A DNA stretch of 64,000 nt from Lutimonas zeaxanthinifaciens. GTDB taxonomy: Bacteria > Bacteroidota > Bacteroidia > Flavobacteriales > Flavobacteriaceae. The stretch spans positions 2,666,001 through 2,730,000 of the forward strand of contig NZ_CP129964.1 of assembly GCF_030503675.1 (NCBI RefSeq). Reading direction: 5' to 3'. Below, piece after piece: positions 1 through 64,000 of the stretch. Under the pieces are notes generated by a model. It saw nothing but the letters and a program-made list of their open reading frames with translations, was not told the DNA's origin and did no database searches. Within the stretch, counting starts at the first letter, position 1. Every line of letters starts with the position of its first letter. Position numbers and translations under genes: made by a program.

Positions 1-111
1 TGCCAACACTTTTGTAATGGCAGCAGTCAAAGTAGTTTTACCGTGGTCAACGTGTCCAATAGTACCAATATTTAAATGGGGCTTTGAACGATCAAAAGTT
101 TCTTTTGCCAT
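1..111 (-). CDS. tuf: Elongation factor Tu, N-terminal fragment cut by the window edge
   Basis: The 37 residues encoded here begin [20 protein letters not shown] and run into the P-loop GHVDHGKTT, the start of every EF-Tu. EF-Tu is the GTPase that delivers aminoacyl-tRNA to the ribosome. The ATG is at 109-111 on the minus strand. The gene follows four tRNA genes in the same direction, in the order Thr-Tyr-Gly-Thr-tuf also known from the E. coli tufB locus, so it is probably co-transcribed with them. The rest of the gene lies outside the window. Confidence 0.97.
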
Positions 112-179
112 GATTGTTAAATTTTAATCTTAGTTATATATATATTCGTGTTTAATTCTAATTTGAAGCATCTTCATTG

Positions 180-251
180 AGCCAATGACGGGATTTGAAC
201 CCGTGACCTCTTCCTTACCAAGGAAACGCTCTACCCCTGAGCTACACCGGC
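180..251 (-). tRNA. tRNA-Thr (anticodon GGT)
   Basis: The reverse complement folds as a cloverleaf: acceptor GCCGGTG pairs with CATTGGC, the anticodon stem TTCC/GGAA encloses loop TTGGTAA (anticodon GGT), and the T arm carries GGTTCAAATCC. CCA is not encoded. It is the last tRNA before tuf. Confidence 0.96.
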
Positions 252-365
252 TTAGTTAATTTTAAAAACCGGACTCCTTTTCATTGTATCTGTGCTCAAG
301 TACAAAATCACCTGGAACAGGTTTTAATTATTTCATACTCACCTGTAAAGTGAGTTGAAAAATAG

Positions 366-438
366 AGCGGGAGACCGGGCTCGAACCGGCGACAATCAGC
401 TTGGAAGGCTGAAGCTCTACCAACTGAGCTACTCCCGC
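366..438 (-). tRNA. tRNA-Gly (anticodon TCC)
   Basis: The acceptor stem GCGGGAG/CTCCCGC, anticodon stem CAGC/GCTG with loop CTTCCAA (anticodon TCC) and T arm GGTTCGAGCC are all visible on the minus strand. It is the third tRNA of the four-tRNA cluster upstream of tuf. Confidence 0.96.
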
Positions 439-467
439 TTGAATTTTTTTTACCTAAAACAAACTTG

Positions 468-548
468 TGGGGAGAGCAGGATTCGAACCTGCGAAGGTTT
501 CCCAACAGAGTTACAGTCTGTCCTCGTTGGCCGCTTGAGTATCTCCCC
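468..548 (-). tRNA. tRNA-Tyr (anticodon GTA)
   Basis: The acceptor stem GGGGAGA, anticodon stem CAGA/TCTG with loop CTGTAAC (anticodon GTA), a long variable arm and T arm GGTTCGAATCC are seen on the minus strand. The length of about 81 nt fits a class II tRNA, as expected for bacterial tRNA-Tyr. Confidence 0.96.
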
Positions 549-579
549 TCAATATTTTTCTATTTTTTTCAAAGACCTG

Positions 580-653
580 AGCCGATGGAGGGACTCGAAC
601 CCACGACCTGCTGATTACAAATCAGCTGCTCTAGCCAGCTGAGCTACATCGGC
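580..653 (-). tRNA. tRNA-Thr (anticodon TGT)
   Basis: The acceptor stem GCCGATG/CATCGGC, anticodon stem GCTGA/TCAGC with loop TTTGTAA (anticodon TGT) and T arm GGTTCGAGTCC are visible. It is the first tRNA of the cluster and lies about 100 bases downstream of a strong Bacteroidota-type promoter at 750-780. Confidence 0.96.
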
Positions 654-718
654 TTTTTTACTTAAAAATTCCTTCTTATTTCATCCAAAAACAATTTGAA
701 TTATTAGGAATCCTATAT

Positions 719-749
719 AAAAAAACAAACCGCTTTTTCTAACGGTTTG
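719..749 (-). terminator. Rho-independent terminator of the xerC-hpf transcript
   Basis: On the minus strand CAAACCG (749-743) pairs with CGGTTTG (732-726) around a 10-base loop, followed by a run of seven T (725-719). It lies about 60 bases after the hpf stop. Its upstream arm overlaps the start region of the tRNA-tuf promoter. Confidence 0.75.
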
Positions 750-780
750 CAAATGTAAAAAGTTTTATCAGTTCTGCAAA
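750..780 (-). promoter_or_regulatory. Bacteroidota sigma-A promoter of the tRNA-tuf operon
   Basis: On the minus strand TTTG (780-777) is followed after 19 bases by TACATTTG (757-750), matching the -33 TTTG / -7 TAnnTTTG consensus known for Bacteroidota. Transcription should start near 745-743, inside the first arm of the adjacent terminator. Confidence 0.8.
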
Positions 781-807
781 ACTTTTTGACTATATTTTTA
801 AAATAAT

Positions 808-1104
808 TTATGCTCGTAATTTCTCTTTCCTTTTAACTAATTGTCTCTTAACAGAATCAACGGCGAGGCTGACTCCTTCTTCAAATGTCTTTGACTGTTT
901 TTTTGCAACCACATCCACGCCCGGAAGGTTGATTCTTATATCCACGATTTTATTTTCCTTTTCACTGGTACTTTGAACTTTGAGATAGACCTCGGCATCT
1001 ATAATATGATCGTGGAATTTCTCCAGGTTATTAACTTTCTTTTCGATGAAATTGACTAAATCATTACTAATGTTAAAATTTACAGACTGAACAGATACTT
1101 TCAT
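808..1104 (-). CDS. hpf: Ribosome hibernation promoting factor, short form (HPF/RaiA family)
   Basis: The 98-residue protein begins MKVSVQSVNFNISNDLVNFI and has the alternating beta-alpha-beta pattern and basic C-terminal end (KRQLVKRKEKLRA) of the S30AE/HPF fold. The family binds the 30S decoding centre and stabilises inactive ribosomes in slow growth. At 98 residues it is the short form, lacking the C-terminal dimerisation domain of long HPF. It starts 3 bases after the xerC stop, so the two are translated from one message, and it ends before the terminator at 719-749. The rpsU-xerC-hpf-tRNA-tuf order supports the call. Confidence 0.93.
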   Translation of the reverse strand: MKVSVQSVNFNISNDLVNFIEKKVNNLEKFHDHIIDAEVYLKVQSTSEKENKIVDIRINLPGVDVVAKKQSKTFEEGVSLAVDSVKRQLVKRKEKLRA

Positions 1105-1107
1105 AAG

Positions 1108-1998
1108 TTAATAGTTTTTATTGCTCCTTGGATGAGCTCGATTATACATCACTTTCAAATCCTTCAGATTACTATGGGTGTATACCTGTGTGGAAGCGAG
1201 GCTGGAGTGTCCAAGCAATTCCTTTACGGAATTCAAATCAGCACCTTCGCTTAACAACAGGGTTGCAAATGAATGTCTAACTATATGAGGGCTCTTTTTA
1301 ACTTTTACGGATACCCTTCCAAAATAATTATTGACAATTCTGTACACCAGGGTTGGATATATTTCTTCGCCTTTTTTAGTTAAAAAAAAAGAATCAGATT
1401 TCACCTCCAAACCTTCTCTTAGCACTCTGTATTTCTTTATAGTGTTCGTTACTGAATTCAATAACGGTAACTGTCTTTCTTTATTTCTCTTCCCAACAAC
1501 TTTGACAAGATTTTGAGATAAATCAATCGAGCCCTCTTTAAGCCCGATCAACTCCGCCCTTCTTATCCCCGTTGTATATAGGAGTTCAATAATCAACTTA
1601 TCTCTAACTTGTTCAAAACCTTCCGCATTTTCAAAAAAATCAAGTACCTCATTGATTTCCTTTTCAGAAAAAGGAAGGTTTACTCTTTTTTCTACTTTAA
1701 GAGACTGATGCTTCCTTAGCGGATGATCTTCAATTTGCTTTGATTTCAGAAGATAATTGTAATAAGATCTCAAAGAACTTACCTTTCGGTTTATTGATCT
1801 GTTTGAAATACCTGCTTCAACCAGAAATACGATCCAACTTCGAATTAAGGAATAAGAGACCTCAGAAATCTCATTTAATTGAAATTCTTTTTGACAGAAC
1901 TCTTGAAAAGAGATCAGGTCTTTTTTATATGCCGTAATTGTATATGGAGAATATTTTCTTTCGCAATCCAGATAAGTTATAAAATGAGTTATACTCAA
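1108..1998 (-). CDS. xerC: Tyrosine recombinase XerC-like
   Basis: The 296-residue protein has an N-terminal SAM-like core-binding domain (about 1-90) and a C-terminal catalytic domain. The full catalytic set is visible: R146 in TTGIRRAEL, K170 in VVGKRNKER, H238 and R241 in HIVRHSFAT, H264 in LLGHSS and Y273 in TQVYTH. Such enzymes resolve chromosome dimers at dif together with XerD. The start is a TTG; no in-frame ATG is seen nearby. It lies between rpsU and hpf in a typical housekeeping context with no integron or phage signs, so a chromosomal XerC role is preferred over a mobile-element integrase. Confidence 0.9.
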   Translation of the reverse strand: MSITHFITYLDCERKYSPYTITAYKKDLISFQEFCQKEFQLNEISEVSYSLIRSWIVFLVEAGISNRSINRKVSSLRSYYNYLLKSKQIEDHPLRKHQSLKVEKRVNLPFSEKEINEVLDFFENAEGFEQVRDKLIIELLYTTGIRRAELIGLKEGSIDLSQNLVKVVGKRNKERQLPLLNSVTNTIKKYRVLREGLEVKSDSFFLTKKGEEIYPTLVYRIVNNYFGRVSVKVKKSPHIVRHSFATLLLSEGADLNSVKELLGHSSLASTQVYTHSNLKDLKVMYNRAHPRSNKNY

Positions 1999-2104
1999 AA
2001 TGATTCTTCTGTTATCAAATACTGATTCAGTTACATTCTTATCACTGAACTCTCAACACTACTTTCAAAAATACAAAAATTAGAAGTAAATCTTAAACTT
2101 TTAA

Positions 2105-2132
2105 CAAAAAAAAAGTCCCGAATATCGGGACT
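2105..2132 (-). terminator. Rho-independent terminator of rpsU
   Basis: A perfect 8-bp stem AGTCCCGA/TCGGGACT (2114-2132, 3-base loop) is followed on the minus strand by nine T (2113-2105). It sits 24 bases after the rpsU stop and separates rpsU from xerC. Confidence 0.9.
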
Positions 2133-2156
2133 CTTTGTATTATCATTTTAAAGGAA

Positions 2157-2354
2157 TTAACCTTTCTCTTCTGAAGTTCTGATAGCCTGAACATACTGAG
2201 CTTTTTGAATTTGTTTACGTCTTAACACTGAAGGTTTTGTAAACTCTTTTCTCTCTCTCAACGTTCTCATTGTTTTCGTTCTATCAAATTTCCTCTTGAA
2301 ACGTTTTAACGCTCTGTCTATATTTTCACCATCCTTAACCGGAATAATTAACAT
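2157..2354 (-). CDS. rpsU: 30S ribosomal protein bS21
   Basis: The 65-residue basic protein begins MLIIPVKDGENIDRALKRFK and has the helical, Arg/Lys-rich sequence of bS21, a small-subunit protein next to the 3' end of 16S rRNA. In Flavobacteriia bS21 is known to help hide the anti-Shine-Dalgarno sequence. This gene is exceptional in the window in having a full Shine-Dalgarno sequence at 2363-2370. The ATG at 2352-2354 is 8 bases after it. The gene has its own terminator (2105-2132) and a possible -7 box (2405-2412), so it is probably monocistronic. Confidence 0.96.
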   Translation of the reverse strand: MLIIPVKDGENIDRALKRFKRKFDRTKTMRTLRERKEFTKPSVLRRKQIQKAQYVQAIRTSEEKG

Positions 2355-2361
2355 AGTTGGG

Positions 2362-2371
2362 CACCTCCTTT
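2362..2371 (-). promoter_or_regulatory. Strong Shine-Dalgarno sequence of rpsU
   Basis: AAAGGAGGTG on the minus strand is fully complementary to the usual 16S rRNA 3' end and sits 8 bases before the rpsU ATG. Other genes in the window have A/T-rich leaders without such a sequence. This fits the known autogenous control of bS21 synthesis in Flavobacteriia. Confidence 0.85.
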
Positions 2372-2404
2372 CATCTGTTCCTTTTAAATTTATTTTTTGG
2401 GCTG

Positions 2405-2412
2405 CAAATATA
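2405..2412 (-). promoter_or_regulatory. Possible -7 promoter element of rpsU
   Basis: TATATTTG on the minus strand matches TAnnTTTG and lies about 50 bases before the rpsU ATG. No clear TTTG was found 19-21 bases upstream, so the promoter call rests on the -7 box only. Confidence 0.45.
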
Positions 2413-2468
2413 CAAAGAAATTGTGTTAAAAATATTTATTATATTTATTTTTTATTCTTTCCCCCAAA

Positions 2469-3485
2469 ATGAAATCAATTCTCAAAACCCTTTTCATACT
2501 TCTCGTCTGCCTGTTTTTCTTTTTAGTAGGCTTTTATCTGTGGGCTTCATCACCAAATTTAAGTAAATTGAGCTATAACGAAATCGGAACATATAACTAT
2601 TCGGGAGCCCTTACTAACGATACCATTCACAGTATTATCACTTACAATATTGGGTACTTAAGTGGAATGACCAACAATCTTCCGATTGAGAAACCTTATT
2701 CTCTTTTTGATCAAAATTTAAATAAGGTCATCTATGAGCTTAAAAAAAGTGAGGCGGATATTGTATGTTTTCAGGAAATTGATTTTGACTCGAAGCGTTC
2801 CTTCCATATAGACCAGCAACGCGAGCTGGCAAAATTAGGCTATCCGTTTTTTGGTAAAAACATAAACTGGGACAAAAAATATGTTCCTTTTCCATATTAC
2901 CCTTTTTCCATGCATTTCGGGAAAATCCTTTCAGGACAATCTGTTTTGAGTAAATTTCCGATTATCGAACAAGAGCGTATAGAGCTTAAACGAAACCCGA
3001 ACAATCCTTTTTATTATGACAGTTTTTATCTGGACAGGCTGGCTCAGGTGACCAAAGTAAAAATTGAAGGCAGAACAGTGGTTCTGATCAACGTGCATCT
3101 CGAAGCGTTTGACCCTTCCACCAGAAAAGAACAGTTCCGGCAGATCAAAAACCTGTATCTCAGGTATGCGGCAAAATTACCTACTATTCTGCTTGGGGAT
3201 TTTAACAGTGACATCAATTACGAGGACGCAGGGATCAACATTCTTCTCGAAATGCCGAGAATGGGTTGTGCCTCATTTGATCCTGAAAATTTTGAAAACA
3301 CCTACAACTCAGAATCGCCTTCTGAAAGGCTTGACTACATTTTTTATAATGAGGAATTCATCACCGAAGTTGAGGCAAAGGTTCTCGCAGAATTTGAAAC
3401 TGCATCAGATCACCTACCTTTACTAATGAAATTTAAATTTAAAAACCAACTATATGCAAGTATTAGACAACAACCGAACCCTTGA
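2469..3485 (+). CDS. Membrane-anchored endonuclease/exonuclease/phosphatase (EEP) family protein
   Basis: The 338-residue protein has one N-terminal membrane segment (about 5-27, KTLFILLVCLFFFLVGFYLW) and then an EEP fold. EEP motifs appear in order: ITYNIGY, VCFQEIDF (metal-binding Glu), INVHLEA, LGDFNSD (catalytic Asp/Asn) and ASDHLPL (catalytic His). The family includes metal-dependent nucleases and phosphodiesterases such as sphingomyelinases; the membrane anchor suggests an envelope-facing phosphodiesterase, but the substrate cannot be read from sequence. Its last 11 codons overlap the next gene in another frame. Confidence 0.82.
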   Translation: MKSILKTLFILLVCLFFFLVGFYLWASSPNLSKLSYNEIGTYNYSGALTNDTIHSIITYNIGYLSGMTNNLPIEKPYSLFDQNLNKVIYELKKSEADIVCFQEIDFDSKRSFHIDQQRELAKLGYPFFGKNINWDKKYVPFPYYPFSMHFGKILSGQSVLSKFPIIEQERIELKRNPNNPFYYDSFYLDRLAQVTKVKIEGRTVVLINVHLEAFDPSTRKEQFRQIKNLYLRYAAKLPTILLGDFNSDINYEDAGINILLEMPRMGCASFDPENFENTYNSESPSERLDYIFYNEEFITEVEAKVLAEFETASDHLPLLMKFKFKNQLYASIRQQPNP

Positions 3486-3699
3486 TGCAAAAGAATGGGC
3501 CCTCACCATTTTCATTTCGTCGCTTCCTATCATAGGTGTTATTATGCTCCTGGTATGGGCATTTACAGAAGAAACCAATGTCCATAAAAAAAACTGGGCC
3601 AAAGGAACTTTGATTTTATGGATCATTGGATTTATTATCGCTTTTGCTTTTTTATTCCTTTTTGGAGGTGTTGCGATCTTAAGTCAGATGTTTAATTGA
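3454..3699 (+). CDS. Small membrane protein with two transmembrane segments
   Basis: The 81-residue protein has two hydrophobic stretches (about 17-37 and 50-75) separated by a charged loop, TEETNVHKKNWAKG. It begins with an ATG inside the 3' end of the EEP gene and overlaps it by 32 bases in a different frame, which suggests translational coupling. I do not recognise a family with certainty. It ends 14 bases before the convergent PBP1A gene. The hydrophobic pattern and absence of stops over the full length support a real gene. Confidence 0.7.
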   Translation: MQVLDNNRTLDAKEWALTIFISSLPIIGVIMLLVWAFTEETNVHKKNWAKGTLILWIIGFIIAFAFLFLFGGVAILSQMFN

Positions 3700-3713
3700 T
3701 ATAAAACCAGGAA

Positions 3714-5972
3714 TCAGGATTTTTCTTTTTTGCCGAAGACTCTTTTGAACCAGGATTTTCTTTTCTCCTTTTTGGCTTGTCTCTTTGCTTTCTTGGAGGC
3801 CTTTTCAAAAGTTGTATTTCGGTCTTTGAACAGATCGTCAAAAAACTTTTCAAAGTCTGAGTCATCTATATGATCAACACAGGCTATTGATTCAAGATAC
3901 TCATCAGGAACCTCTAAATCCCTCAGGTATTTGGATTTGGTATTTGCATTCCTCTGTGACCTTTGCAGCGTTTTTGCTACAAGGGGAAGGGCCAAAGTGC
4001 TCCCTGCCCCGTCAGAACCTTTATTGAAATGGATTATTGGATATGTGGCACCGACTCTACTGGCAATGACCAGATCATTGTTATAAGCCAAAAACCAGGC
4101 ATCCCCATAGTCTTGGGAGGTTCCTGTTTTACCAGCAAGAGCGCTTCTGACCCCATAGATATTGGCCATAGATTTCCCTGTACCTTCATAAACTGCTTTT
4201 GTCAGCATAGCAGACATCATTCCACTGGTCGACTCCTGAAGCACTTTCTCCTGATGACTGGCCTCAGGCCTTTTGTACAACACCTTGCCTTCAGCATTTT
4301 TGATCTGATGAATAAAAACAGGGGTCACCTTCCTTCCACCATTAGAAAATGCAGCATAGGCGATGGTCATTTCATACAAACTGGCGCTGTTTGTCCCCAG
4401 AGCCACAGAAGGTTTCTGTTCCAAATCCTGAGAAAAACCAAGATTCGTCCAGGTTTCATTCAAACGTTCATAACCAACCTGAAAAAACAAATTCACGGTG
4501 GGAATATTCATCGATCTGGATAAAGCAGCGGCAATTGAGTATTTTCCTCCTTGTGAACGATCATAGTTCTGCGGTTGCCAGTTGTCAAAGTCCTGCAATA
4601 TGAGCTCATCATTGTCCAAATACTGACATGGCATGGCTCCTGCTTCCAGAGCAGAGGCATAAAGAATGGGTTTAAACGCCGATGCCGTTTGCCTTTGTGC
4701 AAATATTTGATCATAAGGCTGGGTTCTGAAATCGATACCTCCTACCCAGGCTTTTACAGAACCGTTCTTGGGATTCATAGCCAGCAATCCGGCATGTAAA
4801 AGGGAAAGATTCATTGATATGCTATCCCGAACGGATATTGAATCTGAAGCAAACCCGTTCCAGGTAAAAATTTCCCGCTTCTTTTTTACATCTGCCACTC
4901 GCTCCAAATCGAGTCGTTTTATTTCCTTGTCAACAAGAGCTTCTAACATCCTGCGATCGGTTCCATTGGCATATTGTAGATTTAACCTCTTCTGCATCCT
5001 TCCCAAATGTGATGAAAAGGCCTGAAGCGCATATTGCTGAAGATCATAATCCAGAGTTGTTTCAATAATGAGCCCGCTCTTATGAATGTCATATTCAATT
5101 TCAGAACCTGCATTAATGTTATCAATTATTTTCTGTGCTTCCTTTTTTACCTGTACCAGAAAATAATTTGCCGGACCTTCTGATTGGAGGTTTGCATAAT
5201 CGAGATTTAAGGGTAAATGTTGTAAACTATCTGTTCTGGCTTCATTCAGATAGCCATATTTATGCATTTGTTCAAGAACCACATTTCTTCTCTTCAGGGC
5301 ATGTTCCGGATAGAGTCTCGGATTGTAATAAGTATTGGCCTTCAGCATGCCCACAAGAACGGCTGATTCTTCCGTTCTTAATTCCTCAACATTCTTATTA
5401 AAGTACCTGTGAGATGCAGCTTCAATTCCGAGAACATTTTCTCCAAAAGGAACTGTATTTAAATACAAGGTCAAAATATCTTCTTTTGAATAGATACTTT
5501 CGAGTCGAGATGCCAGAATAATCTCTTTTGTTTTATTTACGGGCATGGAAAGAAATCCAAAATTCTTTCTTCCAAACATATTCTTTGCCAGCTGCTGGGT
5601 AATTGTACTACCTCCACCCGAACTTTTTTGCTGAAGCAGGACAGACTTGATCAAGACCCTTAACAAACTCCTGCTATCTACACCTTCATGTTCAAAATAA
5701 CGTGCATCTTCTGTAGCGATCAAGGCATTGATAAGCTCCTTTGGAAACTGGTCAAATTCAACATTTGTTCTGTTCTCGGCAAAAAACTTTCCGATTAGTT
5801 TGCCCTGATCCGAAACCACAAGAGATGCAGATTCGTTCTTAAAATCCTTAAGCTCGCTAATTGAATAGACCTTGCCAAATACACCTAAATAAACAAAACC
5901 AATAAACAATCCAAGTATCAAAACTCCGATCAAAAACAGTTTTGTCAAAAAAATCAACAGTTTTTTTCTCAT
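3714..5972 (-). CDS. mrcA: Penicillin-binding protein 1A, bifunctional peptidoglycan synthase
   Basis: The 752-residue protein has an N-terminal membrane anchor (about 5-30), a GT51 glycosyltransferase domain (E88 in TEDARYFEHEGVD; GGGSTITQQLAKN) and a penicillin-binding transpeptidase domain with S431-x-x-K434 (SAFK), SRSMN (SxN motif) and K615-T-G. It polymerises lipid II and cross-links the peptides on the periplasmic side. The length is usual for class A PBPs of Bacteroidota. The C-terminal tail after about residue 705 is very rich in Lys and ends KRVFGKKEKS. It is convergent with the small membrane protein and follows the secreted-protein gene in the same direction with a 66-base gap. 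Confidence 0.95.
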   Translation of the reverse strand: MRKKLLIFLTKLFLIGVLILGLFIGFVYLGVFGKVYSISELKDFKNESASLVVSDQGKLIGKFFAENRTNVEFDQFPKELINALIATEDARYFEHEGVDSRSLLRVLIKSVLLQQKSSGGGSTITQQLAKNMFGRKNFGFLSMPVNKTKEIILASRLESIYSKEDILTLYLNTVPFGENVLGIEAASHRYFNKNVEELRTEESAVLVGMLKANTYYNPRLYPEHALKRRNVVLEQMHKYGYLNEARTDSLQHLPLNLDYANLQSEGPANYFLVQVKKEAQKIIDNINAGSEIEYDIHKSGLIIETTLDYDLQQYALQAFSSHLGRMQKRLNLQYANGTDRRMLEALVDKEIKRLDLERVADVKKKREIFTWNGFASDSISVRDSISMNLSLLHAGLLAMNPKNGSVKAWVGGIDFRTQPYDQIFAQRQTASAFKPILYASALEAGAMPCQYLDNDELILQDFDNWQPQNYDRSQGGKYSIAAALSRSMNIPTVNLFFQVGYERLNETWTNLGFSQDLEQKPSVALGTNSASLYEMTIAYAAFSNGGRKVTPVFIHQIKNAEGKVLYKRPEASHQEKVLQESTSGMMSAMLTKAVYEGTGKSMANIYGVRSALAGKTGTSQDYGDAWFLAYNNDLVIASRVGATYPIIHFNKGSDGAGSTLALPLVAKTLQRSQRNANTKSKYLRDLEVPDEYLESIACVDHIDDSDFEKFFDDLFKDRNTTFEKASKKAKRQAKKEKRKSWFKRVFGKKEKS

Positions 5973-6038
5973 AACATTTTTTGGAGGGGAGCACTTGATT
6001 TAACCAAGCTTATTTTACTTGATTGAAGAAGATAATTC

Positions 6039-6713
6039 TTAATTTCTCATCACTACCAGGGTGGCTATATATCCAGTTAGTATATTCCATTCTTTATCTG
6101 CAAGAAGGATGCCATTCTCGTCCAGCACCTTGAATTCTGCCGTATTCGGACCTGAGGACCCCTGATTGAGCGCCTCGATATCAATTCGATTGAATCCTTC
6201 CTTCAAATTAACATTTATCGTGTAATAACCTCCTCGCAGGGTAATACTCCTTCTTATGACCTCTTCATTCACATAGAGCTTTACGCGGTCTCCATCAACA
6301 TAACTATGGTCTCGACAAATAATTTTTATGGACTTTGAGCTAGTTTCAAGTTTTCCCAGTTCCAAGGAAGTTTGAAATTTTTTAACACTGACGTCTTTTC
6401 CGTTCCAGTATTGAGAAACAAGGACATCCTTTTCCCTTTGATTAAAATCACTCATGCTACGCCTTCTTTTCTCAGGAATCACACTATGAGTTGGGAATTT
6501 TTCTGCGATCTCTTTAATTGTCCCAAAAACAGTTACCGTTTCAGCACTTATATCTCTCGATTCGGCATCCTCAGGAACAAACTCCATTGAGTTCTTTTCT
6601 TTGGGCTCATATTGAAATACATCTGTTTCTTCCGCGTTATTGTTGTCAATCTGGGCTAGTGACAACAAGGGCAGGATAAGTAGTAAAATTGATATAAAAA
6701 CCTTTTTCAACAA
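6039..6713 (-). CDS. Secreted protein of unknown function
   Basis: The 224-residue protein has a signal peptide (KKVFISILLLILPLLSLAQ, cleavage after about residue 20), an acidic, low-complexity stretch (about 21-60) and a C-terminal beta-rich region (about 125-224) with Ig-like features such as DRVKLYVNEE and GFNRIDIEALNQG. I do not recognise a named family. The start must be TTG (6713 or 6710): an in-frame stop lies just upstream, and the next Met is 42 codons inside, which would remove the signal peptide. It stands between two other envelope genes on the same strand. Confidence 0.72.
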   Translation of the reverse strand: MLKKVFISILLLILPLLSLAQIDNNNAEETDVFQYEPKEKNSMEFVPEDAESRDISAETVTVFGTIKEIAEKFPTHSVIPEKRRRSMSDFNQREKDVLVSQYWNGKDVSVKKFQTSLELGKLETSSKSIKIICRDHSYVDGDRVKLYVNEEVIRRSITLRGGYYTINVNLKEGFNRIDIEALNQGSSGPNTAEFKVLDENGILLADKEWNILTGYIATLVVMRN

Positions 6714-6816
6714 CTGGACCGTTTAATAATTTTTTTCGGCGCGCAAATTACAAATTCTAACCTACTTTTTTATTAAAACTTTATTAAAACTTGCAGTTTC
6801 AGTGGCTTTAGGAATA

Positions 6817-8103
6817 TTATCGGCTATAATTTCTCTGTATTTTCTTAATCGCGTTCTCAATGGATTTATCAGGTTCGATAACGTTGAGTTCTCCCCAAAA
6901 CTGAGGATCGGTAAAACCTGAAGTTTCATCGGTAAGTATGACATTTCTCCTCATTCTGTCCCTGTTTTTGACAGCAACGTCCTCGGTGTTCTGTTTCCAG
7001 TCGGTAACAGCCATCTCAATAGCAACATTATAAACAGAATTGAATAATTTCTTATCCCACTTGATCTTAAAACTAAGCTCTATCCTACTATAACTGAAGT
7101 GCCATTTACCACCTGTTTCCTTGTAGTCAATGATATATTTTGTTTCCATTGGAATCACGTCAGCATTTGCAGGTTTCTTTTTTACAAAGAATTTTTTCGC
7201 CTTTTCAAGATTTCGAAGATTCAAGCTAAATACCGATTTCACCAAGGCATAAGATTCCGTATCAACATACAATTTTCCTTCGTAAAAAGGCTCAACAATA
7301 GAAGGGCGTTGAACAAAATCAATCACATAAACATTTCTGTCATCCAGATTGATCATTTTATCAAAAGTAAATTTATAGATCTCAAACATATCACCCGTAA
7401 AGAACAAATCCTTGTTCCGCATCATGTCCATGCTGAGATTGTTATATGGCCCTCCCTGGAGTTTGATCACCAAGGTGTCAATTTTTCTGTAATCTGTGCT
7501 TTTTCTCGACCTTTCTAATGTCGCGTAATCTCCTTGTGTACCTCTTTGGCTTTTGTAAACATCCACCACAGCCTCAGCCAAAGACGCATAAGTTCTTCTT
7601 TTCTTTATCGACTCACGGTAAAAAGCTTTTACGATCAAAGGATCCTGGTAGGAGTTGACTTTTCTCTGTTCAATGACCTTTTTCACCACTTTTACGGCCT
7701 CGACCTCAACCAAATTCACATCCGGAAGCTCTTCAAAAGATTCCTCCATCATAATTTTCATGACATCTGATCCGAAACTGCTAAGAGAAATCACTTTGTT
7801 ATTATATCCCAGATAACTGATAATAACACTTTCATTTTTCAAATTATCAGGTACCTTGAGTAAAAACTCCCCATCAAGGTTGGAAATCGTTGAAATATTC
7901 GAATTACTGACAGTAATCGAAGCATATTCCAGGGTCTTTTTACTCTTTCCATCCATTACCATTCCTTTATATTCTCCGAAACCCGAAGATCCTGTATCCT
8001 GGGCCATCAAATCATGCTGAGAAATCAGAAAAATCGACAGATATATGAAACTTAAAAATAATGCGGCAACAGTACTTCTTAACTTGTTATTTATCAACGT
8101 CAT
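6817..8103 (-). CDS. Carboxypeptidase-regulatory-like domain protein, exported
   Basis: The 428-residue protein has an N-terminal signal or membrane segment (about 10-30) and then a CarboxypepD_reg-like beta-sandwich (about 45-115: EYKGMVMDGKSKKTLEYASI, SNLDGEFLLKVP, VIISYLGYNN). The rest is a large domain typical of flavobacterial proteins without assigned function. The regulatory-like domain is the one commonly seen at the start of TonB receptors and other Bacteroidota envelope proteins. No catalytic motif was recognised. It is probably periplasmic or outer-membrane associated. Confidence 0.72.
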   Translation of the reverse strand: MTLINNKLRSTVAALFLSFIYLSIFLISQHDLMAQDTGSSGFGEYKGMVMDGKSKKTLEYASITVSNSNISTISNLDGEFLLKVPDNLKNESVIISYLGYNNKVISLSSFGSDVMKIMMEESFEELPDVNLVEVEAVKVVKKVIEQRKVNSYQDPLIVKAFYRESIKKRRTYASLAEAVVDVYKSQRGTQGDYATLERSRKSTDYRKIDTLVIKLQGGPYNNLSMDMMRNKDLFFTGDMFEIYKFTFDKMINLDDRNVYVIDFVQRPSIVEPFYEGKLYVDTESYALVKSVFSLNLRNLEKAKKFFVKKKPANADVIPMETKYIIDYKETGGKWHFSYSRIELSFKIKWDKKLFNSVYNVAIEMAVTDWKQNTEDVAVKNRDRMRRNVILTDETSGFTDPQFWGELNVIEPDKSIENAIKKIQRNYSR

Positions 8104-8208
8104 GACAAAATGATTTAGGCTTTAATTCAACTATTGAAATTACTGAATCTAGTTAACATAGAAAAGAAATTTAACTTAATTATAACGTTTCAAATAAGAC
8201 ACATTCAA

Positions 8209-9084
8209 TTAACTAACCTTGTGTATGATTGGGTTAAATGCTTTGGAAGCAATAAGTACTTTGTCACCAATACTTAGATTGGCTGCTTCCCGGTCATTCG
8301 CGATGACCTTTACAAGATCTTTTCCGATAAGAACGGTCACAATAACAATAAAATCCTGTTGCACCATATGAATCACTTCTCCCGTGAACTGAAATTTTGC
8401 GTTAACTCTGTCACTCGTAAATAAATCAGCAGGAACTCCTTTATTAATGACCTTTCCCTTATCAAGATGAACCATAAAATCGGATAGCCTTATGATTTCT
8501 GAAACATCATGGCTGATTAATATCGTTGTTAAATTGAATTCTTTGTGCAGCTCGAGAATGTAACTTTGCAATCTCGATCTCATTTCATGATCCAAGGCCG
8601 AAAGTGGTTCGTCCAGCAACAACAATTTTGGACTACTTACAAGGGCTCTGGCCAGAGCAACTCTTTGCTTCTGCCCTCCTGACAAGGCAGTAGTTTTTCT
8701 TTTCCTCAACTGACCCAGATCAACGATTTCCACCAGCTTATTCACTATATTTTCGGATTGGCCTTTTCGAAGTCCATATCTCAGATTTTCTTCAACGGTC
8801 ATATTTGGGAAAAGGGCATATTCCTGAAAAACAAATCCGATTTCCCTTTTTTGTGGTGGAAGGGAAATTCTCTTCTCCGTATCCAGCCATATTTTATCAG
8901 TATAACGGATCATTCCCTTATCCGGAGCAAGCAGACCTGCCAGGAGCATCAACAAGGTGCTTTTGCCAGCACCGGACTTCCCATAGATGGTCATAAGGCT
9001 TCCTTCCTCCAGAGTTAAATCTACATTGAGATTCATTTCACCATCGGGCGATTGCAATAATTTATGCAGACTGAATTCAATCAT
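8209..9084 (-). CDS. modC: Molybdate ABC transporter ATP-binding protein ModC
   Basis: From the ATG at 9084 the protein has 291 residues: Walker A GKSGAGKST (35-43), signature LSGGQKQR, Walker B LLLLDEP with the following D-loop SALD, the switch His in ILISHD, and a C-terminal TOBE-like domain (about 225-291) that can bind oxyanion. It energises molybdate import. A longer frame reaches 9189 but its first 35 codons lie inside modB and do not resemble ModC; the ATG at 9084 overlaps the modB stop by 8 bases, as expected for coupled genes. It is the last gene of aqpZ-modA-mop-modB-modC. Confidence 0.92.
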   Translation of the reverse strand: MIEFSLHKLLQSPDGEMNLNVDLTLEEGSLMTIYGKSGAGKSTLLMLLAGLLAPDKGMIRYTDKIWLDTEKRISLPPQKREIGFVFQEYALFPNMTVEENLRYGLRKGQSENIVNKLVEIVDLGQLRKRKTTALSGGQKQRVALARALVSSPKLLLLDEPLSALDHEMRSRLQSYILELHKEFNLTTILISHDVSEIIRLSDFMVHLDKGKVINKGVPADLFTSDRVNAKFQFTGEVIHMVQQDFIVIVTVLIGKDLVKVIANDREAANLSIGDKVLIASKAFNPIIHKVS

Positions 9085-9757
9085 TGGACTTAAATTTAGA
9101 AAAGTATCCCCCATTGACCAGGAAGACCAACAATAATATAAAAAAAGTAATCGCAAATAAAACCAGCGAATAGGTATTCGCCGTGGCATAATTCATACTC
9201 TCCACCTCATCGTAAATGGCAATGGAAGCCACCCTGGTTTTTCCCTCCAGATTACCTCCAATCATTAAAACAACACCAAATTCTCCTATAGTATGAGCAA
9301 AAGCCAGTATAACTCCTGTTAAAATCGAAGGCTTGATATTAGGTAACAACACCTTGATCAAGGTTTTAAATCTGGATTTACCCATCACGAAGGACGCGTG
9401 TTTCAAAGTAGGAGATAAATTGGAAAAACCGGCCTGAATTGGATGAACCATAAAAGGTAAACTGTAAATCATTGATCCGAGAACCAGTCCTTCAAAAGAA
9501 AATACAAGTCTTAAACCCAACCATTCATCAAGCCATGTACCAAAGGCATTTGAAGGACTGAAAGCAAGCAGCATATAAAATCCGATTACCGTAGGCGGCA
9601 ATACCAAAGGCATACTAACCAGGGTTTCAGCAAAGGGTTTGATCCTTGACCTGGTATAAGCCAGCCAATAGGCCATGGGCACTGAGATAATAAGCAATAA
9701 TAAGGTAGTTATTAACGCCAGCTTAAATGTTATTACCAAGGGATTCCAATCAATCAT
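9077..9757 (-). CDS. modB: Molybdate ABC transporter permease ModB
   Basis: The 226-residue membrane protein has about five transmembrane segments and the ABC permease coupling motif region HTIGEFGVVLMIGG, characteristic of ModB/CysT-type permeases, preceded by MPLVLPPTVIGFYML. It forms the inner-membrane channel with ModC. The ATG overlaps the stop of the mop gene (ATGA, 9754-9757), and the stop overlaps the start of modC. Confidence 0.93.
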   Translation of the reverse strand: MIDWNPLVITFKLALITTLLLLIISVPMAYWLAYTRSRIKPFAETLVSMPLVLPPTVIGFYMLLAFSPSNAFGTWLDEWLGLRLVFSFEGLVLGSMIYSLPFMVHPIQAGFSNLSPTLKHASFVMGKSRFKTLIKVLLPNIKPSILTGVILAFAHTIGEFGVVLMIGGNLEGKTRVASIAIYDEVESMNYATANTYSLVLFAITFFILLLVFLVNGGYFSKFKSND

Positions 9758-10152
9758 TTTGCGAGTATCAATTCATTGGTTTTTATCATAGCCGTCAAGT
9801 CCATGTTATTCTTAATATTCAATTGCTCAACAGCATTTGAGGTAATAATTGATGTAATCAGGCCAACTTCGGTTTCTATGGAAACCTTGCTTAATAAAGT
9901 ATCCGACTCAATACTGGAAACCCTTCCATTGAGTTTATTTCTTAGACTAATCCCACTCATATCTCCAACACCAAGAATGACCTCGGTTTCCTTGAAGATG
10001 ACTTTTACTTCATTCCCGACCCTCAGAAATTCTGCTGTATCAGGAGTATCTATTAGAATCGAAGAAAATATTTCAGAACCCACATACACTCTTACAATGG
10101 AAAGATCTCCATTCACCTTAATACTGGCTATTTTACCTGATAATATATTCAC
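9754..10152 (-). CDS. Molybdate-binding protein with two Mop/TOBE domains
   Basis: The 132-residue protein is two tandem Mop-like repeats of about 65 residues: SGKIASIKVNGDLSIVRVYV and LNGRVSSIESDTLLSKVSIE are equivalent starts, each followed by a VKVIFKETEVILG / LTAMIKTNELILA-type end. Such di-Mop proteins bind molybdate or tungstate in the cytoplasm and buffer it. The start is GTG, in a 4-base overlap with modA (GTGA). Its place between modA and modB supports the role. A molybdate-dependent regulator is less likely because no HTH domain is present. Confidence 0.85.
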   Translation of the reverse strand: MNILSGKIASIKVNGDLSIVRVYVGSEIFSSILIDTPDTAEFLRVGNEVKVIFKETEVILGVGDMSGISLRNKLNGRVSSIESDTLLSKVSIETEVGLITSIITSNAVEQLNIKNNMDLTAMIKTNELILAK

Positions 10153-10916
10153 TTCAATTCTGTATGGTACCCAAACTTATGCAAAATTACTTTTCCTTCC
10201 TCAGAAAGAAGAAAATCTTTGAATTTTATTGCATGCTCCCTGAATTGAATTCTGCCAGTTAAAAGAACCATTCCCTGGGCGATTGGATCATAGAGGCTTC
10301 GATCAATTTCAATCCACGCTCCTTTATCTTTCATTTTATCTGAAAGAACCACTGACTTAGAGGTAAATCCCAAATCAGCGGCTCCCGATATAATAAATTG
10401 ATTTGTCTGTCCGATGCTTTCTCCAAAAACTAATTTTTCCCTGAGCCTATCCTGTAATCCCAGGTTATTGATAACGCTCATTGCAGCTATCCCGTATGGG
10501 GCAGTCTTGGGGTTACCCAGAGCCACAAAATCCAGATCTTTTGCCCTGAGATGATCCATATCCATTACCTGACTCTCTTTAACGGACCATAAAACCAAAC
10601 TTCCATAAGCATAGGTGTAGGGTTCAGAAATTGTCAATCCTTCTCTATATAATTCGGTCGGATATTTCATGTCTGCAGAAAGAAACAGGTCAAAAGGAGC
10701 TCCTTCCAAGATCTGAGCAGTCAGTTTTCCGCTGGAACTGATTACAATCTGACATTCTGTACCTGTAATCCGAGAATATTGCTCAACAAGATCCTCAATA
10801 ACAAACTGAAGATTTGAAGCCGCCGCGATCGTGAAAACCTGCTTTTTTTCTGATTCGCATGAAACCAAAAGAATGAGAATGATTAAATAAATAAAATTCA
10901 AAGGTTTTCGAATCAT
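10149..10916 (-). CDS. modA: Molybdate ABC transporter substrate-binding lipoprotein ModA
   Basis: The 255-residue protein has a lipobox ILLVSC (Cys20) and a type II periplasmic-binding fold with the ModA motifs IAAASNL, VISSSGKLTAQI and APFDLFLSADMKYP, which line the oxyanion pocket. It captures molybdate or tungstate and passes it to ModB. As a lipoprotein it is tethered to a membrane. It begins 22 bases after aqpZ and overlaps the next gene by 4 bases. Confidence 0.93.
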   Translation of the reverse strand: MIRKPLNFIYLIILILLVSCESEKKQVFTIAAASNLQFVIEDLVEQYSRITGTECQIVISSSGKLTAQILEGAPFDLFLSADMKYPTELYREGLTISEPYTYAYGSLVLWSVKESQVMDMDHLRAKDLDFVALGNPKTAPYGIAAMSVINNLGLQDRLREKLVFGESIGQTNQFIISGAADLGFTSKSVVLSDKMKDKGAWIEIDRSLYDPIAQGMVLLTGRIQFREHAIKFKDFLLSEEGKVILHKFGYHTELK

Positions 10917-10938
10917 AGGCCGTTAAACAATTTTTTCT

Positions 10939-11631
10939 TTAAGCTTCTTCAGGTGACACGTATTTGTATACTATTCCGGCGATGAGCGCACCAACTATAG
11001 GAGCTACCCAAAATAACCACAATTGACCCATAGCCCAATCTCCTACAAACAATGCCTGGCTGGTACTTCTTGCCGGATTGACAGATGTGTTGGTAACAGG
11101 GATACTTATCAGGTGAATCAGCGTAAGTGCCAAACCAATGGCCAATCCTCCAAAGCCTTTCGGAGCCTTGGAATGGGTTGCTCCCAAAATAACAATTAGA
11201 AACATAAAGGTCATGACAATTTCTGTAACAAGGGCGGCTGTCATGCCATATCCGTCTGGAGAATGTTCACCAAAACCATTTGCTGCGAAACCACTTCCAA
11301 TAAGATCAAAACCCTCTTTTCCGCTGGCGATTAAATACAAGATCCCTGCACCTGCGATTCCTCCAAGTACCTGAGCGATGATATAAGGAATGAGATCCTT
11401 CTTATCAAATCGTCCGCCCATCCACAGTCCAATAGACACCGCGGGGTTCAAATGACAACCCGAAACATGTCCGATCGCATAGGCCATGGTTAAAACTGTA
11501 AGACCGAAAGCCAATGAAACACCTACAAATCCAATTCCAAGTTCCGGATACCCGGCCGCAAGAACAGCGCTTCCGCAGCCCCCAAGCACCAGCCAAAGTG
11601 TACCGATAAATTCTGCTACTAATTTTTTCAT
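10939..11631 (-). CDS. aqpZ: Aquaporin Z, water channel
   Basis: The 230-residue protein has six membrane helices and both NPA motifs (N62-P63-A64 in [10 protein letters not shown]184-P185-A186 in VNPARS). The selectivity-filter positions read F43, H172, T181 and R187, the set of a water-specific channel and not of a glycerol facilitator. It moves water across the inner membrane. The mod genes follow after 22 bases on the same strand, so aqpZ may be the first gene of that transcript; no functional link is known. Confidence 0.95.
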
Positions 11632-11901
11632 TTTTTAAAAGTTTGGTTAATGATAAGTTTGAACCCTTAAACCCGTGATTTCATTCATGAATTGTCCGGG
11701 ATCCATTGACACTAAAGTAGTCAAATTTTACTTAATAAATTATTACAAAAAAAGGGCCGGCGTCTGTCTTTGATTTTAAGTCAATAAACCACAGACTTGA
11801 TCCTTCTGCCGAAAAGCTTTTGCGGACTTCAATAAATTGATTAATATTATTCCTTGAAATCCCCCGGCATAGAATTGATTCACAATTTCTAATTTTCTTC
11901 T

Positions 11902-14475
11902 ATGAGGATAATTGCAATCATTATTATTTTTTCTCTTTTGGGCTGTGAAACTCCTGAAAAAAAAGACCAACTCTCAAATTTGGAAATTTCCTGGGAGGTT
12001 GTCAGTAATCTCGAAAAAGAAGGCTGCCATGCAAGATTTGCCTTTATAAACCATTCGCCAAATCCGTTGAAGGGCGATAACTGGACCCTCTACTTTAATC
12101 AAGCCAATGTCATGCCTCAAGAAGAAGACGGCTATACCGGCAGGGTTTCTCATATCAATGGTGACTGGTTTAAATTTACACCTGATTCAGATCATTTCAT
12201 TATAAAACCATCGGACACCCTTAAATTTGACTATTATTATAAGGACGCATTAATAAAAAATACGGATGTCCCTCTAGGACCTTATTTTGTCGTTAATGAG
12301 GATCAGGACAATGAAAGTATTTTTGAAGCCGCAAATTTTAAGGTAATGGCTTTTTCGAGGCCCGAACAGATTCACAGATCCAGAAATGATTTTGTACCTA
12401 TTCCAGAAAGTGAAATTCTCTATGCCGAGAATGAAATTATCTCGGATTTAAAATCCGATGAATTTAGCCCTATCATCCCAAGCCCGTATCATATTGAAAG
12501 ATTGGAGGGGTCTATTGAGCTGAAGAAAACAATCGGTATATGGGCGGATGAGGATTTTAGCGGAGAGGCAAATTATCTGCAAAAGGTTTTAGATAGTCGT
12601 TTTCAGGTTTCAAGCGTCATTACAAATGAAACTGAGGCGGATATCCGTTTGACCAGATCACAACTCGAGAATGAATCAGGTAGCGAGGAGGGTTATGAAT
12701 TGTCAATAGACAACAAAGGAGTCGCTATAACTGCCCAAACCAAAGCAGGTGCTTTTTATGCAATTCAGAGTTTACTTGGCCTTCAAGACCCCTCTGATGA
12801 ACTTAAGGGAGGAATTTCATTACCGTATGTAAAAATCAAGGATCATCCAAGATTTGGTTACAGGGGGTTCCAACTTGATGTGGCGCGAAATTTCCAAACC
12901 AAAGAAACCATCAAAAAAACGATCGATATTCTGGCCTTTTACAAGATCAACACCTTTCTTTTTTATTTTACCGAAGATGAAGGCTGGAGGTTAGAAATAG
13001 AAGGGCTTCCCGAATTGACAGAAGTTGGTGGTCAGCGCCAGCATGCTGACATGAATGAAGCAGCATTGCACCCTTCTTATGGTTCAGGTCCTTTTGCCTA
13101 TAAAGAAGGGAGTCATGGTTCAGGATTCTATACCAAAGAAGAATTTATTGAAATTCTGAGGTATGCAAATGAAAGACATATCAGGGTGATTCCTGAAGTA
13201 AACCTTCCGGGCCACGCTCGAGCCGCAATCAAATCAATGGAGAAACGATATGAAAAATATATGGAATTAGGAGATGAGCAGGAAGCTAATCGCTACAGGC
13301 TTATAGACCCTGATGACAGATCTGTGTACTCATCTGCCCAAAGTTTCAAAGATAACGTTGCCTGTGTTTGCCGAGAATCCGTGTATCGTTTTTACGAAAA
13401 AGTGGTTGATGAGATCGTGGGTTACTATAAGGAGGCTGAAGTCCCCTTAGAATATTTTCATGTTGGTGGTGATGAGGTGCCGGTTGGACCCTGGACGAAA
13501 TCTCCAATTTGTGATCAGCTGCTTGAAAACATGGAAGGCATGGAGGCTCAAAACCTACACGCTTATTTTTTTAAGAGGGTAGTCGATATTTTACAAACTC
13601 GGAATTTGACCGTTGCCGGATGGGAAGAAACAGCCCTTCATAATCAGGGTGGTCAAATTGTTGTGAACAAGGAATTTTCAGGAGGCCAGGTGGTTCCATA
13701 TGTATGGAATAACCTATGGGGTGCACAGGACCTTGGATATAAATTAGCCAATGCAGGATATCCTGTTGTTTTGTGCCCGGTTACGAATTTCTATTTTGAC
13801 CTTGCCTATGACAAGCATCCGGAAGAACCGGGCTTGTACTGGGCGGGATTTGTCAATACAAGGAACGCTTATGAATACGCTCCTTACAATGTATTTTATA
13901 CCACGACCAGGAATGATTCCTACTATACACCCATCAACCAGGAAACATCATTCAAAAATATGGAACGGCTCACAGAAGAAGGCGCAAAAAATATACTTGG
14001 GATTCAGGCGCAACTTTGGAGTGAGACCTTAAAAGGTTCCTCTATGCTTGAATATTATTTGTTACCTAAACTGTTGGGGTTTGCAGAGTCTGCATGGTCT
14101 AAAGAGCGCCAATGGGAGTCTATAGACGACAAAAAATTAAGGGCCGAAAAAACACAGAAAGAATGGAATCAAATGGCTAATTCCATTGGAAAAGTAGAGA
14201 TGAACAGATTGAATTCACTATTTGGCGGATTTAACTATCGCATTCCTCCTCCCGGAGCAAAGATTCAAAATGGATTTTTATTTGCGAATTCTGCGTATCC
14301 CGGCCTGGAGATCAGATATACAACGGACGGTACAGAGCCGGGGCCTAACTCACCTCTGTACAGCGAACCCTTAAAAATTAATGAAATACCCGTCAAACTT
14401 AGAGCCTTTAACAGCGAAGGACGAGGAAGCAGGACGAGTGAACCAAAAAACACCAATTTAAATCTTGTACAATGA
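11902..14475 (+). CDS. Chitobiase-like beta-N-acetylhexosaminidase, GH20 lipoprotein
   Basis: The 857-residue lipoprotein (lipobox SLLGC, Cys15) has the four-domain layout of bacterial chitobiase: a CHB_HEX carbohydrate-binding domain (about 25-150), a GH20b domain (about 185-305), a GH20 TIM barrel (about 310-750) with the catalytic pair D524-E525 in HVGGDEVP, and a C-terminal immunoglobulin-like domain (about 780-850; YTTDGTEPGP). It should remove terminal GlcNAc (or GalNAc) from chitobiose-like or glycan ends by substrate-assisted catalysis at the cell surface or in the periplasm. It overlaps the next gene, nagX-like, by 4 bases, tying it to GlcNAc use. Confidence 0.92.
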   Translation: MRIIAIIIIFSLLGCETPEKKDQLSNLEISWEVVSNLEKEGCHARFAFINHSPNPLKGDNWTLYFNQANVMPQEEDGYTGRVSHINGDWFKFTPDSDHFIIKPSDTLKFDYYYKDALIKNTDVPLGPYFVVNEDQDNESIFEAANFKVMAFSRPEQIHRSRNDFVPIPESEILYAENEIISDLKSDEFSPIIPSPYHIERLEGSIELKKTIGIWADEDFSGEANYLQKVLDSRFQVSSVITNETEADIRLTRSQLENESGSEEGYELSIDNKGVAITAQTKAGAFYAIQSLLGLQDPSDELKGGISLPYVKIKDHPRFGYRGFQLDVARNFQTKETIKKTIDILAFYKINTFLFYFTEDEGWRLEIEGLPELTEVGGQRQHADMNEAALHPSYGSGPFAYKEGSHGSGFYTKEEFIEILRYANERHIRVIPEVNLPGHARAAIKSMEKRYEKYMELGDEQEANRYRLIDPDDRSVYSSAQSFKDNVACVCRESVYRFYEKVVDEIVGYYKEAEVPLEYFHVGGDEVPVGPWTKSPICDQLLENMEGMEAQNLHAYFFKRVVDILQTRNLTVAGWEETALHNQGGQIVVNKEFSGGQVVPYVWNNLWGAQDLGYKLANAGYPVVLCPVTNFYFDLAYDKHPEEPGLYWAGFVNTRNAYEYAPYNVFYTTTRNDSYYTPINQETSFKNMERLTEEGAKNILGIQAQLWSETLKGSSMLEYYLLPKLLGFAESAWSKERQWESIDDKKLRAEKTQKEWNQMANSIGKVEMNRLNSLFGGFNYRIPPPGAKIQNGFLFANSAYPGLEIRYTTDGTEPGPNSPLYSEPLKINEIPVKLRAFNSEGRGSRTSEPKNTNLNLVQ

Positions 14476-15563
14476 GCACATTTGATTCAAACAAGCGACT
14501 TATTTCTTTAGACATGCTTCGAGGGCTTACCATAGCTCTAATGATTGTAGTAAATGATCCTGGTTCCTGGGAACATATTTACTGGCCACTTGCCCATGCT
14601 GAATGGCATGGTATCACAATCACCGATTTTGTTTATCCTTTCTTTCTCTTTATTGTGGGGGTATCTATCGTCCTATCCTCTTACAAACAACTTGATGCCG
14701 GAGCTGACAAGAAGAAAATGAGGAAAAAAATATGGATTAGATCCATAAAAATATTCGCATTGGGAATACTCTTAAATCTTTTTCCCGATTTCAATTTTGC
14801 TGAACTAAGAATACCGGGGGTTCTTCAACGTATCGCCATTGTTTATTTGGTCTGTGCCCATATATTTTTAGCAACAAATTGGAAAACACAATTAAAAATA
14901 GCTGTATCAGCCCTTGTGGGTTACTGGCTTGCTATGATGCTCATTCCTGTCCCTGGCTTAGGTGCCGGAGTTCTGGAACCGGGGAAAAACCTTGCAGCAT
15001 GGATCGACAGTATTGTTATCCCGTTGAGAATGTGGCAGGGTACCTGGGATCCTGAAGGCCTTTTAAGTACCATTCCAGCGATCGTTACTGGTATGACAGG
15101 AATGTTCGCCGGCCAATTATTGAAACAGGATATGGAAATTGAGAAAAAATTGAATTACCTGTTCCTGATCGGTCTGCTTTGCGTAGTTGGAGGATATTTC
15201 TGGGATCTGTTTTTCCCGATCAATAAAAATCTTTGGACAAGCTCATACGTACTCTTTACTTCGGGCTGGGCCTTTATGGCATTAGCAGCCTGTATTTTAC
15301 TGGTAGATGTTATGGGATATGACAAATCTGCTAAATTTGGTGTTATCTATGGAAGTAATGCCATTACGGTTTATGTTTTTGCCGGAATGTTTCCATGGCT
15401 TTTAAACGATATTATGGGAGTCAGAGGGTTTTTTTATGACGGATTGGTGAACGCAGGAATGGTTCCTGAATTGGCATCATTTCTCTGGTCGATAGTCTAC
15501 ACCTTGATTTGCTTTATCCCGGCATATATTCTATACAAAAAGAAGATTTTTATTAAAGTTTAG
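14472..15563 (+). CDS. nagX: NagX-type membrane acyltransferase (heparan-alpha-glucosaminide N-acetyltransferase-like)
   Basis: The 363-residue protein has about ten transmembrane segments and the N-terminal signature of the family, RLISLDMLRGLTIALMI followed by HGITITDFVYPFFLFIVG with a conserved His. The family (COG4299/DUF5009) includes human HGSNAT and the NagX proteins found in bacterial chitin and GlcNAc loci. A role in transmembrane acetyl transfer to glucosamine is inferred from the human homologue and not proven in bacteria. It is translationally coupled (ATGA) to the upstream GH20 gene and is followed after 4 bases by the SIS-domain gene. Confidence 0.85.
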   Translation: MSTFDSNKRLISLDMLRGLTIALMIVVNDPGSWEHIYWPLAHAEWHGITITDFVYPFFLFIVGVSIVLSSYKQLDAGADKKKMRKKIWIRSIKIFALGILLNLFPDFNFAELRIPGVLQRIAIVYLVCAHIFLATNWKTQLKIAVSALVGYWLAMMLIPVPGLGAGVLEPGKNLAAWIDSIVIPLRMWQGTWDPEGLLSTIPAIVTGMTGMFAGQLLKQDMEIEKKLNYLFLIGLLCVVGGYFWDLFFPINKNLWTSSYVLFTSGWAFMALAACILLVDVMGYDKSAKFGVIYGSNAITVYVFAGMFPWLLNDIMGVRGFFYDGLVNAGMVPELASFLWSIVYTLICFIPAYILYKKKIFIKV

Positions 15564-15567
15564 TATT

Positions 15568-16320
15568 TTGAACAAATCAAAGGAATTTCATTCCATCGTA
15601 AATGAGATGTTGTCCAGGATTATGGATACGCAACTACCCATGATCCAGGATTTAGGAAAGCTTATAGCAAAGAAAACTCTGGACGGTTCTATCCTTTTCG
15701 GATTCGGAACAGGGCACTCACATGTAATAGCGGAAGAATTGTACATTCGTGCGGGAGGGCTTTTTACGGCTAAAGGAATCCTTGAACCCGAATTCATGCT
15801 ACACGGAACCAAATGGAAAAGTACGGCCCTGGAACGTATCGAGGGTATCTCTAAATCAATTTTGACCTTAAATGGCGTAAGATCAAAAGATGTGATCATC
15901 ATCATATCAAATTCAGGCAGAAATCCGGTTCCTATTGAAATGGCCATTGAAGCGAAAAAAGAAGGGCTGCTTGTAATATGTATTACCAATATTGCGCACA
16001 GCAAATCCATTGAATCCAGACATAAGAGCGGCAAAAAACTGTATGAGGTTTCCGACTATATCATTGACAACTGTGGTTTTCCGGGTGACGCGGCAATGAG
16101 GATGGAAGGAGAACCCTATACCTTTGGGGCTACCTCAACCATAACCGGAGCCTACATCATTCAGCTGCTTGTATCAGAAATCATCGTCAACATAAAAGAG
16201 AAGGGAGGAACCCCTCCTGTTTTACTGAGTTCTAACTTAGATAACAGTGATGACTACAATGAGGCTCTTTTAAAGGAATACTTTGATAAGTTTCCTGAAC
16301 TCGAATGGCTTCTGAAATAA
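15568..16320 (+). CDS. SIS-domain phosphosugar-binding protein (UPF0309 family)
   Basis: The 250-residue protein has one SIS (sugar isomerase) domain: FGFGTGHSHVIAEELYIRAGG near residues 50-70 and IIISNSGRNPVPIEMA near 112-127 are the phosphosugar-binding loops. The family (COG4821) resembles MurNAc-6-phosphate etherase and GmhA-type isomerases. Standing behind GH20 and nagX, it probably handles a phosphorylated amino sugar; the exact reaction is unknown. The start is TTG, 4 bases after the nagX stop; a Met at codon 14 is possible but would truncate the first helix. Confidence 0.83.
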   Translation: MNKSKEFHSIVNEMLSRIMDTQLPMIQDLGKLIAKKTLDGSILFGFGTGHSHVIAEELYIRAGGLFTAKGILEPEFMLHGTKWKSTALERIEGISKSILTLNGVRSKDVIIIISNSGRNPVPIEMAIEAKKEGLLVICITNIAHSKSIESRHKSGKKLYEVSDYIIDNCGFPGDAAMRMEGEPYTFGATSTITGAYIIQLLVSEIIVNIKEKGGTPPVLLSSNLDNSDDYNEALLKEYFDKFPELEWLLK

Positions 16321-16424
16321 TGAGCGGTTAAAATAGCATCGAAATCGCTTGGGGATGCCATGAATTTTTTGTAACTTAAAGGGTTGATTTTAAGTGTTTT
16401 TATTAACCGAAAAAATGCATCCCT

Positions 16425-17165
16425 ATGAACCCTATCAATGTTATTCTCGTATTTGTTGTTATTTTTATTCTGGCCGGTATTCGAATCGTTTATGAATACA
16501 AAAGAGCCGTTAAATTCAGATTTGGAAAATATGTTTCCCTTTTGCAACCAGGTTTCCGGTGGATCATTCCGGTTGTGGAACGAATTCAACTGGTTGACAT
16601 CCGTGTAATCACCATTAATATCCAGAAGCAGGAGGTCATGACACAGGACAACGTACCCTGCCATATAAACGGGGTTTTATTCTTTAAAATTGAAGATGCC
16701 ACAAAAGCGATCCTAGAGGTTGAAGACTATGTTTTTGCCATTTCACAAATGGCCCAGGCAACCCTGCGGGATGTATGTGGAAAAGTGGAACTCGATACCA
16801 TTCTTTCCAAAAGGGAAGAAATTGGAAAAAATATCAAGGAAATTGTTGAACTGGAAACAGAAGTCTGGGGTATCTCAATTCAGGATGTCAAAATAAAAGA
16901 TATCGAACTTCCTGAGAATATGAAGCGATCCATGGCAAATCAGGCAGAAGCTGAAAGATCAAGACGTGCACGAATTATTCTGGCAGAAGCGGAGAAGCAG
17001 GCCGCTGATAAGTTACTTCAGGCCGGTAAGGTAATCGATCAGTCACCTTCAGCGATCAAACTGAGGTTGTACCAGACCTTGTCAAACATTGCCAGTGAAA
17101 AGAATTCCACGATTGTTTTCCCGTTCCCGGAAGAAGTCTTGCCTGCCAAGAAGCGCAAAGAATAA
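16425..17165 (+). CDS. Slipin / stomatin-like SPFH (Band 7) protein
   Basis: The 246-residue protein has one N-terminal membrane segment (about 3-22), then an SPFH domain starting VYEYKRAVKFRFGKYVSLLQ and containing PGFRWIIPVVERIQLVDIR, and a helical C-terminal part (NMKRSMANQAEAERSRRARI), the usual slipin ending with an Ala/Glu-rich coiled coil. Slipins assemble at membranes and in bacteria often act with NfeD-type proteases; no nfeD gene is present here. It is the fourth gene of a plus-strand run but the 104-base gap suggests its own transcription. Confidence 0.9.
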   Translation: MNPINVILVFVVIFILAGIRIVYEYKRAVKFRFGKYVSLLQPGFRWIIPVVERIQLVDIRVITINIQKQEVMTQDNVPCHINGVLFFKIEDATKAILEVEDYVFAISQMAQATLRDVCGKVELDTILSKREEIGKNIKEIVELETEVWGISIQDVKIKDIELPENMKRSMANQAEAERSRRARIILAEAEKQAADKLLQAGKVIDQSPSAIKLRLYQTLSNIASEKNSTIVFPFPEEVLPAKKRKE

Positions 17166-17268
17166 GAAGAAAGCAAGAAGGTCCAACTGGTTTATCAGTA
17201 TGGCAACAGGTGAAATTTCAAAGATTAGGCTTTGCTTTTTTTGTATCTTAATCACTTAATACAATACA

Positions 17269-18852
17269 ATGATTCAATCCTATAAAAAGAACCCTCAGAT
17301 TGACGATCAATACCATTCCATACTGATCGGATCCGGTATGGGCAGCTTATCGGCAGCGGCCATACTAGCAAAAGAAGGGCACAAGGTCCTTGTACTGGAA
17401 CGCCATTATACGGCTGGAGGTTATACCCATATTTTTAAACGAAAAGGCTTTGAATGGGATGTCGGAATTCACTATATAGGTGATATGCAGCGCCCTGAAA
17501 GTGCCATGAAAAAATTATTTGATTATGTTACCAACGGTCAACTAAAATGGGCAGACATGGGTGAGGTTTATGATCGAATTATTATTGGGGATCGTTCCTA
17601 TGATCTGGTCAAGGGCTTAAAAAATTTCAAACAAAAACTCATCAGTTATTTTCCTGACGAAGAAGAAGCGATTCATAAATACATTGATCTTGTTTTTAGA
17701 GCCAACAAAACTGCCGGGAAATTTTACATGAACAAGGCCCTTCCTCCTTTTCTGTCCAAGCTCACTTATAAATGGATGTCTAATCCTTTTTTTAAGTATG
17801 CAGACCAGACAACCTATGAGGTCATCAGCAGCCTTACAGACAATCAGGAATTGATCAAGGTACTCACCGGCCAATACGGCGATTACGGGTTACCCCCAAA
17901 AGAAAGCAGTTTCTTTATGCACGCCACTGTGGCCAAACACTATTTTGGTGGCGGAAGCTTTCCTGTTGGAGGATCATCTCAAATTGTAAAAACGATAGAT
18001 CCCGTAATAGAAATGACAGGTGGTACAATTATAATTAACGCCGAAGTGAAAAACGTTCATATCCTGAATAACAAGGCATGCGGCGTGGAGATGACAGATG
18101 GACGTATTATTAATTCGGACCATGTCATTAGCGGAGCAGGCCTTCAAACTACCTATGAAAAGTTACTGCCTGAAGAAGTGGTCAATCAACACAAATTAAA
18201 GGACCAGGTGAACAAGGTCAACCCTTCGGCCTCACACGCCTGTCTGTATATAGGCCTTGATGGTAGTCCGGAGGAACTGAAGTTACCAAAAACCAATCTT
18301 TGGATTTACCCGGAAAACACGGATCACGATACTTCGGTAAAAAATTACCTGGAGAATATTGATTCAGAATTTCCTGTTGTTTATGTTTCTTTTCCGGCTG
18401 CAAAAGATCCTGATTGGTCAAATAGATACCCTGGTAAAAGCACCATCGATATCATCACTTTACTACCCTATGCTATTTTTGAATCCTGGGAAGGTTCAAG
18501 ATGGATGAAGCGAGGTGAAGCCTACGAAGAACTTAAGAAAAAAATATCGAAAAGACTTCTCGAAAAATTGTACGAACAACTCCCTCAGGTAAAAGGAAAA
18601 ATCGTTCATTACGAATTAAGCAGCCCGCTTACGACGCAACATTTTATGAATTACAGCAAGGGTGAGATCTATGGTTTAGACCACAGCCCAGGCAGATTCA
18701 GACAAAAGTTTCTCGTTCCAAGGACCCCGGTCAAAAATTTCTACCTGACGGGTCAGGATATCGTCACTGCAGGGGTGGGCGGAGCCCTTTTTTCGGGCTT
18801 ACTGACCGCATCTGCATTAACAGGAAAAAACTTTATGAAAAAAATTATTTGA
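17269..18852 (+). CDS. FAD-dependent oxidoreductase of the CrtI/RetSat (phytoene desaturase-like) family
   Basis: The 527-residue protein has an N-terminal dinucleotide-binding motif ILIGSGMGSLSAAAILAKEG (about 19-38), then VLVLERHYTAGGYTHIF, and a C-terminal FAD contact GQDIVTAGVGGALFSG (about 498-513). This pattern is shared by carotenoid desaturases and all-trans-retinol 13,14-reductase; the HYTAGGYTHIFKRKGFEWD segment resembles the RetSat branch. The substrate is probably an isoprenoid or other hydrophobic polyene, but no carotenoid genes are nearby. Its last 8 bases overlap the convergent GH20 gene. Confidence 0.82.
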   Translation: MIQSYKKNPQIDDQYHSILIGSGMGSLSAAAILAKEGHKVLVLERHYTAGGYTHIFKRKGFEWDVGIHYIGDMQRPESAMKKLFDYVTNGQLKWADMGEVYDRIIIGDRSYDLVKGLKNFKQKLISYFPDEEEAIHKYIDLVFRANKTAGKFYMNKALPPFLSKLTYKWMSNPFFKYADQTTYEVISSLTDNQELIKVLTGQYGDYGLPPKESSFFMHATVAKHYFGGGSFPVGGSSQIVKTIDPVIEMTGGTIIINAEVKNVHILNNKACGVEMTDGRIINSDHVISGAGLQTTYEKLLPEEVVNQHKLKDQVNKVNPSASHACLYIGLDGSPEELKLPKTNLWIYPENTDHDTSVKNYLENIDSEFPVVYVSFPAAKDPDWSNRYPGKSTIDIITLLPYAIFESWEGSRWMKRGEAYEELKKKISKRLLEKLYEQLPQVKGKIVHYELSSPLTTQHFMNYSKGEIYGLDHSPGRFRQKFLVPRTPVKNFYLTGQDIVTAGVGGALFSGLLTASALTGKNFMKKII

Positions 18853-20740
18853 CCCGGCTTTCAAGGTCTTTTCTGTCAATGATCAGCAATCTTTCAATGG
18901 GTTCGCCATTTCTAAATGACTGTACCCTAAGCTTTAAATTTCCTGCCGGAATTTGAAACGGACCCTCGTATTTTTTGCCGAAACTTACCGGGTATGTATT
19001 ATCAATGGTGTAATACATTTCGATATCGGAGAAATGATTTTTTAGTTCACACATCAGTTTATTCCCGTCTTTGTAAACCTTTACTTCCGGTTCATAAATG
19101 GTTCGGGCCACGTTGATGTTTTTTTCGTCAAATCGGTCCAGGTGAGCGCTGGTACGTTCCAGGAAATTATCCCAGTTTTTATTTGATTTATTGCTCCAAA
19201 GTGACTCAGACAAGGCCATAGCCCTTGGATAGGTCATATAAAACGCAAAGGAAAGCGAGGGAATATCTTCGGTCCATAAATTCCCCTGTCCTCCCAGAAT
19301 CAGATAAGGATCGAGAATCAGCTCTGGAACCGGATCAAAACTATATGATTTTTCAAGGGACAGGTCAGCATAAATTTTGTTTTCAACACTATAATCACCC
19401 TGGGTATAATCCAGATAAGCAAATGTTGTTGGAGTCATAACCACCTCATGGCCCATACCTGCTGCCTCAATTCCTCCTTTCATTCCTCTCCAGCTCATTA
19501 CAGCGGCACCTTCTGCCAGGCCTCCTTCAAGAATTTCATCCCAGCCAATCATCTTTTTCCCTTTGCTGCTAATGATCTTTTCGACTCTTTTTACAAAATA
19601 GCTTTGTAATTCATCGCCGTTATTGATACTGTTTTTAGCCATGAAATCTTTTACTTTGGCATCTTCCTCCCAGAATCCATGATAACACTCATCACCTCCC
19701 ATATGGATATATTCTCCCGGAAATAAATTAGCAATTTCTTCAAAAACCATATCTAAAAACGCATAAACCGCCGGATCTGCCGGGTTTAAGGTGTTTTCAA
19801 CCAACATCTTAAATTTGCCATTACCATACCAGTCTACAAATTTCGAACCCGGATTGACATGTTTAAACTCCTTACGTGTTGAATACTGAGGATAGGCAGC
19901 TAGCAAGGCCATACTATGTCCAGGAACATCAATTTCAGGAACTATAGTTATATTTCTTGCAGCAGCGTATGCTATGATATCTTTGACCTCTTCCTGAGTA
20001 TAAAAACCACCATAGGTAGTTTTCTCGCTCTTTTTTGGAGCTGCCCTCTCAGAACCAAAACGTCCATGTCTTTCTACGCGCCAGGCTCCCACTTCTGTAA
20101 GTTTTGGGAAGGTTTTTATTTCAATCCTCCATCCCTGGTCATCCGTGAGGTGCCAGTGAAAAACATTGAACTTGAATTCAGCCATCTGATCCAGATAAGC
20201 CTTGACCTCATCAACCGAAAAGAAATGACGACTCACATCGAGCATCAATCCTCTCCAGCCAAATCTGGGAGCATCTTCAATGATACAGGTTTTGATCGAT
20301 ATTGGAAGTAGCTCACCTTCTTTTGAAGCCTCTCTCTTTACGGGCAAAAGCTGTTTTATAGTCTGCAATCCGTTGAAAGTTCCGGCCGTGGTATTTGCGG
20401 TTAGCAGCATACCCGTATCTTCCACCACCAATTGGTATCCTTCCGTTCCAAGGGTATCCAAAGCAGTCTCATTCAAAGCAATCTTCAGCGTTTTTCCAAC
20501 TTCACCCTGACCCACCGTAAACTCAATTCCAGAATCTTTCATTTGAGTACCAAACAAAGCAACCTGCTCTTTTAAACTCTCATTTTCTGTCAATAAAATG
20601 ATCTCCAGTCCTTTTTCAATTAACAGTTCACCCTCAGTGGCCTCATAAGACCTGGGAACCGGGATAATATTGTGTTGTGCCTGAATTGCGCCGCTCAGCA
20701 AGAAAAGCGTCATCAAAAAAATCGTAGCTGTTTTCTTCAT
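18845..20740 (-). CDS. Beta-N-acetylhexosaminidase, GH20, secreted
   Basis: The 631-residue protein has a signal peptide (MKKTATIFLMTLFLLSGAIQ, then AQ), a GH20b domain (about 20-145), and a GH20 barrel (about 150-510) with the catalytic pair D350-E351 in HMGGDECYHGFW and substrate-binding residues such as WHLTDDQGWR. A short beta-rich C-terminal domain resembling the chitobiase end (TIDNTYPVSFG) follows. It lacks the N-terminal CHB_HEX domain of the other GH20 here, so it is probably an exo-hexosaminidase acting on different chain ends. The frame extends to a TTG at 20746, but ATG at 20740 is the better start. Confidence 0.92.
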   Translation of the reverse strand: MKKTATIFLMTLFLLSGAIQAQHNIIPVPRSYEATEGELLIEKGLEIILLTENESLKEQVALFGTQMKDSGIEFTVGQGEVGKTLKIALNETALDTLGTEGYQLVVEDTGMLLTANTTAGTFNGLQTIKQLLPVKREASKEGELLPISIKTCIIEDAPRFGWRGLMLDVSRHFFSVDEVKAYLDQMAEFKFNVFHWHLTDDQGWRIEIKTFPKLTEVGAWRVERHGRFGSERAAPKKSEKTTYGGFYTQEEVKDIIAYAAARNITIVPEIDVPGHSMALLAAYPQYSTRKEFKHVNPGSKFVDWYGNGKFKMLVENTLNPADPAVYAFLDMVFEEIANLFPGEYIHMGGDECYHGFWEEDAKVKDFMAKNSINNGDELQSYFVKRVEKIISSKGKKMIGWDEILEGGLAEGAAVMSWRGMKGGIEAAGMGHEVVMTPTTFAYLDYTQGDYSVENKIYADLSLEKSYSFDPVPELILDPYLILGGQGNLWTEDIPSLSFAFYMTYPRAMALSESLWSNKSNKNWDNFLERTSAHLDRFDEKNINVARTIYEPEVKVYKDGNKLMCELKNHFSDIEMYYTIDNTYPVSFGKKYEGPFQIPAGNLKLRVQSFRNGEPIERLLIIDRKDLESRVK

Positions 20741-20812
20741 TTCCAATAATTAATAATTGTTTTTGTTTTAAAGGCGAAAATTACTTGAATTAAAGCAATA
20801 ATCATAAGAATT

Positions 20813-20850
20813 GACAAAAAAATACAGGACATGGGGCCCTGTATTTTTTT
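20813..20850 (-). terminator. Rho-independent terminator, possibly bidirectional, after the GH3 gene
   Basis: AATACAGG (20821-20828) pairs with CCTGTATT (20838-20845) around a 9-base loop. A-rich sequence on the left and seven T on the right give a T-run on both strands. It lies between the GH3 stop and the GH20 start, both minus strand. Confidence 0.75.
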
Positions 20851-20927
20851 CACTCTAATCTAACTTAAAATCTAATCAATTTATTTTTACTTAAAAGTTT
20901 ATTCTTTGTTCCAGCAATTTTTTATCG

Positions 20928-22928
20928 TTATTCTTGATTGGTCATGGTCAACGCGTTTTCAATCGTCTTGTTATATGTGAGTCCATGTCCAAATTCATAT
21001 AATGGATCCTTTGAATCATAAGGAACATCCTCTTTTTGATTTTTAACGGCCTCCCAGGATGAAGGCAGTTCAAAGGGCAATTTCCCCTCAGGAGCCTCAA
21101 CACCGAAAAGTAAATCCGTCAGAACTTCGTCAGAAGTTCCAAATTCCGCCATAAGCGCATCTGCCTCTTCCGCAATTTCAGTAAGAATCGCTGCTCTTTC
21201 CAAATTCACAACCACGATAGATGGTTTTTCGGCTATCAGACCTAAAATTTTCTGTTTTTCTTCCTCACTATAATATAATCGCCCCTGATGAAAGTAACTT
21301 TCAAGAAAATAGTCGTCTCTTACATCGAAAGGTGTTTTGATCCGAGTCAAAATTACATCTGCTTCTTTAGGATCAGAAACCAATTCTCCAAAACCGTTCA
21401 AAGCTTCAGGAACAATCATTCCATCAGCATAGATTTTGGTTCCCATCTTCAAGGGAAGTAAATCATCATTCTTTAATAAAACCGTTGATTTTGCCATAGC
21501 CTTTCTTCCTTTGCTCCTGAATTCCTCATTTCCGGCAATTTTCGGAGCCTGAAGCTCGTCAACATAGGGATTGTCAAATAATCCCAGGCGAAATTTATCT
21601 TTCATGATCCTTTTTACTGATTCATCAATTCTCGACTCTTTCAGCTGGCCCGATTTAACCAACTCGATAATCAGTTCCGGACTGTTTTCACCTCCAAACT
21701 GATCGCATCCGGCATCGATGACTTTTTTGGTCCTTTCCAGAGGTGTTAAATCTTCCACGCCCCAGGCACGGGCATCCCCTACTTTTGATCCCGAAATGAT
21801 ATTCCAGTCGGTACATATAACACCTTCGAATCCATACTTCTCTCTTAAAAGTTTGGTAATAATCGTCTTATTGAAAGCAAACGCTACGTTTTCATCTGTT
21901 TGGTCAATCGGAATTCCATAATAGGGCATGATTTGAGCCGTTTTTGCCGGAAAGGCACCTTTTTCAAACGGAATTAAATGATAGTCAAAATTGTTTCCGG
22001 GATAAACCTGATTTTTTCCATAAGGAAAGTGAGCATCTTCTCCATCCTCTTGTGGTCCGCCTCCAGAAAAATGTTTGGTCATACAAGCCACTGATGATGT
22101 TCCCAATGAATCCCCTTGAAACCCTAAAACATAGGCTTTGGTTATCATAGCGGATAATTCAGCGTCTTCTCCAAAAGTACCATTTGACCTGCCCCATCTT
22201 GGCTCAGTAGCCAAATCGGCCATGGGATGCAGAGCAAGTCTTATGCCCGTAGCCAGGTATTCCTGTCTGGCAATATCTGCAAACTCCCGAACCAGAATCG
22301 TATCTCTTGTAGCCGCCAGCCCGAGGGAGGTTGGCCATTGCGAAAATGCAGGAGTACTTAAAGCTGCTCCTGGATTATGCTGTGCACCATGTCTTGGATC
22401 TGAGGCAATGGTTACAGGAATTCCCAGTCTTGTCCTTTCAGCAATCCCCTGAATATTATTATTATATCTGGCCAGAATATTTGCAGGATGACCTTGTAAA
22501 ATATTGAAACTATTCATCTTTCTGTTTACCAGCATTTCAGAATTAGAAGGCATCATAAAAGTCAGCATATAATCCATTTTATTCTTGGAATAAAATGGCT
22601 TATCAATGGGCCCTCCGTCAGGAGTCATTCCAATCATTGTGATAAACATACTACCGGCCTTTTCCTCAAGCGTCATCAGTTCAACCAAATTATCGACCCT
22701 TTCCTGAATTGATAGCCTTGAATCTTCATATTGATCCAGTTTGCCGTTTTTGTTCAAATCTCTAAAACGAAAACCTGACTCTTCCAAAACCTGAACCTCT
22801 TCTCCTAAAGCTGCATAATTCTTCTTGGCTTTTGAAGCCATTCTGCTATATCCGACAAGTCCGGAAACAACGAGAAGCACTATGAGTATTCCAACAATAA
22901 TACCGGTTATTTTTAACGCTTTTTTCAT
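20928..22928 (-). CDS. GH3 family beta-glycosidase, membrane-anchored
   Basis: The 666-residue protein has an N-terminal membrane anchor (about 7-28), an EF-hand-like calcium loop DLNKNGKLDQYED (about 58-70), a GH3 N-terminal barrel with KHFSGGG and the nucleophile D374 in GVICTDWN, and a GH3 C-terminal sandwich domain ending before FGHGLTYN. No fibronectin-like domain follows, so it is shorter than the second GH3 (54866-57127). Beta-glucosidase or beta-xylosidase activity is likely; substrate is not certain. An operator for the divergent Nudix regulator lies only 3 bases upstream of its ATG, arguing for control by that regulator. Confidence 0.9.
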   Translation of the reverse strand: MKKALKITGIIVGILIVLLVVSGLVGYSRMASKAKKNYAALGEEVQVLEESGFRFRDLNKNGKLDQYEDSRLSIQERVDNLVELMTLEEKAGSMFITMIGMTPDGGPIDKPFYSKNKMDYMLTFMMPSNSEMLVNRKMNSFNILQGHPANILARYNNNIQGIAERTRLGIPVTIASDPRHGAQHNPGAALSTPAFSQWPTSLGLAATRDTILVREFADIARQEYLATGIRLALHPMADLATEPRWGRSNGTFGEDAELSAMITKAYVLGFQGDSLGTSSVACMTKHFSGGGPQEDGEDAHFPYGKNQVYPGNNFDYHLIPFEKGAFPAKTAQIMPYYGIPIDQTDENVAFAFNKTIITKLLREKYGFEGVICTDWNIISGSKVGDARAWGVEDLTPLERTKKVIDAGCDQFGGENSPELIIELVKSGQLKESRIDESVKRIMKDKFRLGLFDNPYVDELQAPKIAGNEEFRSKGRKAMAKSTVLLKNDDLLPLKMGTKIYADGMIVPEALNGFGELVSDPKEADVILTRIKTPFDVRDDYFLESYFHQGRLYYSEEEKQKILGLIAEKPSIVVVNLERAAILTEIAEEADALMAEFGTSDEVLTDLLFGVEAPEGKLPFELPSSWEAVKNQKEDVPYDSKDPLYEFGHGLTYNKTIENALTMTNQE

Positions 22929-22930
22929 TT

Positions 22931-22951
22931 ATTGTGTTTTAACGACACAAT
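22931..22951. promoter_or_regulatory. Operator 1 of the Nudix-type regulator (GH3 side)
   Basis: ATTGTGT-N7-ACACAAT is a perfect 7-bp inverted repeat, 3 bases upstream of the GH3 ATG. The same sequence with the same spacing recurs at 22968-22988 and 57138-57158, each time before a GH3 or the regulator gene. Confidence 0.85.
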
Positions 22952-22967
22952 ATTACAAATAAATTTT

Positions 22968-22988
22968 ATTGTGTACAAATGACACAAT
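22968..22988. promoter_or_regulatory. Operator 2 of the Nudix-type regulator (regulator side)
   Basis: ATTGTGT-N7-ACACAAT, 37 bases from operator 1 and 22 bases upstream of the regulator ATG, suggests autoregulation. The fixed arm and spacer lengths in three copies support a real protein-binding site. Confidence 0.85.
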
Positions 22989-23010
22989 ATTTTTTTTATA
23001 TATTTGTCTC

Positions 23011-23784
23011 ATGCAGGAAAAAACCAAAAACTCATTGATTAATTTTGATGTCAATAATTTCGTAAGCGGACAATCCGTCGACTGTGTCATCTTTGGTTTT
23101 GAAAACGGAGAACTTAAAATACTGGCCCTGAAATGGAAGGTCCCGGGAGAATTCTGGGCTCTTCCAGGAGGATTTGTTTTCAAAGATGAAGACCTTGATA
23201 AAGCGGCTATTCGTGTTCTTAAAGAAAGGACAGGAATCGATATTCCCTTCCTGGAACAATTTAAGACATTTGGAAAAGTTGATCGAAGAGATAATGACAT
23301 TTTGGTTAAGAATCTAAAATCCATCGAGGTGAATAAAAAGATGGTGCACTGGTTTGGAAATCGATTTATTTCAACCGGTTACCTTTCCCTTGTCGATATA
23401 AGAAAGTGTTCACTGACAGCTGATGTATCAAGCGAAGCGATTGAATGGTTTAATCTGGAGGATCTTCCTGATTTGATCTATGATCATAAAGAAATGGTGG
23501 AGACTGCTTTGAAATATGTTCAAAACCAGATCAATTACCTGCCGATAGGTTTGAATCTTCTTCCTGAAAAATTTACCATGAAGGAACTTCAGATGTTATA
23601 TGAATCTATCCTTGGCCGTAAACTTGACCGAGGAAATTTTCAACGAAAAATGCTGAAACTGGAAATCTTTATCAGGCATGAAAAACAGCATGAAGGGGGT
23701 GCCCATAAAGCGCCTTACCTCTATTCTTTCGACAAGGAAAAATATCAGGAACTCCTCGATAAAGCCATTGGCTTTGTTTCTTGA
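23011..23784 (+). CDS. Nudix-domain transcriptional regulator (NrtR/AraR-like)
   Basis: From ATG 23011 the protein has 257 residues: a Nudix-like domain (about 15-150) fused to a C-terminal winged-helix domain (about 165-250; FTMKELQMLYESILGRKLDR, FQRKMLKLE), the NrtR architecture. The Nudix box is degenerate: after GGFVFKDEDLDKAAI it reads RVLKERTG where REUxEExG is needed for hydrolysis, so it probably senses a ligand and does not cleave it. In Bacteroidota such proteins control sugar genes (AraR in Bacteroides is one). It is divergent from a GH3 gene, with two operators between. A longer frame from a TTG at 22969 would run through operator 2 and is rejected. Confidence 0.88.
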   Translation: MQEKTKNSLINFDVNNFVSGQSVDCVIFGFENGELKILALKWKVPGEFWALPGGFVFKDEDLDKAAIRVLKERTGIDIPFLEQFKTFGKVDRRDNDILVKNLKSIEVNKKMVHWFGNRFISTGYLSLVDIRKCSLTADVSSEAIEWFNLEDLPDLIYDHKEMVETALKYVQNQINYLPIGLNLLPEKFTMKELQMLYESILGRKLDRGNFQRKMLKLEIFIRHEKQHEGGAHKAPYLYSFDKEKYQELLDKAIGFVS

Positions 23785-23857
23785 TTGGAAAGAAGCCTGT
23801 CCTTCAATCCGCAACATGTAAAGCTTGTCGGTTCAATTGAATCCTGGTTCGTTTAAA

Positions 23858-24451
23858 TCATCGGCAAGAAGGCAACTGATTGGCTCTCCTGTCCTCTCTT
23901 AATATCAATACATATTGATCAATGGCTATGCTTGCCTGTTGTTCGTCATCGATATCTCGGTCATTTTCAATTAGTGTTGGATAAAGATTGTTTACAGCGT
24001 CAAGATTCCTCCTGTCCTTTTCGGCAACAGCCTGAAGCCATAGGGCCGCCAGGTGATGATCTGAATTTCCGGATACCTCTCCAACTTTGAAAAGCGCAAT
24101 CGATTTTTCATAATTACAACTCATAAGTTCAATATATCCTCTAAGATTATCTTCACCAAATTCCTGAACCAGCTGATCCAGTTCATCTTGAGCCTGACGA
24201 TCCATTCTTCCTCCCTGCAGCGCTCCGGAAAGTGCCCCAATTCCACCTCCAATTAAGGCCCCTTCGGCGGCATCCCCAATAAAATCACCTCCACCAAATA
24301 CCGCCCCGGCTATGGCACCTATAAGGGCGCCTTGTCCAGCTCCCTGGCCAGCCATTCGTCCTTTGTTGGATTGAGCCATCACATTATTGGATAAACTTAT
24401 TATAAAAAAAAATAAGATAATTGCACCTATTGTTTTATTGAAATTTTTCAT
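23858..24451 (-). CDS. Exported glycine-zipper protein
   Basis: The 197-residue protein has a signal peptide (about 1-26, ending VMAQ), then a glycine-zipper region (about 30-80) of two Gly/Ala-rich hydrophobic stretches (GQGALIGAIAGAVFGGG and GALIGGGIGALSGAL), which can insert into or oligomerise at membranes. The C-terminal half (about 85-197) is a helical domain with no recognised family and looks like degenerate TPR-type helices (LQAVAEKDRRNLDAVNNLY). It is 21 bases after nadK on the same strand. Confidence 0.75.
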   Translation of the reverse strand: MKNFNKTIGAIILFFFIISLSNNVMAQSNKGRMAGQGAGQGALIGAIAGAVFGGGDFIGDAAEGALIGGGIGALSGALQGGRMDRQAQDELDQLVQEFGEDNLRGYIELMSCNYEKSIALFKVGEVSGNSDHHLAALWLQAVAEKDRRNLDAVNNLYPTLIENDRDIDDEQQASIAIDQYVLILREDRRANQLPSCR

Positions 24452-24472
24452 TTTTTATGTTTTTAATTGATC

Positions 24473-25234
24473 TTAGAAGCTAAACTGTTCCCTTAGAATC
24501 CTTTCATTCAAGGACTGATTTTTATCAAAAAGAAGCTTCTTTCCATAATTTTTTTCCTGATATACCTTTACATATTCAATCTCATTTACCTCCCTTGAAT
24601 CTGCAGCGGCAGATATAGGTCTTTTTTCAGGGTCCAGGTTGCGTATTACTATTTCAGCCGAATTGGGAAGTAAAGCCCCCCTCCAACGTCGGGGACGGAA
24701 TGCGCTGACAGGAGTCAAGGCCAATAATTCAGAATGAAGAGGGATTACAGGGCCATGCGCTGATAAATTGTATGCCGTACTCCCGGCGGGTGTGGCTACT
24801 AAAAGTCCGTCACAAGCCAGCTTTTCCAGTGCAATATCCCCATTGATCTCAATACTTACATTGGCACTTTGGGCCGAATGACGAATTATCGAAACCTCAT
24901 TATAGGCCATCATCTCTGTTTTTTCTCCATGAATCGTATAGGCTTCCATTACAATAGGATAAATCGTTTCAGAAATTGTATTTTCAATCCTTTCAATCAG
25001 GTTGTCTTCTGAATACTCATTTAACAGGAAGCCAAGGGTCCCTCTGTTCATGGCAAAAATTGGCTTATTCAAGTCCGGGAATTCATGAAAAGTATGCAGC
25101 AAAAACCCGTCACCCCCAAGGGCAACCAATACATCAGCTTCTTCTTTATCTACCAAAGGGTAGCGTTCCTTAATTCGATTAAAAGCCTTCAGAGAAGGTT
25201 CTGATCCCGAGTAAATACATGCTATTTTAGTCAT
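24473..25234 (-). CDS. nadK: NAD kinase, short alphaproteobacterial-like form
   Basis: The 253-residue protein carries the NAD kinase motifs GGDG (40-43), NE (112-113) and ATPAGSTAYNLSAHGP (147-162). It phosphorylates NAD to NADP with ATP. The segments RPRRWRGALLP (180-190) and NERILREQF (243-251) match the pattern I recall for NAD kinases of Alphaproteobacteria; the usual flavobacterial enzyme is longer (about 290 residues) and reads TPTGSTGYS. This may be an acquired copy or a replacement. It follows the MFS gene by 8 bases. Confidence 0.88.
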   Translation of the reverse strand: MTKIACIYSGSEPSLKAFNRIKERYPLVDKEEADVLVALGGDGFLLHTFHEFPDLNKPIFAMNRGTLGFLLNEYSEDNLIERIENTISETIYPIVMEAYTIHGEKTEMMAYNEVSIIRHSAQSANVSIEINGDIALEKLACDGLLVATPAGSTAYNLSAHGPVIPLHSELLALTPVSAFRPRRWRGALLPNSAEIVIRNLDPEKRPISAAADSREVNEIEYVKVYQEKNYGKKLLFDKNQSLNERILREQFSF

Positions 25235-25242
25235 TTCATTCT

Positions 25243-26847
25243 TTATTCAAGTTTTACATTAGGAAGGAAAAATGCCAGTACAATGCTAACCAGAACAAAA
25301 ATATTCAGGACATTTAAGGTTCCATTCAAACCTTTAACCGCCGAATTATCAACAATATTCTGGTATTCATCCCTGGTTTTCTCAGGCAGACTTTGAATAA
25401 ATTCCTGTTCTTCCGCTTCCGTGATGGTCTGAAAAGTATCCTCTAACTCCAACAGGATCTGATTTTCTTCCTCGGCAGTTAATTCAATGGATTCAACTCG
25501 TTTGTACTCCTTGGTCATGTTGGTGTAAACCCCTCCGAAAAGAATGGCACCGGCAAAAGCAATGGCAAATCCCTGTCCGATGATCTCTTTCATAGTTTCG
25601 GATAAACCAGAGGCTCCTCCTTCGTCTTCCGGTTTAATATTCATCATGGTGACCGTGGCAATCTGAGCCATAATAAGTCCGCAACCCACTCCGAAAATGA
25701 GCATTCCGGGCAATAAACTCATCGGGCCTATATCTATCCCAACGGACTCTTTTAAAACAAAAATACCAACAAATACAATGGCAAACCCTGCTATGACAAT
25801 CCATTTAGGCAGGATTCTTTTTCCCAGCCCGGGTGTAAAAAATGAAAAAATGGCAACACCTATTGAGGCCGGCAAGGTCGCCAAGGCTGTATCAAAGGAA
25901 TCAAAACCTGCGGCTGATTGAACAAAAACAGAGATTATAAATAAAATTGCAGCAATTAAAAAGTATAGAACTGACTGTATAATAGCACCCAGGGTAAAGG
26001 TCTTATCTTTTAAAATTGACCCGTCAAGCAGGGGCGACTGACCTTGTGCCATCAAACTTTTACCTCGTTTTAAAAATACGATCAGGAGGCCAATGGCAAA
26101 TGCATACATGACCGGAACTATCGATAAACCTCCCAGATTCAATGGGGTATCACCCAGGGAAAAGGGTCTTTTTTCCATCAGCCACCCGTATTGTGCAGCC
26201 ATGGTAGTTGCAATCAAAAAGATTCCAAATGACAACAAACTAAGAAAAACGCTAACGACGTCAATTTTAATACTTTCGTCTTTCTTTGTTTCGGGCATTC
26301 TAAGCGCAAGAAATATCGTAATTATTCCAAAAAGCGGAGATAAAGCCAAAGCGATTCTCCAGCCCGTAAAATTGGCCATATAACCAACTAAAAGCGGTGC
26401 AAGAGCCGAAACCACAGACAGAACAGCTCCATAAATTCCAAAGGCCTTCGCTCTGTCTGAACCATTATAAAAATACATGATCAAAGCCACACTGGTTGGG
26501 ATGACCAGAACCATTCCAATGGGCCAGATCAAGGCCCAGGCAATACTAAATATCGACGAATTAGGAGCGAGGACTACAATAGTTAAACCGATGGTATAAA
26601 TAATGGTTCCAAGAATAAAAATCTTTTTTTTACCCAATTTATCTCCAAGCCTTCCAGCCGTTACCTGCAGAGAGCCGGCGATTAAGGATGCTGATACAAT
26701 CACCAATTGCAATCCTGAAACGGACCATCCCAGATCTGTCACTATTGGCGAAATCAGCACATTGATACTGAATGAAGTAATATACATCATTACCATGGAA
26801 GCCACAATGGCAATCAATGGATTCCAGTTTGTTCTTTCTTGTTTCAT
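25243..26847 (-). CDS. MFS transporter, DHA2-like drug/proton antiporter family
   Basis: The 534-residue protein has about 14 predicted transmembrane segments, with the MFS motif A region GRLGDKLGKKKIFILG after the second helix (about 64-79). The extra helices and a soluble stretch near the C-terminus (about 450-505, VESIELTAEEENQILLELED) fit the DHA2/QacA-type exporters. The substrate is unknown. It lies 68 bases after the PLP decarboxylase gene and 8 bases before nadK on the same strand. Confidence 0.85.
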   Translation of the reverse strand: MKQERTNWNPLIAIVASMVMMYITSFSINVLISPIVTDLGWSVSGLQLVIVSASLIAGSLQVTAGRLGDKLGKKKIFILGTIIYTIGLTIVVLAPNSSIFSIAWALIWPIGMVLVIPTSVALIMYFYNGSDRAKAFGIYGAVLSVVSALAPLLVGYMANFTGWRIALALSPLFGIITIFLALRMPETKKDESIKIDVVSVFLSLLSFGIFLIATTMAAQYGWLMEKRPFSLGDTPLNLGGLSIVPVMYAFAIGLLIVFLKRGKSLMAQGQSPLLDGSILKDKTFTLGAIIQSVLYFLIAAILFIISVFVQSAAGFDSFDTALATLPASIGVAIFSFFTPGLGKRILPKWIVIAGFAIVFVGIFVLKESVGIDIGPMSLLPGMLIFGVGCGLIMAQIATVTMMNIKPEDEGGASGLSETMKEIIGQGFAIAFAGAILFGGVYTNMTKEYKRVESIELTAEEENQILLELEDTFQTITEAEEQEFIQSLPEKTRDEYQNIVDNSAVKGLNGTLNVLNIFVLVSIVLAFFLPNVKLE

Positions 26848-26915
26848 GGCTGCATAAATTTTAAGTGAAACACAAGGTTTATCTATCTTTAAACTATATC
26901 ATTTTCAACAATTTA

Positions 26916-28295
26916 CTATTGAAGCCTTTCAGGAACAACGTGCCTGCTGAATACCTCATCCTGGGTCTCGGGTGTCTTGACCCATTCACAGGTGTCTCCA
27001 TTGACCAATACCATTCCAGGCCTTGGAAGGGCATTGAAATTACAGGTGTAAGGCTCAATATAAGAACCTGTATTCAAGAAGGCGAGAATATCTCCTTTTT
27101 CCAGTTGAGGCATCTCAGTTTGTTCGGCCAGACAATCATAATTACAGGTTATTCCTACCACATCGACCTTGGTATCATATGGCTGATCAGCCTTATTACA
27201 TGCAACCAGATCAAAAGGAGGAACCACATTTAAGCCACCAATGCTTAGAAAGGTTTCTGAGGTATCGGTTTCTGCCCATTGATAATCCATTCCATGAGCC
27301 GTTTCATGTTTCATGTTGTGCACCTTGAACAAATGAATACCACTTTCATTATACATCGCTCTGCCTGGCTCTATTTCCAAAATGATACCTTTAGTTGAAA
27401 ACCCGTGCCTGTTCATTTCATCTCTAAAAGTTCCGGTTACCACTTTGGCAAAATCTTCAATATGAGGGGTTTCATAATCGGTTACGGCAACTCGGGTTTC
27501 CTTGTCCATGTCAGCAGGAAAACCTCCCCCGACACTGACAATTTCAGGCCTCCAGTCACCTTCAACACCATCATGTATCACCTTGATCATGTCTACAATT
27601 GAAGTGACCAAAGATTTCCAGAATACAGGCTTTTTACTGTGCCGTCCTGCATGTGTATGAACACCTTCAAGATGAACATTAGGCATGTTCGCAAATTTTG
27701 GCAACATTTCAATAACCTCAGATGTCGGAATACCGTATTTTACCGTTTGGGTCATGTCTCGAATCAATCGCGCAGGGAAAAAATCAGATGGTTCATCTAA
27801 ATCCTTCATATAGGGTTTAATTCTTAACAAGACCTTGGCAATTTTCCCTTGCCTCGCTCCTTCTTCCTGGCACATGTCCAGCTCATCCTTGTTATCCAAA
27901 ATAATGGGTATACCCAATTCTACCGCCTTTTTAATGATCTCGGGGCCTTTGATAGAACCGTTTACGGCAATGTCTTCATAAGGTACGTTGCCCCGTAAGG
28001 CTGTTTCCAATTCGCCCATTCCAAAAGTATCACAACCGCAACCCTCTCTGGATAATACTCTTCTTATGGCAACAGTGGGGTTGGCCTTAACTGCCGCCAT
28101 TACCCTGATTCTACCTTCCGGATAATATTTTTGAAAACTGTCTTGAAAAGCCCTGTAATTTTCAACGAGTATTTTTTCGGAGACCACAAATAAAGGTGTA
28201 CCAAACTTTTCAGCTATTTCCACTGTATCCATTTCCTCAATAAACAATCTGCCATTACGGATACTCAAATTTGGGTTTAATTTTAAATCTTTCAT
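26916..28295 (-). CDS. Fold-III PLP-dependent decarboxylase (diaminopimelate/ornithine decarboxylase-like)
   Basis: The 459-residue protein has an alanine-racemase-like barrel with PLP Lys70 (AAVKANP), HTHAGRH (213-219), the phosphate loop GGGFP (256-260) and EPGR (309-312), then a C-terminal sheet domain with C384 and Y412. In DapDC the substrate-site motif is CESGD; here it reads CNYDC, so the usual acidic residue is gone. It may therefore act on a substrate other than meso-diaminopimelate, such as a basic or D-amino acid. It is the last plausible member of the operon that includes the ureohydrolase (35235-36398), which suggests amine metabolism and not lysine synthesis. Confidence 0.82.
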   Translation of the reverse strand: MKDLKLNPNLSIRNGRLFIEEMDTVEIAEKFGTPLFVVSEKILVENYRAFQDSFQKYYPEGRIRVMAAVKANPTVAIRRVLSREGCGCDTFGMGELETALRGNVPYEDIAVNGSIKGPEIIKKAVELGIPIILDNKDELDMCQEEGARQGKIAKVLLRIKPYMKDLDEPSDFFPARLIRDMTQTVKYGIPTSEVIEMLPKFANMPNVHLEGVHTHAGRHSKKPVFWKSLVTSIVDMIKVIHDGVEGDWRPEIVSVGGGFPADMDKETRVAVTDYETPHIEDFAKVVTGTFRDEMNRHGFSTKGIILEIEPGRAMYNESGIHLFKVHNMKHETAHGMDYQWAETDTSETFLSIGGLNVVPPFDLVACNKADQPYDTKVDVVGITCNYDCLAEQTEMPQLEKGDILAFLNTGSYIEPYTCNFNALPRPGMVLVNGDTCEWVKTPETQDEVFSRHVVPERLQ

Positions 28296-28325
28296 TTTTT
28301 CTGATTTTAAGTGTTTGTATATTTT

Positions 28326-28985
28326 TTAAATATGTCGTCGTGTTTTACTGATTCTAAACATAATGATATTTACAGTTGGTATAAGTAGTACCATGGCTAT
28401 GATCCAAACTTCCAAACTCACAAAAGCAAGCGGAACACAAATCAATGCCACAAGAGGATCTGCCAAAATTTCACGTTTTAAAGCCTTGATTCTGTTAATG
28501 TTAAATTTTTTTCTAATTAAATTATTTTGATAAGCGTAGTGTAAATTCCAGTAGGCAAAAACTCCCATAAGGCCCCAAACAGCCGTAAATAAAGCCCTGG
28601 ACTCGGCATCTCTTGAAGTAAACTCTATATTCATTTCAAAGTACGGATAGAGACAAAGCAAAAAGAAATAGATAAACGTGATCAACAAATGATTACTGTC
28701 CGTATTTTTCAAGCTATGATTGATCTCTGTAAATTTTAACCAATGAATCATGAGAATAAAAAACGCTGCCAGGTAGGGAAGAATGGGTTTATCCCAAAAA
28801 CTTTGACTTACCAGTGAGTTTTTTCCATCAATAAATGCCACATCCATATCGTACATGATCAAAGCCATAACGGGTGTAGTCATACTTATTCCAAAAAGAA
28901 TCATTGAAAAAAATTTCAAATAATCCAGGAAGAAGTGATAATCAACTATTTTATGTTCTTCTGACCTTTTCAACTTGATATCCAT
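28326..28985 (-). CDS. Integral membrane protein, distant TMEM175/DUF1211-like
   Basis: The 219-residue protein has about six transmembrane segments. The middle region ILMIHWLKFTEINHSLKNTD followed by LLITFIYFFLLCLYPYFEM resembles the helix pair of TMEM175-type potassium channels (short polar loop with Asp, then a hydrophobic helix ending in a proline region). The FSDGVxAI signature is not present as such, so the assignment is tentative. Its ATG directly abuts the stop codon of the upstream SDR gene (TAAATG), so the two are coupled. Confidence 0.6.
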   Translation of the reverse strand: MDIKLKRSEEHKIVDYHFFLDYLKFFSMILFGISMTTPVMALIMYDMDVAFIDGKNSLVSQSFWDKPILPYLAAFFILMIHWLKFTEINHSLKNTDSNHLLITFIYFFLLCLYPYFEMNIEFTSRDAESRALFTAVWGLMGVFAYWNLHYAYQNNLIRKKFNINRIKALKREILADPLVALICVPLAFVSLEVWIIAMVLLIPTVNIIMFRISKTRRHI

Positions 28986-29726
28986 TTACCAGTTAATTCT
29001 TTGTCTGTCCGTAAAAAATCCCGCGGTTGGTCCGTCTTGATCCAAGGTCGCCAGCCATACCGAAGTATCGGCACCTTCTGCTACGGTTTTCGGCCTTGCC
29101 TCATCTCCGTAATCAGGTAACTCATCCGTATTCATTGCGCTGTCAACCCATCCCGGACAACAGGAATTGACCTTAATGCCAAATGGTTCCAGTTCCTTGG
29201 CGAACAGTACCGTCATGGCCTGAACACCTATTTTTGAACTTTGATATCCGGCACAGATATCTTCCTTTAAAGGTGAATTCATATCCGAAAGCTGCTCCAG
29301 TTGCGCCACCTGAGTGGAGAGGTTTACGATTCTTCCTGCTTCTGATTTCTTTAGAAGGGGAATCAATTGACGTGTCAGGAGCATAGGACCCATATAATTG
29401 ACCTCCATGATTTTTCGGAATTCTTCTTCCGACAGATCTGATAAATGTTTCCCCATATCGATCAGAATGGCAGCGTTATTCACCAAAACATCGAGCTTTC
29501 TAAAATTCGAATCTATAAAAGAGACCAAGGCATCGAAAGTTGTTCCCTGAGCCAAATCAAGGTAATGCGAAAAGGCCTCTATCCCTTCATTTTTTAATTG
29601 CCCCGCTTTTGATTGACAATCCTGAATGTCAGCCAAAATTACTTTAAAGCCCTTATGGCCCAACTGCCTTGCCGTTTCCAATCCTATACCTTGATAGGCC
29701 CCTGTTATTAAAGCTATTCTATCCAT
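28986..29726 (-). CDS. Short-chain dehydrogenase/reductase (SDR)
   Basis: The 246-residue protein has the classical SDR motifs: TGAYQGIG (8-15), NNAA (83-86), S137, and Y161-x-x-x-K165. It is expected to oxidise an alcohol or reduce a carbonyl with NAD(P); the alcohol or ketone is unknown. The long segment between S137 and Y161 (QLSDMNSPLKEDICAG) resembles carbonyl-reductase-type SDRs. It abuts the TMEM175-like gene and follows the outer-membrane protein gene by 8 bases. Confidence 0.9.
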   Translation of the reverse strand: MDRIALITGAYQGIGLETARQLGHKGFKVILADIQDCQSKAGQLKNEGIEAFSHYLDLAQGTTFDALVSFIDSNFRKLDVLVNNAAILIDMGKHLSDLSEEEFRKIMEVNYMGPMLLTRQLIPLLKKSEAGRIVNLSTQVAQLEQLSDMNSPLKEDICAGYQSSKIGVQAMTVLFAKELEPFGIKVNSCCPGWVDSAMNTDELPDYGDEARPKTVAEGADTSVWLATLDQDGPTAGFFTDRQRINW

Positions 29727-29734
29727 GACTTATG

Positions 29735-30502
29735 CTATAAAAAAACAACCAAACCAAGTCTCATCGTATGATCTTCATCTTCAAAAACCCCACGATAAAA
29801 AAAGCTTGCCTGCAGTTTTGAACTTATCTTGTACTGGCCAAATAATTCCTGTATATACCTGTCTTGCCTCTCATCCCCAAAATTACTGGCTGTATAAACC
29901 GGTGTGACCTGCATAAAGAATTTTTCACTAAAAATAATCGGGGTGATAATTTGAAAAGACAATCCATTCTGATCTTTTTTTAGTTCCTCAGGGATCAGAT
30001 CTGATGACGGTTTGGAGGTATACTGATACGATAATATTGGAAACATTTGAATCCAGTCTGCGATCATTAATCCCACTGTAACTCCAGGTTGAATTAACCA
30101 GCTGCTGCTGCCCAAACCATGCTCATAATTACCGGTGGGCATAAAAATATCGATTGAAGGACCGAAGGCTCCAATAAACTTGTCATAATTCTTATAAGGC
30201 AAATAAAAATATCGGAGCCGGGCATCACCTAATCCAAACTTTCCTGACTTGTCATTGTACAAAAGTGGAAGTTCAGCTAGAAATAAATGGGATTCGCTGG
30301 GCGCAAACTGAATTTCACCCCTGTAGCCCATAATATCTCCCCCTGACTTTCGACTATTGTACTCCAATTGATTGATCAATTGGGTATAAAAATTAGTCGG
30401 TTTTGAAGGATCAATTTCTTCCTGCTCTTTTTCCTGAGCAATTAAATTTATTCCTGAAAAGACGAACAAGGCCGCAAATAATAAATGCTTCAAAAGTTTC
30501 AC
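29735..30502 (-). CDS. Outer-membrane beta-barrel protein (phenol/meta-pathway transporter-like)
   Basis: The 255-residue protein has a signal peptide (about 1-22, ending LIAQ), then alternating hydrophobic and polar residues with many aromatic girdle residues and a terminal LGLVVFL, ending in a hydrophobic residue as in outer-membrane barrels. The layout resembles the MetA-pathway/phenol-degradation outer-membrane proteins. Start codon is GTG. Its presence in a catabolic operon suggests entry or export of a small molecule. Confidence 0.65.
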   Translation of the reverse strand: MKLLKHLLFAALFVFSGINLIAQEKEQEEIDPSKPTNFYTQLINQLEYNSRKSGGDIMGYRGEIQFAPSESHLFLAELPLLYNDKSGKFGLGDARLRYFYLPYKNYDKFIGAFGPSIDIFMPTGNYEHGLGSSSWLIQPGVTVGLMIADWIQMFPILSYQYTSKPSSDLIPEELKKDQNGLSFQIITPIIFSEKFFMQVTPVYTASNFGDERQDRYIQELFGQYKISSKLQASFFYRGVFEDEDHTMRLGLVVFL

Positions 30503-30533
30503 GTGTATTATGTTTAATTCTAGTTTTAACTTT

Positions 30534-31130
30534 TTAATATCTCTCTAACCATTCGTCTACGGCATGGTCTATTGAATTTAACCAAACCTGACGCGCAATT
30601 TCCTTTAATACAGGGGAACAGTCTGCTTCCTCTACAACCAGTCTGGATCCAAGTATTTTAAAACCTTCCGGCATTCTTTCGTAATTTGTAAGTTCACCCG
30701 CTTCAGGACTGTGTGCATCTCTATACACATAATAGGTTTTTCCAACCTGGCTAAAGCAGATCCGGGCCAGACACATGGGACAAGGCTCCTGAGAAGTAAA
30801 CAAGGTGTAATTTCTCATTCCGGGTTTCTTGTCATCACACAGTCTGTCCTCCAGCTCATTAAGTAATACCATTTCGGCATGAAGGTCCAGTCGATGATAA
30901 GGAGAATTTGCCTTGCTCATGTTCTCAGAGATCAGCTTATCGTGATGCAATAAACATCCTCCAACAGCCACACTTCCTGCTCTTCCAGCCCTGATCCCCT
31001 GTCTAATAGAAATGATCGAAGGTTCGTCATGTTTGTACCCTTCCGGGTTCTTTTCATAAGCATCCAGTTGTGATTCCAGTTCATCATAGGTGAATGCAGG
31101 TGTATCAAATGTTATTTTTGGTTTTTCCAT
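30534..31130 (-). CDS. Zinc-dependent nucleoside/CMP deaminase family protein
   Basis: The 198-residue protein has the deaminase signature H84-A-E86 and P116-C117-x-x-C120 (LHAEMVLLNE, EPCPMCLARIC), binding zinc and the catalytic water. Family members deaminate cytosine, guanine or tRNA adenosine. It is longer than TadA (about 150) with an N-terminal extension of about 40 residues and a C-terminal helix, so a free base or nucleotide substrate is more likely than tRNA. It lies in the ureohydrolase operon. Confidence 0.85.
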   Translation of the reverse strand: MEKPKITFDTPAFTYDELESQLDAYEKNPEGYKHDEPSIISIRQGIRAGRAGSVAVGGCLLHHDKLISENMSKANSPYHRLDLHAEMVLLNELEDRLCDDKKPGMRNYTLFTSQEPCPMCLARICFSQVGKTYYVYRDAHSPEAGELTNYERMPEGFKILGSRLVVEEADCSPVLKEIARQVWLNSIDHAVDEWLERY

Positions 31131-31184
31131 AGTAGTCTTCTGAAATGAAATAAATTCAATTGCCGTGATTCTTCCTATTTGATC

Positions 31185-31418
31185 TTACCAGTCATCTGCA
31201 GGTAATACCACTGCATCAGGCATTCCAATATCATATCCGTCGTCTATGATGATCACTTCATCACCGTAGTAAGCTCCTCCCCAGACTCCGGGTCCGTGGT
31301 GATAATGATTGACACTTCGATAACTACTTCCGCTTGAAGACCCCGTACTTCCACAACTTCCAAGGAATAGTGTTCCTATCATCAACAGGCCTGCGATATA
31401 TTTATTTAGATTTTTCAT
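31185..31418 (-). CDS. Small lipoprotein
   Basis: From ATG 31418 this is 77 residues with a lipoprotein signal (lipobox LGSC, Cys22), a Ser/Gly-rich linker (GSTGSSSGSSYRS), then HYHHGPGVWGGAYYGDEVII and an acidic tail. The His/Tyr/Gly-rich segment is common in small flavobacterial lipoproteins of unknown function. A TTG at 31442 would add eight codons, but the ATG gives a standard signal peptide. Confidence 0.65.
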   Translation of the reverse strand: MKNLNKYIAGLLMIGTLFLGSCGSTGSSSGSSYRSVNHYHHGPGVWGGAYYGDEVIIIDDGYDIGMPDAVVLPADDW

Positions 31419-31447
31419 TTTTTTAATTTTAAAGTTTCCCAATCAAT

Positions 31448-32305
31448 TTAAAGATCCCATTCCTGAACCAGGAACGGAGCTCCTGAAGGTGTGGTGATCA
31501 ATGCCACTTTATTCCCGGCAACGGATGCCGGACCGATCAAAATAGACCCTCCCAGCTTTACTGCTTTGTCGGCAATTCCAGCCGCATCTTCTACTCTTAA
31601 CACCGGAATCCAGATGGGTGCTTCGTCTTTTACCGGAATCTTGGTTATCCCTCCAAACTCATAAGTATCTCCTTTCAGAATAAAATATTCACCACCTCCA
31701 TCATTCCCTAATGGTTTTGCTGTGATACTCAGAACATCAGCATAAAAGGACACTGCTGCCTTAGGGTCTGAGGTCCATAATTCAGCCCACATCCACTCCC
31801 CATTTCTGGGAGCACTTGCTTTTGGGTCACCAGAACTGTTTTCGAGCACTGAGAAAAATGCTCCCTGAGGATCCTCAACCAGTGCCACCGTGCCCCTGCC
31901 TGAAATTTCCATAGGTTCCGACAATACCTTACCTCCTTTACTTTTGATCTTTTTCGCTGTAGCAACTGCATCTTTAACGGATGCAGAGACCACCCAGTAG
32001 CTGGTTTTTGATCCTTTTAATAATTCCTGGTCCTCGATGATTCCCGATACGGGTTTGGTTCCTGATAAAGCCACATCATATGCTTCATGATTCTTAAAAC
32101 TCCAACCCAATAGATTTGAAAAGAATTTTTTGCTGGCCCTGGCGTCATTGGTAATCAAATCTATCCAAACGATTTCGCCTTTCCTCGAGGTTTCATTATC
32201 CAGCTTAGCTATCGGCATTGTCTGGCCAAAGGCACTTGAAAAAAATAATACCATTAATCCAAGCAAGAAACCTCTCTTCACTATATTTATACTATTTGCA
32301 TTCAT
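31448..32305 (-). CDS. Exported protein with two VOC (glyoxalase-like) domains
   Basis: From ATG 32305 the protein has 285 residues with a signal peptide (FLLGLMVLFFSSAFGQ) and two VOC domains: first at about 40-150 (EIVWIDLITNDARASKKFFS), second at about 165-285 (EWMWAELWTSDPKAAVSFYA). The paired beta-alpha-beta modules form a metal-binding cup in glyoxalases and extradiol dioxygenases. It resembles the CFP-30B/hydroxylase-type tandem VOC proteins; the reaction is unknown. Export is unusual for this family. A TTG at 32359 is rejected because the ATG leaves a proper signal peptide. Confidence 0.82.
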   Translation of the reverse strand: MNANSINIVKRGFLLGLMVLFFSSAFGQTMPIAKLDNETSRKGEIVWIDLITNDARASKKFFSNLLGWSFKNHEAYDVALSGTKPVSGIIEDQELLKGSKTSYWVVSASVKDAVATAKKIKSKGGKVLSEPMEISGRGTVALVEDPQGAFFSVLENSSGDPKASAPRNGEWMWAELWTSDPKAAVSFYADVLSITAKPLGNDGGGEYFILKGDTYEFGGITKIPVKDEAPIWIPVLRVEDAAGIADKAVKLGGSILIGPASVAGNKVALITTPSGAPFLVQEWDL

Positions 32306-32369
32306 GATTTTTGATTTTAAAATTATTCCTGAGCATTCCACCCAAGGAGAACATTTCATTCTTAATCAC

Positions 32370-33170
32370 CTAAATTCCCGGTGCCATTCCTCCATGCACA
32401 GGTAAAACAATTCCAGTGACATAACTCGCAGCCGGGCTTGCCAGATACACAATGGCATCTGCAATCTCGCCGGGTTCTGCAGGCCTTCCCATTGGAATAC
32501 TCGCATTTTCTTCTTTGGCAGCCTGCTCGATGGATATTCCGGCTCCTTCTGCTATGGCGGCATAGGCCTGCTGTAGCATATCTGTGTTAATCGCTCCAGG
32601 TGCTACCACATTGGCTCGAATTCCTTTTGGTGCGTTTTCAATGGCCAATACTTTTGTGGCACCAACCAAAGCATGTTTGGTGGCTACATACGGATAAGGC
32701 ATACCCGCACTTGCCGCAATTCCTGCAGTAGAAGCCACATTGACAATGGCACCTCCACCAGATTTTTCCATAGCTGCTACAGCTCCTTTGCACATGGCCA
32801 TGGCTCCTTTGACATTTACTGCATAATTGGCATCCCAGGCCTTCTCATCGTTTTCATTTAAAATTGAAGATCCGAATCCCACTCCGGCATTATTCACTAA
32901 TATATCCAGGGACCCATAAGTTTTGACCACATCGGCTATGGCCGCGTCAACCTCAGCCTGATTGGAAACATCAACCAATACCCCCATGGCATCCCCTCCG
33001 GCAGCTTTGATATCGGCCACATTTTGTTCCATACCTTCCTTGGAACTGGCGCGGCCTGTCAATACCACCTTTGCGCCCATTGCGGCCAATTTTTCCGCAA
33101 TGGCTCTTCCCAGTCCTTTTGTTTTTGTGGCTCCTGTAACCAAGGCAACTTTATTTTCAAGTATTTTCAT
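32370..33170 (-). CDS. Short-chain dehydrogenase/reductase (SDR), FabG-like
   Basis: The 266-residue protein has TGATKTKGLGRA (12-23; two extra residues in the Gly loop), NNAG (93-96), S147, and Y161-x-x-x-K165. It ends AYVTGIVLPVHGGMAPG, as in FabG-type enzymes. The leader AGAAAAAAGAAAAAA before the ATG is very A-rich, a feature of efficient initiation in Bacteroidota, and a hairpin (33187-33208) sits just upstream. It is Ala-rich and may be highly expressed. Substrate unknown. Confidence 0.9.
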   Translation of the reverse strand: MKILENKVALVTGATKTKGLGRAIAEKLAAMGAKVVLTGRASSKEGMEQNVADIKAAGGDAMGVLVDVSNQAEVDAAIADVVKTYGSLDILVNNAGVGFGSSILNENDEKAWDANYAVNVKGAMAMCKGAVAAMEKSGGGAIVNVASTAGIAASAGMPYPYVATKHALVGATKVLAIENAPKGIRANVVAPGAINTDMLQQAYAAIAEGAGISIEQAAKEENASIPMGRPAEPGEIADAIVYLASPAASYVTGIVLPVHGGMAPGI

Positions 33171-33186
33171 TTTTTTCTTTTTTCTA

Positions 33187-33208
33187 GAGGCAGGAATAAA
33201 CCTGCCTC
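33187..33208 (-). other. Intra-operon hairpin upstream of an SDR gene
   Basis: GAGGCAGG-N6-CCTGCCTC is a perfect 8-bp stem with a 6-base loop, 16 bases before the SDR ATG at 33170 and 21 bases after the Ldh2-type stop. On the minus strand it is followed by A-rich, not T-rich, sequence, so an mRNA-stability or processing element is more likely than a terminator of this operon. Confidence 0.55.
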
Positions 33209-33229
33209 CTGTTTATTTTTTCAACTATT

Positions 33230-34369
33230 CTATTTTTGTGCTTCCCAATCTGCCCTCAGGCTTTCTTCTGTCATACCATGACGACCCGCCTGAGTTTTAA
33301 AAAACGGCTCCCAGTGGCTATCCAGCACTTCAACGATCTCCTCGTTCTTCATTATGGATTGATACCCTCTGGCTCCCGGCATTCCCGGAGGGCGTTGTCC
33401 AGGTCGTGCCTTAGAATCTTCTATGGCCTGGGCAAATCGGTCGGATTTTGCCAAGACGTCACCTAAGGGCCCAAAATGAGAAGGATCTATACAAAGGAAG
33501 TAACTTCCTCCTACCGAGGTCCCTTGTGCCTTGCCATCAACGATATCTCCCAACGATGGAACTTCAGGAGTTATGGTTCCCCCAGGATTGATGATCCCGG
33601 ATAATAATTCATTGAATAAATTCAGCATATATACCCTTGGCCCGGATAGTTGCTGAAAGGCGGATTGATTGTAAACACGACCATATCCTTCAATGGGCTC
33701 TGCATAAGGGGCAAGGTCATTTGACACCTCACCTGTTTCTGGGTCAATGACATAGTCTCCTTTTAGCTTGGTCCCCTGTAATACTGCCTGTGCCGTATCT
33801 GCATCGTACCATTCACATAATTTTGTGGACATCCAAACCGGAGGTTTTTCACCTGCCGGCCCTATGCCGTCAAAAGGAGGGACAGATATTGTGTTGGACA
33901 TTCCTCCAAGAGGTGAACACATTGGCACAGAATTATTTGAGGTCAATGCAACGCATCCGGCCTGTGATGCCAGCCAAGCGTAAGATCCGAATGATCCGGC
34001 GTCATTGTGATTGTGTCCAAAAACGATGGAAATACCATGTTTCTTCGCTTTTTCTATGGCGGTATTCGCCATTTTTGTCAGGGTCCAGTATCCGGATGAT
34101 TTTTTTCCATCGATAGAGGCCCAGGTATCTCCTTCGGCTACGATGGTTGGTTCAGCCTTGATATCTAAAAGTCCTTTTTGATGCATGATGTCAATGGCTT
34201 CATAAACACCCAATCCCTGATTTAATTTACCTTGTCGGATACCCAGCATCAAAGCATCTGCCACAGCATTACCATGTTCTTCTGACGCACCATTGGCCAT
34301 CCATACTTTTTTTAATGCAAATCTTAAAAAGTCTGCGTTTGTCGATTTTGTTTTTCCGGGAGCTCCCAT
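33230..34369 (-). CDS. Ldh2-type malate/L-lactate/ureidoglycolate dehydrogenase family oxidoreductase
   Basis: The 379-residue protein has the Ldh2 family pattern: GIRQGKLNQGLGVYEAI in the first domain, and the NAD-binding region GHNHNDAGSFGSYAWLASQAGCVALTS and LGGMSNTISV (about 125-165). The family oxidises 2-hydroxy acids (malate, lactate, ureidoglycolate and others) with NAD(P) through a fold unlike classical lactate dehydrogenases. A polyproline-type segment near 330 (SKARPGQRPPGMPGARG) is typical of one branch. It lies between two SDR genes in the operon. Confidence 0.85.
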   Translation of the reverse strand: MGAPGKTKSTNADFLRFALKKVWMANGASEEHGNAVADALMLGIRQGKLNQGLGVYEAIDIMHQKGLLDIKAEPTIVAEGDTWASIDGKKSSGYWTLTKMANTAIEKAKKHGISIVFGHNHNDAGSFGSYAWLASQAGCVALTSNNSVPMCSPLGGMSNTISVPPFDGIGPAGEKPPVWMSTKLCEWYDADTAQAVLQGTKLKGDYVIDPETGEVSNDLAPYAEPIEGYGRVYNQSAFQQLSGPRVYMLNLFNELLSGIINPGGTITPEVPSLGDIVDGKAQGTSVGGSYFLCIDPSHFGPLGDVLAKSDRFAQAIEDSKARPGQRPPGMPGARGYQSIMKNEEIVEVLDSHWEPFFKTQAGRHGMTEESLRADWEAQK

Positions 34370-34420
34370 ATCTTTATTTTTTTATGTTGTAATTTTACTT
34401 TTCTACTCTTTTATTCCTGT

Positions 34421-35191
34421 TTATTCGGCAGCTAAGGTGTTATAGGCATCAATACTCATCCCTGCCGTAAATCCGCCGTCAACTCCAATGACCTGACCGT
34501 TCACAAAGTCACAATCTTTTGAAGCTAAAAAGTGAATCAAAGCGGCCACTTCTTCAGGTTCAGCGATTCTGCCTAGAGGCACCGCTTTTTTCTCCATTCT
34601 CAACTGAGGCTGCCCATCTTCTGTGTTCGCCATGGGCGTATTTACTGAGGTTGGCGCGATCACATTGGCTCTGATTCCTCTTGAACCCAGTTCTACTGCA
34701 GCCGTTTTGGTGATGCCCACCACGGCCCATTTGCTGGCTACATAAGGTGCTAAATAGGCAACTCCCTGAACGGCAGCTGCTGAAGCCACATTGACGATAC
34801 GGCCACCGTCATTCATATGAGGTACGCCAAACTTGATCCCGTGAACCACTCCTTTGGTATTGATTCCAAAGTTCTTGTCAAAATTTTCAAGTTCCGTGTC
34901 CATCAAAGTGTCATATCCAAAATTGGCACCGGCATTATTGACTATTATATCAATCTTGCCATAGGTCTTAACTGTAAACTCCATCATATTTTGAACTGAC
35001 TCCGGATTACCCACATCGCATTGAACGAATTTCGCTCCGATTTTATCTGCTATTTCCGTTCCGTCTTTTCGACCTGAAATCACAACTTTGGCACCTGCCT
35101 CAATAAATCTTTCAGCTGTTTTGAGCCCGATCCCGGAAGTCCCTCCGGTTACTACGGCTACCTGATCTGTTAATGAAAAAAAACTATTCAT
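34421..35191 (-). CDS. Short-chain dehydrogenase/reductase (SDR)
   Basis: The 256-residue protein has TGGTSGIG (15-22), NNAG (85-88), S137 in NVASAAA and Y150-x-x-x-K154. It belongs to the classical SDR group that oxidises hydroxyl groups on acids, polyols or cyclic compounds. It follows the ureohydrolase gene by 43 bases on the same strand and is the first of three SDRs in this operon. Closely similar in motifs to the SDR at 42668-43435. Confidence 0.9.
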   Translation of the reverse strand: MNSFFSLTDQVAVVTGGTSGIGLKTAERFIEAGAKVVISGRKDGTEIADKIGAKFVQCDVGNPESVQNMMEFTVKTYGKIDIIVNNAGANFGYDTLMDTELENFDKNFGINTKGVVHGIKFGVPHMNDGGRIVNVASAAAVQGVAYLAPYVASKWAVVGITKTAAVELGSRGIRANVIAPTSVNTPMANTEDGQPQLRMEKKAVPLGRIAEPEEVAALIHFLASKDCDFVNGQVIGVDGGFTAGMSIDAYNTLAAE

Positions 35192-35234
35192 AATCTTTAT
35201 TTTTTAATTTTTATACTTTAAAGTTTTCGTATTC

Positions 35235-36398
35235 TTATAAGGTTACATTTCCGAGTGCCATATCCCAAACCGTTGGATGATTCACTCCTCCATTTCTTCT
35301 TTTTACATCTGCCGCTAACCAGCAAAGGATTTTCCAGCTCAATCCGGCCGCGATATATCCAAAGGTCCGTGCAGGATCATTTTGGGGTGCATATTCCACA
35401 ACATCTGCTCCAACCAAATTGACCTTTCCACTCATTCTAACCAGTTTGAGCACATCATAGATCCAGTTGGCATCCAAACCAAAGGGTTCAACCGCAGAGC
35501 TAGCACTGTTAAAAACAGGGTCCAGACAATCCAAATCAAGAGAGATATAGGTTGGACCATCTCCAACGACTTCGATGATCTGATCGGCCATTTCTCTGGG
35601 CGTCATAATTCTTGCCTCATCTGCAAAAACCACCTTGGTTCCAAAATTCTTGGCATGACCCCCTACGAGACCAGTCATCCTTCCCCTGATCCCTATCTGT
35701 ATCATTCGCTCAGGATCAACATTACCTTTGGCGAAGTTTTGAGTAAACATATTTCCTGAATGATATGGATAAGGAAAATCTGCTTCGGTTACCAAATCAT
35801 AGTGGGCATCAAAATGAATTACACTTAATGGGCCCCATAACTCTCCCAGCGTGGTTAAAGGAGCTACGGATACCGTATGATCTCCACCCCACATAAAAGG
35901 CACACATTGATTTTCAACTACAATCTTTCTGTAATGTTCCAGGGCATATTCCATTTCTCCAGACAAGTCAAACTGCCCGTAAGTGTCAATCGTTCCATAA
36001 TCAATGATGTTTGCAAAATCAAAAGGAATGTCGAACTCCCCATTGATCCAGGGCTCTGTGGTTCCCATAAAGTTCTTGGAAAGCTCTCTCAAAACTTTTG
36101 GCCCGTATTTATGTGAAGCATTCATTGGTGCCGATTTTTCAAAAGGCATCCCGATTACTGCAATATCCGCTTCCTCTACATTTTGTGAGAATGGAGCCAT
36201 AAATGCCCCCAGGTAATCTTTGTTGATATTGCTTAAGAACTCTATCCCTTTGCCATTACCCATTGTTTTCACTCTTTCAAAATGGGCCTTTAAATCAGGG
36301 TGCACTCCTTCTCTGCTCGTAGAGTTTTTCCAAAGATCCTGATACTTGTCTAATCTGTCCTGTGCAATTGGCGGGTACTTTTTAATTTGTTTTTTCAT
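35235..36398 (-). CDS. Ureohydrolase (agmatinase/guanidinase family), long form
   Basis: The 387-residue protein has the ureohydrolase metal-binding motifs GGDHT (171-175), DAHYD (197-201) and SLDLDCLDP (286-294), so a two-metal active site that releases urea from a guanidino group is expected. It has an N-terminal extension of about 75 residues compared with typical agmatinase (about 300). The long form resembles the nickel guanidine hydrolases (GdmH of cyanobacteria, about 390 residues), so free guanidine is a candidate substrate besides agmatine or guanidinobutyrate. It is the second gene of the operon behind the candidate sigma-54 promoter. Confidence 0.85.
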   Translation of the reverse strand: MKKQIKKYPPIAQDRLDKYQDLWKNSTSREGVHPDLKAHFERVKTMGNGKGIEFLSNINKDYLGAFMAPFSQNVEEADIAVIGMPFEKSAPMNASHKYGPKVLRELSKNFMGTTEPWINGEFDIPFDFANIIDYGTIDTYGQFDLSGEMEYALEHYRKIVVENQCVPFMWGGDHTVSVAPLTTLGELWGPLSVIHFDAHYDLVTEADFPYPYHSGNMFTQNFAKGNVDPERMIQIGIRGRMTGLVGGHAKNFGTKVVFADEARIMTPREMADQIIEVVGDGPTYISLDLDCLDPVFNSASSAVEPFGLDANWIYDVLKLVRMSGKVNLVGADVVEYAPQNDPARTFGYIAAGLSWKILCWLAADVKRRNGGVNHPTVWDMALGNVTL

Positions 36399-36420
36399 GA
36401 TTTGATTTTTTGTCTATTCG

Positions 36421-36732
36421 TTAAACTATTTTTTGAAACTTGTTAATCTCGATTTGCTCGAAAACCTCAATCGACCAATCCTGTGATAAATTCTTAATGG
36501 CTCCCACTACATATTCATAGCGGTCCCCCTCCATACTTTTTTTTAGTAAATCGAGGTCTTCCCATCTTTCCAGATAAGAAAGAGAATTTAGGTTCTCTAT
36601 AGATTGATAGATGGTCCTGGAAATACAACCTGAAGGCAACTCTGATTGCTGTTCTGTCTCTAGTATATTTAGCAATTCTCTGTATTTGCTTCCCAATACT
36701 TTTATCGAAAAATGTAAATTAAATTTTTTCAT
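36421..36732 (-). CDS. Antibiotic-biosynthesis-monooxygenase (ABM)-like dimeric ferredoxin-fold protein
   Basis: The 103-residue protein has the ABM pattern: a first strand KFNLHFSIKVL, a helix YRELLNILE, then ISRTIYQSIENLNSLSYLERWEDLDLLKKSMEG with the typical E-x-W and helix, and a last strand SIEVFE. Related proteins are quinol monooxygenases or stress-linked cofactor-free oxygenases. It is the first gene after the candidate sigma-54 promoter (36745-36760). The ATG is only about 13 bases from the -12 box, so the leader must be very short. Confidence 0.72.
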   Translation of the reverse strand: MKKFNLHFSIKVLGSKYRELLNILETEQQSELPSGCISRTIYQSIENLNSLSYLERWEDLDLLKKSMEGDRYEYVVGAIKNLSQDWSIEVFEQIEINKFQKIV

Positions 36733-36744
36733 GCCCCACCTATA

Positions 36745-36760
36745 GCCAAATACCGTGCCA
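36745..36760 (-). promoter_or_regulatory. Candidate sigma-54 promoter of the ureohydrolase operon
   Basis: On the minus strand TGGCACG (36760-36754), a perfect -24 box, is followed after 4 bases by TTGG, one base off the -12 TTGC. The predicted start would be near 36733, next to the ABM ATG. It lies between the gene and a tandem palindrome, downstream of a sigma-54 activator gene. Confidence 0.6.
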
Positions 36761-36831
36761 AAGTGAAAAATTAAGGTTTAACTAATTGATTTACTGTATT
36801 TTATATGCTTGTTTAAAAACAGTGAAGAATT

Positions 36832-36874
36832 TGATATTTTCGTGAAATATCACTTATTCGTGAAATATCACGAG
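36832..36874. promoter_or_regulatory. Tandem palindromic sites, candidate enhancer for the sigma-54 activator
   Basis: TTCGTGAAATATCAC occurs twice, at 36839-36853 and 36857-36871, 18 bases apart. The second copy is the palindrome TCGTGA-AATA-TCACGA; the first has one arm decayed but is flanked by TGATATTT, which pairs with AAATATCA. The sites are about 75-115 bases upstream of the candidate sigma-54 promoter, a usual enhancer distance. Confidence 0.65.
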
Positions 36875-36933
36875 AAAAAACGAGCTAGACAAGGAAAGAT
36901 AAAGGGAATGAAAAATAAATTTTGAAGTAGTTC

Positions 36934-39066
36934 TTATTTTGGGGCCATACCTGTTCTGGAAATCCCTAACTTTTTCATTTTTGACCTCAAGGTTGCTTCG
37001 TTGATATCGAGGATAGCAGAGGCGCTTCCTTTCCCGCTGATCTTCCAACCTGTCTCATTCAAAATACTAATAATATACTCACGTTCAACTTCAATAAGGG
37101 ATTTATGTTCTTTCTGCTGAAGTTTTGGATTTTCCTTTAAAATGGCAGCATCAACAAATAATTTTTTTCTGTTCATTGAAGAGATCACACTCCGTTCAAT
37201 CACATTTTTTAATTCACGAACATTACCGGGCCAAGAGTAGGCCTTCAATTTTTTGACGGTTGATACCGATACAGGTAATGGATCCACGTTTAATTTATCA
37301 CAGTAAGCTTCTAAAAAATGTTCCACCAATAATGGAATGTCTTCTATCCTGTTTCTAAGCGGAGGCACCGTTATTGGGAAAACAGACAAACGGTAATAAA
37401 GGTCTGATCTAAAGAAACCTTCTTCGGTAAATTCTTTAAGATTTCTGTTCGTTGCGGCTACTACCCTTACATCAACTCGCTTTAACTTTTCACTTCCCAG
37501 TGGGTTGAATTCAGAATTTTCCAAAACCCGTAGTAGCTTTGCCTGTAAATCCAGCGGTAACTCTCCAATTTCATCTAAAAATATGGTGCCGCCATCAGCG
37601 AGTTCAAATCTCCCTTTTCTCGCATTTATAGCCCCTGTAAACGCTCCTTTAACATGTCCAAAGAGTTCACTTTCGATCAAATCCTTGGGTAAAGCTCCGC
37701 AATTTACCTTCACATAAGGCTGGTCAAATCGATTGCTTTTGTCATGTATCGATCGCGCGACCAACTCCTTTCCCACTCCGGTTTCTCCTTCAATCAGGAC
37801 CGAGGTATCTGTTTTCGCCACTTCATCAATACTACGAAAAACATACTTCATCGTTACGCTTTCACCAATCATTTCTTGCTTTAAATTAGAAATACTCCTT
37901 AAATTCTCTTTCAAAAAAGTATTCTCATCTTCTAACTGTGAACGAAGTTTGATTAATTCCTGATTCGCCTCAATGACCAAACTATGATTTTTCTCTTTCT
38001 CAGTGATATCCGCACCAATAGTCAAAATTTCCTGAACATCGCCGTCAATACCGATAATTGGAACATTTGACCAACTAACAACCTTTTTGTTAGCCTTTTT
38101 ATCCAATATTTCGAAATCAATTTTCAATTCATCCTTATCACTAATGACTTTAGAAAACATTGTATCGAATCTGTCATAATTCTGTTCTGAGACCATTAAC
38201 TCCTTAAAACTTTTGTTTAAAACTTCCCTTTCTTTATAGCCAGAAAAGTCAAAGAAAAATGGGTTTGCGTATAGAATATTGCCTTTTGGATCGACTGCTA
38301 TAACTATAAGACCTACACTTTCTATAAGCGAATTAAAATTCTGCTGGACATTTTTCAGACTGCTCTCAAAATAGCTCCCCTTTCTTAATTCTATGAATAT
38401 ATCCAAATTCAATAGCAATAAAACAGGTAGCATAAAATACTCTGTTAAATAAACTCCTTGGATCACTCTTAGATCAACCAAGACATCATAGATATTTGAC
38501 AAGAGATAAACTCCGGCAATTGAAGTAAATATTATTCGTCTTGAATTAGATTTCTTTCGTGTAGCCAAATAGATCTGATAAATTAGAAATGCTGTGTACA
38601 AAAGATAGGACAGAATCACAACCGGAAAGTAATAAGGATTTATTTCCCCTATCAATAAATTATAATCTTGATTGAGAACCATTATTCTGTCTAGGGCTGT
38701 AATACTTTGGTATATCAGGCTATTAGGAAATATTAAGTTTAAAATAATTAGAAATCCCGTAAAACCAAGTAGAACATTTAAAAAAAGTCTCTTTTTAGGT
38801 GCATTCAATTCCTGCAGAATGGCAAATAAAAACATCATTTGAATCAGGTAGAAGCTTATGTGATAAGGGAGAATTTTACCGATAAATTCTAACGATTCAA
38901 TGGAATGCAACTGGACAGAGAAATAGAGATAGCAAGAGGCAACAAAACCTAAAAGACTCATTAATAAATTTACAGGACTCTTTTTGCTAAAAAAATAAAA
39001 CAGCAGCTGGCCAATAGAAAAGGCCATATAAATACCTATGATAAAATAAGTAATGGATTGATACAC
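36934..39066 (-). CDS. Membrane-bound sigma-54-dependent activator with PAS domain
   Basis: The 710-residue protein has an N-terminal set of about seven transmembrane helices (1-235), a PAS domain (about 245-365; LIESVGLIVIAVDPKGNILY), a short coiled coil, an AAA+ domain with Walker A GETGVGK (427-433) and the sigma-54 contact GAFTGA (474-479), and a Fis-type HTH at the end (about 665-705). It should activate RNA polymerase with sigma-54 in response to a membrane or PAS-sensed signal, without a separate kinase; no receiver domain is present. Start is GTG. A membrane anchor on such an activator is unusual. Its likely targets are the downstream sites at 36745-36874. Confidence 0.9.
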   Translation of the reverse strand: MYQSITYFIIGIYMAFSIGQLLFYFFSKKSPVNLLMSLLGFVASCYLYFSVQLHSIESLEFIGKILPYHISFYLIQMMFLFAILQELNAPKKRLFLNVLLGFTGFLIILNLIFPNSLIYQSITALDRIMVLNQDYNLLIGEINPYYFPVVILSYLLYTAFLIYQIYLATRKKSNSRRIIFTSIAGVYLLSNIYDVLVDLRVIQGVYLTEYFMLPVLLLLNLDIFIELRKGSYFESSLKNVQQNFNSLIESVGLIVIAVDPKGNILYANPFFFDFSGYKEREVLNKSFKELMVSEQNYDRFDTMFSKVISDKDELKIDFEILDKKANKKVVSWSNVPIIGIDGDVQEILTIGADITEKEKNHSLVIEANQELIKLRSQLEDENTFLKENLRSISNLKQEMIGESVTMKYVFRSIDEVAKTDTSVLIEGETGVGKELVARSIHDKSNRFDQPYVKVNCGALPKDLIESELFGHVKGAFTGAINARKGRFELADGGTIFLDEIGELPLDLQAKLLRVLENSEFNPLGSEKLKRVDVRVVAATNRNLKEFTEEGFFRSDLYYRLSVFPITVPPLRNRIEDIPLLVEHFLEAYCDKLNVDPLPVSVSTVKKLKAYSWPGNVRELKNVIERSVISSMNRKKLFVDAAILKENPKLQQKEHKSLIEVEREYIISILNETGWKISGKGSASAILDINEATLRSKMKKLGISRTGMAPK

Positions 39067-39257
39067 TCGAAAATACCTTTTAATGATTCGTACTAAATAA
39101 ACAAAAGTAACAAATGTTTATCTAAAGATTTCCGATGTGCTTAAAACTTTAAATGCCCTAAGGTGTAGGAATTAAATAATATTAAAATTAGAAATATTTT
39201 AATCTATTGCCCGTTTTCAAAAATGCATCTTGAATTTCCTCCATTATAATTTTAACC

Positions 39258-40400
39258 CTATTTTTTCATAATACTTCTGGCGATGACTAATTTTTGAATC
39301 TCAGAAGTCCCTTCGTAGATTTGAGTTATCTTAGCATCCCTCATTAAACGCTCAACATGATATTCCTTTACAAAACCATATCCTCCGTGGATTTGTACAG
39401 CCTCAACAGTATGTTTCATAGCAACCTCAGACGTTTTTAATTTAGCCATTGCAGCCATCAAACTATAGGGCAAAGACAGGTCCTTTTGTTTGGCAGCAGT
39501 TAAAGTTAGTAAGCGTGCACATTCAATATCAACCATCATATCCGCCAATTTAAAGGCAACAGCCTGATGTTGATTGATGGGTTTTCCAAATGACTTTCTT
39601 TCATGTGAATAGGCGAGTGCCAATTCATAGGCCCCGGCAGCTATTCCCAAAGCCTGCGAGGCAATACCTATTCTTCCACCATCCAATGTCTTCATGGCAT
39701 ATTTAAATCCAAATCCATCAGGTCCAATTCTATTTTCCTTTGGCACTTTGACATCCTGAAACATAACACTGCAGGTATCTGAGGATCTTATACCTAATTT
39801 ATCTTCTTTGGGTCCTGTGCTCACTCCCTGCGAATCAGCCTCCACAATAAAGGCATTTATTCCTCTATGTCCTTTTTCAATATCCGTTTGAGCGATTACC
39901 ACATAAATATCAGCCGTTGACCCATTGGTGATCCAATTTTTGGTGCCATTCAAAAGATAATGGTCTCCTTGATCAGTAGCCATTGTTTTCTGACTTGTAG
40001 CATCCGATCCCGCCTCGGGTTCTGACAAACAAAATGCTCCCATATAATCCCCTGTAGCTAATTTGGTAAGATATCTCTGCTTTTGATCCTCAGATCCGAA
40101 AGCTTCAATACCCCAGCATACCAGAGAGTTATGTGCGGAAAGAATCACAGAGCTTGAACTGTCAATTTTAGAGATTTCTTCCATAACCAATACATATGAA
40201 ATCATGTCCATTCCTCCTCCCCCGTATTTTTCGGATACGGTCATACCAATAAAACCCATTTCTTTCATCTGCCTGACACCTTCCACCGGATATTCCCCTT
40301 TTGTGTCACGCTCAATAACTCCCGGTTTTAAAACTCTTTGGGCAAACTCCCTTGCTGCCTCCTTAATATTGTTATGCTCTTCTGTTAAAGTCAGATCCAT
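39258..40400 (-). CDS. Acyl-CoA dehydrogenase
   Basis: The 380-residue protein fits short/medium-chain acyl-CoA dehydrogenases: FCLSEPEAGSD and WITNGSTADIYVV (FAD and substrate contacts), GGYGFVKEYHVERLMRD, and the catalytic Glu in IYEGTSEIQKLVIAR near the end. It introduces the alpha-beta double bond into an acyl-CoA, passing electrons to ETF. It is the last gene of the TonB receptor-acyl-CoA ligase-MFS-SDR-aminotransferase-SDR operon, with a 12-base gap from the SDR. No enoyl-CoA hydratase or thiolase is encoded nearby. Confidence 0.93.
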   Translation of the reverse strand: MDLTLTEEHNNIKEAAREFAQRVLKPGVIERDTKGEYPVEGVRQMKEMGFIGMTVSEKYGGGGMDMISYVLVMEEISKIDSSSSVILSAHNSLVCWGIEAFGSEDQKQRYLTKLATGDYMGAFCLSEPEAGSDATSQKTMATDQGDHYLLNGTKNWITNGSTADIYVVIAQTDIEKGHRGINAFIVEADSQGVSTGPKEDKLGIRSSDTCSVMFQDVKVPKENRIGPDGFGFKYAMKTLDGGRIGIASQALGIAAGAYELALAYSHERKSFGKPINQHQAVAFKLADMMVDIECARLLTLTAAKQKDLSLPYSLMAAMAKLKTSEVAMKHTVEAVQIHGGYGFVKEYHVERLMRDAKITQIYEGTSEIQKLVIARSIMKK

Positions 40401-40412
40401 TTGTCATTCATT

Positions 40413-41216
40413 TTACAATCCTGCAGACATACCACCAGCAACGGGTAAAGCAATACCTGTAATATATTTTGATTTATCACTTGCTAAAAAAACCACCGCA
40501 TCGGCCACCTCAGCAGGATCTCCATATTTTCCCAACGGAACCAACATACTCAACTCTTTTATTGCCGTTTCCCGATCAACATTATGGTCTTTCATAAATC
40601 CTGATACCTCAATATCTGACATAGCGGTATCTATCATTCCCGGACATACACAATTTATTCGAATGGAATGACTTCCATATTCGGCCGCCAAATGTTTTGT
40701 TAGGCCCACAACGGCAAATTTCGAAGCTCCATAACCAGAAAATTGAGCCAAACCGGCTAATCCCGCAGTTGATGCATTATTGACAATAACACCACCACCT
40801 TGCTCTATCATATGAGGTAAAACAGCCTTAATGAGTTTGACCATACCAAAAACATGAACGTCAAAAGCCAAACGCCAATCCCTTTCATCCAGGTTCAGAA
40901 AATCACCAACCCCTGCAGGGACTCCGGCATTATTAAATAAGACATCAATGCGTCCATACTTAGTTAGAACCTGATCAACTAGATTCTTTATATCAATATC
41001 ATTTGTAACATCCAGTCCAAGCCCAAAGGCGCTACCGCCTTCACTTAGTATTTGGTCAACAACATCCTGAACCGGGCCAACATCATCATTCTTTAATTTA
41101 TCACTTACAATTACATTAGCGCCTTCAGAAGCCATTTTTAAAGCTGTTGCTCTTCCCATTCCTCTCTCACTTGCTGCTCCCGTGATAATGACAACTTTTC
41201 CCTTTAGTGAGTTCAT
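40413..41216 (-). CDS. Short-chain dehydrogenase/reductase (SDR)
   Basis: The 267-residue protein has TGAASERGMGRA (12-23), the same two-residue expansion of the Gly loop as the SDR at 32370-33170, then NNAG (95-98), S149 and Y162-x-x-x-K166, and ends ALPVAGGMSAGL. The similarity of start, loop and end suggests the two arose by duplication or share a substrate type. It begins 1 base before the aminotransferase stop region ends (gap of 1 base), so it is tightly packed in the operon. Confidence 0.9.
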   Translation of the reverse strand: MNSLKGKVVIITGAASERGMGRATALKMASEGANVIVSDKLKNDDVGPVQDVVDQILSEGGSAFGLGLDVTNDIDIKNLVDQVLTKYGRIDVLFNNAGVPAGVGDFLNLDERDWRLAFDVHVFGMVKLIKAVLPHMIEQGGGVIVNNASTAGLAGLAQFSGYGASKFAVVGLTKHLAAEYGSHSIRINCVCPGMIDTAMSDIEVSGFMKDHNVDRETAIKELSMLVPLGKYGDPAEVADAVVFLASDKSKYITGIALPVAGGMSAGL

Positions 41217-41217
41217 A

Positions 41218-42618
41218 TTAATGTTTCCAAATTTTTTCTTTTAGTAAATCATCCATCGTCAATTCTATACTCTTCCTTAGTATCAAAATCGATTGATCTA
41301 TAGCCGTTTTATCAAAGGTCAAAGGAGGCGACAAAACGATTAAAGCACCAATTGGCCTAACGATAAGACCCATTTTTCTAGCGTGGTGATAAACACGCTT
41401 TGCAATACCAATTTCAGGTTCAAAAGCGAATTTTGTCGTTTTATACGCCACTAATTCCAAACTCAGCATATAGTGACTCCCCCTTACATCACCTACAATT
41501 TCCAGATCAGACAAGGACTTGAGTTGCTGTTCAAAATAGGGGCCCCACTTTTGAACATGTTGGCAGAATCCATCTCTTTCTAAAATTTCAATATTCTTCA
41601 GACCCACCGCACAGCATAAGGGATGGCCTGAATATGTAAAACCGTGTGAGAAATAAGGATTTTCCTTTTTTGGCCGGCTTATCACCTCATAAATTTCATC
41701 CGAAATTACGGTCGCACCGAGAGGTACATATCCAGAAGAAAGTCCTTTGGCCATAATAATTACATCCGGCTGGATGCCAAACATTTCTTCTGAGGAAACC
41801 ATATGACCCAGTCTCCCAAAGGCGGTGACAACTTCATCCGAAATGTAAAAAATATCATGTTTTTTACACAAGTCAAAAGTTCTTTTATGATATCCTCTTG
41901 GTGGTACAATCACACCTCCGGCTCCCATGATCGGTTCAGCTATAAAGCAGGCAATATTGTCCTCACCTTCTTTAAGAATATAATTCTCCATTTCATCAAT
42001 AAGAAAATCACAGAATTCCGTTTCTGAGAGCTCATTCTGATTTCTGTAGGCATAAGGAGCCGTTAGATAATGTATCATGTCAAATGGAAGGTCAAATGCC
42101 ATATGAGTAGGCCTTATTCCCGTTAGTGCATGTGCCAAATACGTACTTCCGTGATAAGCCAAATCTCTTGAAATAATCTTTTTCTTCTTCGGCTTTCCTA
42201 TCAGGTTAAAATAGTAATGAATCATTTTTATGGCCGTATCATTGGCCATGGATCCTCCGGTTCCAAAAAACACATGATTTAGGTTTTGAGGACATAAACC
42301 CGCAATTTTGGCTCCCAAATCCGCAGCAGGTATGGAACCCGCATCTTCAAAGGTGTTATAATAGGCTAATTTTCTTGATTGATCAGCCGTGGCTTGCGAT
42401 ATTTCTTCATTTCCATGGCCTATATTAACACACCACAGACCTGCTATACCATCAATATATTCTTTTCCGTTCATATCATAAATATGATGGTCCTTCCCCT
42501 TTTCATATATTACAGACCCCTCTGTTTTGAAATTTTCAAAATTTGTATAGGGATGAATGACATGATTTTTATCCTTTGTCCAAATTTCCTTTTCCTTTGA
42601 TTTTAATTGTTTCTCCAT
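41218..42618 (-). CDS. Class III PLP aminotransferase (omega-amino acid type)
   Basis: From ATG 42618 the protein has 466 residues. It shows class III features: GSMANDTAIKMIHYY, ISDEVVTAFGRLG, and the PLP lysine in IMAKGLSSGYVPLGA. Members transfer the terminal amino group of beta-alanine, GABA, putrescine or similar amines to pyruvate or 2-oxoglutarate. DLAYHGSTYLAHALTG resembles the omega-amino acid:pyruvate group. It is the fifth gene of the TonB operon. A TTG at 42627 would add three residues; the ATG is preferred. Confidence 0.9.
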   Translation of the reverse strand: MEKQLKSKEKEIWTKDKNHVIHPYTNFENFKTEGSVIYEKGKDHHIYDMNGKEYIDGIAGLWCVNIGHGNEEISQATADQSRKLAYYNTFEDAGSIPAADLGAKIAGLCPQNLNHVFFGTGGSMANDTAIKMIHYYFNLIGKPKKKKIISRDLAYHGSTYLAHALTGIRPTHMAFDLPFDMIHYLTAPYAYRNQNELSETEFCDFLIDEMENYILKEGEDNIACFIAEPIMGAGGVIVPPRGYHKRTFDLCKKHDIFYISDEVVTAFGRLGHMVSSEEMFGIQPDVIIMAKGLSSGYVPLGATVISDEIYEVISRPKKENPYFSHGFTYSGHPLCCAVGLKNIEILERDGFCQHVQKWGPYFEQQLKSLSDLEIVGDVRGSHYMLSLELVAYKTTKFAFEPEIGIAKRVYHHARKMGLIVRPIGALIVLSPPLTFDKTAIDQSILILRKSIELTMDDLLKEKIWKH

Positions 42619-42667
42619 TTGAGTCAATATTAATTTTTGTTAAGCAAAATTTTAACATTTTTTGCCG

Positions 42668-43435
42668 TTACTCCTGTATCTTTTCTAATAGTTGATTACT
42701 CACACCTGCCGTCCATCCACCATCAACAATAAGGGCCTGCCCATTGATGTATTGAGCTGCCTCGCTGGCTAAAAAATGAAATACTCCCACTAAATCATCA
42801 GTTTCGGCAACGCGTGACATCGGAGAAAATAAGTTACTCATGAGTTCGGCATACGCAGCATCTTCTGATTGGGCCATCATAGGGGTTTTGGTATTTGACG
42901 GACAAACTGCATTCACCCTTATTCGTTGATGTGCAAGTTCCAAGGCTGCTGTTTTCGTCAAGCTGATTACTGCGGCCTTACTCGCTGCATAAGGCTCCAT
43001 TCCGGCCACTTTTGTAAAGGCAGCCTGAGAGGCTGTATTAATTATGCTACCTCCTTGATTCATATATCTTGGTCCATACTTGAGCCCATACATCACTCCA
43101 AATACGTTGATATCAAATACTTTAGACCATTTTGCAGCATCCCCCTCTTCCAAGACTCCTGAGAGAAGAGAAATCCCGGCATTATTTATCAAAACATCTA
43201 TCTTGCCAATCTTATCGACCGAGGTTTCAAAACCATCTCTTACAGATGATTCTTTCGAAACATCCATAAAAACATAGGTTGCCCCTATGCTTTTTGCCAA
43301 TTTCTCGCAGTTTTCTATATCTGCCAGGATTACTTTAGCTCCTTCTTGTACAAAACTTTTTACTAAAGCTAATCCAATACCACTGCCTCCTCCAGTGACC
43401 AATATATTCTTGTTTTGTAATGAAAAATATTTCAT
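42668..43435 (-). CDS. Short-chain dehydrogenase/reductase (SDR)
   Basis: The 255-residue protein has TGGGSGIG (14-21), NNAG (84-87), S136 and Y149-x-x-x-K153 and ends ALIVDGGWTAGV. Its ATG overlaps the stop of the MFS gene by 4 bases, so the two are translationally coupled. Function probably oxidation of a hydroxylated intermediate of the imported compound. Confidence 0.9.
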   Translation of the reverse strand: MKYFSLQNKNILVTGGGSGIGLALVKSFVQEGAKVILADIENCEKLAKSIGATYVFMDVSKESSVRDGFETSVDKIGKIDVLINNAGISLLSGVLEEGDAAKWSKVFDINVFGVMYGLKYGPRYMNQGGSIINTASQAAFTKVAGMEPYAASKAAVISLTKTAALELAHQRIRVNAVCPSNTKTPMMAQSEDAAYAELMSNLFSPMSRVAETDDLVGVFHFLASEAAQYINGQALIVDGGWTAGVSNQLLEKIQE

Positions 43436-44556
43436 GACTTTCTTAATTTCTTATTGAATGAAGCGTAAATAAATGACATACAGGCCACTGTGAAAATCAA
43501 GGCTGAAACGATAGCTACAAGCCTATAATCTCCATAATGATAAAATAATGAAAGTGTGAAGGGACCAAGAGCAAAACCTATAGAATACATTGGCATGACC
43601 ATCACCAGGGCTTTTCCCGTCTGATCACTCTCAGCCAAGATACCTGTAGCGTAGGGTAAAATCATATTGATTCCAAAACTACCAATAGCAAGTGCGGCCA
43701 CAAACATTATCGGAGACGGATGGGACAAAATGATAATCCCAAAAGCAATCAATCCTACAGAACTAATATAAATCGGAATTTTTCTGCCGTATCTGTTCTC
43801 CACAAGTATAGGTATCAAAAGCCCTATAATGGCTGCTAATAAAGATATAAATAGGGCATCAGCGATATAAGCTTCAGAAAAGCCCTCATCCTTACCTATC
43901 CTTTCTGAAAAGGCCCATAAACCTCCATAACCGACAAACATAATTAATATGCCAGTCAATCCGAATATTGATTTATTGCTTAATCTTTTAAGTTCAGCTG
44001 TATCCTTTTCAATGATTTTATTAAAGGGAAGAAAAAAGATAACTAATGGCACGGCTATAAGAGCTGCGAGTATCTGTAACCCAAATATAACCATAGCGGA
44101 ATTCAAATAAGATAATAAAGGGATCAATTCGACACTGACCGCTCCTGTAACCAATGTCAGTATCAAATACATTGCAAAATTCCTCTCAGTTTCCTTAGAA
44201 TCATTAATTACTACTAAGGCCAAAGCAATTGCAAGGCCCTCTCCTAAGCCTGTCATGAACCTAATTATTAACAACGAAGTAAAATCATTCTGAAATATCG
44301 AAAGTAAGTTTCCGGTAATGATCAGTGTTAATCCGATCAGAGCAACCTTCTTCCAATCGAATTTCCTTATCCAGAAAAAAGAAGAAATAGATGCAATAGC
44401 TGAACCCACCAAATCGGAAGATGCAAATTGACCCTGCTGAACCGCCGACAAAGAAAGGGATTCAGATACCATCCCCACCATCTGAGGAAGAAGGTATATC
44501 AATAACAACCCTGCATTTCCGAGAAAATAGCATGACCATAAATTTGCTTTTGTCAT
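43432..44556 (-). CDS. MFS transporter
   Basis: The 374-residue protein has about 12 transmembrane segments in two halves (break near residue 180-190, EKDTAELKRLSNKS). The motif-A loop is reduced (WIRKFDWKKVAL) and a second loop reads ENRYGRKIPIY. It is shorter than DHA-type exporters. Being placed between an acyl-CoA ligase and catabolic enzymes behind a TonB receptor, it is probably the inner-membrane importer of the same compound. It overlaps the following SDR by 4 bases. Confidence 0.85.
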   Translation of the reverse strand: MTKANLWSCYFLGNAGLLLIYLLPQMVGMVSESLSLSAVQQGQFASSDLVGSAIASISSFFWIRKFDWKKVALIGLTLIITGNLLSIFQNDFTSLLIIRFMTGLGEGLAIALALVVINDSKETERNFAMYLILTLVTGAVSVELIPLLSYLNSAMVIFGLQILAALIAVPLVIFFLPFNKIIEKDTAELKRLSNKSIFGLTGILIMFVGYGGLWAFSERIGKDEGFSEAYIADALFISLLAAIIGLLIPILVENRYGRKIPIYISSVGLIAFGIIILSHPSPIMFVAALAIGSFGINMILPYATGILAESDQTGKALVMVMPMYSIGFALGPFTLSLFYHYGDYRLVAIVSALIFTVACMSFIYASFNKKLRKS

Positions 44557-44569
44557 TTTTGATTTGTTT

Positions 44570-46120
44570 TTATTTTCTAAGCTCTCGTTTTAAAATCTTT
44601 CCCGTAGCGCTTAATGGCATTTCACTGATAAACTGAACTATTCTTGGGTACTTGTAAAGTGCTATTCTGGTTTTAGTCCATTTAATGATTTCTTCTTCTG
44701 AAACACTACCCTCTTCATTAAGAACAATGAATGCCTTTATTTCTTCTCCCATTTTCTCATCAGGAACCCCAACAACCGCAACGAGTGAAACACTTTCATG
44801 CTGCATAATAACCTCTTCCACCTCCCTTGGATAAACATTAAGGCCTCCTCTTAAGATCATATCCTTGGTACGGTCAACTATATAATAAAACCCCTCTTCA
44901 TCCTGAACAGCGACATCCCCTGAATGCATCCATCCGTTTTTAAGGGCTTCTGCCGAAGCAGAAGGCATTTTATAATACCCTTTCATCACATTGTGTCCCT
45001 TAAATAAGAGTTGACCTTTCTCACCCGGTGAAACAGGATTTCCAAGATCATTAACAAGTTTTACCTGCACGCCCCAAACCGGTTTCCCTATTGAGCCTGC
45101 CTTTCTTTTTTGGCCTGGGTGATTAAAGCTGACTACAGGAGATCCCTCTGACATCCCATATCCTTCATAAATTGAAACTTGAAATTTCAATTCAAAATCG
45201 TTTAACAATTGAACAGGTAAAGAAGCACCTCCTGAAATACAAAATTTGAGATTTCTGCTAATTTCTTCATAATCAATTAAACCTACATCATCTATGTGAT
45301 TCATTAGTGCCCAATACATGGTGGGAACACCGGCAAAGATGGTGACTTTCTCCATTTGCATTCTTTCAAGGACCAAGCCCGGATCAAATCTTGGAAGAAC
45401 AACATTACTGATACCATGCATGATACTGGCATTCATCAAACAGGTTTGTCCAAAAATATGGAACATGGGCAAAACCGTCATGGTAATATCATCCTGATTA
45501 AACTGAAAAAGATGTCTGCATAAATCAGCATTCCAGGCCAAATTTGAATGAGTTAGTTCGGCCCCTTTAGGTTTACCTGTTGTACCGGATGTATATATGA
45601 TTACAGCCGTATCCTCTGCTCCAACAGGAACTAAATCAAATGACTTGGACTCATGATCAATAAACGATTCGAACGATTTTGACAACGGAAAATGTTCCCT
45701 CTCATCCATCTCATTAGGCATGATTATAATTTCTTTGCAGAAAGAAACTTCTCGAAAAGCCGCATATCCTTCAGCACCTATCGGAAGTATATCCCATCCC
45801 TCATGACAAAAATAAAAAGAGGCCTCTGCATCATTCAAATGATAAATTATCTCATCCCTCTTAAGCAAAACACTCAAAGGAACCACCACACCTCCTGCTT
45901 TTAAAATACCATAATAAATAGCCGGAAAAAAGTATGAATTCGGACAGCTCAGAGCAACCTTATCATTCGCCTTAATACCGGCATTTATTAAAGCATTTGC
46001 CACTTGATTGGAAAGATAATTTAGTTCTCCAAAAGACAATTCCTTAAACTCGCCAATAATAGCTGGCTTGTCAGCATATCTTTTAGCCGAATCTTCTAAA
46101 CAAATGGATAAATTAAACAT
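44570..46120 (-). CDS. AMP-dependent acyl-CoA synthetase/ligase
   Basis: From ATG 46120 the protein has 516 residues with the adenylating-enzyme signatures: the P-loop IIYTSGTTGKPKGAELTHSN, YGMSEGSP, HSGDVAVQDEEGFYYIVDRTKD and the catalytic Lys near the end (LSATGKILKREL). It activates a carboxylic acid to its CoA thioester. It sits 9 bases after the TonB receptor gene and in the same operon as an acyl-CoA dehydrogenase, so a shared acid substrate is likely. A TTG at 46129 is rejected in favour of the ATG. Confidence 0.92.
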   Translation of the reverse strand: MFNLSICLEDSAKRYADKPAIIGEFKELSFGELNYLSNQVANALINAGIKANDKVALSCPNSYFFPAIYYGILKAGGVVVPLSVLLKRDEIIYHLNDAEASFYFCHEGWDILPIGAEGYAAFREVSFCKEIIIMPNEMDEREHFPLSKSFESFIDHESKSFDLVPVGAEDTAVIIYTSGTTGKPKGAELTHSNLAWNADLCRHLFQFNQDDITMTVLPMFHIFGQTCLMNASIMHGISNVVLPRFDPGLVLERMQMEKVTIFAGVPTMYWALMNHIDDVGLIDYEEISRNLKFCISGGASLPVQLLNDFELKFQVSIYEGYGMSEGSPVVSFNHPGQKRKAGSIGKPVWGVQVKLVNDLGNPVSPGEKGQLLFKGHNVMKGYYKMPSASAEALKNGWMHSGDVAVQDEEGFYYIVDRTKDMILRGGLNVYPREVEEVIMQHESVSLVAVVGVPDEKMGEEIKAFIVLNEEGSVSEEEIIKWTKTRIALYKYPRIVQFISEMPLSATGKILKRELRK

Positions 46121-46129
46121 TATGCACAA

Positions 46130-48613
46130 TTAAAAAAAGTTCGCTCTAAAATCAAGACCCATGGTTCTTGCCTGGTTCAAGGAAACAAAATCTCCGATCA
46201 GCCCCTGAAATCCATGCCCGAAATAGACCTGATCTGAAAGGTTTTTCCCCCATAATCCAATGTTATATCGTCCATCTTTTAAACTGTATCCAACTCTTGC
46301 ATTGATTAAGGTTACTGCCTTTCTGGAAATTGTTTCTGTATTAAAAATATCGTTATATGATTTAGCGGAATGGTTGAAATCAACACGCATAGAAAGCCTG
46401 CTTCCATTGTCAAAAGTTGTTCCATACTGAGGGGAGATGCTAAACGTATAACCTGGAGCCTTGGACAGCTCATTACCGCTTAAATCAATGTCTCCAAATA
46501 AGAACTCATCATATTTCATTTGTTGCACCCCACCGTTTACATCAATCTGGAAACCTTTCGCCAGAATGGCACTGAACTCTAATTCACCTCCATAACCAGA
46601 AGATTTTTCCGCATTGGCTATGACATTTGTGAGGCCCGCAAATAATAATTCTTGCTTATCCTTATAGTCAATATAATAGGCGGCTACATTTAAGCGGATC
46701 TTAGTGGTAAGTGATGACTTGAAACCAACCTCAAAGCTATTGATAAACTCTGGTTTGTATAAAACGTTGTCCTCTGTAGGTTCAAAACTATCTGTTTCTA
46801 AATAAGTTGATACTGCAAAATTATAACCCGTTCCTTTAAACCCTCTGGAAAACTTTCCATATAAAAGATTCTTTTCATTAACCTGATATGACAAACCAAT
46901 ATCACCCGTAAATATATTATCAGTGTTATCAAAAGTTTTTTGCTCATAGGGAGTACCCAATAACCATACAATTGGAAACCCAACAGCATCAATCGCATCC
47001 TGACTCTCAACCGTTTCCTGAAGTGTCTTGAAAGTTTTTGATTCTGAAGTGAACCTCAATCCCACGTTCAAGGATAATCTCTCGGTAAATTTATACCCTA
47101 AGGATCCAAATGCCGCAAAACTATTGTTGGAAATACTGCTATTATTAGAAACAGATTCTGTATAACCGGGTATAAACAGGTCATCTACCCCGAGATCCGG
47201 GCCAAGTAAGGGTGGCAAAAATTCCTGGGTTACCCCGATATCATTTCCTTTAATGTTTTCATTAACATAATATAAACCCGTGACATAATTCAATTTGAGG
47301 TCTCGAGGTGAATTCAATCTTATTTCTTGTGAAAACGTTCCGAATTCCTGGCTTCTGTCAAGATATACTGCCGGAATCGCGGAGGCTTCAACATCCTGAA
47401 TTGACTGATCCTCAGAACTTGAATACGCTGTTATTGAAGTTAATGTATTGTTCCCTATATCGGCAACCACTTTTCCGGATAAGCCAAACTGGCTCCTTTC
47501 AAAGGTAAAAGGTTCACTAAATGATGCCTCCCTGTTTTCATAATCATCCGGGGCAAATAAAATTGGGTCAAATGCCTGAAGATCCTCAGAGCTTAAATAT
47601 GAAAATGATGCTTCAGCAGAATTATCTTTCGCATAATACCCTTCAAAAGTGATATCAACGTGGTCACTTGGCTTAACTAATAGAGAAGCCCTCAGCCCAT
47701 AAAATTTCGTTTCATTTACCTTATCAATCTCAGGATCAATATGCTTTACAAAACTTCCATGTCTTTGATTATAAGCTCCTGAAATTCGGAGTGCAACCTT
47801 ATCTTTAGACAACTCGATATTGGCCATAGCCTTCGCACTGAAAAAATCAAAATTACCGCCGGAAACTTCTACGGCTCCACTGTTAAACATGCCTGGCTGG
47901 GCCGATATAATGTTAACCACACCACCTACAGTATTTTTGCCGAACAAAGTTCCCTGAGGTCCTCTTAAAACTTCTATTCGTTCCACATCCATGATTAGGG
48001 AGTTAAATCCATAAGCTCTTGATTGGTATACATCATTTATATACATACCAACAGCTTGCTCTAATCCAACCCCGTCGAAATTAGTTGAAAGCCCCCTGAT
48101 AGATATATTGGTCAGCGAAGGCCCGTACGAATCTGTAATTACATTAGGTACCGCGGTTAAAGCTTCAACAGAGGTATTAACCGTCCTTTCTTCCAAATCT
48201 TTTCTTCCCACAACCGTGGCGGATACATTCACTTTTTGCAAATTTTCCTCGACCCTGTTTGCCGTAACAACGACATCTTTAAGCGTTAATCCGTCCGGAG
48301 AAATACCAATGGTGATTCCACTTGATTCTTGTCCTTTTTTTATCTCACTCTCCGACAAAACATAGGTTTCATAGCCTAAAAAGCTAATTTCAATTTTAGA
48401 ATCGGCATTTTCAATATTCAATGTAAATTCACCATTAAATCCTGTCGCCACTCCATTATCCGTTCCTATCTCCAGCACCGTGGCACCTGGTACCGGATCT
48501 CTAGTTTCAATATCAATAACATACCCTTTAATAGTCTGTGCGGATATGTTTTGAGTCATCACTGAAACAACCACAACAATGAGTATTAATTTAATTTGAT
48601 TTAAGTTCATCAT
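46130..48613 (-). CDS. TonB-dependent receptor with CarboxypepD_reg-like domain
   Basis: The 827-residue protein has a signal peptide (about 1-26), a carboxypeptidase-regulatory-like domain (about 27-115; KGYVIDIETRDPVPGATVLE), a plug domain (about 118-245; NISIRGLST, EVLRGPQGTLFGKNTVGG) and a 22-strand-type barrel ending LDFRANFF. It imports a ligand across the outer membrane with TonB energy. There is no SusD partner next to it, and the plug resembles the non-SusC type, so a small molecule and not an oligosaccharide is likely. It is the first gene of a seven-gene minus-strand operon and is divergent from the Lrp gene. Confidence 0.93.
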   Translation of the reverse strand: MMNLNQIKLILIVVVVSVMTQNISAQTIKGYVIDIETRDPVPGATVLEIGTDNGVATGFNGEFTLNIENADSKIEISFLGYETYVLSESEIKKGQESSGITIGISPDGLTLKDVVVTANRVEENLQKVNVSATVVGRKDLEERTVNTSVEALTAVPNVITDSYGPSLTNISIRGLSTNFDGVGLEQAVGMYINDVYQSRAYGFNSLIMDVERIEVLRGPQGTLFGKNTVGGVVNIISAQPGMFNSGAVEVSGGNFDFFSAKAMANIELSKDKVALRISGAYNQRHGSFVKHIDPEIDKVNETKFYGLRASLLVKPSDHVDITFEGYYAKDNSAEASFSYLSSEDLQAFDPILFAPDDYENREASFSEPFTFERSQFGLSGKVVADIGNNTLTSITAYSSSEDQSIQDVEASAIPAVYLDRSQEFGTFSQEIRLNSPRDLKLNYVTGLYYVNENIKGNDIGVTQEFLPPLLGPDLGVDDLFIPGYTESVSNNSSISNNSFAAFGSLGYKFTERLSLNVGLRFTSESKTFKTLQETVESQDAIDAVGFPIVWLLGTPYEQKTFDNTDNIFTGDIGLSYQVNEKNLLYGKFSRGFKGTGYNFAVSTYLETDSFEPTEDNVLYKPEFINSFEVGFKSSLTTKIRLNVAAYYIDYKDKQELLFAGLTNVIANAEKSSGYGGELEFSAILAKGFQIDVNGGVQQMKYDEFLFGDIDLSGNELSKAPGYTFSISPQYGTTFDNGSRLSMRVDFNHSAKSYNDIFNTETISRKAVTLINARVGYSLKDGRYNIGLWGKNLSDQVYFGHGFQGLIGDFVSLNQARTMGLDFRANFF

Positions 48614-48691
48614 TTAAAATTCTTAGTTATTAGTCGTATTTTTTCATAATTGAACCGCTAAATTATAAATTTTTTATTTATAACCTAATAT

Positions 48692-48723
48692 TTTGTATTT
48701 TTTTTATTTTTATTGTACTTTTG
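48692..48723 (+). promoter_or_regulatory. Bacteroidota sigma-A promoter of the Lrp-carbamoylase operon
   Basis: TTTG (48692-48695), 20 bases, then TACTTTTG (48716-48723) match the -33/-7 consensus. The Lrp ATG is at 48740, so the leader is about 10 bases. Confidence 0.75.
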
Positions 48724-48739
48724 TGAAAATTTTTTATTT

Positions 48740-49261
48740 ATGAATTTATCCCATCCTCAATTAGATCAAATCGATATTCAAATACTTACTCATCTTCAAA
48801 AAGATGGGCGAAAATCTTTTACAGATATTTCCCAAGAAATGAATGTATCGGTGGGTATGATCAGAAACAGGTATCAAAAATTAGTGGAAAATAAAGTATT
48901 ACACATTATTGGCTGGACAGATCCGGTCAAAGCAGGATTAAATGCTTATGCTAGAATCAATATAAAAGTCAGACCAACTGATATCATCCAAGAGGTAGTG
49001 GAAGAGCTTACAAAAATTCAGGAGGTAAGTTTCCTGGCCCTCACCTCCGGTAATTATGACATCGAGATCAATATGACTTGTATTAATAATAAACACCTGC
49101 TCGATACCATAAATCAAAAAATTCACTCTATCAATGGGATTTTCGAAACAAATACCACGATGTATCTGGATGTTAGAAAATGGGCTTCTCAAGATGTAAG
49201 TCAAGATTTCAGCCACCTTGAAGTAAAAAACCAAGGAAAAGAAATAAATAAAAAAAAGTGA
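48740..49261 (+). CDS. Lrp/AsnC family transcriptional regulator
   Basis: From ATG 48740 the protein has 173 residues: an N-terminal HTH (about 10-60; LDQIDIQILTHLQKDGRKSF, SVGMIRNRYQKL) and a C-terminal RAM ligand-binding domain (about 70-150; ARINIKVRPTDI, LTSGNYDIEINM). Such proteins often sense amino acids. It is the first gene of the carbamoylase-ALDH-aminotransferase-SSADH operon (gap of 4 bases) and is divergent from the TonB operon, so it is probably the local regulator of both. The N-terminus is chosen because a TTG at 48713 would begin inside the promoter. Confidence 0.9.
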   Translation: MNLSHPQLDQIDIQILTHLQKDGRKSFTDISQEMNVSVGMIRNRYQKLVENKVLHIIGWTDPVKAGLNAYARINIKVRPTDIIQEVVEELTKIQEVSFLALTSGNYDIEINMTCINNKHLLDTINQKIHSINGIFETNTTMYLDVRKWASQDVSQDFSHLEVKNQGKEINKKK

Positions 49262-49265
49262 TTAA

Positions 49266-50492
49266 ATGATAGGGATCAACGAAGACAGGCTTTGGAAAAG
49301 GCTTATGGAAATGAGTCAGGTTGGAGGCACTGCCAATGGAGGTGTATGCAGAGTAACTCTAACGGAAGAAGATAAACAAGGACGGGATTTGTTTATTGAA
49401 TGGTGCAAGGAAGCAGGGTGTAGCGTCGAAATAGATCAAATGGGTAATATTTTTGCCAAAAGAGCAGGCAAGGATAATTCATTGTTACCTGTTATGGTGG
49501 GAAGTCATTTGGACAGTCAACCCACAGGGGGAAAATATGATGGGGTACTGGGTGTTTTAGCAGGCCTTGAAGTTATAGAAACTCTAAATGACTTAGAAAT
49601 TATCACTGAACATCCTATTGAACTTGTTTCATGGACCAATGAGGAAGGAGCAAGGTTTTCTCCGGCAATGATTTCTTCTGGCGTGTTTGCCAAAGAGTTC
49701 AGTTTAGAATACGCATATTCAAGAAAGGATAAAGATGGTTTGTTGCTGGGTCAAGAGCTTGAAAAAATCGGATATAAAGGTAGTGTCCCGGTTGGAAACA
49801 GGCCTTACAAAGCCACTTTTGAACTACATATTGAACAAGGGCCAATTTTAGAAGCCGAGCAAAAATCTGTTGGCATAGTTACAGGAGTTCAAGGAATTCG
49901 ATGGTATGATCTGACTTTTCAAGGTCAGGAAACACATGCAGGTCCTTCTCCAATGGGTTACCGAAAAGACCCGGTTAAAGAAATGCTTCCCTTATTGACA
50001 AGGATTTACAATTTCGAAGAAGAGTTTGGAAAACATGCGCGAATTACTATTGGGAATCTAATTGCCAGCCCGGGTGTTAGAAATACTGTACCAGGGGAAC
50101 TTAATGTCACACTTGACTTAAGGCATCCTGATACGGATAGTTTGACAGCCATGGATCTTGCCTTGAAAAAACTCATATCAAATTTTAACAAAACCAAAAA
50201 AGTTCAAGTCGAATTGGATCAAATTTGGTACTCAGAACCGATTCGTTTTGATGACAAATGTGTGTCGGCGGTTCGTGATGCCGTCGCCAAACTTGACTAC
50301 CCTGCTATGGAACTGGTTAGCGGTGCTGGTCATGATTCTGTATATATTTCTAAAGTTTCTCCAACAAGTATGATTTTCATTCCATGTGAAAAAGGATTGA
50401 GCCATAATGAAAAGGAAAACATTGAAAAGAAAGATGCCTTTCAAGGTACAAATGTCCTGTTGCATGCTGTTTTGGAACTTGCCTGCGAATAA
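49266..50492 (+). CDS. M20-family N-carbamoyl-amino-acid hydrolase / beta-ureidopropionase-like amidohydrolase
   Basis: The 408-residue protein has M20 metal ligands in order: H81 and D92 (GSHLDSQPTGGKYDG), E126-E127 (TNEEGARF), H188 (LHIEQGP) and a late His in GAGHDS, plus an inserted dimerisation domain (about 210-325). The family hydrolyses N-carbamoyl-beta-alanine, N-carbamoyl amino acids or allantoate and releases CO2 and ammonia. The enzyme probably frees an amino group that the aminotransferase of the same operon then removes. The substrate cannot be fixed from sequence. It starts 4 bases after the Lrp gene. Confidence 0.87.
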   Translation: MIGINEDRLWKRLMEMSQVGGTANGGVCRVTLTEEDKQGRDLFIEWCKEAGCSVEIDQMGNIFAKRAGKDNSLLPVMVGSHLDSQPTGGKYDGVLGVLAGLEVIETLNDLEIITEHPIELVSWTNEEGARFSPAMISSGVFAKEFSLEYAYSRKDKDGLLLGQELEKIGYKGSVPVGNRPYKATFELHIEQGPILEAEQKSVGIVTGVQGIRWYDLTFQGQETHAGPSPMGYRKDPVKEMLPLLTRIYNFEEEFGKHARITIGNLIASPGVRNTVPGELNVTLDLRHPDTDSLTAMDLALKKLISNFNKTKKVQVELDQIWYSEPIRFDDKCVSAVRDAVAKLDYPAMELVSGAGHDSVYISKVSPTSMIFIPCEKGLSHNEKENIEKKDAFQGTNVLLHAVLELACE

Positions 50493-50526
50493 AAATCATC
50501 CATTTTGTATCATTAAATCAATAATC

Positions 50527-52026
50527 ATGAAAGAATTAACAAAGACAATGGGTTTAAACGATTGCACTATTGACTTTTTAGATAATCCTGCTAAAATGCT
50601 CATAAACGGAGAATGGGTTTCGGCTCAAAGCGGGGAAACCTTTAAAACCATTAATCCGGCAGATGGAAGTTTTTTAAACGAGATACCTCTGGCCGGTATT
50701 GCAGACGTTAATAAGGCTGTAAACGCAGCAAAAAAATCCTTCGAAACTGTTTGGAATAATACGACTACACCGGCAGATCGAGCCTCTCTACTTTGGAAGC
50801 TGGCAGATCTGATGGAAAGAGATAAGCAAATCTTAATGGAACTTGAGACGCTTGACAATGGCAAACCCTTAGAAAAAGCAAGATACGACGTGGATTCTTC
50901 CATCAATCATTTTAGATATTATTCAGGATGGGCTACCAAAATTGAAGGTAACACATTACCTGTTGCAAACGATAGCATTGCCTTTACTAAAAGAGAACCA
51001 CTGGGTGTTACCGGCTTAATAGTTCCATGGAACTTTCCGTTGATGATTGCTTCCTGGAAATTGGCTCCTGCTTTAGCCTGTGGTAATTGCTGTGTTTTAA
51101 AGCCTGCGGAACAAACATCCTTAAGCGCCCTTTACTTGGGCAAACTCATTGAGGAAGCCGGATTTCCGGATGGGGTGGTGAATATCATAACAGGCCCCGG
51201 GCTACCTACAGGTCAGGCAATTTCTTCACATATGAATATTGACAAAATTAGTTTTACCGGATCCACCAAAGTTGGCCGCCAAATCATGGAGGCCGCGGCC
51301 CGTAGCAATTTAAAAAAAGTGAGTCTGGAACTAGGCGGTAAATCACCCAACATCATTTTTGAAGATGCCAACTTAGACCATGTATTTGAGAGTATTGTTT
51401 GGTCTAGTTTTTATAATACCGGTCAGGAATGCACTTTGGGTTCAAGAATTTATGTTCAGAGAAGTATCTACCAAAAGGTAGTTGATATCCTAAAAACAAA
51501 GGCTGATTCATTGAAAATTAATAAGGGAATGTTAAATCCAGACCTGGGACCGATGATCAGTGAGTCTCAACTTCAAACCGTTTTAAAATATATTGACATC
51601 GGCATCAATGAAGGCGCCGAACTCATTACTGGTGGTAAAAGAATACAAGGCGAATTAGGAAATGGTTACTTTATAGAGCCCACTATTTTTGCTCATCAAA
51701 ATGACCAGTTACAGATTGTACAGGAAGAAATTTTTGGACCGGTCGTGGTGATTTCCTCATTTGATACTTTTGACGAGGTGGTTGCCAGAGCCAATAATTC
51801 AATCTATGGACTAGCGGCCGCTGTTTGGACCAATGATATTTCTAAGGCTCATCGATTTGCAAACGAAGTGCAATCTGGTACAGTTTGGATCAATGGATAT
51901 GACATGTTTGATCCGTCAGTCCCTTTTGGAGGCTTTAAACAAAGTGGTATAGGAAAAGAAATGGGAAAAAGCGCAATTGAGTTATATACCAAGGAAAAAA
52001 CGGTATGGATTGGGCTTAAAGATTAA
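50527..52026 (+). CDS. NAD(P)-dependent aldehyde dehydrogenase
   Basis: From ATG 50527 the protein has 499 residues with the ALDH signatures: PWNFPLMIASWKLAPALACG, FTGSTKVGR, the general base Glu in LELGGKSPN and the catalytic Cys in NTGQECTLGSR. It oxidises an aldehyde to the acid. The wider context (class III aminotransferase, SSADH) suggests an amino-aldehyde or semialdehyde substrate. A frame extension to 50407 lies within the upstream gene and is rejected. Confidence 0.92.
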   Translation: MKELTKTMGLNDCTIDFLDNPAKMLINGEWVSAQSGETFKTINPADGSFLNEIPLAGIADVNKAVNAAKKSFETVWNNTTTPADRASLLWKLADLMERDKQILMELETLDNGKPLEKARYDVDSSINHFRYYSGWATKIEGNTLPVANDSIAFTKREPLGVTGLIVPWNFPLMIASWKLAPALACGNCCVLKPAEQTSLSALYLGKLIEEAGFPDGVVNIITGPGLPTGQAISSHMNIDKISFTGSTKVGRQIMEAAARSNLKKVSLELGGKSPNIIFEDANLDHVFESIVWSSFYNTGQECTLGSRIYVQRSIYQKVVDILKTKADSLKINKGMLNPDLGPMISESQLQTVLKYIDIGINEGAELITGGKRIQGELGNGYFIEPTIFAHQNDQLQIVQEEIFGPVVVISSFDTFDEVVARANNSIYGLAAAVWTNDISKAHRFANEVQSGTVWINGYDMFDPSVPFGGFKQSGIGKEMGKSAIELYTKEKTVWIGLKD

Positions 52027-52041
52027 TAATTAATATTAAAA

Positions 52042-53316
52042 ATGAATAAAACTATAAATTCCGGAAGAGACTATTTATCACCGGTCTGGACAAATCTTAC
52101 TGAAATTACTCCCGTAAAAGGAGAAGGAATTTACCTATATGACGAAGCTGGTCAGTGTTATATGGATTTTACTTCCGGTATTGGAGTAACTAATACAGGC
52201 CATAGTCATCCATACATTGTAAAAGAAGTTCAAAAACAGGCCGAATCACTTTTATTTGCCCAAATGAATTGTGTGATCAACCACAGAAGTTCAGAACTTG
52301 CCGAAAAATTAAATAGTTTAACGCCTGAACACCTCAACAGATTCTTCTTTTCAAATAGTGGAGCTGAAGCCACCGAAAGCAGTGTAAAACTGGCAAAAGC
52401 AGCAACAGGCAGAAGTAACATCATCGTATTTCAGGGGAGTTTTCATGGCAGAACCCATTTAGCCATGGCCATGACTACATCTAAAACGATTTACAGACAG
52501 AAATATCATCCTTTACCTTCCGGAATTTTTGTGGCACCTTTCCCCAATGCATTTTACTACGGCTGGGATGAAGACAGTACAGTTGATTTTTGCATCAAAG
52601 AACTCGATCTGCTGTTAAAAGGCCAGACGTCACCGGATGAGACCGCTGCAATTATTATTGAACCGGTTCTGGGAGAAGGAGGCTATGTGCCTGCTCCAAA
52701 ACGGTTTTTACAGCATTTGAGAAAAATATGTGATCAATATGGGATCATGCTGATTATAGATGAGGTGCAGAGCGGTTTTGGAAGAACAGGTAAATTGTTC
52801 AGTTTTGAGCATAGTGAAGTGAAACCAGATATCCTGGTTATGGCTAAAGGTCTGGGAAGTGGCTTACCAATCTCTGCCATAGCATCGAATGAGACACTGA
52901 TGAATAAATGGATACCAGGTACGCATGGTGGAACTTATGGGGGTGGCAGCACCCTTCCAACCGCAGCAGCATGCGCCACAATTGACGTACTATTGAATGA
53001 ACATTTGATTGAAAACGCCTCTGCAAGAGGAGTTCAGCTGGTTGAAGGGCTAAAAAATTTACAGGAAAAATTTCCATTTATGGGAGATATTCGTGGGCAG
53101 GGACTTATGATCGGAACTGAGTTTATCAATCCTGACAGGAGCCCTAACCCTGAAGTCGCAAGCAATATCATAAGTCATTGCCTGGAGCAAAATCTTATTT
53201 TAATGGGTTGCGGCACTTACAAAAATGTCATTCGCTGGATCCCACCTCTTGTAGTGACCGAATCTGAAATCAATAAAAGCCTGCGAATTTTTGAAAAGGC
53301 CTTAGAACTGGTTTAA
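52042..53316 (+). CDS. Class III PLP aminotransferase (4-aminobutyrate aminotransferase-like)
   Basis: The 424-residue protein has class III features: FTSGIGVTNTGHSHP, SNSGAEATESSVKLAKAATG, IIDEVQSGFGRTGKLFS and the PLP lysine in VMAKGLGSGLPISA. The pattern is close to 4-aminobutyrate and ornithine aminotransferases. Followed after 16 bases by a succinate-semialdehyde dehydrogenase, it fits a GABA-type step: amino acid plus 2-oxoglutarate gives semialdehyde. The two class III aminotransferases of the island differ in length and loops, so they probably act on different amines. Confidence 0.9.
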   Translation: MNKTINSGRDYLSPVWTNLTEITPVKGEGIYLYDEAGQCYMDFTSGIGVTNTGHSHPYIVKEVQKQAESLLFAQMNCVINHRSSELAEKLNSLTPEHLNRFFFSNSGAEATESSVKLAKAATGRSNIIVFQGSFHGRTHLAMAMTTSKTIYRQKYHPLPSGIFVAPFPNAFYYGWDEDSTVDFCIKELDLLLKGQTSPDETAAIIIEPVLGEGGYVPAPKRFLQHLRKICDQYGIMLIIDEVQSGFGRTGKLFSFEHSEVKPDILVMAKGLGSGLPISAIASNETLMNKWIPGTHGGTYGGGSTLPTAAACATIDVLLNEHLIENASARGVQLVEGLKNLQEKFPFMGDIRGQGLMIGTEFINPDRSPNPEVASNIISHCLEQNLILMGCGTYKNVIRWIPPLVVTESEINKSLRIFEKALELV

Positions 53317-53332
53317 TAAAAAATCGTGACTC

Positions 53333-54796
53333 ATGAAACTTAGAAATCGATCCTTACTTAAAAATCAATCCTATATTAATGGGAACTTTACAGACGCTTC
53401 CTCAGGAAAAACCTTTTCCGTTGTCAACCCTTATGACGGAAACCTTATCACTCAAGTATCCAATTGCGACAGAACAGATACGAAAAAAGCGATTTTGGCG
53501 GCACAATATGCCCTGGATGGCTGGAAAAAATTAACCGGGATTGAAAGAGGCCGTATTTTGAGAAGATGGTATGAATTACAAATAGAACATCTTGAAGATT
53601 TGGCCATTTTGTTAACTGCTGAACAAGGCAAGCCACTTGTAGAGTCTCGTGGAGAGATTCTTTACGGCGCCTCTTTTGTTGAGTGGTTTGCTGAAGAAGC
53701 AAAAAGAGTATATGGCGATATTATTCCTGCACATCAGCAAGACATAAGAATCAGTGTAATAAAACAACCCGTGGGTGTAGTGGCGGCAATAACACCTTGG
53801 AATTTTCCCAACGCCATGATTACCAGAAAAGTAGCCCCGGCACTTGCCGCAGGATGTACCATGGTATTAAAGGCCCCAAAACTTACTCCACTATCGGCTC
53901 TTGCATTGGCTGTTCTCGGAGAACAAGCAGGTATTCCGTCAGGAGTATTCAATGTCATTACAAGTGATAATGCAAGTGAAATTGGAAATGAATTAACCGA
54001 GAATCCCATCGTTAGAAAACTTTCTTTCACCGGTTCGACACCAGTGGGTAAACATCTTATTAAAAAATGCGCGGATACTGTAAAAAAAGTATCGATGGAA
54101 TTGGGTGGAAATGCCCCGTTTATCGTTTTCAGTGATGCTGATCTTGATAAAGCTGTTGAAGGGGTGATTAACTCTAAATTCAGAAATGCCGGGCAAACCT
54201 GTGTTTGCAGTAATAGAATATTTGTACAAGAAGAGGTTTATGATGTGTTTAATTCTAAACTGGCGGCAGCGATAAAGAAGTTGCGCTTAGGAAATGGTTT
54301 GGATGAACAAGTACATATCGGGCCCTTAGTTGAAGAAAAAGCCGTAAAATTTGTAGAGGATCTTGTAGCCGATGCCAAGGACCATGGTGCTCAAATTTTG
54401 ACAGGTGGCAAGCGATACAATCTGCATGAAGACTCCTTAATCTATGAACCAACACTCTTGACAGATGCTACCCAGAATATGAGGATCTTTAGAGAGGAAA
54501 TATTTGGCCCTGTTGCACCAATCTATGAATTCAGAAATGAAGAGGAAGTAATCAAAATGGCCAATGATACGCCTTATGGCCTGGCATGTTATTTTTATGG
54601 AAAAGATTTCGCTCAGATAACACGTGTTTCAGAAGCTTTAGAATATGGAATGGTTGGAATTAACACAGGAAAAATATCTACTACCCTTGCACCATTTGGA
54701 GGAATAAAAGAAAGCGGGTTTGGCAGAGAAGGCTCCAAATATGGAATTGACGAATATCTGGAAATCAAATATCTGTGCTTTGGCGATATAAACTAA
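53333..54796 (+). CDS. gabD: Succinate-semialdehyde dehydrogenase-type aldehyde dehydrogenase
   Basis: The 487-residue protein shows PWNFPNAMITRKVAPALAAG, FTGSTPVGKHL, MELGGNAPFIVF and the catalytic Cys in NAGQTCVCSNR, followed by GGIKESGFGREG, all in the GabD subfamily pattern. It oxidises succinate semialdehyde or a related short semialdehyde to the acid, feeding the TCA cycle. It is the last gene of the Lrp operon and is followed by a long hairpin (54796-54853). Confidence 0.9.
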   Translation: MKLRNRSLLKNQSYINGNFTDASSGKTFSVVNPYDGNLITQVSNCDRTDTKKAILAAQYALDGWKKLTGIERGRILRRWYELQIEHLEDLAILLTAEQGKPLVESRGEILYGASFVEWFAEEAKRVYGDIIPAHQQDIRISVIKQPVGVVAAITPWNFPNAMITRKVAPALAAGCTMVLKAPKLTPLSALALAVLGEQAGIPSGVFNVITSDNASEIGNELTENPIVRKLSFTGSTPVGKHLIKKCADTVKKVSMELGGNAPFIVFSDADLDKAVEGVINSKFRNAGQTCVCSNRIFVQEEVYDVFNSKLAAAIKKLRLGNGLDEQVHIGPLVEEKAVKFVEDLVADAKDHGAQILTGGKRYNLHEDSLIYEPTLLTDATQNMRIFREEIFGPVAPIYEFRNEEEVIKMANDTPYGLACYFYGKDFAQITRVSEALEYGMVGINTGKISTTLAPFGGIKESGFGREGSKYGIDEYLEIKYLCFGDIN

Positions 54797-54853
54797 AGAA
54801 TTACAGCCTCCTCTTATGAATAATTAGTAAAACGAGAGGAGGCTATAATTCTT
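54796..54853. terminator. Long convergent-gene hairpin between gabD and the GH3 gene
   Basis: Arms 54796-54814 and 54835-54853 pair in 18 of 19 positions around a 20-base loop; the core is AGCCTCCTCT/AGAGGAGGCT. It starts at the last base of the gabD stop and ends 12 bases before the GH3 stop. There is no clear T-run on the plus strand, so it is a terminator-like barrier for both convergent transcripts. Confidence 0.65.
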
Positions 54854-54865
54854 GATTTCAATTCA

Positions 54866-57127
54866 CTATTTCATGAAATTTGTAACCTCGAATTCATCCT
54901 TGAGCAATTGATCGGCACTTGAGCTGGGCCCCATATACAATTCATATTCCATCTCTTCAACCTTCCATTCCTTTTCTTCAGGATCGTACCAAGCCAGATC
55001 CTCAACCTTAACTTCAAACGGAACTACTTTGGTCTCACCCGGTTGAAGTTTTATTTTATCAAAGCCTCTTAACAATTTTACAGGTCGATCAATTTGAGAA
55101 TTTTTAAAGCCTACATATAACTGAACTATTTCTTCTCCGGCCATATCTCCTGTATTGGTTACCTCAATACTTGCTTTTAAGGTATCATCTGGTGTTAACG
55201 CTGAATTTTGAATAGTCAAATTATTATAAGCGTAACTGGTATAGCTTAATCCGTAACCGAAGGGGTAGGCTACCTCAATATCATTCTTGTCAAACAGGGT
55301 ATAACCATGATAGTAACCATATTCAATTTTAAGCGTGTAAGGATTAAAGTAAGGGTAGTCAGAATCATTTCTGGCAATGGAGAAAGGCAATTTTCCACTT
55401 GGATTGACTTTTCCATATAAGACATTTGCCAGTGCCGTCCCTCCTTCCATACCGCTATACCATGCAAACACTATTGACGGCACTTTGGATTCCCAGGCAT
55501 TCATATTGATGGCGCTTCCTCCAACGTAAACAACTACCACCTTCTTATTAACCGAGGACACAGCCTCTATAAGAGCTTCGTCTTCAGGTAATAAGCGCAA
55601 ACTTTCTCTGTCACCGCCAATTCCTTTTTCACCCAGTAATCTTCCGGCTTCAGCAGATTTTTCCATATCATCTTTCATATTGATATACTCACCTTCATTC
55701 TCAAAAGTATAACCCACAACTAGGATTACCTGATCCGATTGCTTGGCCTTTTCTGCTGCAAGTTGAGTGTCGGGGCCATCATATAATTCAATCTCATTAC
55801 CTATCGATTCATTTAAGGATTTGATCCCCTCATAAGGGGTTGTTATATTCAATGATGTGGAATTACTGCTGCCATGGTCTCCGGTGTTCTCTGCATTGGC
55901 AAGCCGTCCTAAAACCAAAACTTTTTGTCCGGATTCAGAGGCTAAAGGAAGTAAGTTATCGTTCTTGATAAGGACCATGCTCTTCTCGGCAGCAACTCTT
56001 GCCAGAGCTACATGCGATTCTTTTTCTATTTCCTCATAGCCATAGGTTTCCTGATCGTCGCTAAAGGAATATTTAAGCCTTGTTTCAAGGGTTCGGGTTA
56101 CAATCTTGTCTATATCTGCTTCGCTGATTTCTCCATTTTCTATTCCTTCTTCAAGAATTTCGTATTTGTATACTTGCTGATAGGGCATTTCAACATCCAG
56201 CCCTGCTTTTACGCTGCCTATTCCGTCATAGGTTCCTTTAAACCAATCTGAACTTACAAATCCTTTAAAACCCCATTCATTTCTTAAGATATCATTTAAA
56301 AGATATTTATTATTTGCCAGATACTCTCCCCTCACCTTATTGTAAGCACTCATGATGGAAGCCGGTTTCCCAACCTGTATGGTTTTCTTGAAATGGGGCA
56401 GATAAACTTCTCTTAAGGTTCTTTCATCAAGTTCAACATCAACCACGAACCTTGAATTATCCAGGCTGTTCAGGGCAAAGTGTTTTGGGCAGGCCATTAC
56501 GTTGTGCTTCTCTATTCCTCTCACGGCGGCTACTCCAAATTCACCCAATAACCATGGATCCTCCCCATAGGTTTCCTGGGCCCTGCCCCAAGCAGGATGA
56601 CGCAACAAATTGATACAGGGTGTCGCAGCGTAATTTACTTTATTCGCTCTCATTTCAATGGCAATCACTTCATGGATTCTTTCTTCCAGATCCACGTCCC
56701 AACTTGCTCCGCGGGCCATTCCCACAGGAAATGTGGTCACACTATTAACTTTGTGGTCCATCACCCTGGCACCCCTTGGGCCGTCTGATAATACCCAGGG
56801 TGGAATATGTAATCTTTTGTTCTCACCAACATAAACATGCGGAAACCTGTTCTTCATCAAAAAGCCAATCGCCAATTTAGGAATCTGATACATTTTCTCC
56901 CCGTACATCTGATCGATCTTTTCCCTGAGATCCATTTTTGCAACCAGCTCTTCTGCCAGAATAGAATAACCCTCCTCGTTCTCAGGTTCAGGCAGAAGCT
57001 CCTTATCGGCCTGTAATTCGTACATATTATAATTGACACTTTTGTAATAGATACCCGCACCAAAAATTACAAGCAATACTAGAATCACACCTAATACTTT
57101 CAATATTTTAATGGCAATTTTTTTCAT
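54866..57127 (-). CDS. GH3 family beta-glycosidase with fibronectin-like domain
   Basis: From ATG 57127 the protein has 753 residues: a membrane anchor (about 5-28), GH3 N-terminal domain with KHFALNSLDN and the nucleophile D294 in FVSSDWFKG, GH3 C-terminal domain with acid/base region DRESLRLLPEDEALI, and a fibronectin type III-like domain (about 645-735; STEVTNTGDMAGEEIVQLYV-like). This is the full beta-glucosidase layout. It differs from the GH3 at 20928 in having the last domain. A Nudix-regulator operator lies 10 bases upstream of the ATG; the frame's TTG at 57157 is inside that operator and is rejected. Confidence 0.9.
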   Translation of the reverse strand: MKKIAIKILKVLGVILVLLVIFGAGIYYKSVNYNMYELQADKELLPEPENEEGYSILAEELVAKMDLREKIDQMYGEKMYQIPKLAIGFLMKNRFPHVYVGENKRLHIPPWVLSDGPRGARVMDHKVNSVTTFPVGMARGASWDVDLEERIHEVIAIEMRANKVNYAATPCINLLRHPAWGRAQETYGEDPWLLGEFGVAAVRGIEKHNVMACPKHFALNSLDNSRFVVDVELDERTLREVYLPHFKKTIQVGKPASIMSAYNKVRGEYLANNKYLLNDILRNEWGFKGFVSSDWFKGTYDGIGSVKAGLDVEMPYQQVYKYEILEEGIENGEISEADIDKIVTRTLETRLKYSFSDDQETYGYEEIEKESHVALARVAAEKSMVLIKNDNLLPLASESGQKVLVLGRLANAENTGDHGSSNSTSLNITTPYEGIKSLNESIGNEIELYDGPDTQLAAEKAKQSDQVILVVGYTFENEGEYINMKDDMEKSAEAGRLLGEKGIGGDRESLRLLPEDEALIEAVSSVNKKVVVVYVGGSAINMNAWESKVPSIVFAWYSGMEGGTALANVLYGKVNPSGKLPFSIARNDSDYPYFNPYTLKIEYGYYHGYTLFDKNDIEVAYPFGYGLSYTSYAYNNLTIQNSALTPDDTLKASIEVTNTGDMAGEEIVQLYVGFKNSQIDRPVKLLRGFDKIKLQPGETKVVPFEVKVEDLAWYDPEEKEWKVEEMEYELYMGPSSSADQLLKDEFEVTNFMK

Positions 57128-57137
57128 GACTTTATTT

Positions 57138-57158
57138 ATTGTGTTATAATGACACAAT
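57138..57158. promoter_or_regulatory. Operator 3 of the Nudix-type regulator
   Basis: ATTGTGT-N7-ACACAAT, with the same arms and spacer as the two sites at 22931 and 22968, lies 10 bases before the GH3 ATG at 57127. This links the gene to the regulator at 23011-23784, 33 kb away. Confidence 0.85.
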
Positions 57159-57238
57159 ATTACGGCAAAAGAAGAAAATAACCAAGTGAAATCGTATAAA
57201 ATACGGTGAGAAGAAGCTTATGATTTTTGTCCCAAGGG

Positions 57239-57733
57239 TTACATCAGGCTTTTTTCCATAATGTAGTCATCCATCACGAAACCATTACCTATATCCTGTA
57301 CCACTTCACCCCTCTTTTCAAAGCCTATTCGCTGATAGGCACTGATCGAATTTTGGTTAAATCGATTCACGGTTAATTGAACTGAACTGCATCCTTTCCC
57401 TTTTGCGCTTTCGAATATGTGATTCATCGCCAGTCTGCCGAATCCTTTTCCTCGTTCATTCTTTAATAGATAGATTTTACTCAGGAACAGTGCATTTTGA
57501 CGTTTTTCATAGGCCAGATATCCAATGGGATCTTCATTCTTGGTGATCATAATATAGGTATAACCATTTTCAATCTGTACCTTCATACTGTCGGTCGATT
57601 GAAATTTATCAAGCATATAAACCACTTGTTCCTTGCCAATGATGGGGGTATAGTGCTCATGCCATATCACCTCTGCCATTGTTTCGATCCGGTCGAGGTC
57701 ATTTTTTTCGGTTACTGAAGTAAACTTAATCAT
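57239..57733 (-). CDS. GNAT family N-acetyltransferase
   Basis: From ATG 57733 the protein has 164 residues with the GNAT core: strand IMITKNEDPIGYLAYEK, LSKIYLLKNERGKGFGRLAM (acetyl-CoA pyrophosphate loop R/Q-x-x-G-x-G/A) and SAYQRIGFEKRGEVV. It transfers an acetyl group from acetyl-CoA to an amine; the substrate is unknown. A start at 57766 would overlap the SDR stop by 23 bases; 57733 leaves a 10-base gap and fits other family starts. It is downstream of the SDR on the same strand. Confidence 0.85.
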   Translation of the reverse strand: MIKFTSVTEKNDLDRIETMAEVIWHEHYTPIIGKEQVVYMLDKFQSTDSMKVQIENGYTYIMITKNEDPIGYLAYEKRQNALFLSKIYLLKNERGKGFGRLAMNHIFESAKGKGCSSVQLTVNRFNQNSISAYQRIGFEKRGEVVQDIGNGFVMDDYIMEKSLM

Positions 57734-57743
57734 TACACTGTCC

Positions 57744-58517
57744 TTATTTAAGGGTCCACCCACCATCTATCGTGATGATTTCCCCCGTGATTAATGAGGA
57801 AGCCGGTGCGGCCAAAAAAAGAACCACAGAAGCCACCTCTTCCGGCTTCCCGATTCTGCCTAAAGGTATTCTGTCTATTACACTTTGCCTGAATTCTTTG
57901 TCTTTCAGCCACGGCTCAGTTCCCGGGGTTTCAATAAAGGTGGGAGCAACCGCGTTAACCTGGATATTGTATCGGGCCCATTCTGAAGCCAGGTTTTTGG
58001 TCATATGATTCACTGCTGCTTTACTCATACAGTATACGGATTCATCATCAAGGGTTATTGTTCCTGCCTGGGAACTCATATTGATGATTCTGCCTCCTCC
58101 TTGTTTTATCATATGTTTTGCCACCATCTGTGAGGTAAAAAACATTGCTTTCACATTCAGGTTCATGGTTAGATCATAATCAGATTCTGTTACATCCAAA
58201 GCCTCATTTGCCGGAGCCACCCCTACATTATTGACCAAAATATCAATCTTGCCAAGATTATCAATGACCTTTTCCACGGCACTTTGGATCTCCTGAACAG
58301 TAGATACGTCCATTTGCACTCTTATCACGTTTCTACCCATCAACTTGATCTCAGATTCAAGATCTGAGGCGCTATTGACATCTCTAAGCCCCAAAGCAAT
58401 TTCAGCACCTCCTTTGGCCAAGGCTAGGGCACAGGCTCTTCCTAAACCTTTCGCGGCCCCCGTTATCAAAGCAACCTTTCCTTTTACACCGTACGTTGTT
58501 GACTCATTATACTCCAT
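57744..58517 (-). CDS. Short-chain dehydrogenase/reductase (SDR), glucose 1-dehydrogenase/FabG-like
   Basis: The 257-residue protein has TGAAKGLG (19-26), NNVG (96-99), S148/149 and Y162-x-x-x-K166. NNVG replaces the more usual NNAG. It is close in layout to FabG/glucose 1-dehydrogenase enzymes. It precedes the GNAT gene by 10 bases on the same strand. The substrate cannot be told from sequence. Confidence 0.9.
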   Translation of the reverse strand: MEYNESTTYGVKGKVALITGAAKGLGRACALALAKGGAEIALGLRDVNSASDLESEIKLMGRNVIRVQMDVSTVQEIQSAVEKVIDNLGKIDILVNNVGVAPANEALDVTESDYDLTMNLNVKAMFFTSQMVAKHMIKQGGGRIINMSSQAGTITLDDESVYCMSKAAVNHMTKNLASEWARYNIQVNAVAPTFIETPGTEPWLKDKEFRQSVIDRIPLGRIGKPEEVASVVLFLAAPASSLITGEIITIDGGWTLK

Positions 58518-58637
58518 GTTCCTTCATTTGATTAATGATCTGGTTTATTTTCTGATTCAGTGATTAAAATTCGGTTAAATTCTTGAATTATCCCTGCCAA
58601 ATTATTCTTTAATTAATTCTTTTTTCAAAAAATAACC

Positions 58638-58645
58638 TAAATTTG
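58638..58645 (+). promoter_or_regulatory. Possible -7 promoter element of the acidic-tail protein gene
   Basis: TAAATTTG matches TAnnTTTG about 58 bases before the ATG at 58704. A clear TTTG at 19-21 bases upstream was not found. Confidence 0.4.
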
Positions 58646-58703
58646 TCTTACTATTTATTTCGCTAAATACGATTATCTGTTACCATAGAGAAAAACTTTT
58701 GTC

Positions 58704-59006
58704 ATGAAAAGAGTTATCGTAGACTATAAAAAACTGAATCACGACATTCTGGAATTGTTGGTTGAACGATTTCCTAATGGATATGATGATTTAGACATTG
58801 TTACTTTCAGGAATGCCAATTATGAATTGATTGAAGCAGTAGAAGTCAGAACTGAAGACACCATCTATCTGGTCAAGATCAGCAAGCATGTGGCGGACAG
58901 TATGGAAAAATTTGGTGTGACCTCTGAAATTGAAGAGGAAAGTGAAGCGGAAAAAGAAGAGGATGACAAAATCCTTTCGAGTAGTCAAGAGGACGATGAT
59001 GAATAA
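58704..59006 (+). CDS. Conserved acidic-tail protein of Bacteroidota, function unknown
   Basis: The 100-residue protein has a compact N-terminal part (about 1-75, MKRVIVDYKKLNHDILELLV, ...EAVEVRTEDTIYLVKIS) and a highly acidic tail (about 76-100, many Glu/Asp and Ser). I recognise it as a small conserved flavobacterial protein of unknown role; the acidic tail suggests a partner or nucleic-acid-mimic role, but this is only inference. It is alone on the plus strand and ends before a hairpin terminator. Confidence 0.7.
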   Translation: MKRVIVDYKKLNHDILELLVERFPNGYDDLDIVTFRNANYELIEAVEVRTEDTIYLVKISKHVADSMEKFGVTSEIEEESEAEKEEDDKILSSSQEDDDE

Positions 59007-59013
59007 AGTATAA

Positions 59014-59039
59014 CCGGGTCATTTTAAAGAATGACCCGG
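59014..59039. terminator. Hairpin terminator between convergent genes
   Basis: CCGGGTCATT (59014-59023) pairs perfectly with AATGACCCGG (59030-59039) around a 6-base loop, between the acidic-tail gene (ends 59006) and the EthD gene (ends 59047). A short T-rich stretch follows on the plus side. Confidence 0.75.
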
Positions 59040-59046
59040 ATCTGTT

Positions 59047-59370
59047 TTAGATCACAACCTCACTTATTTGAACAATGGGTTCAATATTGGTAAAATTGGG
59101 CAGATCACCCATAATTTTATCCGCGTTAGGTCCGAAGGAATTCTGAAAGGATTCCAAACTCTCAAAATACAGGTTTCCAATGGCTTCAAACTCTGGAGCC
59201 GACCCCGGAGCTGAACCCGAAAGCCCTCTCTCCACGGTAGCACCGATCACAGATTTACCAAGTAGTTTTGAAACCATCCCAACATGGTCATTGGAATAGT
59301 AGTTCATATCAAAATGTTTACCTCTTGCTTTAGGATAAAGAACGCTGACTTTTAAAGATCCTTTTTTCAT
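59047..59370 (-). CDS. EthD-family reductase-like protein
   Basis: The 107-residue protein has the dimeric ferredoxin fold of EthD: KVSVLYPKARGKHFDMNYYSNDHVGMVSKLLG with the conserved Asp and His, then YFESLESFQNSFGPNADKIMGDLPNFTNIEP. EthD-type proteins are small, cofactor-free and occur near catabolic oxidases; their role is not settled. It is 36 bases after the SnoaL-like gene on the same strand and could share its transcript. Confidence 0.83.
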   Translation of the reverse strand: MKKGSLKVSVLYPKARGKHFDMNYYSNDHVGMVSKLLGKSVIGATVERGLSGSAPGSAPEFEAIGNLYFESLESFQNSFGPNADKIMGDLPNFTNIEPIVQISEVVI

Positions 59371-59406
59371 CTATTTCTATTTATAGTTCAACATTTTTTT
59401 GCTTTT

Positions 59407-60348
59407 TTAATTCTGCATAAGGCTCGCACTGTAATAGGCATTTTCACCTACAATCTTTCCATCATCATCAAAATCATGAATCAAAAATAAAGGCATCACA
59501 ATTTTTTTATCGTCCGACTTTCTGGTCATCCTGACCTTCCACCATGATTGTACAACCTTGGCATTTCCCAACCCATAATTCAGGTAATCCGGATAACCCT
59601 GAACGTCAATACTGGTAATATCAAAGGCCTCCATCATTTTTTGCATTCCCTCACGATCCTGCTCAAGGGTCATAGCATCTGTTCCAACGGCCATATGAAT
59701 ATTCCGGAAACGCGCATCATCGTGATAGTAGCTGTAAAATTTTTCCATATCCTTGTTCTCAAGAGCCGCCATCATTCGCCTGACGCTATTTATATAATCA
59801 TGATGATTGTAAATGGTCCCGTTTTTTCTTGCCTCAAAACTTTCATTTAATTCTCGCCAAACTGTACGATCGCTATAATCAATTACCGTTTCAATTTTAT
59901 TATCGGCATTTACAACATAAAGTCTGTGGACAGGCATATCTATCTTTACTCCTGTACCGTTATGAACTCCTTTTAGATGGTCCCATGTTTGTACCCATAC
60001 CACATCTTTTTGATTATCATCTTTGTATTCTATGGCATCGGGATAGGCTCCATTGGTTCTTTCCATACTTAGGTAAGCAACATTTTCTTTCCACCATTTT
60101 ACATTTTTACCCGCTCCTTCTCTGGTTCCCGGTTTTGCATCTTTGTTCGAATTGGTCCCGTTCCAGTATTTGTAGTCATCGGCAAGTAAACTCATGACTT
60201 TGTCTGAATCACCGGCAACAAATGCCTTTTTTAAATCTTCAACTACATCAATGGCAGGATGTTCCGAATAAATTGTACCATTTTTCTTTTTTTGAGAATA
60301 GGTAACGATGGTAAACACCATCAATAAAACAAGCGTTAATTTTTTCAT
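59407..60348 (-). CDS. Secreted protein with two SnoaL/NTF2-like domains
   Basis: From ATG 60348 the protein has 313 residues with a signal peptide (about 1-19) and two NTF2-like halves: one starts NGTIYSEHPAIDVVEDLKKA (about 24) and the other NGTIYNHHDYINSVRRMMAA (about 178), each followed by a helix and beta sheet with Trp-rich pockets (GKNVKWWKE; VVQSWWKVR). The repeated NGTIY header points to an internal duplication. NTF2-like proteins bind small hydrophobic ligands or act as isomerases. Two 21-bp-spaced repeat half-sites lie 77-112 bases upstream. Confidence 0.8.
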   Translation of the reverse strand: MKKLTLVLLMVFTIVTYSQKKKNGTIYSEHPAIDVVEDLKKAFVAGDSDKVMSLLADDYKYWNGTNSNKDAKPGTREGAGKNVKWWKENVAYLSMERTNGAYPDAIEYKDDNQKDVVWVQTWDHLKGVHNGTGVKIDMPVHRLYVVNADNKIETVIDYSDRTVWRELNESFEARKNGTIYNHHDYINSVRRMMAALENKDMEKFYSYYHDDARFRNIHMAVGTDAMTLEQDREGMQKMMEAFDITSIDVQGYPDYLNYGLGNAKVVQSWWKVRMTRKSDDKKIVMPLFLIHDFDDDGKIVGENAYYSASLMQN

Positions 60349-60424
60349 ACTCAATGTGATTAGTCAATAATTTTTAAAAATTTTTCCAAATAAAAGTGAA
60401 TTCAATTTAAGATGCAATCAACTA

Positions 60425-60460
60425 GGGACGAAGGGGTCTGATTAATGTCCGAAGGGGTAT
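60425..60460. promoter_or_regulatory. Direct repeat upstream of the SnoaL-like gene, probable regulator site
   Basis: GGACGAAGGGGTCTG (60426-60440) and GTCCGAAGGGGTAT (60447-60460) share CGAAGGGGT, 21 bases apart, two helical turns. The same layout recurs before the NmrA gene at 63150-63184. Confidence 0.6.
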
Positions 60461-60541
60461 TAAATTTTTTCAAATACAAAAGAAGTATTGAACAAAAAAA
60501 TTCAAATTCTTGTTTCGATATTCCAGACTCAATTTATTGTT

Positions 60542-62119
60542 TTACTCCTGGGAAGGATCAACCTTGCTTGGATGAAGTACTTTTCCTGCGTAGATCGTGT
60601 CGCATTTAGCCAGTCCTATATTTCGAAAGAAATTGGTGACAGGACCAAAAAAGGTTTTAAGAATGTTCACTTTTCCATATTCAGGATTTGAGGCCTGACC
60701 AAAGATTCTTTGCCCTATCAATTCGCATCCTCTTTTATCGAGAACATTGATCTTGAAATCAAGGCTGTCCGTCTGAACCCAATACCATCCTGAGGTTGAT
60801 ACAAGATTATTTTTTGTGCTCATGGCAACATCTCCCGTGCTAAGCTTTCCTTGTCTGAGGTTCCAGTCCGCAAGAAAATGCGCCACATCAGTGGAATCTC
60901 CAGCCTTCATAAAGGCGAGGCTGGCAAAATCTGAACCCTTCGTAACGGCCAGACCGGCGGGCCCTGCAAACATAACGGCACCTGCATCGGCAAGATTAAA
61001 TTCCTGGCTTCGCTTATATTTATCAATGAGCTTGTCAAGATCAATTCCATGTACTTTTAAATCTCTTCCTTCTATCGAAAAATCCGCAGTTAATGCTTCA
61101 AAAAACGGAGCAGAATTATCAGGGTCCCAGCTTAGACTTGCATCAAACTGACCAACACCCATCAATTTAATTCGTTTCTCATTTTCCAAAGTATCTTTTT
61201 TTTCAATAAATAAGGTTGAAAGGTCTACTCCCGGGTTATGAGAAGACAACTCAAAGACCATCTGTGGGTCATCATCATAGCGATAATCATACATCAAGCT
61301 GTATTTCTCATCTTCCATCTGAAGCTCGGCATCAGTTAACAAAACACGCCTGTCATTTAACTCAACTGAGTAATCGGAAGTAAGGATAAGAGGAATTTTG
61401 TTGAGATACAATTGTTCGATAACATTAAGATTCATTGGTAACATATGAATGGATGCCTTTCCACTGATCAAATCATTCCTTAATTGAAAATCTCCCTCTA
61501 CTTCATTGCTTTCAAAGGGTATAAGTAAATCTTTTTGTCTGTCTATGATCTCGACACGCAAATTTTCAATACGAACATTTGGAATTTTTAAAAAAAAGCC
61601 GGGAACCTCATCGTACAGATTCTTATCATCCGATTGTTCTTTTTCCTTTAATGGATCATTAATTTCTATTGGAGTAAATCCCTCGGAAATGACCATTTCA
61701 CCTAGACTGTCCCTTTCTATGCGAAGCAGAACTCCCTGAATAAACAAATCTTCAATCAGGATTTGATTGGATAATATTTCACTGAGGTTTGCTTTAAAAA
61801 CAGCTGTTTCAATTCCCAGAATTAACCTTTTCCCAGAATTCAAATCCTGCCTTTCGGGAGCGTCAAATCTCAGCTTTCTCAAGGTAACTTTCAAATCCGG
61901 GTAGGACCACAATGATCCAAGAGCGATTTCTTCAACAGAAAAATCTCCGATTAATTTTTTGTTCACCTGAGTCAGTAGCTCCTTGCTGATATCATTCTTT
62001 CGGCTATTTAGATACATAAAAAAGCCCAAACCTAAAAGCAACATTATGCTAAGCAATATAATGACACCACGAAATAAGACTCTTAATATTCCCGAATTTT
62101 TTACAGATTTTGCTACCAT
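60542..62119 (-). CDS. AsmA-like family protein
   Basis: The 525-residue protein (ATG at 62119) has an N-terminal membrane anchor (about 14-38) and a long beta-rich remainder of the AsmA type, starting LLTQVNKKLIGDFSVEEIAL and with VTLRKLRFDAPE early on, which is the usual AsmA N-terminal region, and a repeated strand pattern after. AsmA-like proteins act in the envelope, in outer-membrane assembly or lipid transport. The TTG at 62122 is rejected. It is flanked by unrelated genes on the same strand; no operon is clear. Confidence 0.75.
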   Translation of the reverse strand: MVAKSVKNSGILRVLFRGVIILLSIMLLLGLGFFMYLNSRKNDISKELLTQVNKKLIGDFSVEEIALGSLWSYPDLKVTLRKLRFDAPERQDLNSGKRLILGIETAVFKANLSEILSNQILIEDLFIQGVLLRIERDSLGEMVISEGFTPIEINDPLKEKEQSDDKNLYDEVPGFFLKIPNVRIENLRVEIIDRQKDLLIPFESNEVEGDFQLRNDLISGKASIHMLPMNLNVIEQLYLNKIPLILTSDYSVELNDRRVLLTDAELQMEDEKYSLMYDYRYDDDPQMVFELSSHNPGVDLSTLFIEKKDTLENEKRIKLMGVGQFDASLSWDPDNSAPFFEALTADFSIEGRDLKVHGIDLDKLIDKYKRSQEFNLADAGAVMFAGPAGLAVTKGSDFASLAFMKAGDSTDVAHFLADWNLRQGKLSTGDVAMSTKNNLVSTSGWYWVQTDSLDFKINVLDKRGCELIGQRIFGQASNPEYGKVNILKTFFGPVTNFFRNIGLAKCDTIYAGKVLHPSKVDPSQE

Positions 62120-62195
62120 CAATGTTCTGGTCTATTTAGCTTAGATCGATAAACTATTTAAATCAAAGTTAACCAAATACCGATGATTACAATAA

Positions 62196-63062
62196 TTAAA
62201 TGTGGAGCATAAGGGTCGATTCGATCCATTTATCAAAATCACCGAGATCCTTGTATTTCATTTTAAAGGCATCTATGTCTTTCATCACAACAAAATCGTT
62301 TTTATTCATGTAAGAGAACATTTTGAACAAGTCCCTCCCCATGAACAAATAGGTAAATATTCCAGGTAGTTTTTGATAACTTACAGGTTTATTCAGACCC
62401 TTTGATATGGCTTCAGCCTGTTCCTGTGCGGATTTCTGGTCCGTTGCCAAATTAATGGTCTTGCCGTTGTAATCTGAGATATTTGTTATGATATGGGCAG
62501 CTGCCCTGCCAATATCTTCGGTGCTAATAAGTTGTTGAATCGTGTTCTTATTGAGTGGCAAAACCAACTTTCCTTTCTTTAAGCGTTTCAAAACTTCCGG
62601 ATTTAAAAGATTTTCCATGAAGGAAGCCGGTCGGAGTGTCGTGTAATCGAGTTGACTTTTCCATATATAATTTTCAATAACATATTTGCTTTCAAAATGA
62701 GGGATTCCTGAATTCAAATCAGCACCCAAAACAGAGGAATAAACCAAATGAGGAACATGGTGGTCCTTGATCAGGTCGATCAGTCTGCGAGCCTGATCAA
62801 TTTCTTTCTTTGCGCCTTGTTCAAATCCCTGTACCAAAAAAAAGACATCAATATCGGCGAGCTGACCACTAAAAGAATCATGATTGTCAAGATCACCTTC
62901 AACGATTTCTACCCCCTGAGCCACCAAATTCTTAGCCCTTACGGATTGGGCATTTCGTGTCAACCCAACAATCCTAATACCTGTTTTGGATAGGTGTTTT
63001 GCCAATGCCCCTCCTTGATTACCGGTGATACCGGTTATGAATACACTTCTAACATCTTTCAT
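62196..63062 (-). CDS. NmrA-like NAD(P)-binding protein
   Basis: The 288-residue protein begins with a Rossmann motif SVFITGITGNQGGALAKHL (about 6-24), then VEIVEGDLDNHDS and VYSSVLGADL, and lacks the catalytic Tyr-x-x-x-Lys of extended SDRs; HFESKYVIENYI replaces it. This is the NmrA/atypical SDR pattern, usually a redox sensor or NADPH-dependent reductase. Two 21-bp-spaced half-sites lie about 90-120 bases upstream of its ATG, shared with the SnoaL gene. Confidence 0.87.
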   Translation of the reverse strand: MKDVRSVFITGITGNQGGALAKHLSKTGIRIVGLTRNAQSVRAKNLVAQGVEIVEGDLDNHDSFSGQLADIDVFFLVQGFEQGAKKEIDQARRLIDLIKDHHVPHLVYSSVLGADLNSGIPHFESKYVIENYIWKSQLDYTTLRPASFMENLLNPEVLKRLKKGKLVLPLNKNTIQQLISTEDIGRAAAHIITNISDYNGKTINLATDQKSAQEQAEAISKGLNKPVSYQKLPGIFTYLFMGRDLFKMFSYMNKNDFVVMKDIDAFKMKYKDLGDFDKWIESTLMLHI

Positions 63063-63149
63063 ATCCTAGATTCTTTTGAAATAAATGAAAACTGAAACTT
63101 ATAGCCTACATTAAATTTCAGCGTTTTTTATTTCATATAAAATACAGGT

Positions 63150-63185
63150 AGGACGAACTCATGTGTATTTTGTCCGAGAGGTATC
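63150..63185. promoter_or_regulatory. Direct repeat upstream of the NmrA-like gene, probable regulator site
   Basis: GGACGAACTCATG (63151-63163) and GTCCGAGAGGTAT (63172-63184) repeat the 21-bp layout and the GGACGAA/GTCCGA headings seen at 60425-60460. The two pairs probably bind the same AraC-type or similar regulator, which is not encoded in the window. Confidence 0.55.
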
Positions 63186-63201
63186 AATTTGTTTTCAAAA
63201 G

Positions 63202-63232
63202 AAAAAAAGGGGTCAAAAACTGACCCCTTTTT
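63202..63232 (-). terminator. Rho-independent terminator of lysS
   Basis: AAAAAGGGGTCA (63204-63215) pairs with TGACCCCTTTTT (63221-63232) around a 5-base loop. On the minus strand the stem is followed by T (complement of the A-run 63202-63208), 27 bases after the lysS stop. Confidence 0.85.
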
Positions 63233-63258
63233 ATTTATTCCAAATTCGTAAAACGATA

Positions 63259-64000
63259 TTAATTCAGAAACTCAACAAATAAACCTTCCTCATTCTTACT
63301 CACTTTTGCCAGTTTATTTTTTGTAAGCCCTTTGATAGTCTTATCCCATTTTTTATTGGATAACCCCGATTGAGCTTTTAGGTCTGACAATTCAATTTTT
63401 TCCGCTTGTTGAAGCATCTTTAACACCGATTTTTCATCTTCATTTAACTCAACCGACGGAGCTTTTTGTTCCGGCTTCATTTGAGGGAAAAACAATACTT
63501 CCTGAATGGAGGCATTATTGGTCAGGAACATAACCAGCCTGTCAATACCAATTCCAATACCTGAAGTCGGAGGCATGCCATACTCGAGTGCTCTCACAAA
63601 GTCCGTATCAATGAACATGGCCTCATCATCTCCCTTTTCTGACAATTTCAACTGATCCTGAAATCTTTCCAGTTGATCAATAGGGTCATTCAATTCAGAA
63701 TAGGCATTGGCCAATTCCTTTCCATTCACCAATAGCTCAAATCGTTCTGTTAATTCGGGATTCTCTCTGTGCTCTTTACAAAGTGGGCTCATTTCCTTTG
63801 GATAATCAATAATGAAAGTTGGCTGAACATAGTGATGTTCACATTTTTCACCAAACAACTCATCGATCAATTTTCCTTTACCCATGGTCTCATCCACCTC
63901 AATACCCAGTTTTTTACAAACTTCTCTGAGCTCGACCTCATCCATTCCGGCTACCTCGTGACCCGTGTGTTCTTTAATCGCAGACAGAATCGGAACCCTT
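63259..64000 (-). CDS. lysS: Lysyl-tRNA synthetase, C-terminal part cut by the window edge
   Basis: The frame is open to the window end and reads RVPILSAIKEHTGHEVAG before MDEVELREVC, so the internal Met is not the start. The motif 3 region GIGIGIDRLVMFL and FPQMKPEQK are those of class II LysRS, which charges tRNA-Lys. After motif 3 there is an extra C-terminal domain of about 65 residues (ELNEDEKSVLKMLQQAEKIE... to FVEFLN), known from Bacteroidota LysRS. The N-terminal part lies beyond the window. Confidence 0.95.
   Translation of the reverse strand, partial: RVPILSAIKEHTGHEVAGMDEVELREVCKKLGIEVDETMGKGKLIDELFGEKCEHHYVQPTFIIDYPKEMSPLCKEHRENPELTERFELLVNGKELANAYSELNDPIDQLERFQDQLKLSEKGDDEAMFIDTDFVRALEYGMPPTSGIGIGIDRLVMFLTNNASIQEVLFFPQMKPEQKAPSVELNEDEKSVLKMLQQAEKIELSDLKAQSGLSNKKWDKTIKGLTKNKLAKVSKNEEGLFVEFLN

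Follow-up and report, generated by a model that had tools for sequence, protein, structure and literature searches.

Several described pathways resemble the one that may be encoded at this locus. The AguA-AguB (or AguA-AguY) route proceeds through N-carbamoylputrescine, which is decarbamoylated before oxidation by a nitrilase or GatA-type amidase. In the Puu pathway, a gamma-glutamyl group masks the amine, oxidation gives masked GABA, and unmasking is followed by a GABA transaminase and a succinate-semialdehyde dehydrogenase (SSADH). The reductive pyrimidine pathway uses a beta-ureidopropionase, which yields an omega-amino acid, and the arginine oxidase/4-guanidinobutyrate pathway combines a ureohydrolase with a GABA transaminase and SSADH.

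The locus has features in common with each of them. N-carbamoylputrescine would be an intermediate shared with AguA-AguB, and AguA adjoins the conserved core in Halomonas, as an AguA-family lipoprotein does in another Bacteroidota order. However, AguA is missing from the genome of Lutimonas zeaxanthinifaciens to which the window (the whole stretch of 64,000 nucleotides that was analysed) belongs, and decarbamoylation is proposed to come after oxidation and to be catalyzed by a metal-dependent M20 enzyme. The sequence of masked intermediates would be as in the Puu pathway, but the carbamoyl mask would be pre-existing, an aminotransferase would replace the PuuB oxidase, and no ATP-dependent ligation would be needed. 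The M20 protein is homologous to beta-ureidopropionase and has equal ligand residues; its partners in the island, in contrast, are an aminotransferase (AT1) and an aldehyde dehydrogenase (ALDH). Unlike in the arginine oxidase pathway, the ureohydrolase of the island is an outlier without the usual catalytic histidine, and an M20 enzyme is present.

Layout and extent of the island

The first-pass annotation had described positions 39258-54796 as a catabolic island of two divergent operons. All 12 ORFs were confirmed, with order and ends as claimed, and profile models bear out the family assignments on both strands. On the plus strand, an Lrp/AsnC-family regulator (48713..49261) is the first gene of the core operon, followed by an M20 hydantoinase/carbamoylase (49266..50492), ALDH (50527..52026), the class III aminotransferase AT2 (52042..53316) and SSADH (53333..54796). 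The ALDH ORF was listed as opening at 50407, inside the M20 gene, and the in-frame ATG at 50527 was adopted. The minus strand carries a TonB-dependent receptor with a carboxypeptidase-like N-terminal domain (TBDR, 46130..48613), an AMP-binding acyl-CoA ligase (ACS, 44570..46129) with feruloyl-CoA synthetase as the nearest solved structure, an MFS transporter (MFS2, 43432..44556), SDR_A (42668..43435), the class III aminotransferase AT1 (41218..42627), SDR_B (40413..41216) and a short-chain acyl-CoA dehydrogenase (ACDH, 39258..40400). The TBDR is not a SusC (65 bits, against a cut-off of 368 for the SusC model), and no SusD was recognised by eye among the listed ORFs, which are also consistent with the claim that a complete beta-oxidation set is lacking.

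Two details of the earlier description have to be revised. Gaps range from -4 to 40 bases, and not from 1 to 49, and the island does not end at 39258, but continues to about 31.4 kb with a sigma54 regulator and a ureohydrolase operon, all on the minus strand. The GC content has no sharp island edge and peaks at 0.459 over 32-34 kb. The regulator (36934..39066) matches NorR/NifA/NtrC-type models in its AAA+ part, below their cut-offs, and its translation suggests an N-terminal membrane region and a PAS-like part. It is followed by a 103-residue protein without family (duf103, 36421..36732), the ureohydrolase (35235..36398), SDR_C (34421..35191, 42% identical to SDR_A), a protein of the malate/L-lactate dehydrogenase family (Ldh_2, here LDH2, 33230..34369), SDR_D (32370..33170, 40% identical to SDR_B) and a protein which we take to be of the VOC family (31448..32359; best model KbpA, below cut-off). 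Two further minus-strand genes are uncertain members of the island: a cytidine-deaminase-fold protein (30534..31130), separated from the VOC gene by 317 bases, and a PLP decarboxylase of the diaminopimelate/ornithine type (26916..28295), which scores below the model cut-offs and has a 50% identical homologue near M20 in Halioglobus.

The stretch from the regulator through the VOC gene is also present in Lutimonas saemankumensis, and a Bacteroidia MAG (L011) keeps it as far as LDH2, where the contig ends. The regulator holds its position in both, with 90% and 57% identity, respectively, and duf103, 60% identical in the MAG, precedes the ureohydrolase in all three loci. ACDH is present in the MAG and cleanly missing at the corresponding place in L. 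saemankumensis. A tandem near-palindrome at 36840..36873 (first copy TCGTGATATTTCACGA in the minus-strand reading) is a candidate enhancer for the activator. It is kept in L. saemankumensis, and in the divergent MAG the first copy is identical and the second partly altered; across the whole window, the count of near-palindrome matches is not above chance. A TGGCAC-N5-TTG-like element on the minus strand (36745..36760) is a weak sigma54 promoter candidate. It lies too near the ATG, a motif scan of the window gave fewer matches than shuffled sequences (20 versus 27.3), and its sole support is the similar element in the two related loci.

The ureohydrolase belongs to the agmatinase superfamily and has the metal-ligand motifs GGDH, DAHxD and DxDxxD. 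In its HSGNMF motif, a serine takes the place of the histidine (His163 in E. coli agmatinase) found in five solved chains of four proteins, and the same serine occurs in L. saemankumensis and the MAG. The loss is not diagnostic, because a Deinococcus agmatinase has asparagine at this position (PMC8125230). The protein stays below the cut-off of the agmatinase model TIGR01230 (116 versus 174 bits) and scores 124 bits with proclavaminate amidinohydrolase, 115 with an agmatinase and 101 with guanidinobutyrase. Searches of plasmids for homologues of the ureohydrolase and LDH2 gave no match at 1e-40.

Conservation of the core in other genomes

The core consists of Lrp, M20, ALDH, AT2, SSADH and AT1, and its conserved part is Lrp-M20-ALDH(-AT2) with AT1. 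Among 128 genomes of another Bacteroidota order (that of genome G339), six carry AT1, and in all six Lrp-M20-ALDH faces it; the Lrp orthologues are 57-60% identical and occupy the same position. AT2 is present in five of these clusters, the contig of the sixth ending within ALDH. In five of six, an agmatine-deiminase-family lipoprotein follows AT1, and an NhaC-type antiporter is also present; in the remaining one the contig ends by AT1. SSADH has no match within these clusters. Proteobacterial plasmids carry related arrangements: in Halomonas, M20-ALDH faces AT1, followed by a bona fide AguA (TIGR03380, 572 bits, cut-off 382); in R. lusitanum, M20-ALDH lies opposite AT1, together with a polyamine-type ABC transporter (by ORF reading); and in Ensifer, the order is AT1-AguB-AguA-type, with ALDH and M20 close by. 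That the core recurs, equally divergent in layout, in a second order and partly on plasmids indicates that the gene set is beyond chance.

The association has limits. Among ten plasmid AT1 loci examined, only three have M20. In the other seven, AT1 has different partners: in Roseovarius, for example, a deacetylase-like gene, and in Leisingera an AMP-binding protein and an enoyl-CoA hydratase. AT2 homologues in one family (f19; three genomes) have none of the other searched window genes nearby. The suggestion that both operons form one co-conserved unit is partly right, since it holds for the conserved part of the core. Three Lutimonas genomes are the only ones in which TBDR-ACS-MFS2-SDR_A was seen to accompany AT1, and SDR_B-ACDH-regulator-ureohydrolase was seen with it in Lutimonas and one MAG.

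The M20 enzyme exceeds the TIGR01879 cut-off (403 versus 204 bits). Its residues E126, Q191, R286 and H380 correspond, with a uniform offset of 5, to the ligand residues E131, Q196, R291 and H385 of RrCbetaAA, and are invariant in 16 of 16 aligned M20 proteins. According to PMC10952681, Arg291 of RrCbetaAA forms a salt bridge to the ligand carboxylate, and the enzyme hydrolyses N-carbamoyl-gamma-aminobutyrate. Since the arginine is shared with a 27% identical M20 paralogue, it marks an acid substrate, but not ureidobutyrate specifically. AT1 passes the PRK07036 cut-off (652 versus 618 bits) and SSADH that of TIGR01780 (685 versus 646 bits). AT2, with PuuE as its nearest solved structure, misses the cut-off of the GABA transaminase model TIGR00700 (364 versus 507 bits).

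Proposed pathway and alternative readings

The carbamoyl cleavage, transamination and semialdehyde oxidation ascribed to the island are supported, and the guess of a ureido acid was a good one, which the comparison narrows to N-carbamoylputrescine or 4-ureidobutyrate. We consider it about an even chance that the core degrades a C4 amine with a carbamoylated second nitrogen, by way of GABA, to succinate. AT1, a proposed N-carbamoylputrescine or agmatine transaminase to judge from its model match, its neighbours elsewhere and a tree, would convert N-carbamoylputrescine to 4-ureidobutyraldehyde. ALDH, which co-travels with M20 and AT1, would oxidise it to 4-ureidobutyrate, and M20 would remove the carbamoyl group as CO2 and NH3. 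The resulting GABA would be converted by AT2 to succinic semialdehyde, and by SSADH to succinate. By masking the amine, the carbamoyl group would keep the aminoaldehyde from cyclising, as the gamma-glutamyl group does in the Puu pathway. We infer these reaction assignments, the step order and the link between peripheral genes and core from the families, the active-site residues and the co-localisation of the genes.

Hosts other than this one would obtain N-carbamoylputrescine from agmatine deiminase. This supplying step is missing here, because the genome has no match to the agmatine deiminase model PAD_porph, which is positive in 5 of 14 control genomes. The substrate may instead come from outside, via the TBDR and MFS2, or from a larger guanidino or ureido compound processed by the ureohydrolase operon. 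This counts against the proposed route, as do further observations. Ensifer has AguB in addition, which would yield free putrescine, and ACS, ACDH, the SDRs and the TBDR have no part in the core chemistry. We found no description of the route from N-carbamoylputrescine through ureidobutyrate and GABA to succinate in the open-licence literature, and nothing related on ureidobutyrate together with agmatine; older or subscription reports may exist.

M20 could also act first, as a non-homologous replacement of AguB that releases putrescine for AT1 as putrescine transaminase and ALDH as aminobutyraldehyde dehydrogenase. AT1 does match putrescine and omega-aminotransferases among solved structures, and convergent replacement of the N-carbamoylputrescine amidohydrolase is known from AguB and AguY (PMC12283126). 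We nevertheless regard this order as unlikely, as the carboxylate-binding arginine, with the role described in PMC10952681, is present in every aligned M20, while N-carbamoylputrescine has no carboxylate. Slightly more doubtful is a guanidinobutyrate route, in which AT1 would act on agmatine, ALDH would form 4-guanidinobutyrate, and the ureohydrolase would split it into urea and GABA. The lack of agmatine deiminase and the proximity of the ureohydrolase to AT1 in all three loci speak for it, and the conversion of arginine via 4-guanidinobutyrate to GABA is established (PMC2242806). However, the ureohydrolase is under the agmatinase cut-off, has its lowest score of three with guanidinobutyrase and lacks the catalytic histidine, and M20, a member of the conserved core, would be left with an unexplained side role.

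M20 might have nothing to do with either route and be an ordinary nucleobase-breakdown enzyme of the beta-ureidopropionase or allantoate type, placed here by chance. Among NCBI subfamily labels, allantoate amidohydrolase fits it best, and the cut-off is passed. Four of 314 matching M20 plasmid records were fetched, and the three annotated ones are all pyrimidine clusters with preA, whose M20 proteins are 52-53% identical to that of the window and so no more distant from it than those from agmatine clusters; a tree does not separate the two groups. Pyrimidine or allantoin breakdown is weakened by the fact that nothing in the genome reaches the dihydropyrimidinase cut-off (best 212 versus 393 bits). 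Moreover, no preA or hydantoinase was found among the scanned neighbouring ORFs, and nine other loci pair M20 with AT1 and ALDH, seven of them with agmatine deiminase, so that we rate chance placement as very improbable. The remaining concern is that the two operons are functionally unrelated neighbours and that only AT1 belongs with M20-ALDH-AT2. In its favour, tblastn (1e-8) gave no match for the TBDR, ACS, MFS2, the SDRs and ACDH in the retrieved stretches that surround the clusters of the other order, nor in the loci of Halomonas and R. lusitanum. It is an unlikely reading all the same, since AT1 sits inside the minus-strand operon, 1 and 40 bases away from its two neighbours, the order TBDR-ACS-MFS2-SDR_A-AT1 persists in a diverged contig (G520) and also in G510/L010, and a Halioglobus plasmid joins M20 to homologues of SDR_A, SDR_B, MFS2 and the TBDR (26-45% identity).

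Red-algal guanylurea compounds as possible substrates, and 4-ureidobutyrate

It is a rather slim possibility that the island serves the catabolism of gongrine and gigartinine, guanylurea storage compounds of red algae. The ureohydrolase would split gongrine, gamma-(guanylureido)butyrate, into urea and 4-ureidobutyrate, which M20, AT2 and SSADH would take to succinate. Gigartinine would give citrulline, from which the PLP decarboxylase could make N-carbamoylputrescine for AT1 and ALDH. Since a urea and not an alkylamine would leave in this reaction, the enzyme would tolerate the loss of the proton-shuttling histidine. A citrulline decarboxylase was sought in two papers on polyamines, whose main text does not mention citrulline. 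In a milder form of the idea, the island would serve to break down conjugates of gamma-ureidobutyrate, for instance the bromophenol ureidobutyrates of red algae.

If the proposed core route is correct, conversion to putrescine is not the only outlet for N-carbamoylputrescine in bacteria; in the additional one, the carbamoyl group protects the amine without having to be installed first, and M20 carbamoylases have a physiological role beyond pyrimidine breakdown. 4-Ureidobutyrate would gain both a source and a sink, and the island would be a testable candidate for the use of ureido and guanylureido nitrogen from red algae by marine bacteria. 4-Ureidobutyrate does appear in metabolomics papers, one of which files it under pyrimidines, while another names it among urine metabolites.

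Layout and extent of the island

The window covers positions 2666001-2730000 of the single-contig 3.53 Mb genome of Lutimonas zeaxanthinifaciens (Flavobacteriaceae), and the region analyzed here is a real, rare and partly modular catabolic island. All 12 ORFs of the two facing operons lie exactly where the first-pass annotation had placed them, and profile matches confirm the families assigned to them. Intergenic gaps are 12, 1, 40, -4, 13 and 0 nucleotides in the minus-strand operon and, with an ALDH start at 50527, 4, 34, 15 and 16 nucleotides in the plus-strand operon. The limits of the island had been drawn too small, as gene order in Lutimonas saemankumensis (L010) and in a Bacteroidia MAG contig (L011) is kept beyond them, and the single two-operon unit of that annotation had joined two modules of different conservation.

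In L. saemankumensis and in the overlapping stretches L066 and L067, genes follow each other as in the window all the way between SDR_F, at 58.5 kb, and MFS1, at 25.2 kb, apart from one missing segment. Window positions 39171-40373, nearly the whole acyl-CoA dehydrogenase gene, are cleanly absent from L. saemankumensis (at 12254 of L010). Judged by sequence, its region is a mosaic, because a block from the transporter MFS2 to the sigma54-type regulator with just 81-93% protein identity to the window sits between genes with 97-98% identity, and because the dehydrogenase is absent. The MAG has the window's order AT1 (the minus-strand class III aminotransferase), SDR_B, acyl-CoA dehydrogenase, sigma54-type regulator, a 103-aa protein, ureohydrolase, SDR_C and LDH2, at 57-91% protein identity, with the contig stopping on both sides of this block. 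A third Lutimonas contig carries the TonB receptor, ACS, MFS2, SDR_A and AT1. The SDRs are paired across the minus-strand and ureohydrolase operons (SDR_A/SDR_C 42%, SDR_B/SDR_D 40% identical).

Distribution and conserved core

The island is rare and patchy, as is evident from the genome counts of its genes. In a sample of 120 genomes of the family, only the window's own carries AT1 at E <= 1e-120; in a sample of 395 genomes of the phylum, three do at 1e-110 (own, G339 and G499, the latter two from another Bacteroidota order). Among the same 395, M20 was found in two at 1e-90 (own, G339), the ureohydrolase only in the window's own at 1e-100, and AT2, the plus-strand aminotransferase, in six at 1e-150: own, G339, G499 and three genomes of family f19, in which other island genes were not found nearby. 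TBLASTN located an M20 gene adjoining AT1 in G499 as well. Within the genus, the TonB receptor is present in 3 and the SSADH family of the window in 5 of 22 genomes, many of them incomplete.

In the order of G339, 6 of 128 genomes carry AT1 at 1e-150, and in all six it stands opposite Lrp-M20-ALDH. AT2 follows ALDH in five (the G547 contig stops inside ALDH), and an agmatine-deiminase-family protein and an NhaC-type antiporter accompany AT1 in five (the G551 contig stops by AT1). No match to the window's TonB receptor, ACS, SDRs or SSADH was found in these cluster stretches. The AT1 proteins of the window, L. saemankumensis, the MAG and the six genomes form one clade (100/100). The deiminase-family protein has, by eye, a lipoprotein-like N-terminus; that of G499 matches solved agmatine deiminases, and scores below the cut-off of the AguA model (167 versus 382 bits). 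A protein that looks serine-beta-lactamase-like by eye separates the deiminase from the antiporter in G555, G553 and G547; in G499 it comes after the antiporter, and the G339 stretch showed none. In loci L015, L062, L063 and L064, the exported deiminase-family lipoprotein is accompanied by an NhaC antiporter and by a second lipoprotein of serine-hydrolase type. Agmatine deimination may take place outside the cytoplasm in these hosts, since the lipoprotein looks exported.

A proposed carbamoyl-masked route to GABA

The first-pass annotation had suggested a ureido acid, polyamine conjugate or similar compound as substrate, which was near in class. The core, AT1 with the plus-strand operon, most likely encodes a carbamoyl-masked route to GABA. 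In the simplest order, AT1 would be followed by ALDH, M20, AT2 and SSADH, taking N-carbamoylputrescine to succinate. In the Puu pathway, a glutamyl group masks the amine; here, the carbamoyl group would play this role. PuuE is the nearest relative of AT2 among solved structures, and SSADH scores over its model cut-off. M20 is matched along its whole length by an enzyme of known structure, RrCbetaAA (chain 8c46), in which Arg291 is described as forming a salt bridge with the ligand carboxylate, and whose activity on N-carbamoyl-gamma-aminobutyrate is reported to be over 1.5-fold higher than on the alpha isomer (PMC10952681). Its ligand residues E131, Q196, R291 and H385 correspond, at a uniform offset of 5, to E126, Q191, R286 and H380 in M20. 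All 16 aligned M20 proteins, those of agmatine clusters included, share these four residues, which are also kept in a 27%-identical paralogue. The invariance of this set, with its carboxylate-binding Arg, favours an acid over N-carbamoylputrescine as the M20 substrate; the residues do not say which acid.

Several observations count against the masked route. The M20 tree does not resolve agmatine-cluster from pyrimidine-cluster enzymes, and of four plasmid neighbourhoods of M20 fetched (314 records matched), three are pyrimidine clusters; the fourth, from Halioglobus, is not recognisably one. Among 10 plasmid AT1 loci examined (of 632 matching records, with flanks of 7 or 9 kb), M20 occurs in three (Halomonas, Rhizobium lusitanum, Ensifer) and agmatine deiminase in three (Halomonas, Phyllobacterium, Ensifer), while six have neither. 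In Halomonas, the deiminase passes the NCBI cut-off for a true AguA, which speaks for the route; the Ensifer locus also carries AguB, which speaks against it. Finally, agmatine deiminase was not found in the window's genome, and the entry step must therefore differ there. In the Halioglobus pacificus plasmid locus (L033), a DDAH/arginine-deiminase-family protein precedes M20, which faces homologues of SDR_B, the decarboxylase at 26916-28295, SDR_A, MFS2 and the TonB receptor, along with a regulator that looks AraC-type by eye; farther along are two long proteins that appear N,N-dimethylformamidase-like by eye.

For agmatine conversion to putrescine, a 2025 paper names agmatinase, AguA with a transcarbamylase and AguA with AguB, and adds AguY (PMC12283126); the words ureido, aminotransferase and transaminase are absent from its main text. 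In the open-licence literature, we found no paper tying 4-ureidobutyrate to agmatine breakdown.

The ureohydrolase operon as a candidate entry step

In the window's genome, the ureohydrolase operon is the candidate for the entry step. Its metal ligands are conserved, but Ser (HSGNMF) replaces the catalytic His of five aligned solved ureohydrolase chains (four proteins), and the L. saemankumensis and MAG counterparts have this Ser as well. The genome encodes three further arginase-family proteins: two retain, by eye, a His at the corresponding position, and the third, L026 (G000:C1:2634145-2634864), has lost the DxHxD metal motif and is perhaps non-catalytic. For E. coli agmatinase, this His has been proposed as the proton shuttle to the leaving amine; a Deinococcus agmatinase has Asn in its place (PMC8125230), so that loss of His is not diagnostic. 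A substrate with a urea as the leaving group would presumably need the His less.

Substrates of this kind occur in red algae: gigartinine, and gongrine, which is gamma-(guanylureido)butyric acid. One species is reported to have 48.3% of its total organic nitrogen in guanylurea amino acids (PMC13208526); red-algal bromophenols coupled to methyl gamma-ureidobutyrate are also described (PMC3705374, PMC9322897). Acting on gongrine, the ureohydrolase would yield urea and 4-ureidobutyrate, a direct feed to M20. The decarboxylase at 26916-28295, which has a 50% identical homologue alongside M20 in the Halioglobus plasmid locus, could convert citrulline from gigartinine to N-carbamoylputrescine. Use of red-algal guanylureas is a novel reading of low probability, secondary to the carbamoyl-masked route.

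In the window, L. saemankumensis and the MAG alike, the 103-aa protein (36421-36732 in the window) precedes the ureohydrolase; it is 60% identical in the MAG, and neither Pfam nor NCBIfam gave a match with the cut-offs applied. Upstream of the operon, a tandem near-palindrome (36840-36873) is retained in part in the MAG: copy 1 is identical, although most flanking bases differ, and copy 2 is partly changed. The sigma54-type activator may act at this repeat.

Elsewhere in the window, judging from translations, a group of genes at 11902-20746 that includes two for GH20-type hexosaminidases and one for a SIS-domain protein looks like a set for amino-sugar use, and a molybdate-type ABC transporter is encoded at 8209-10916.
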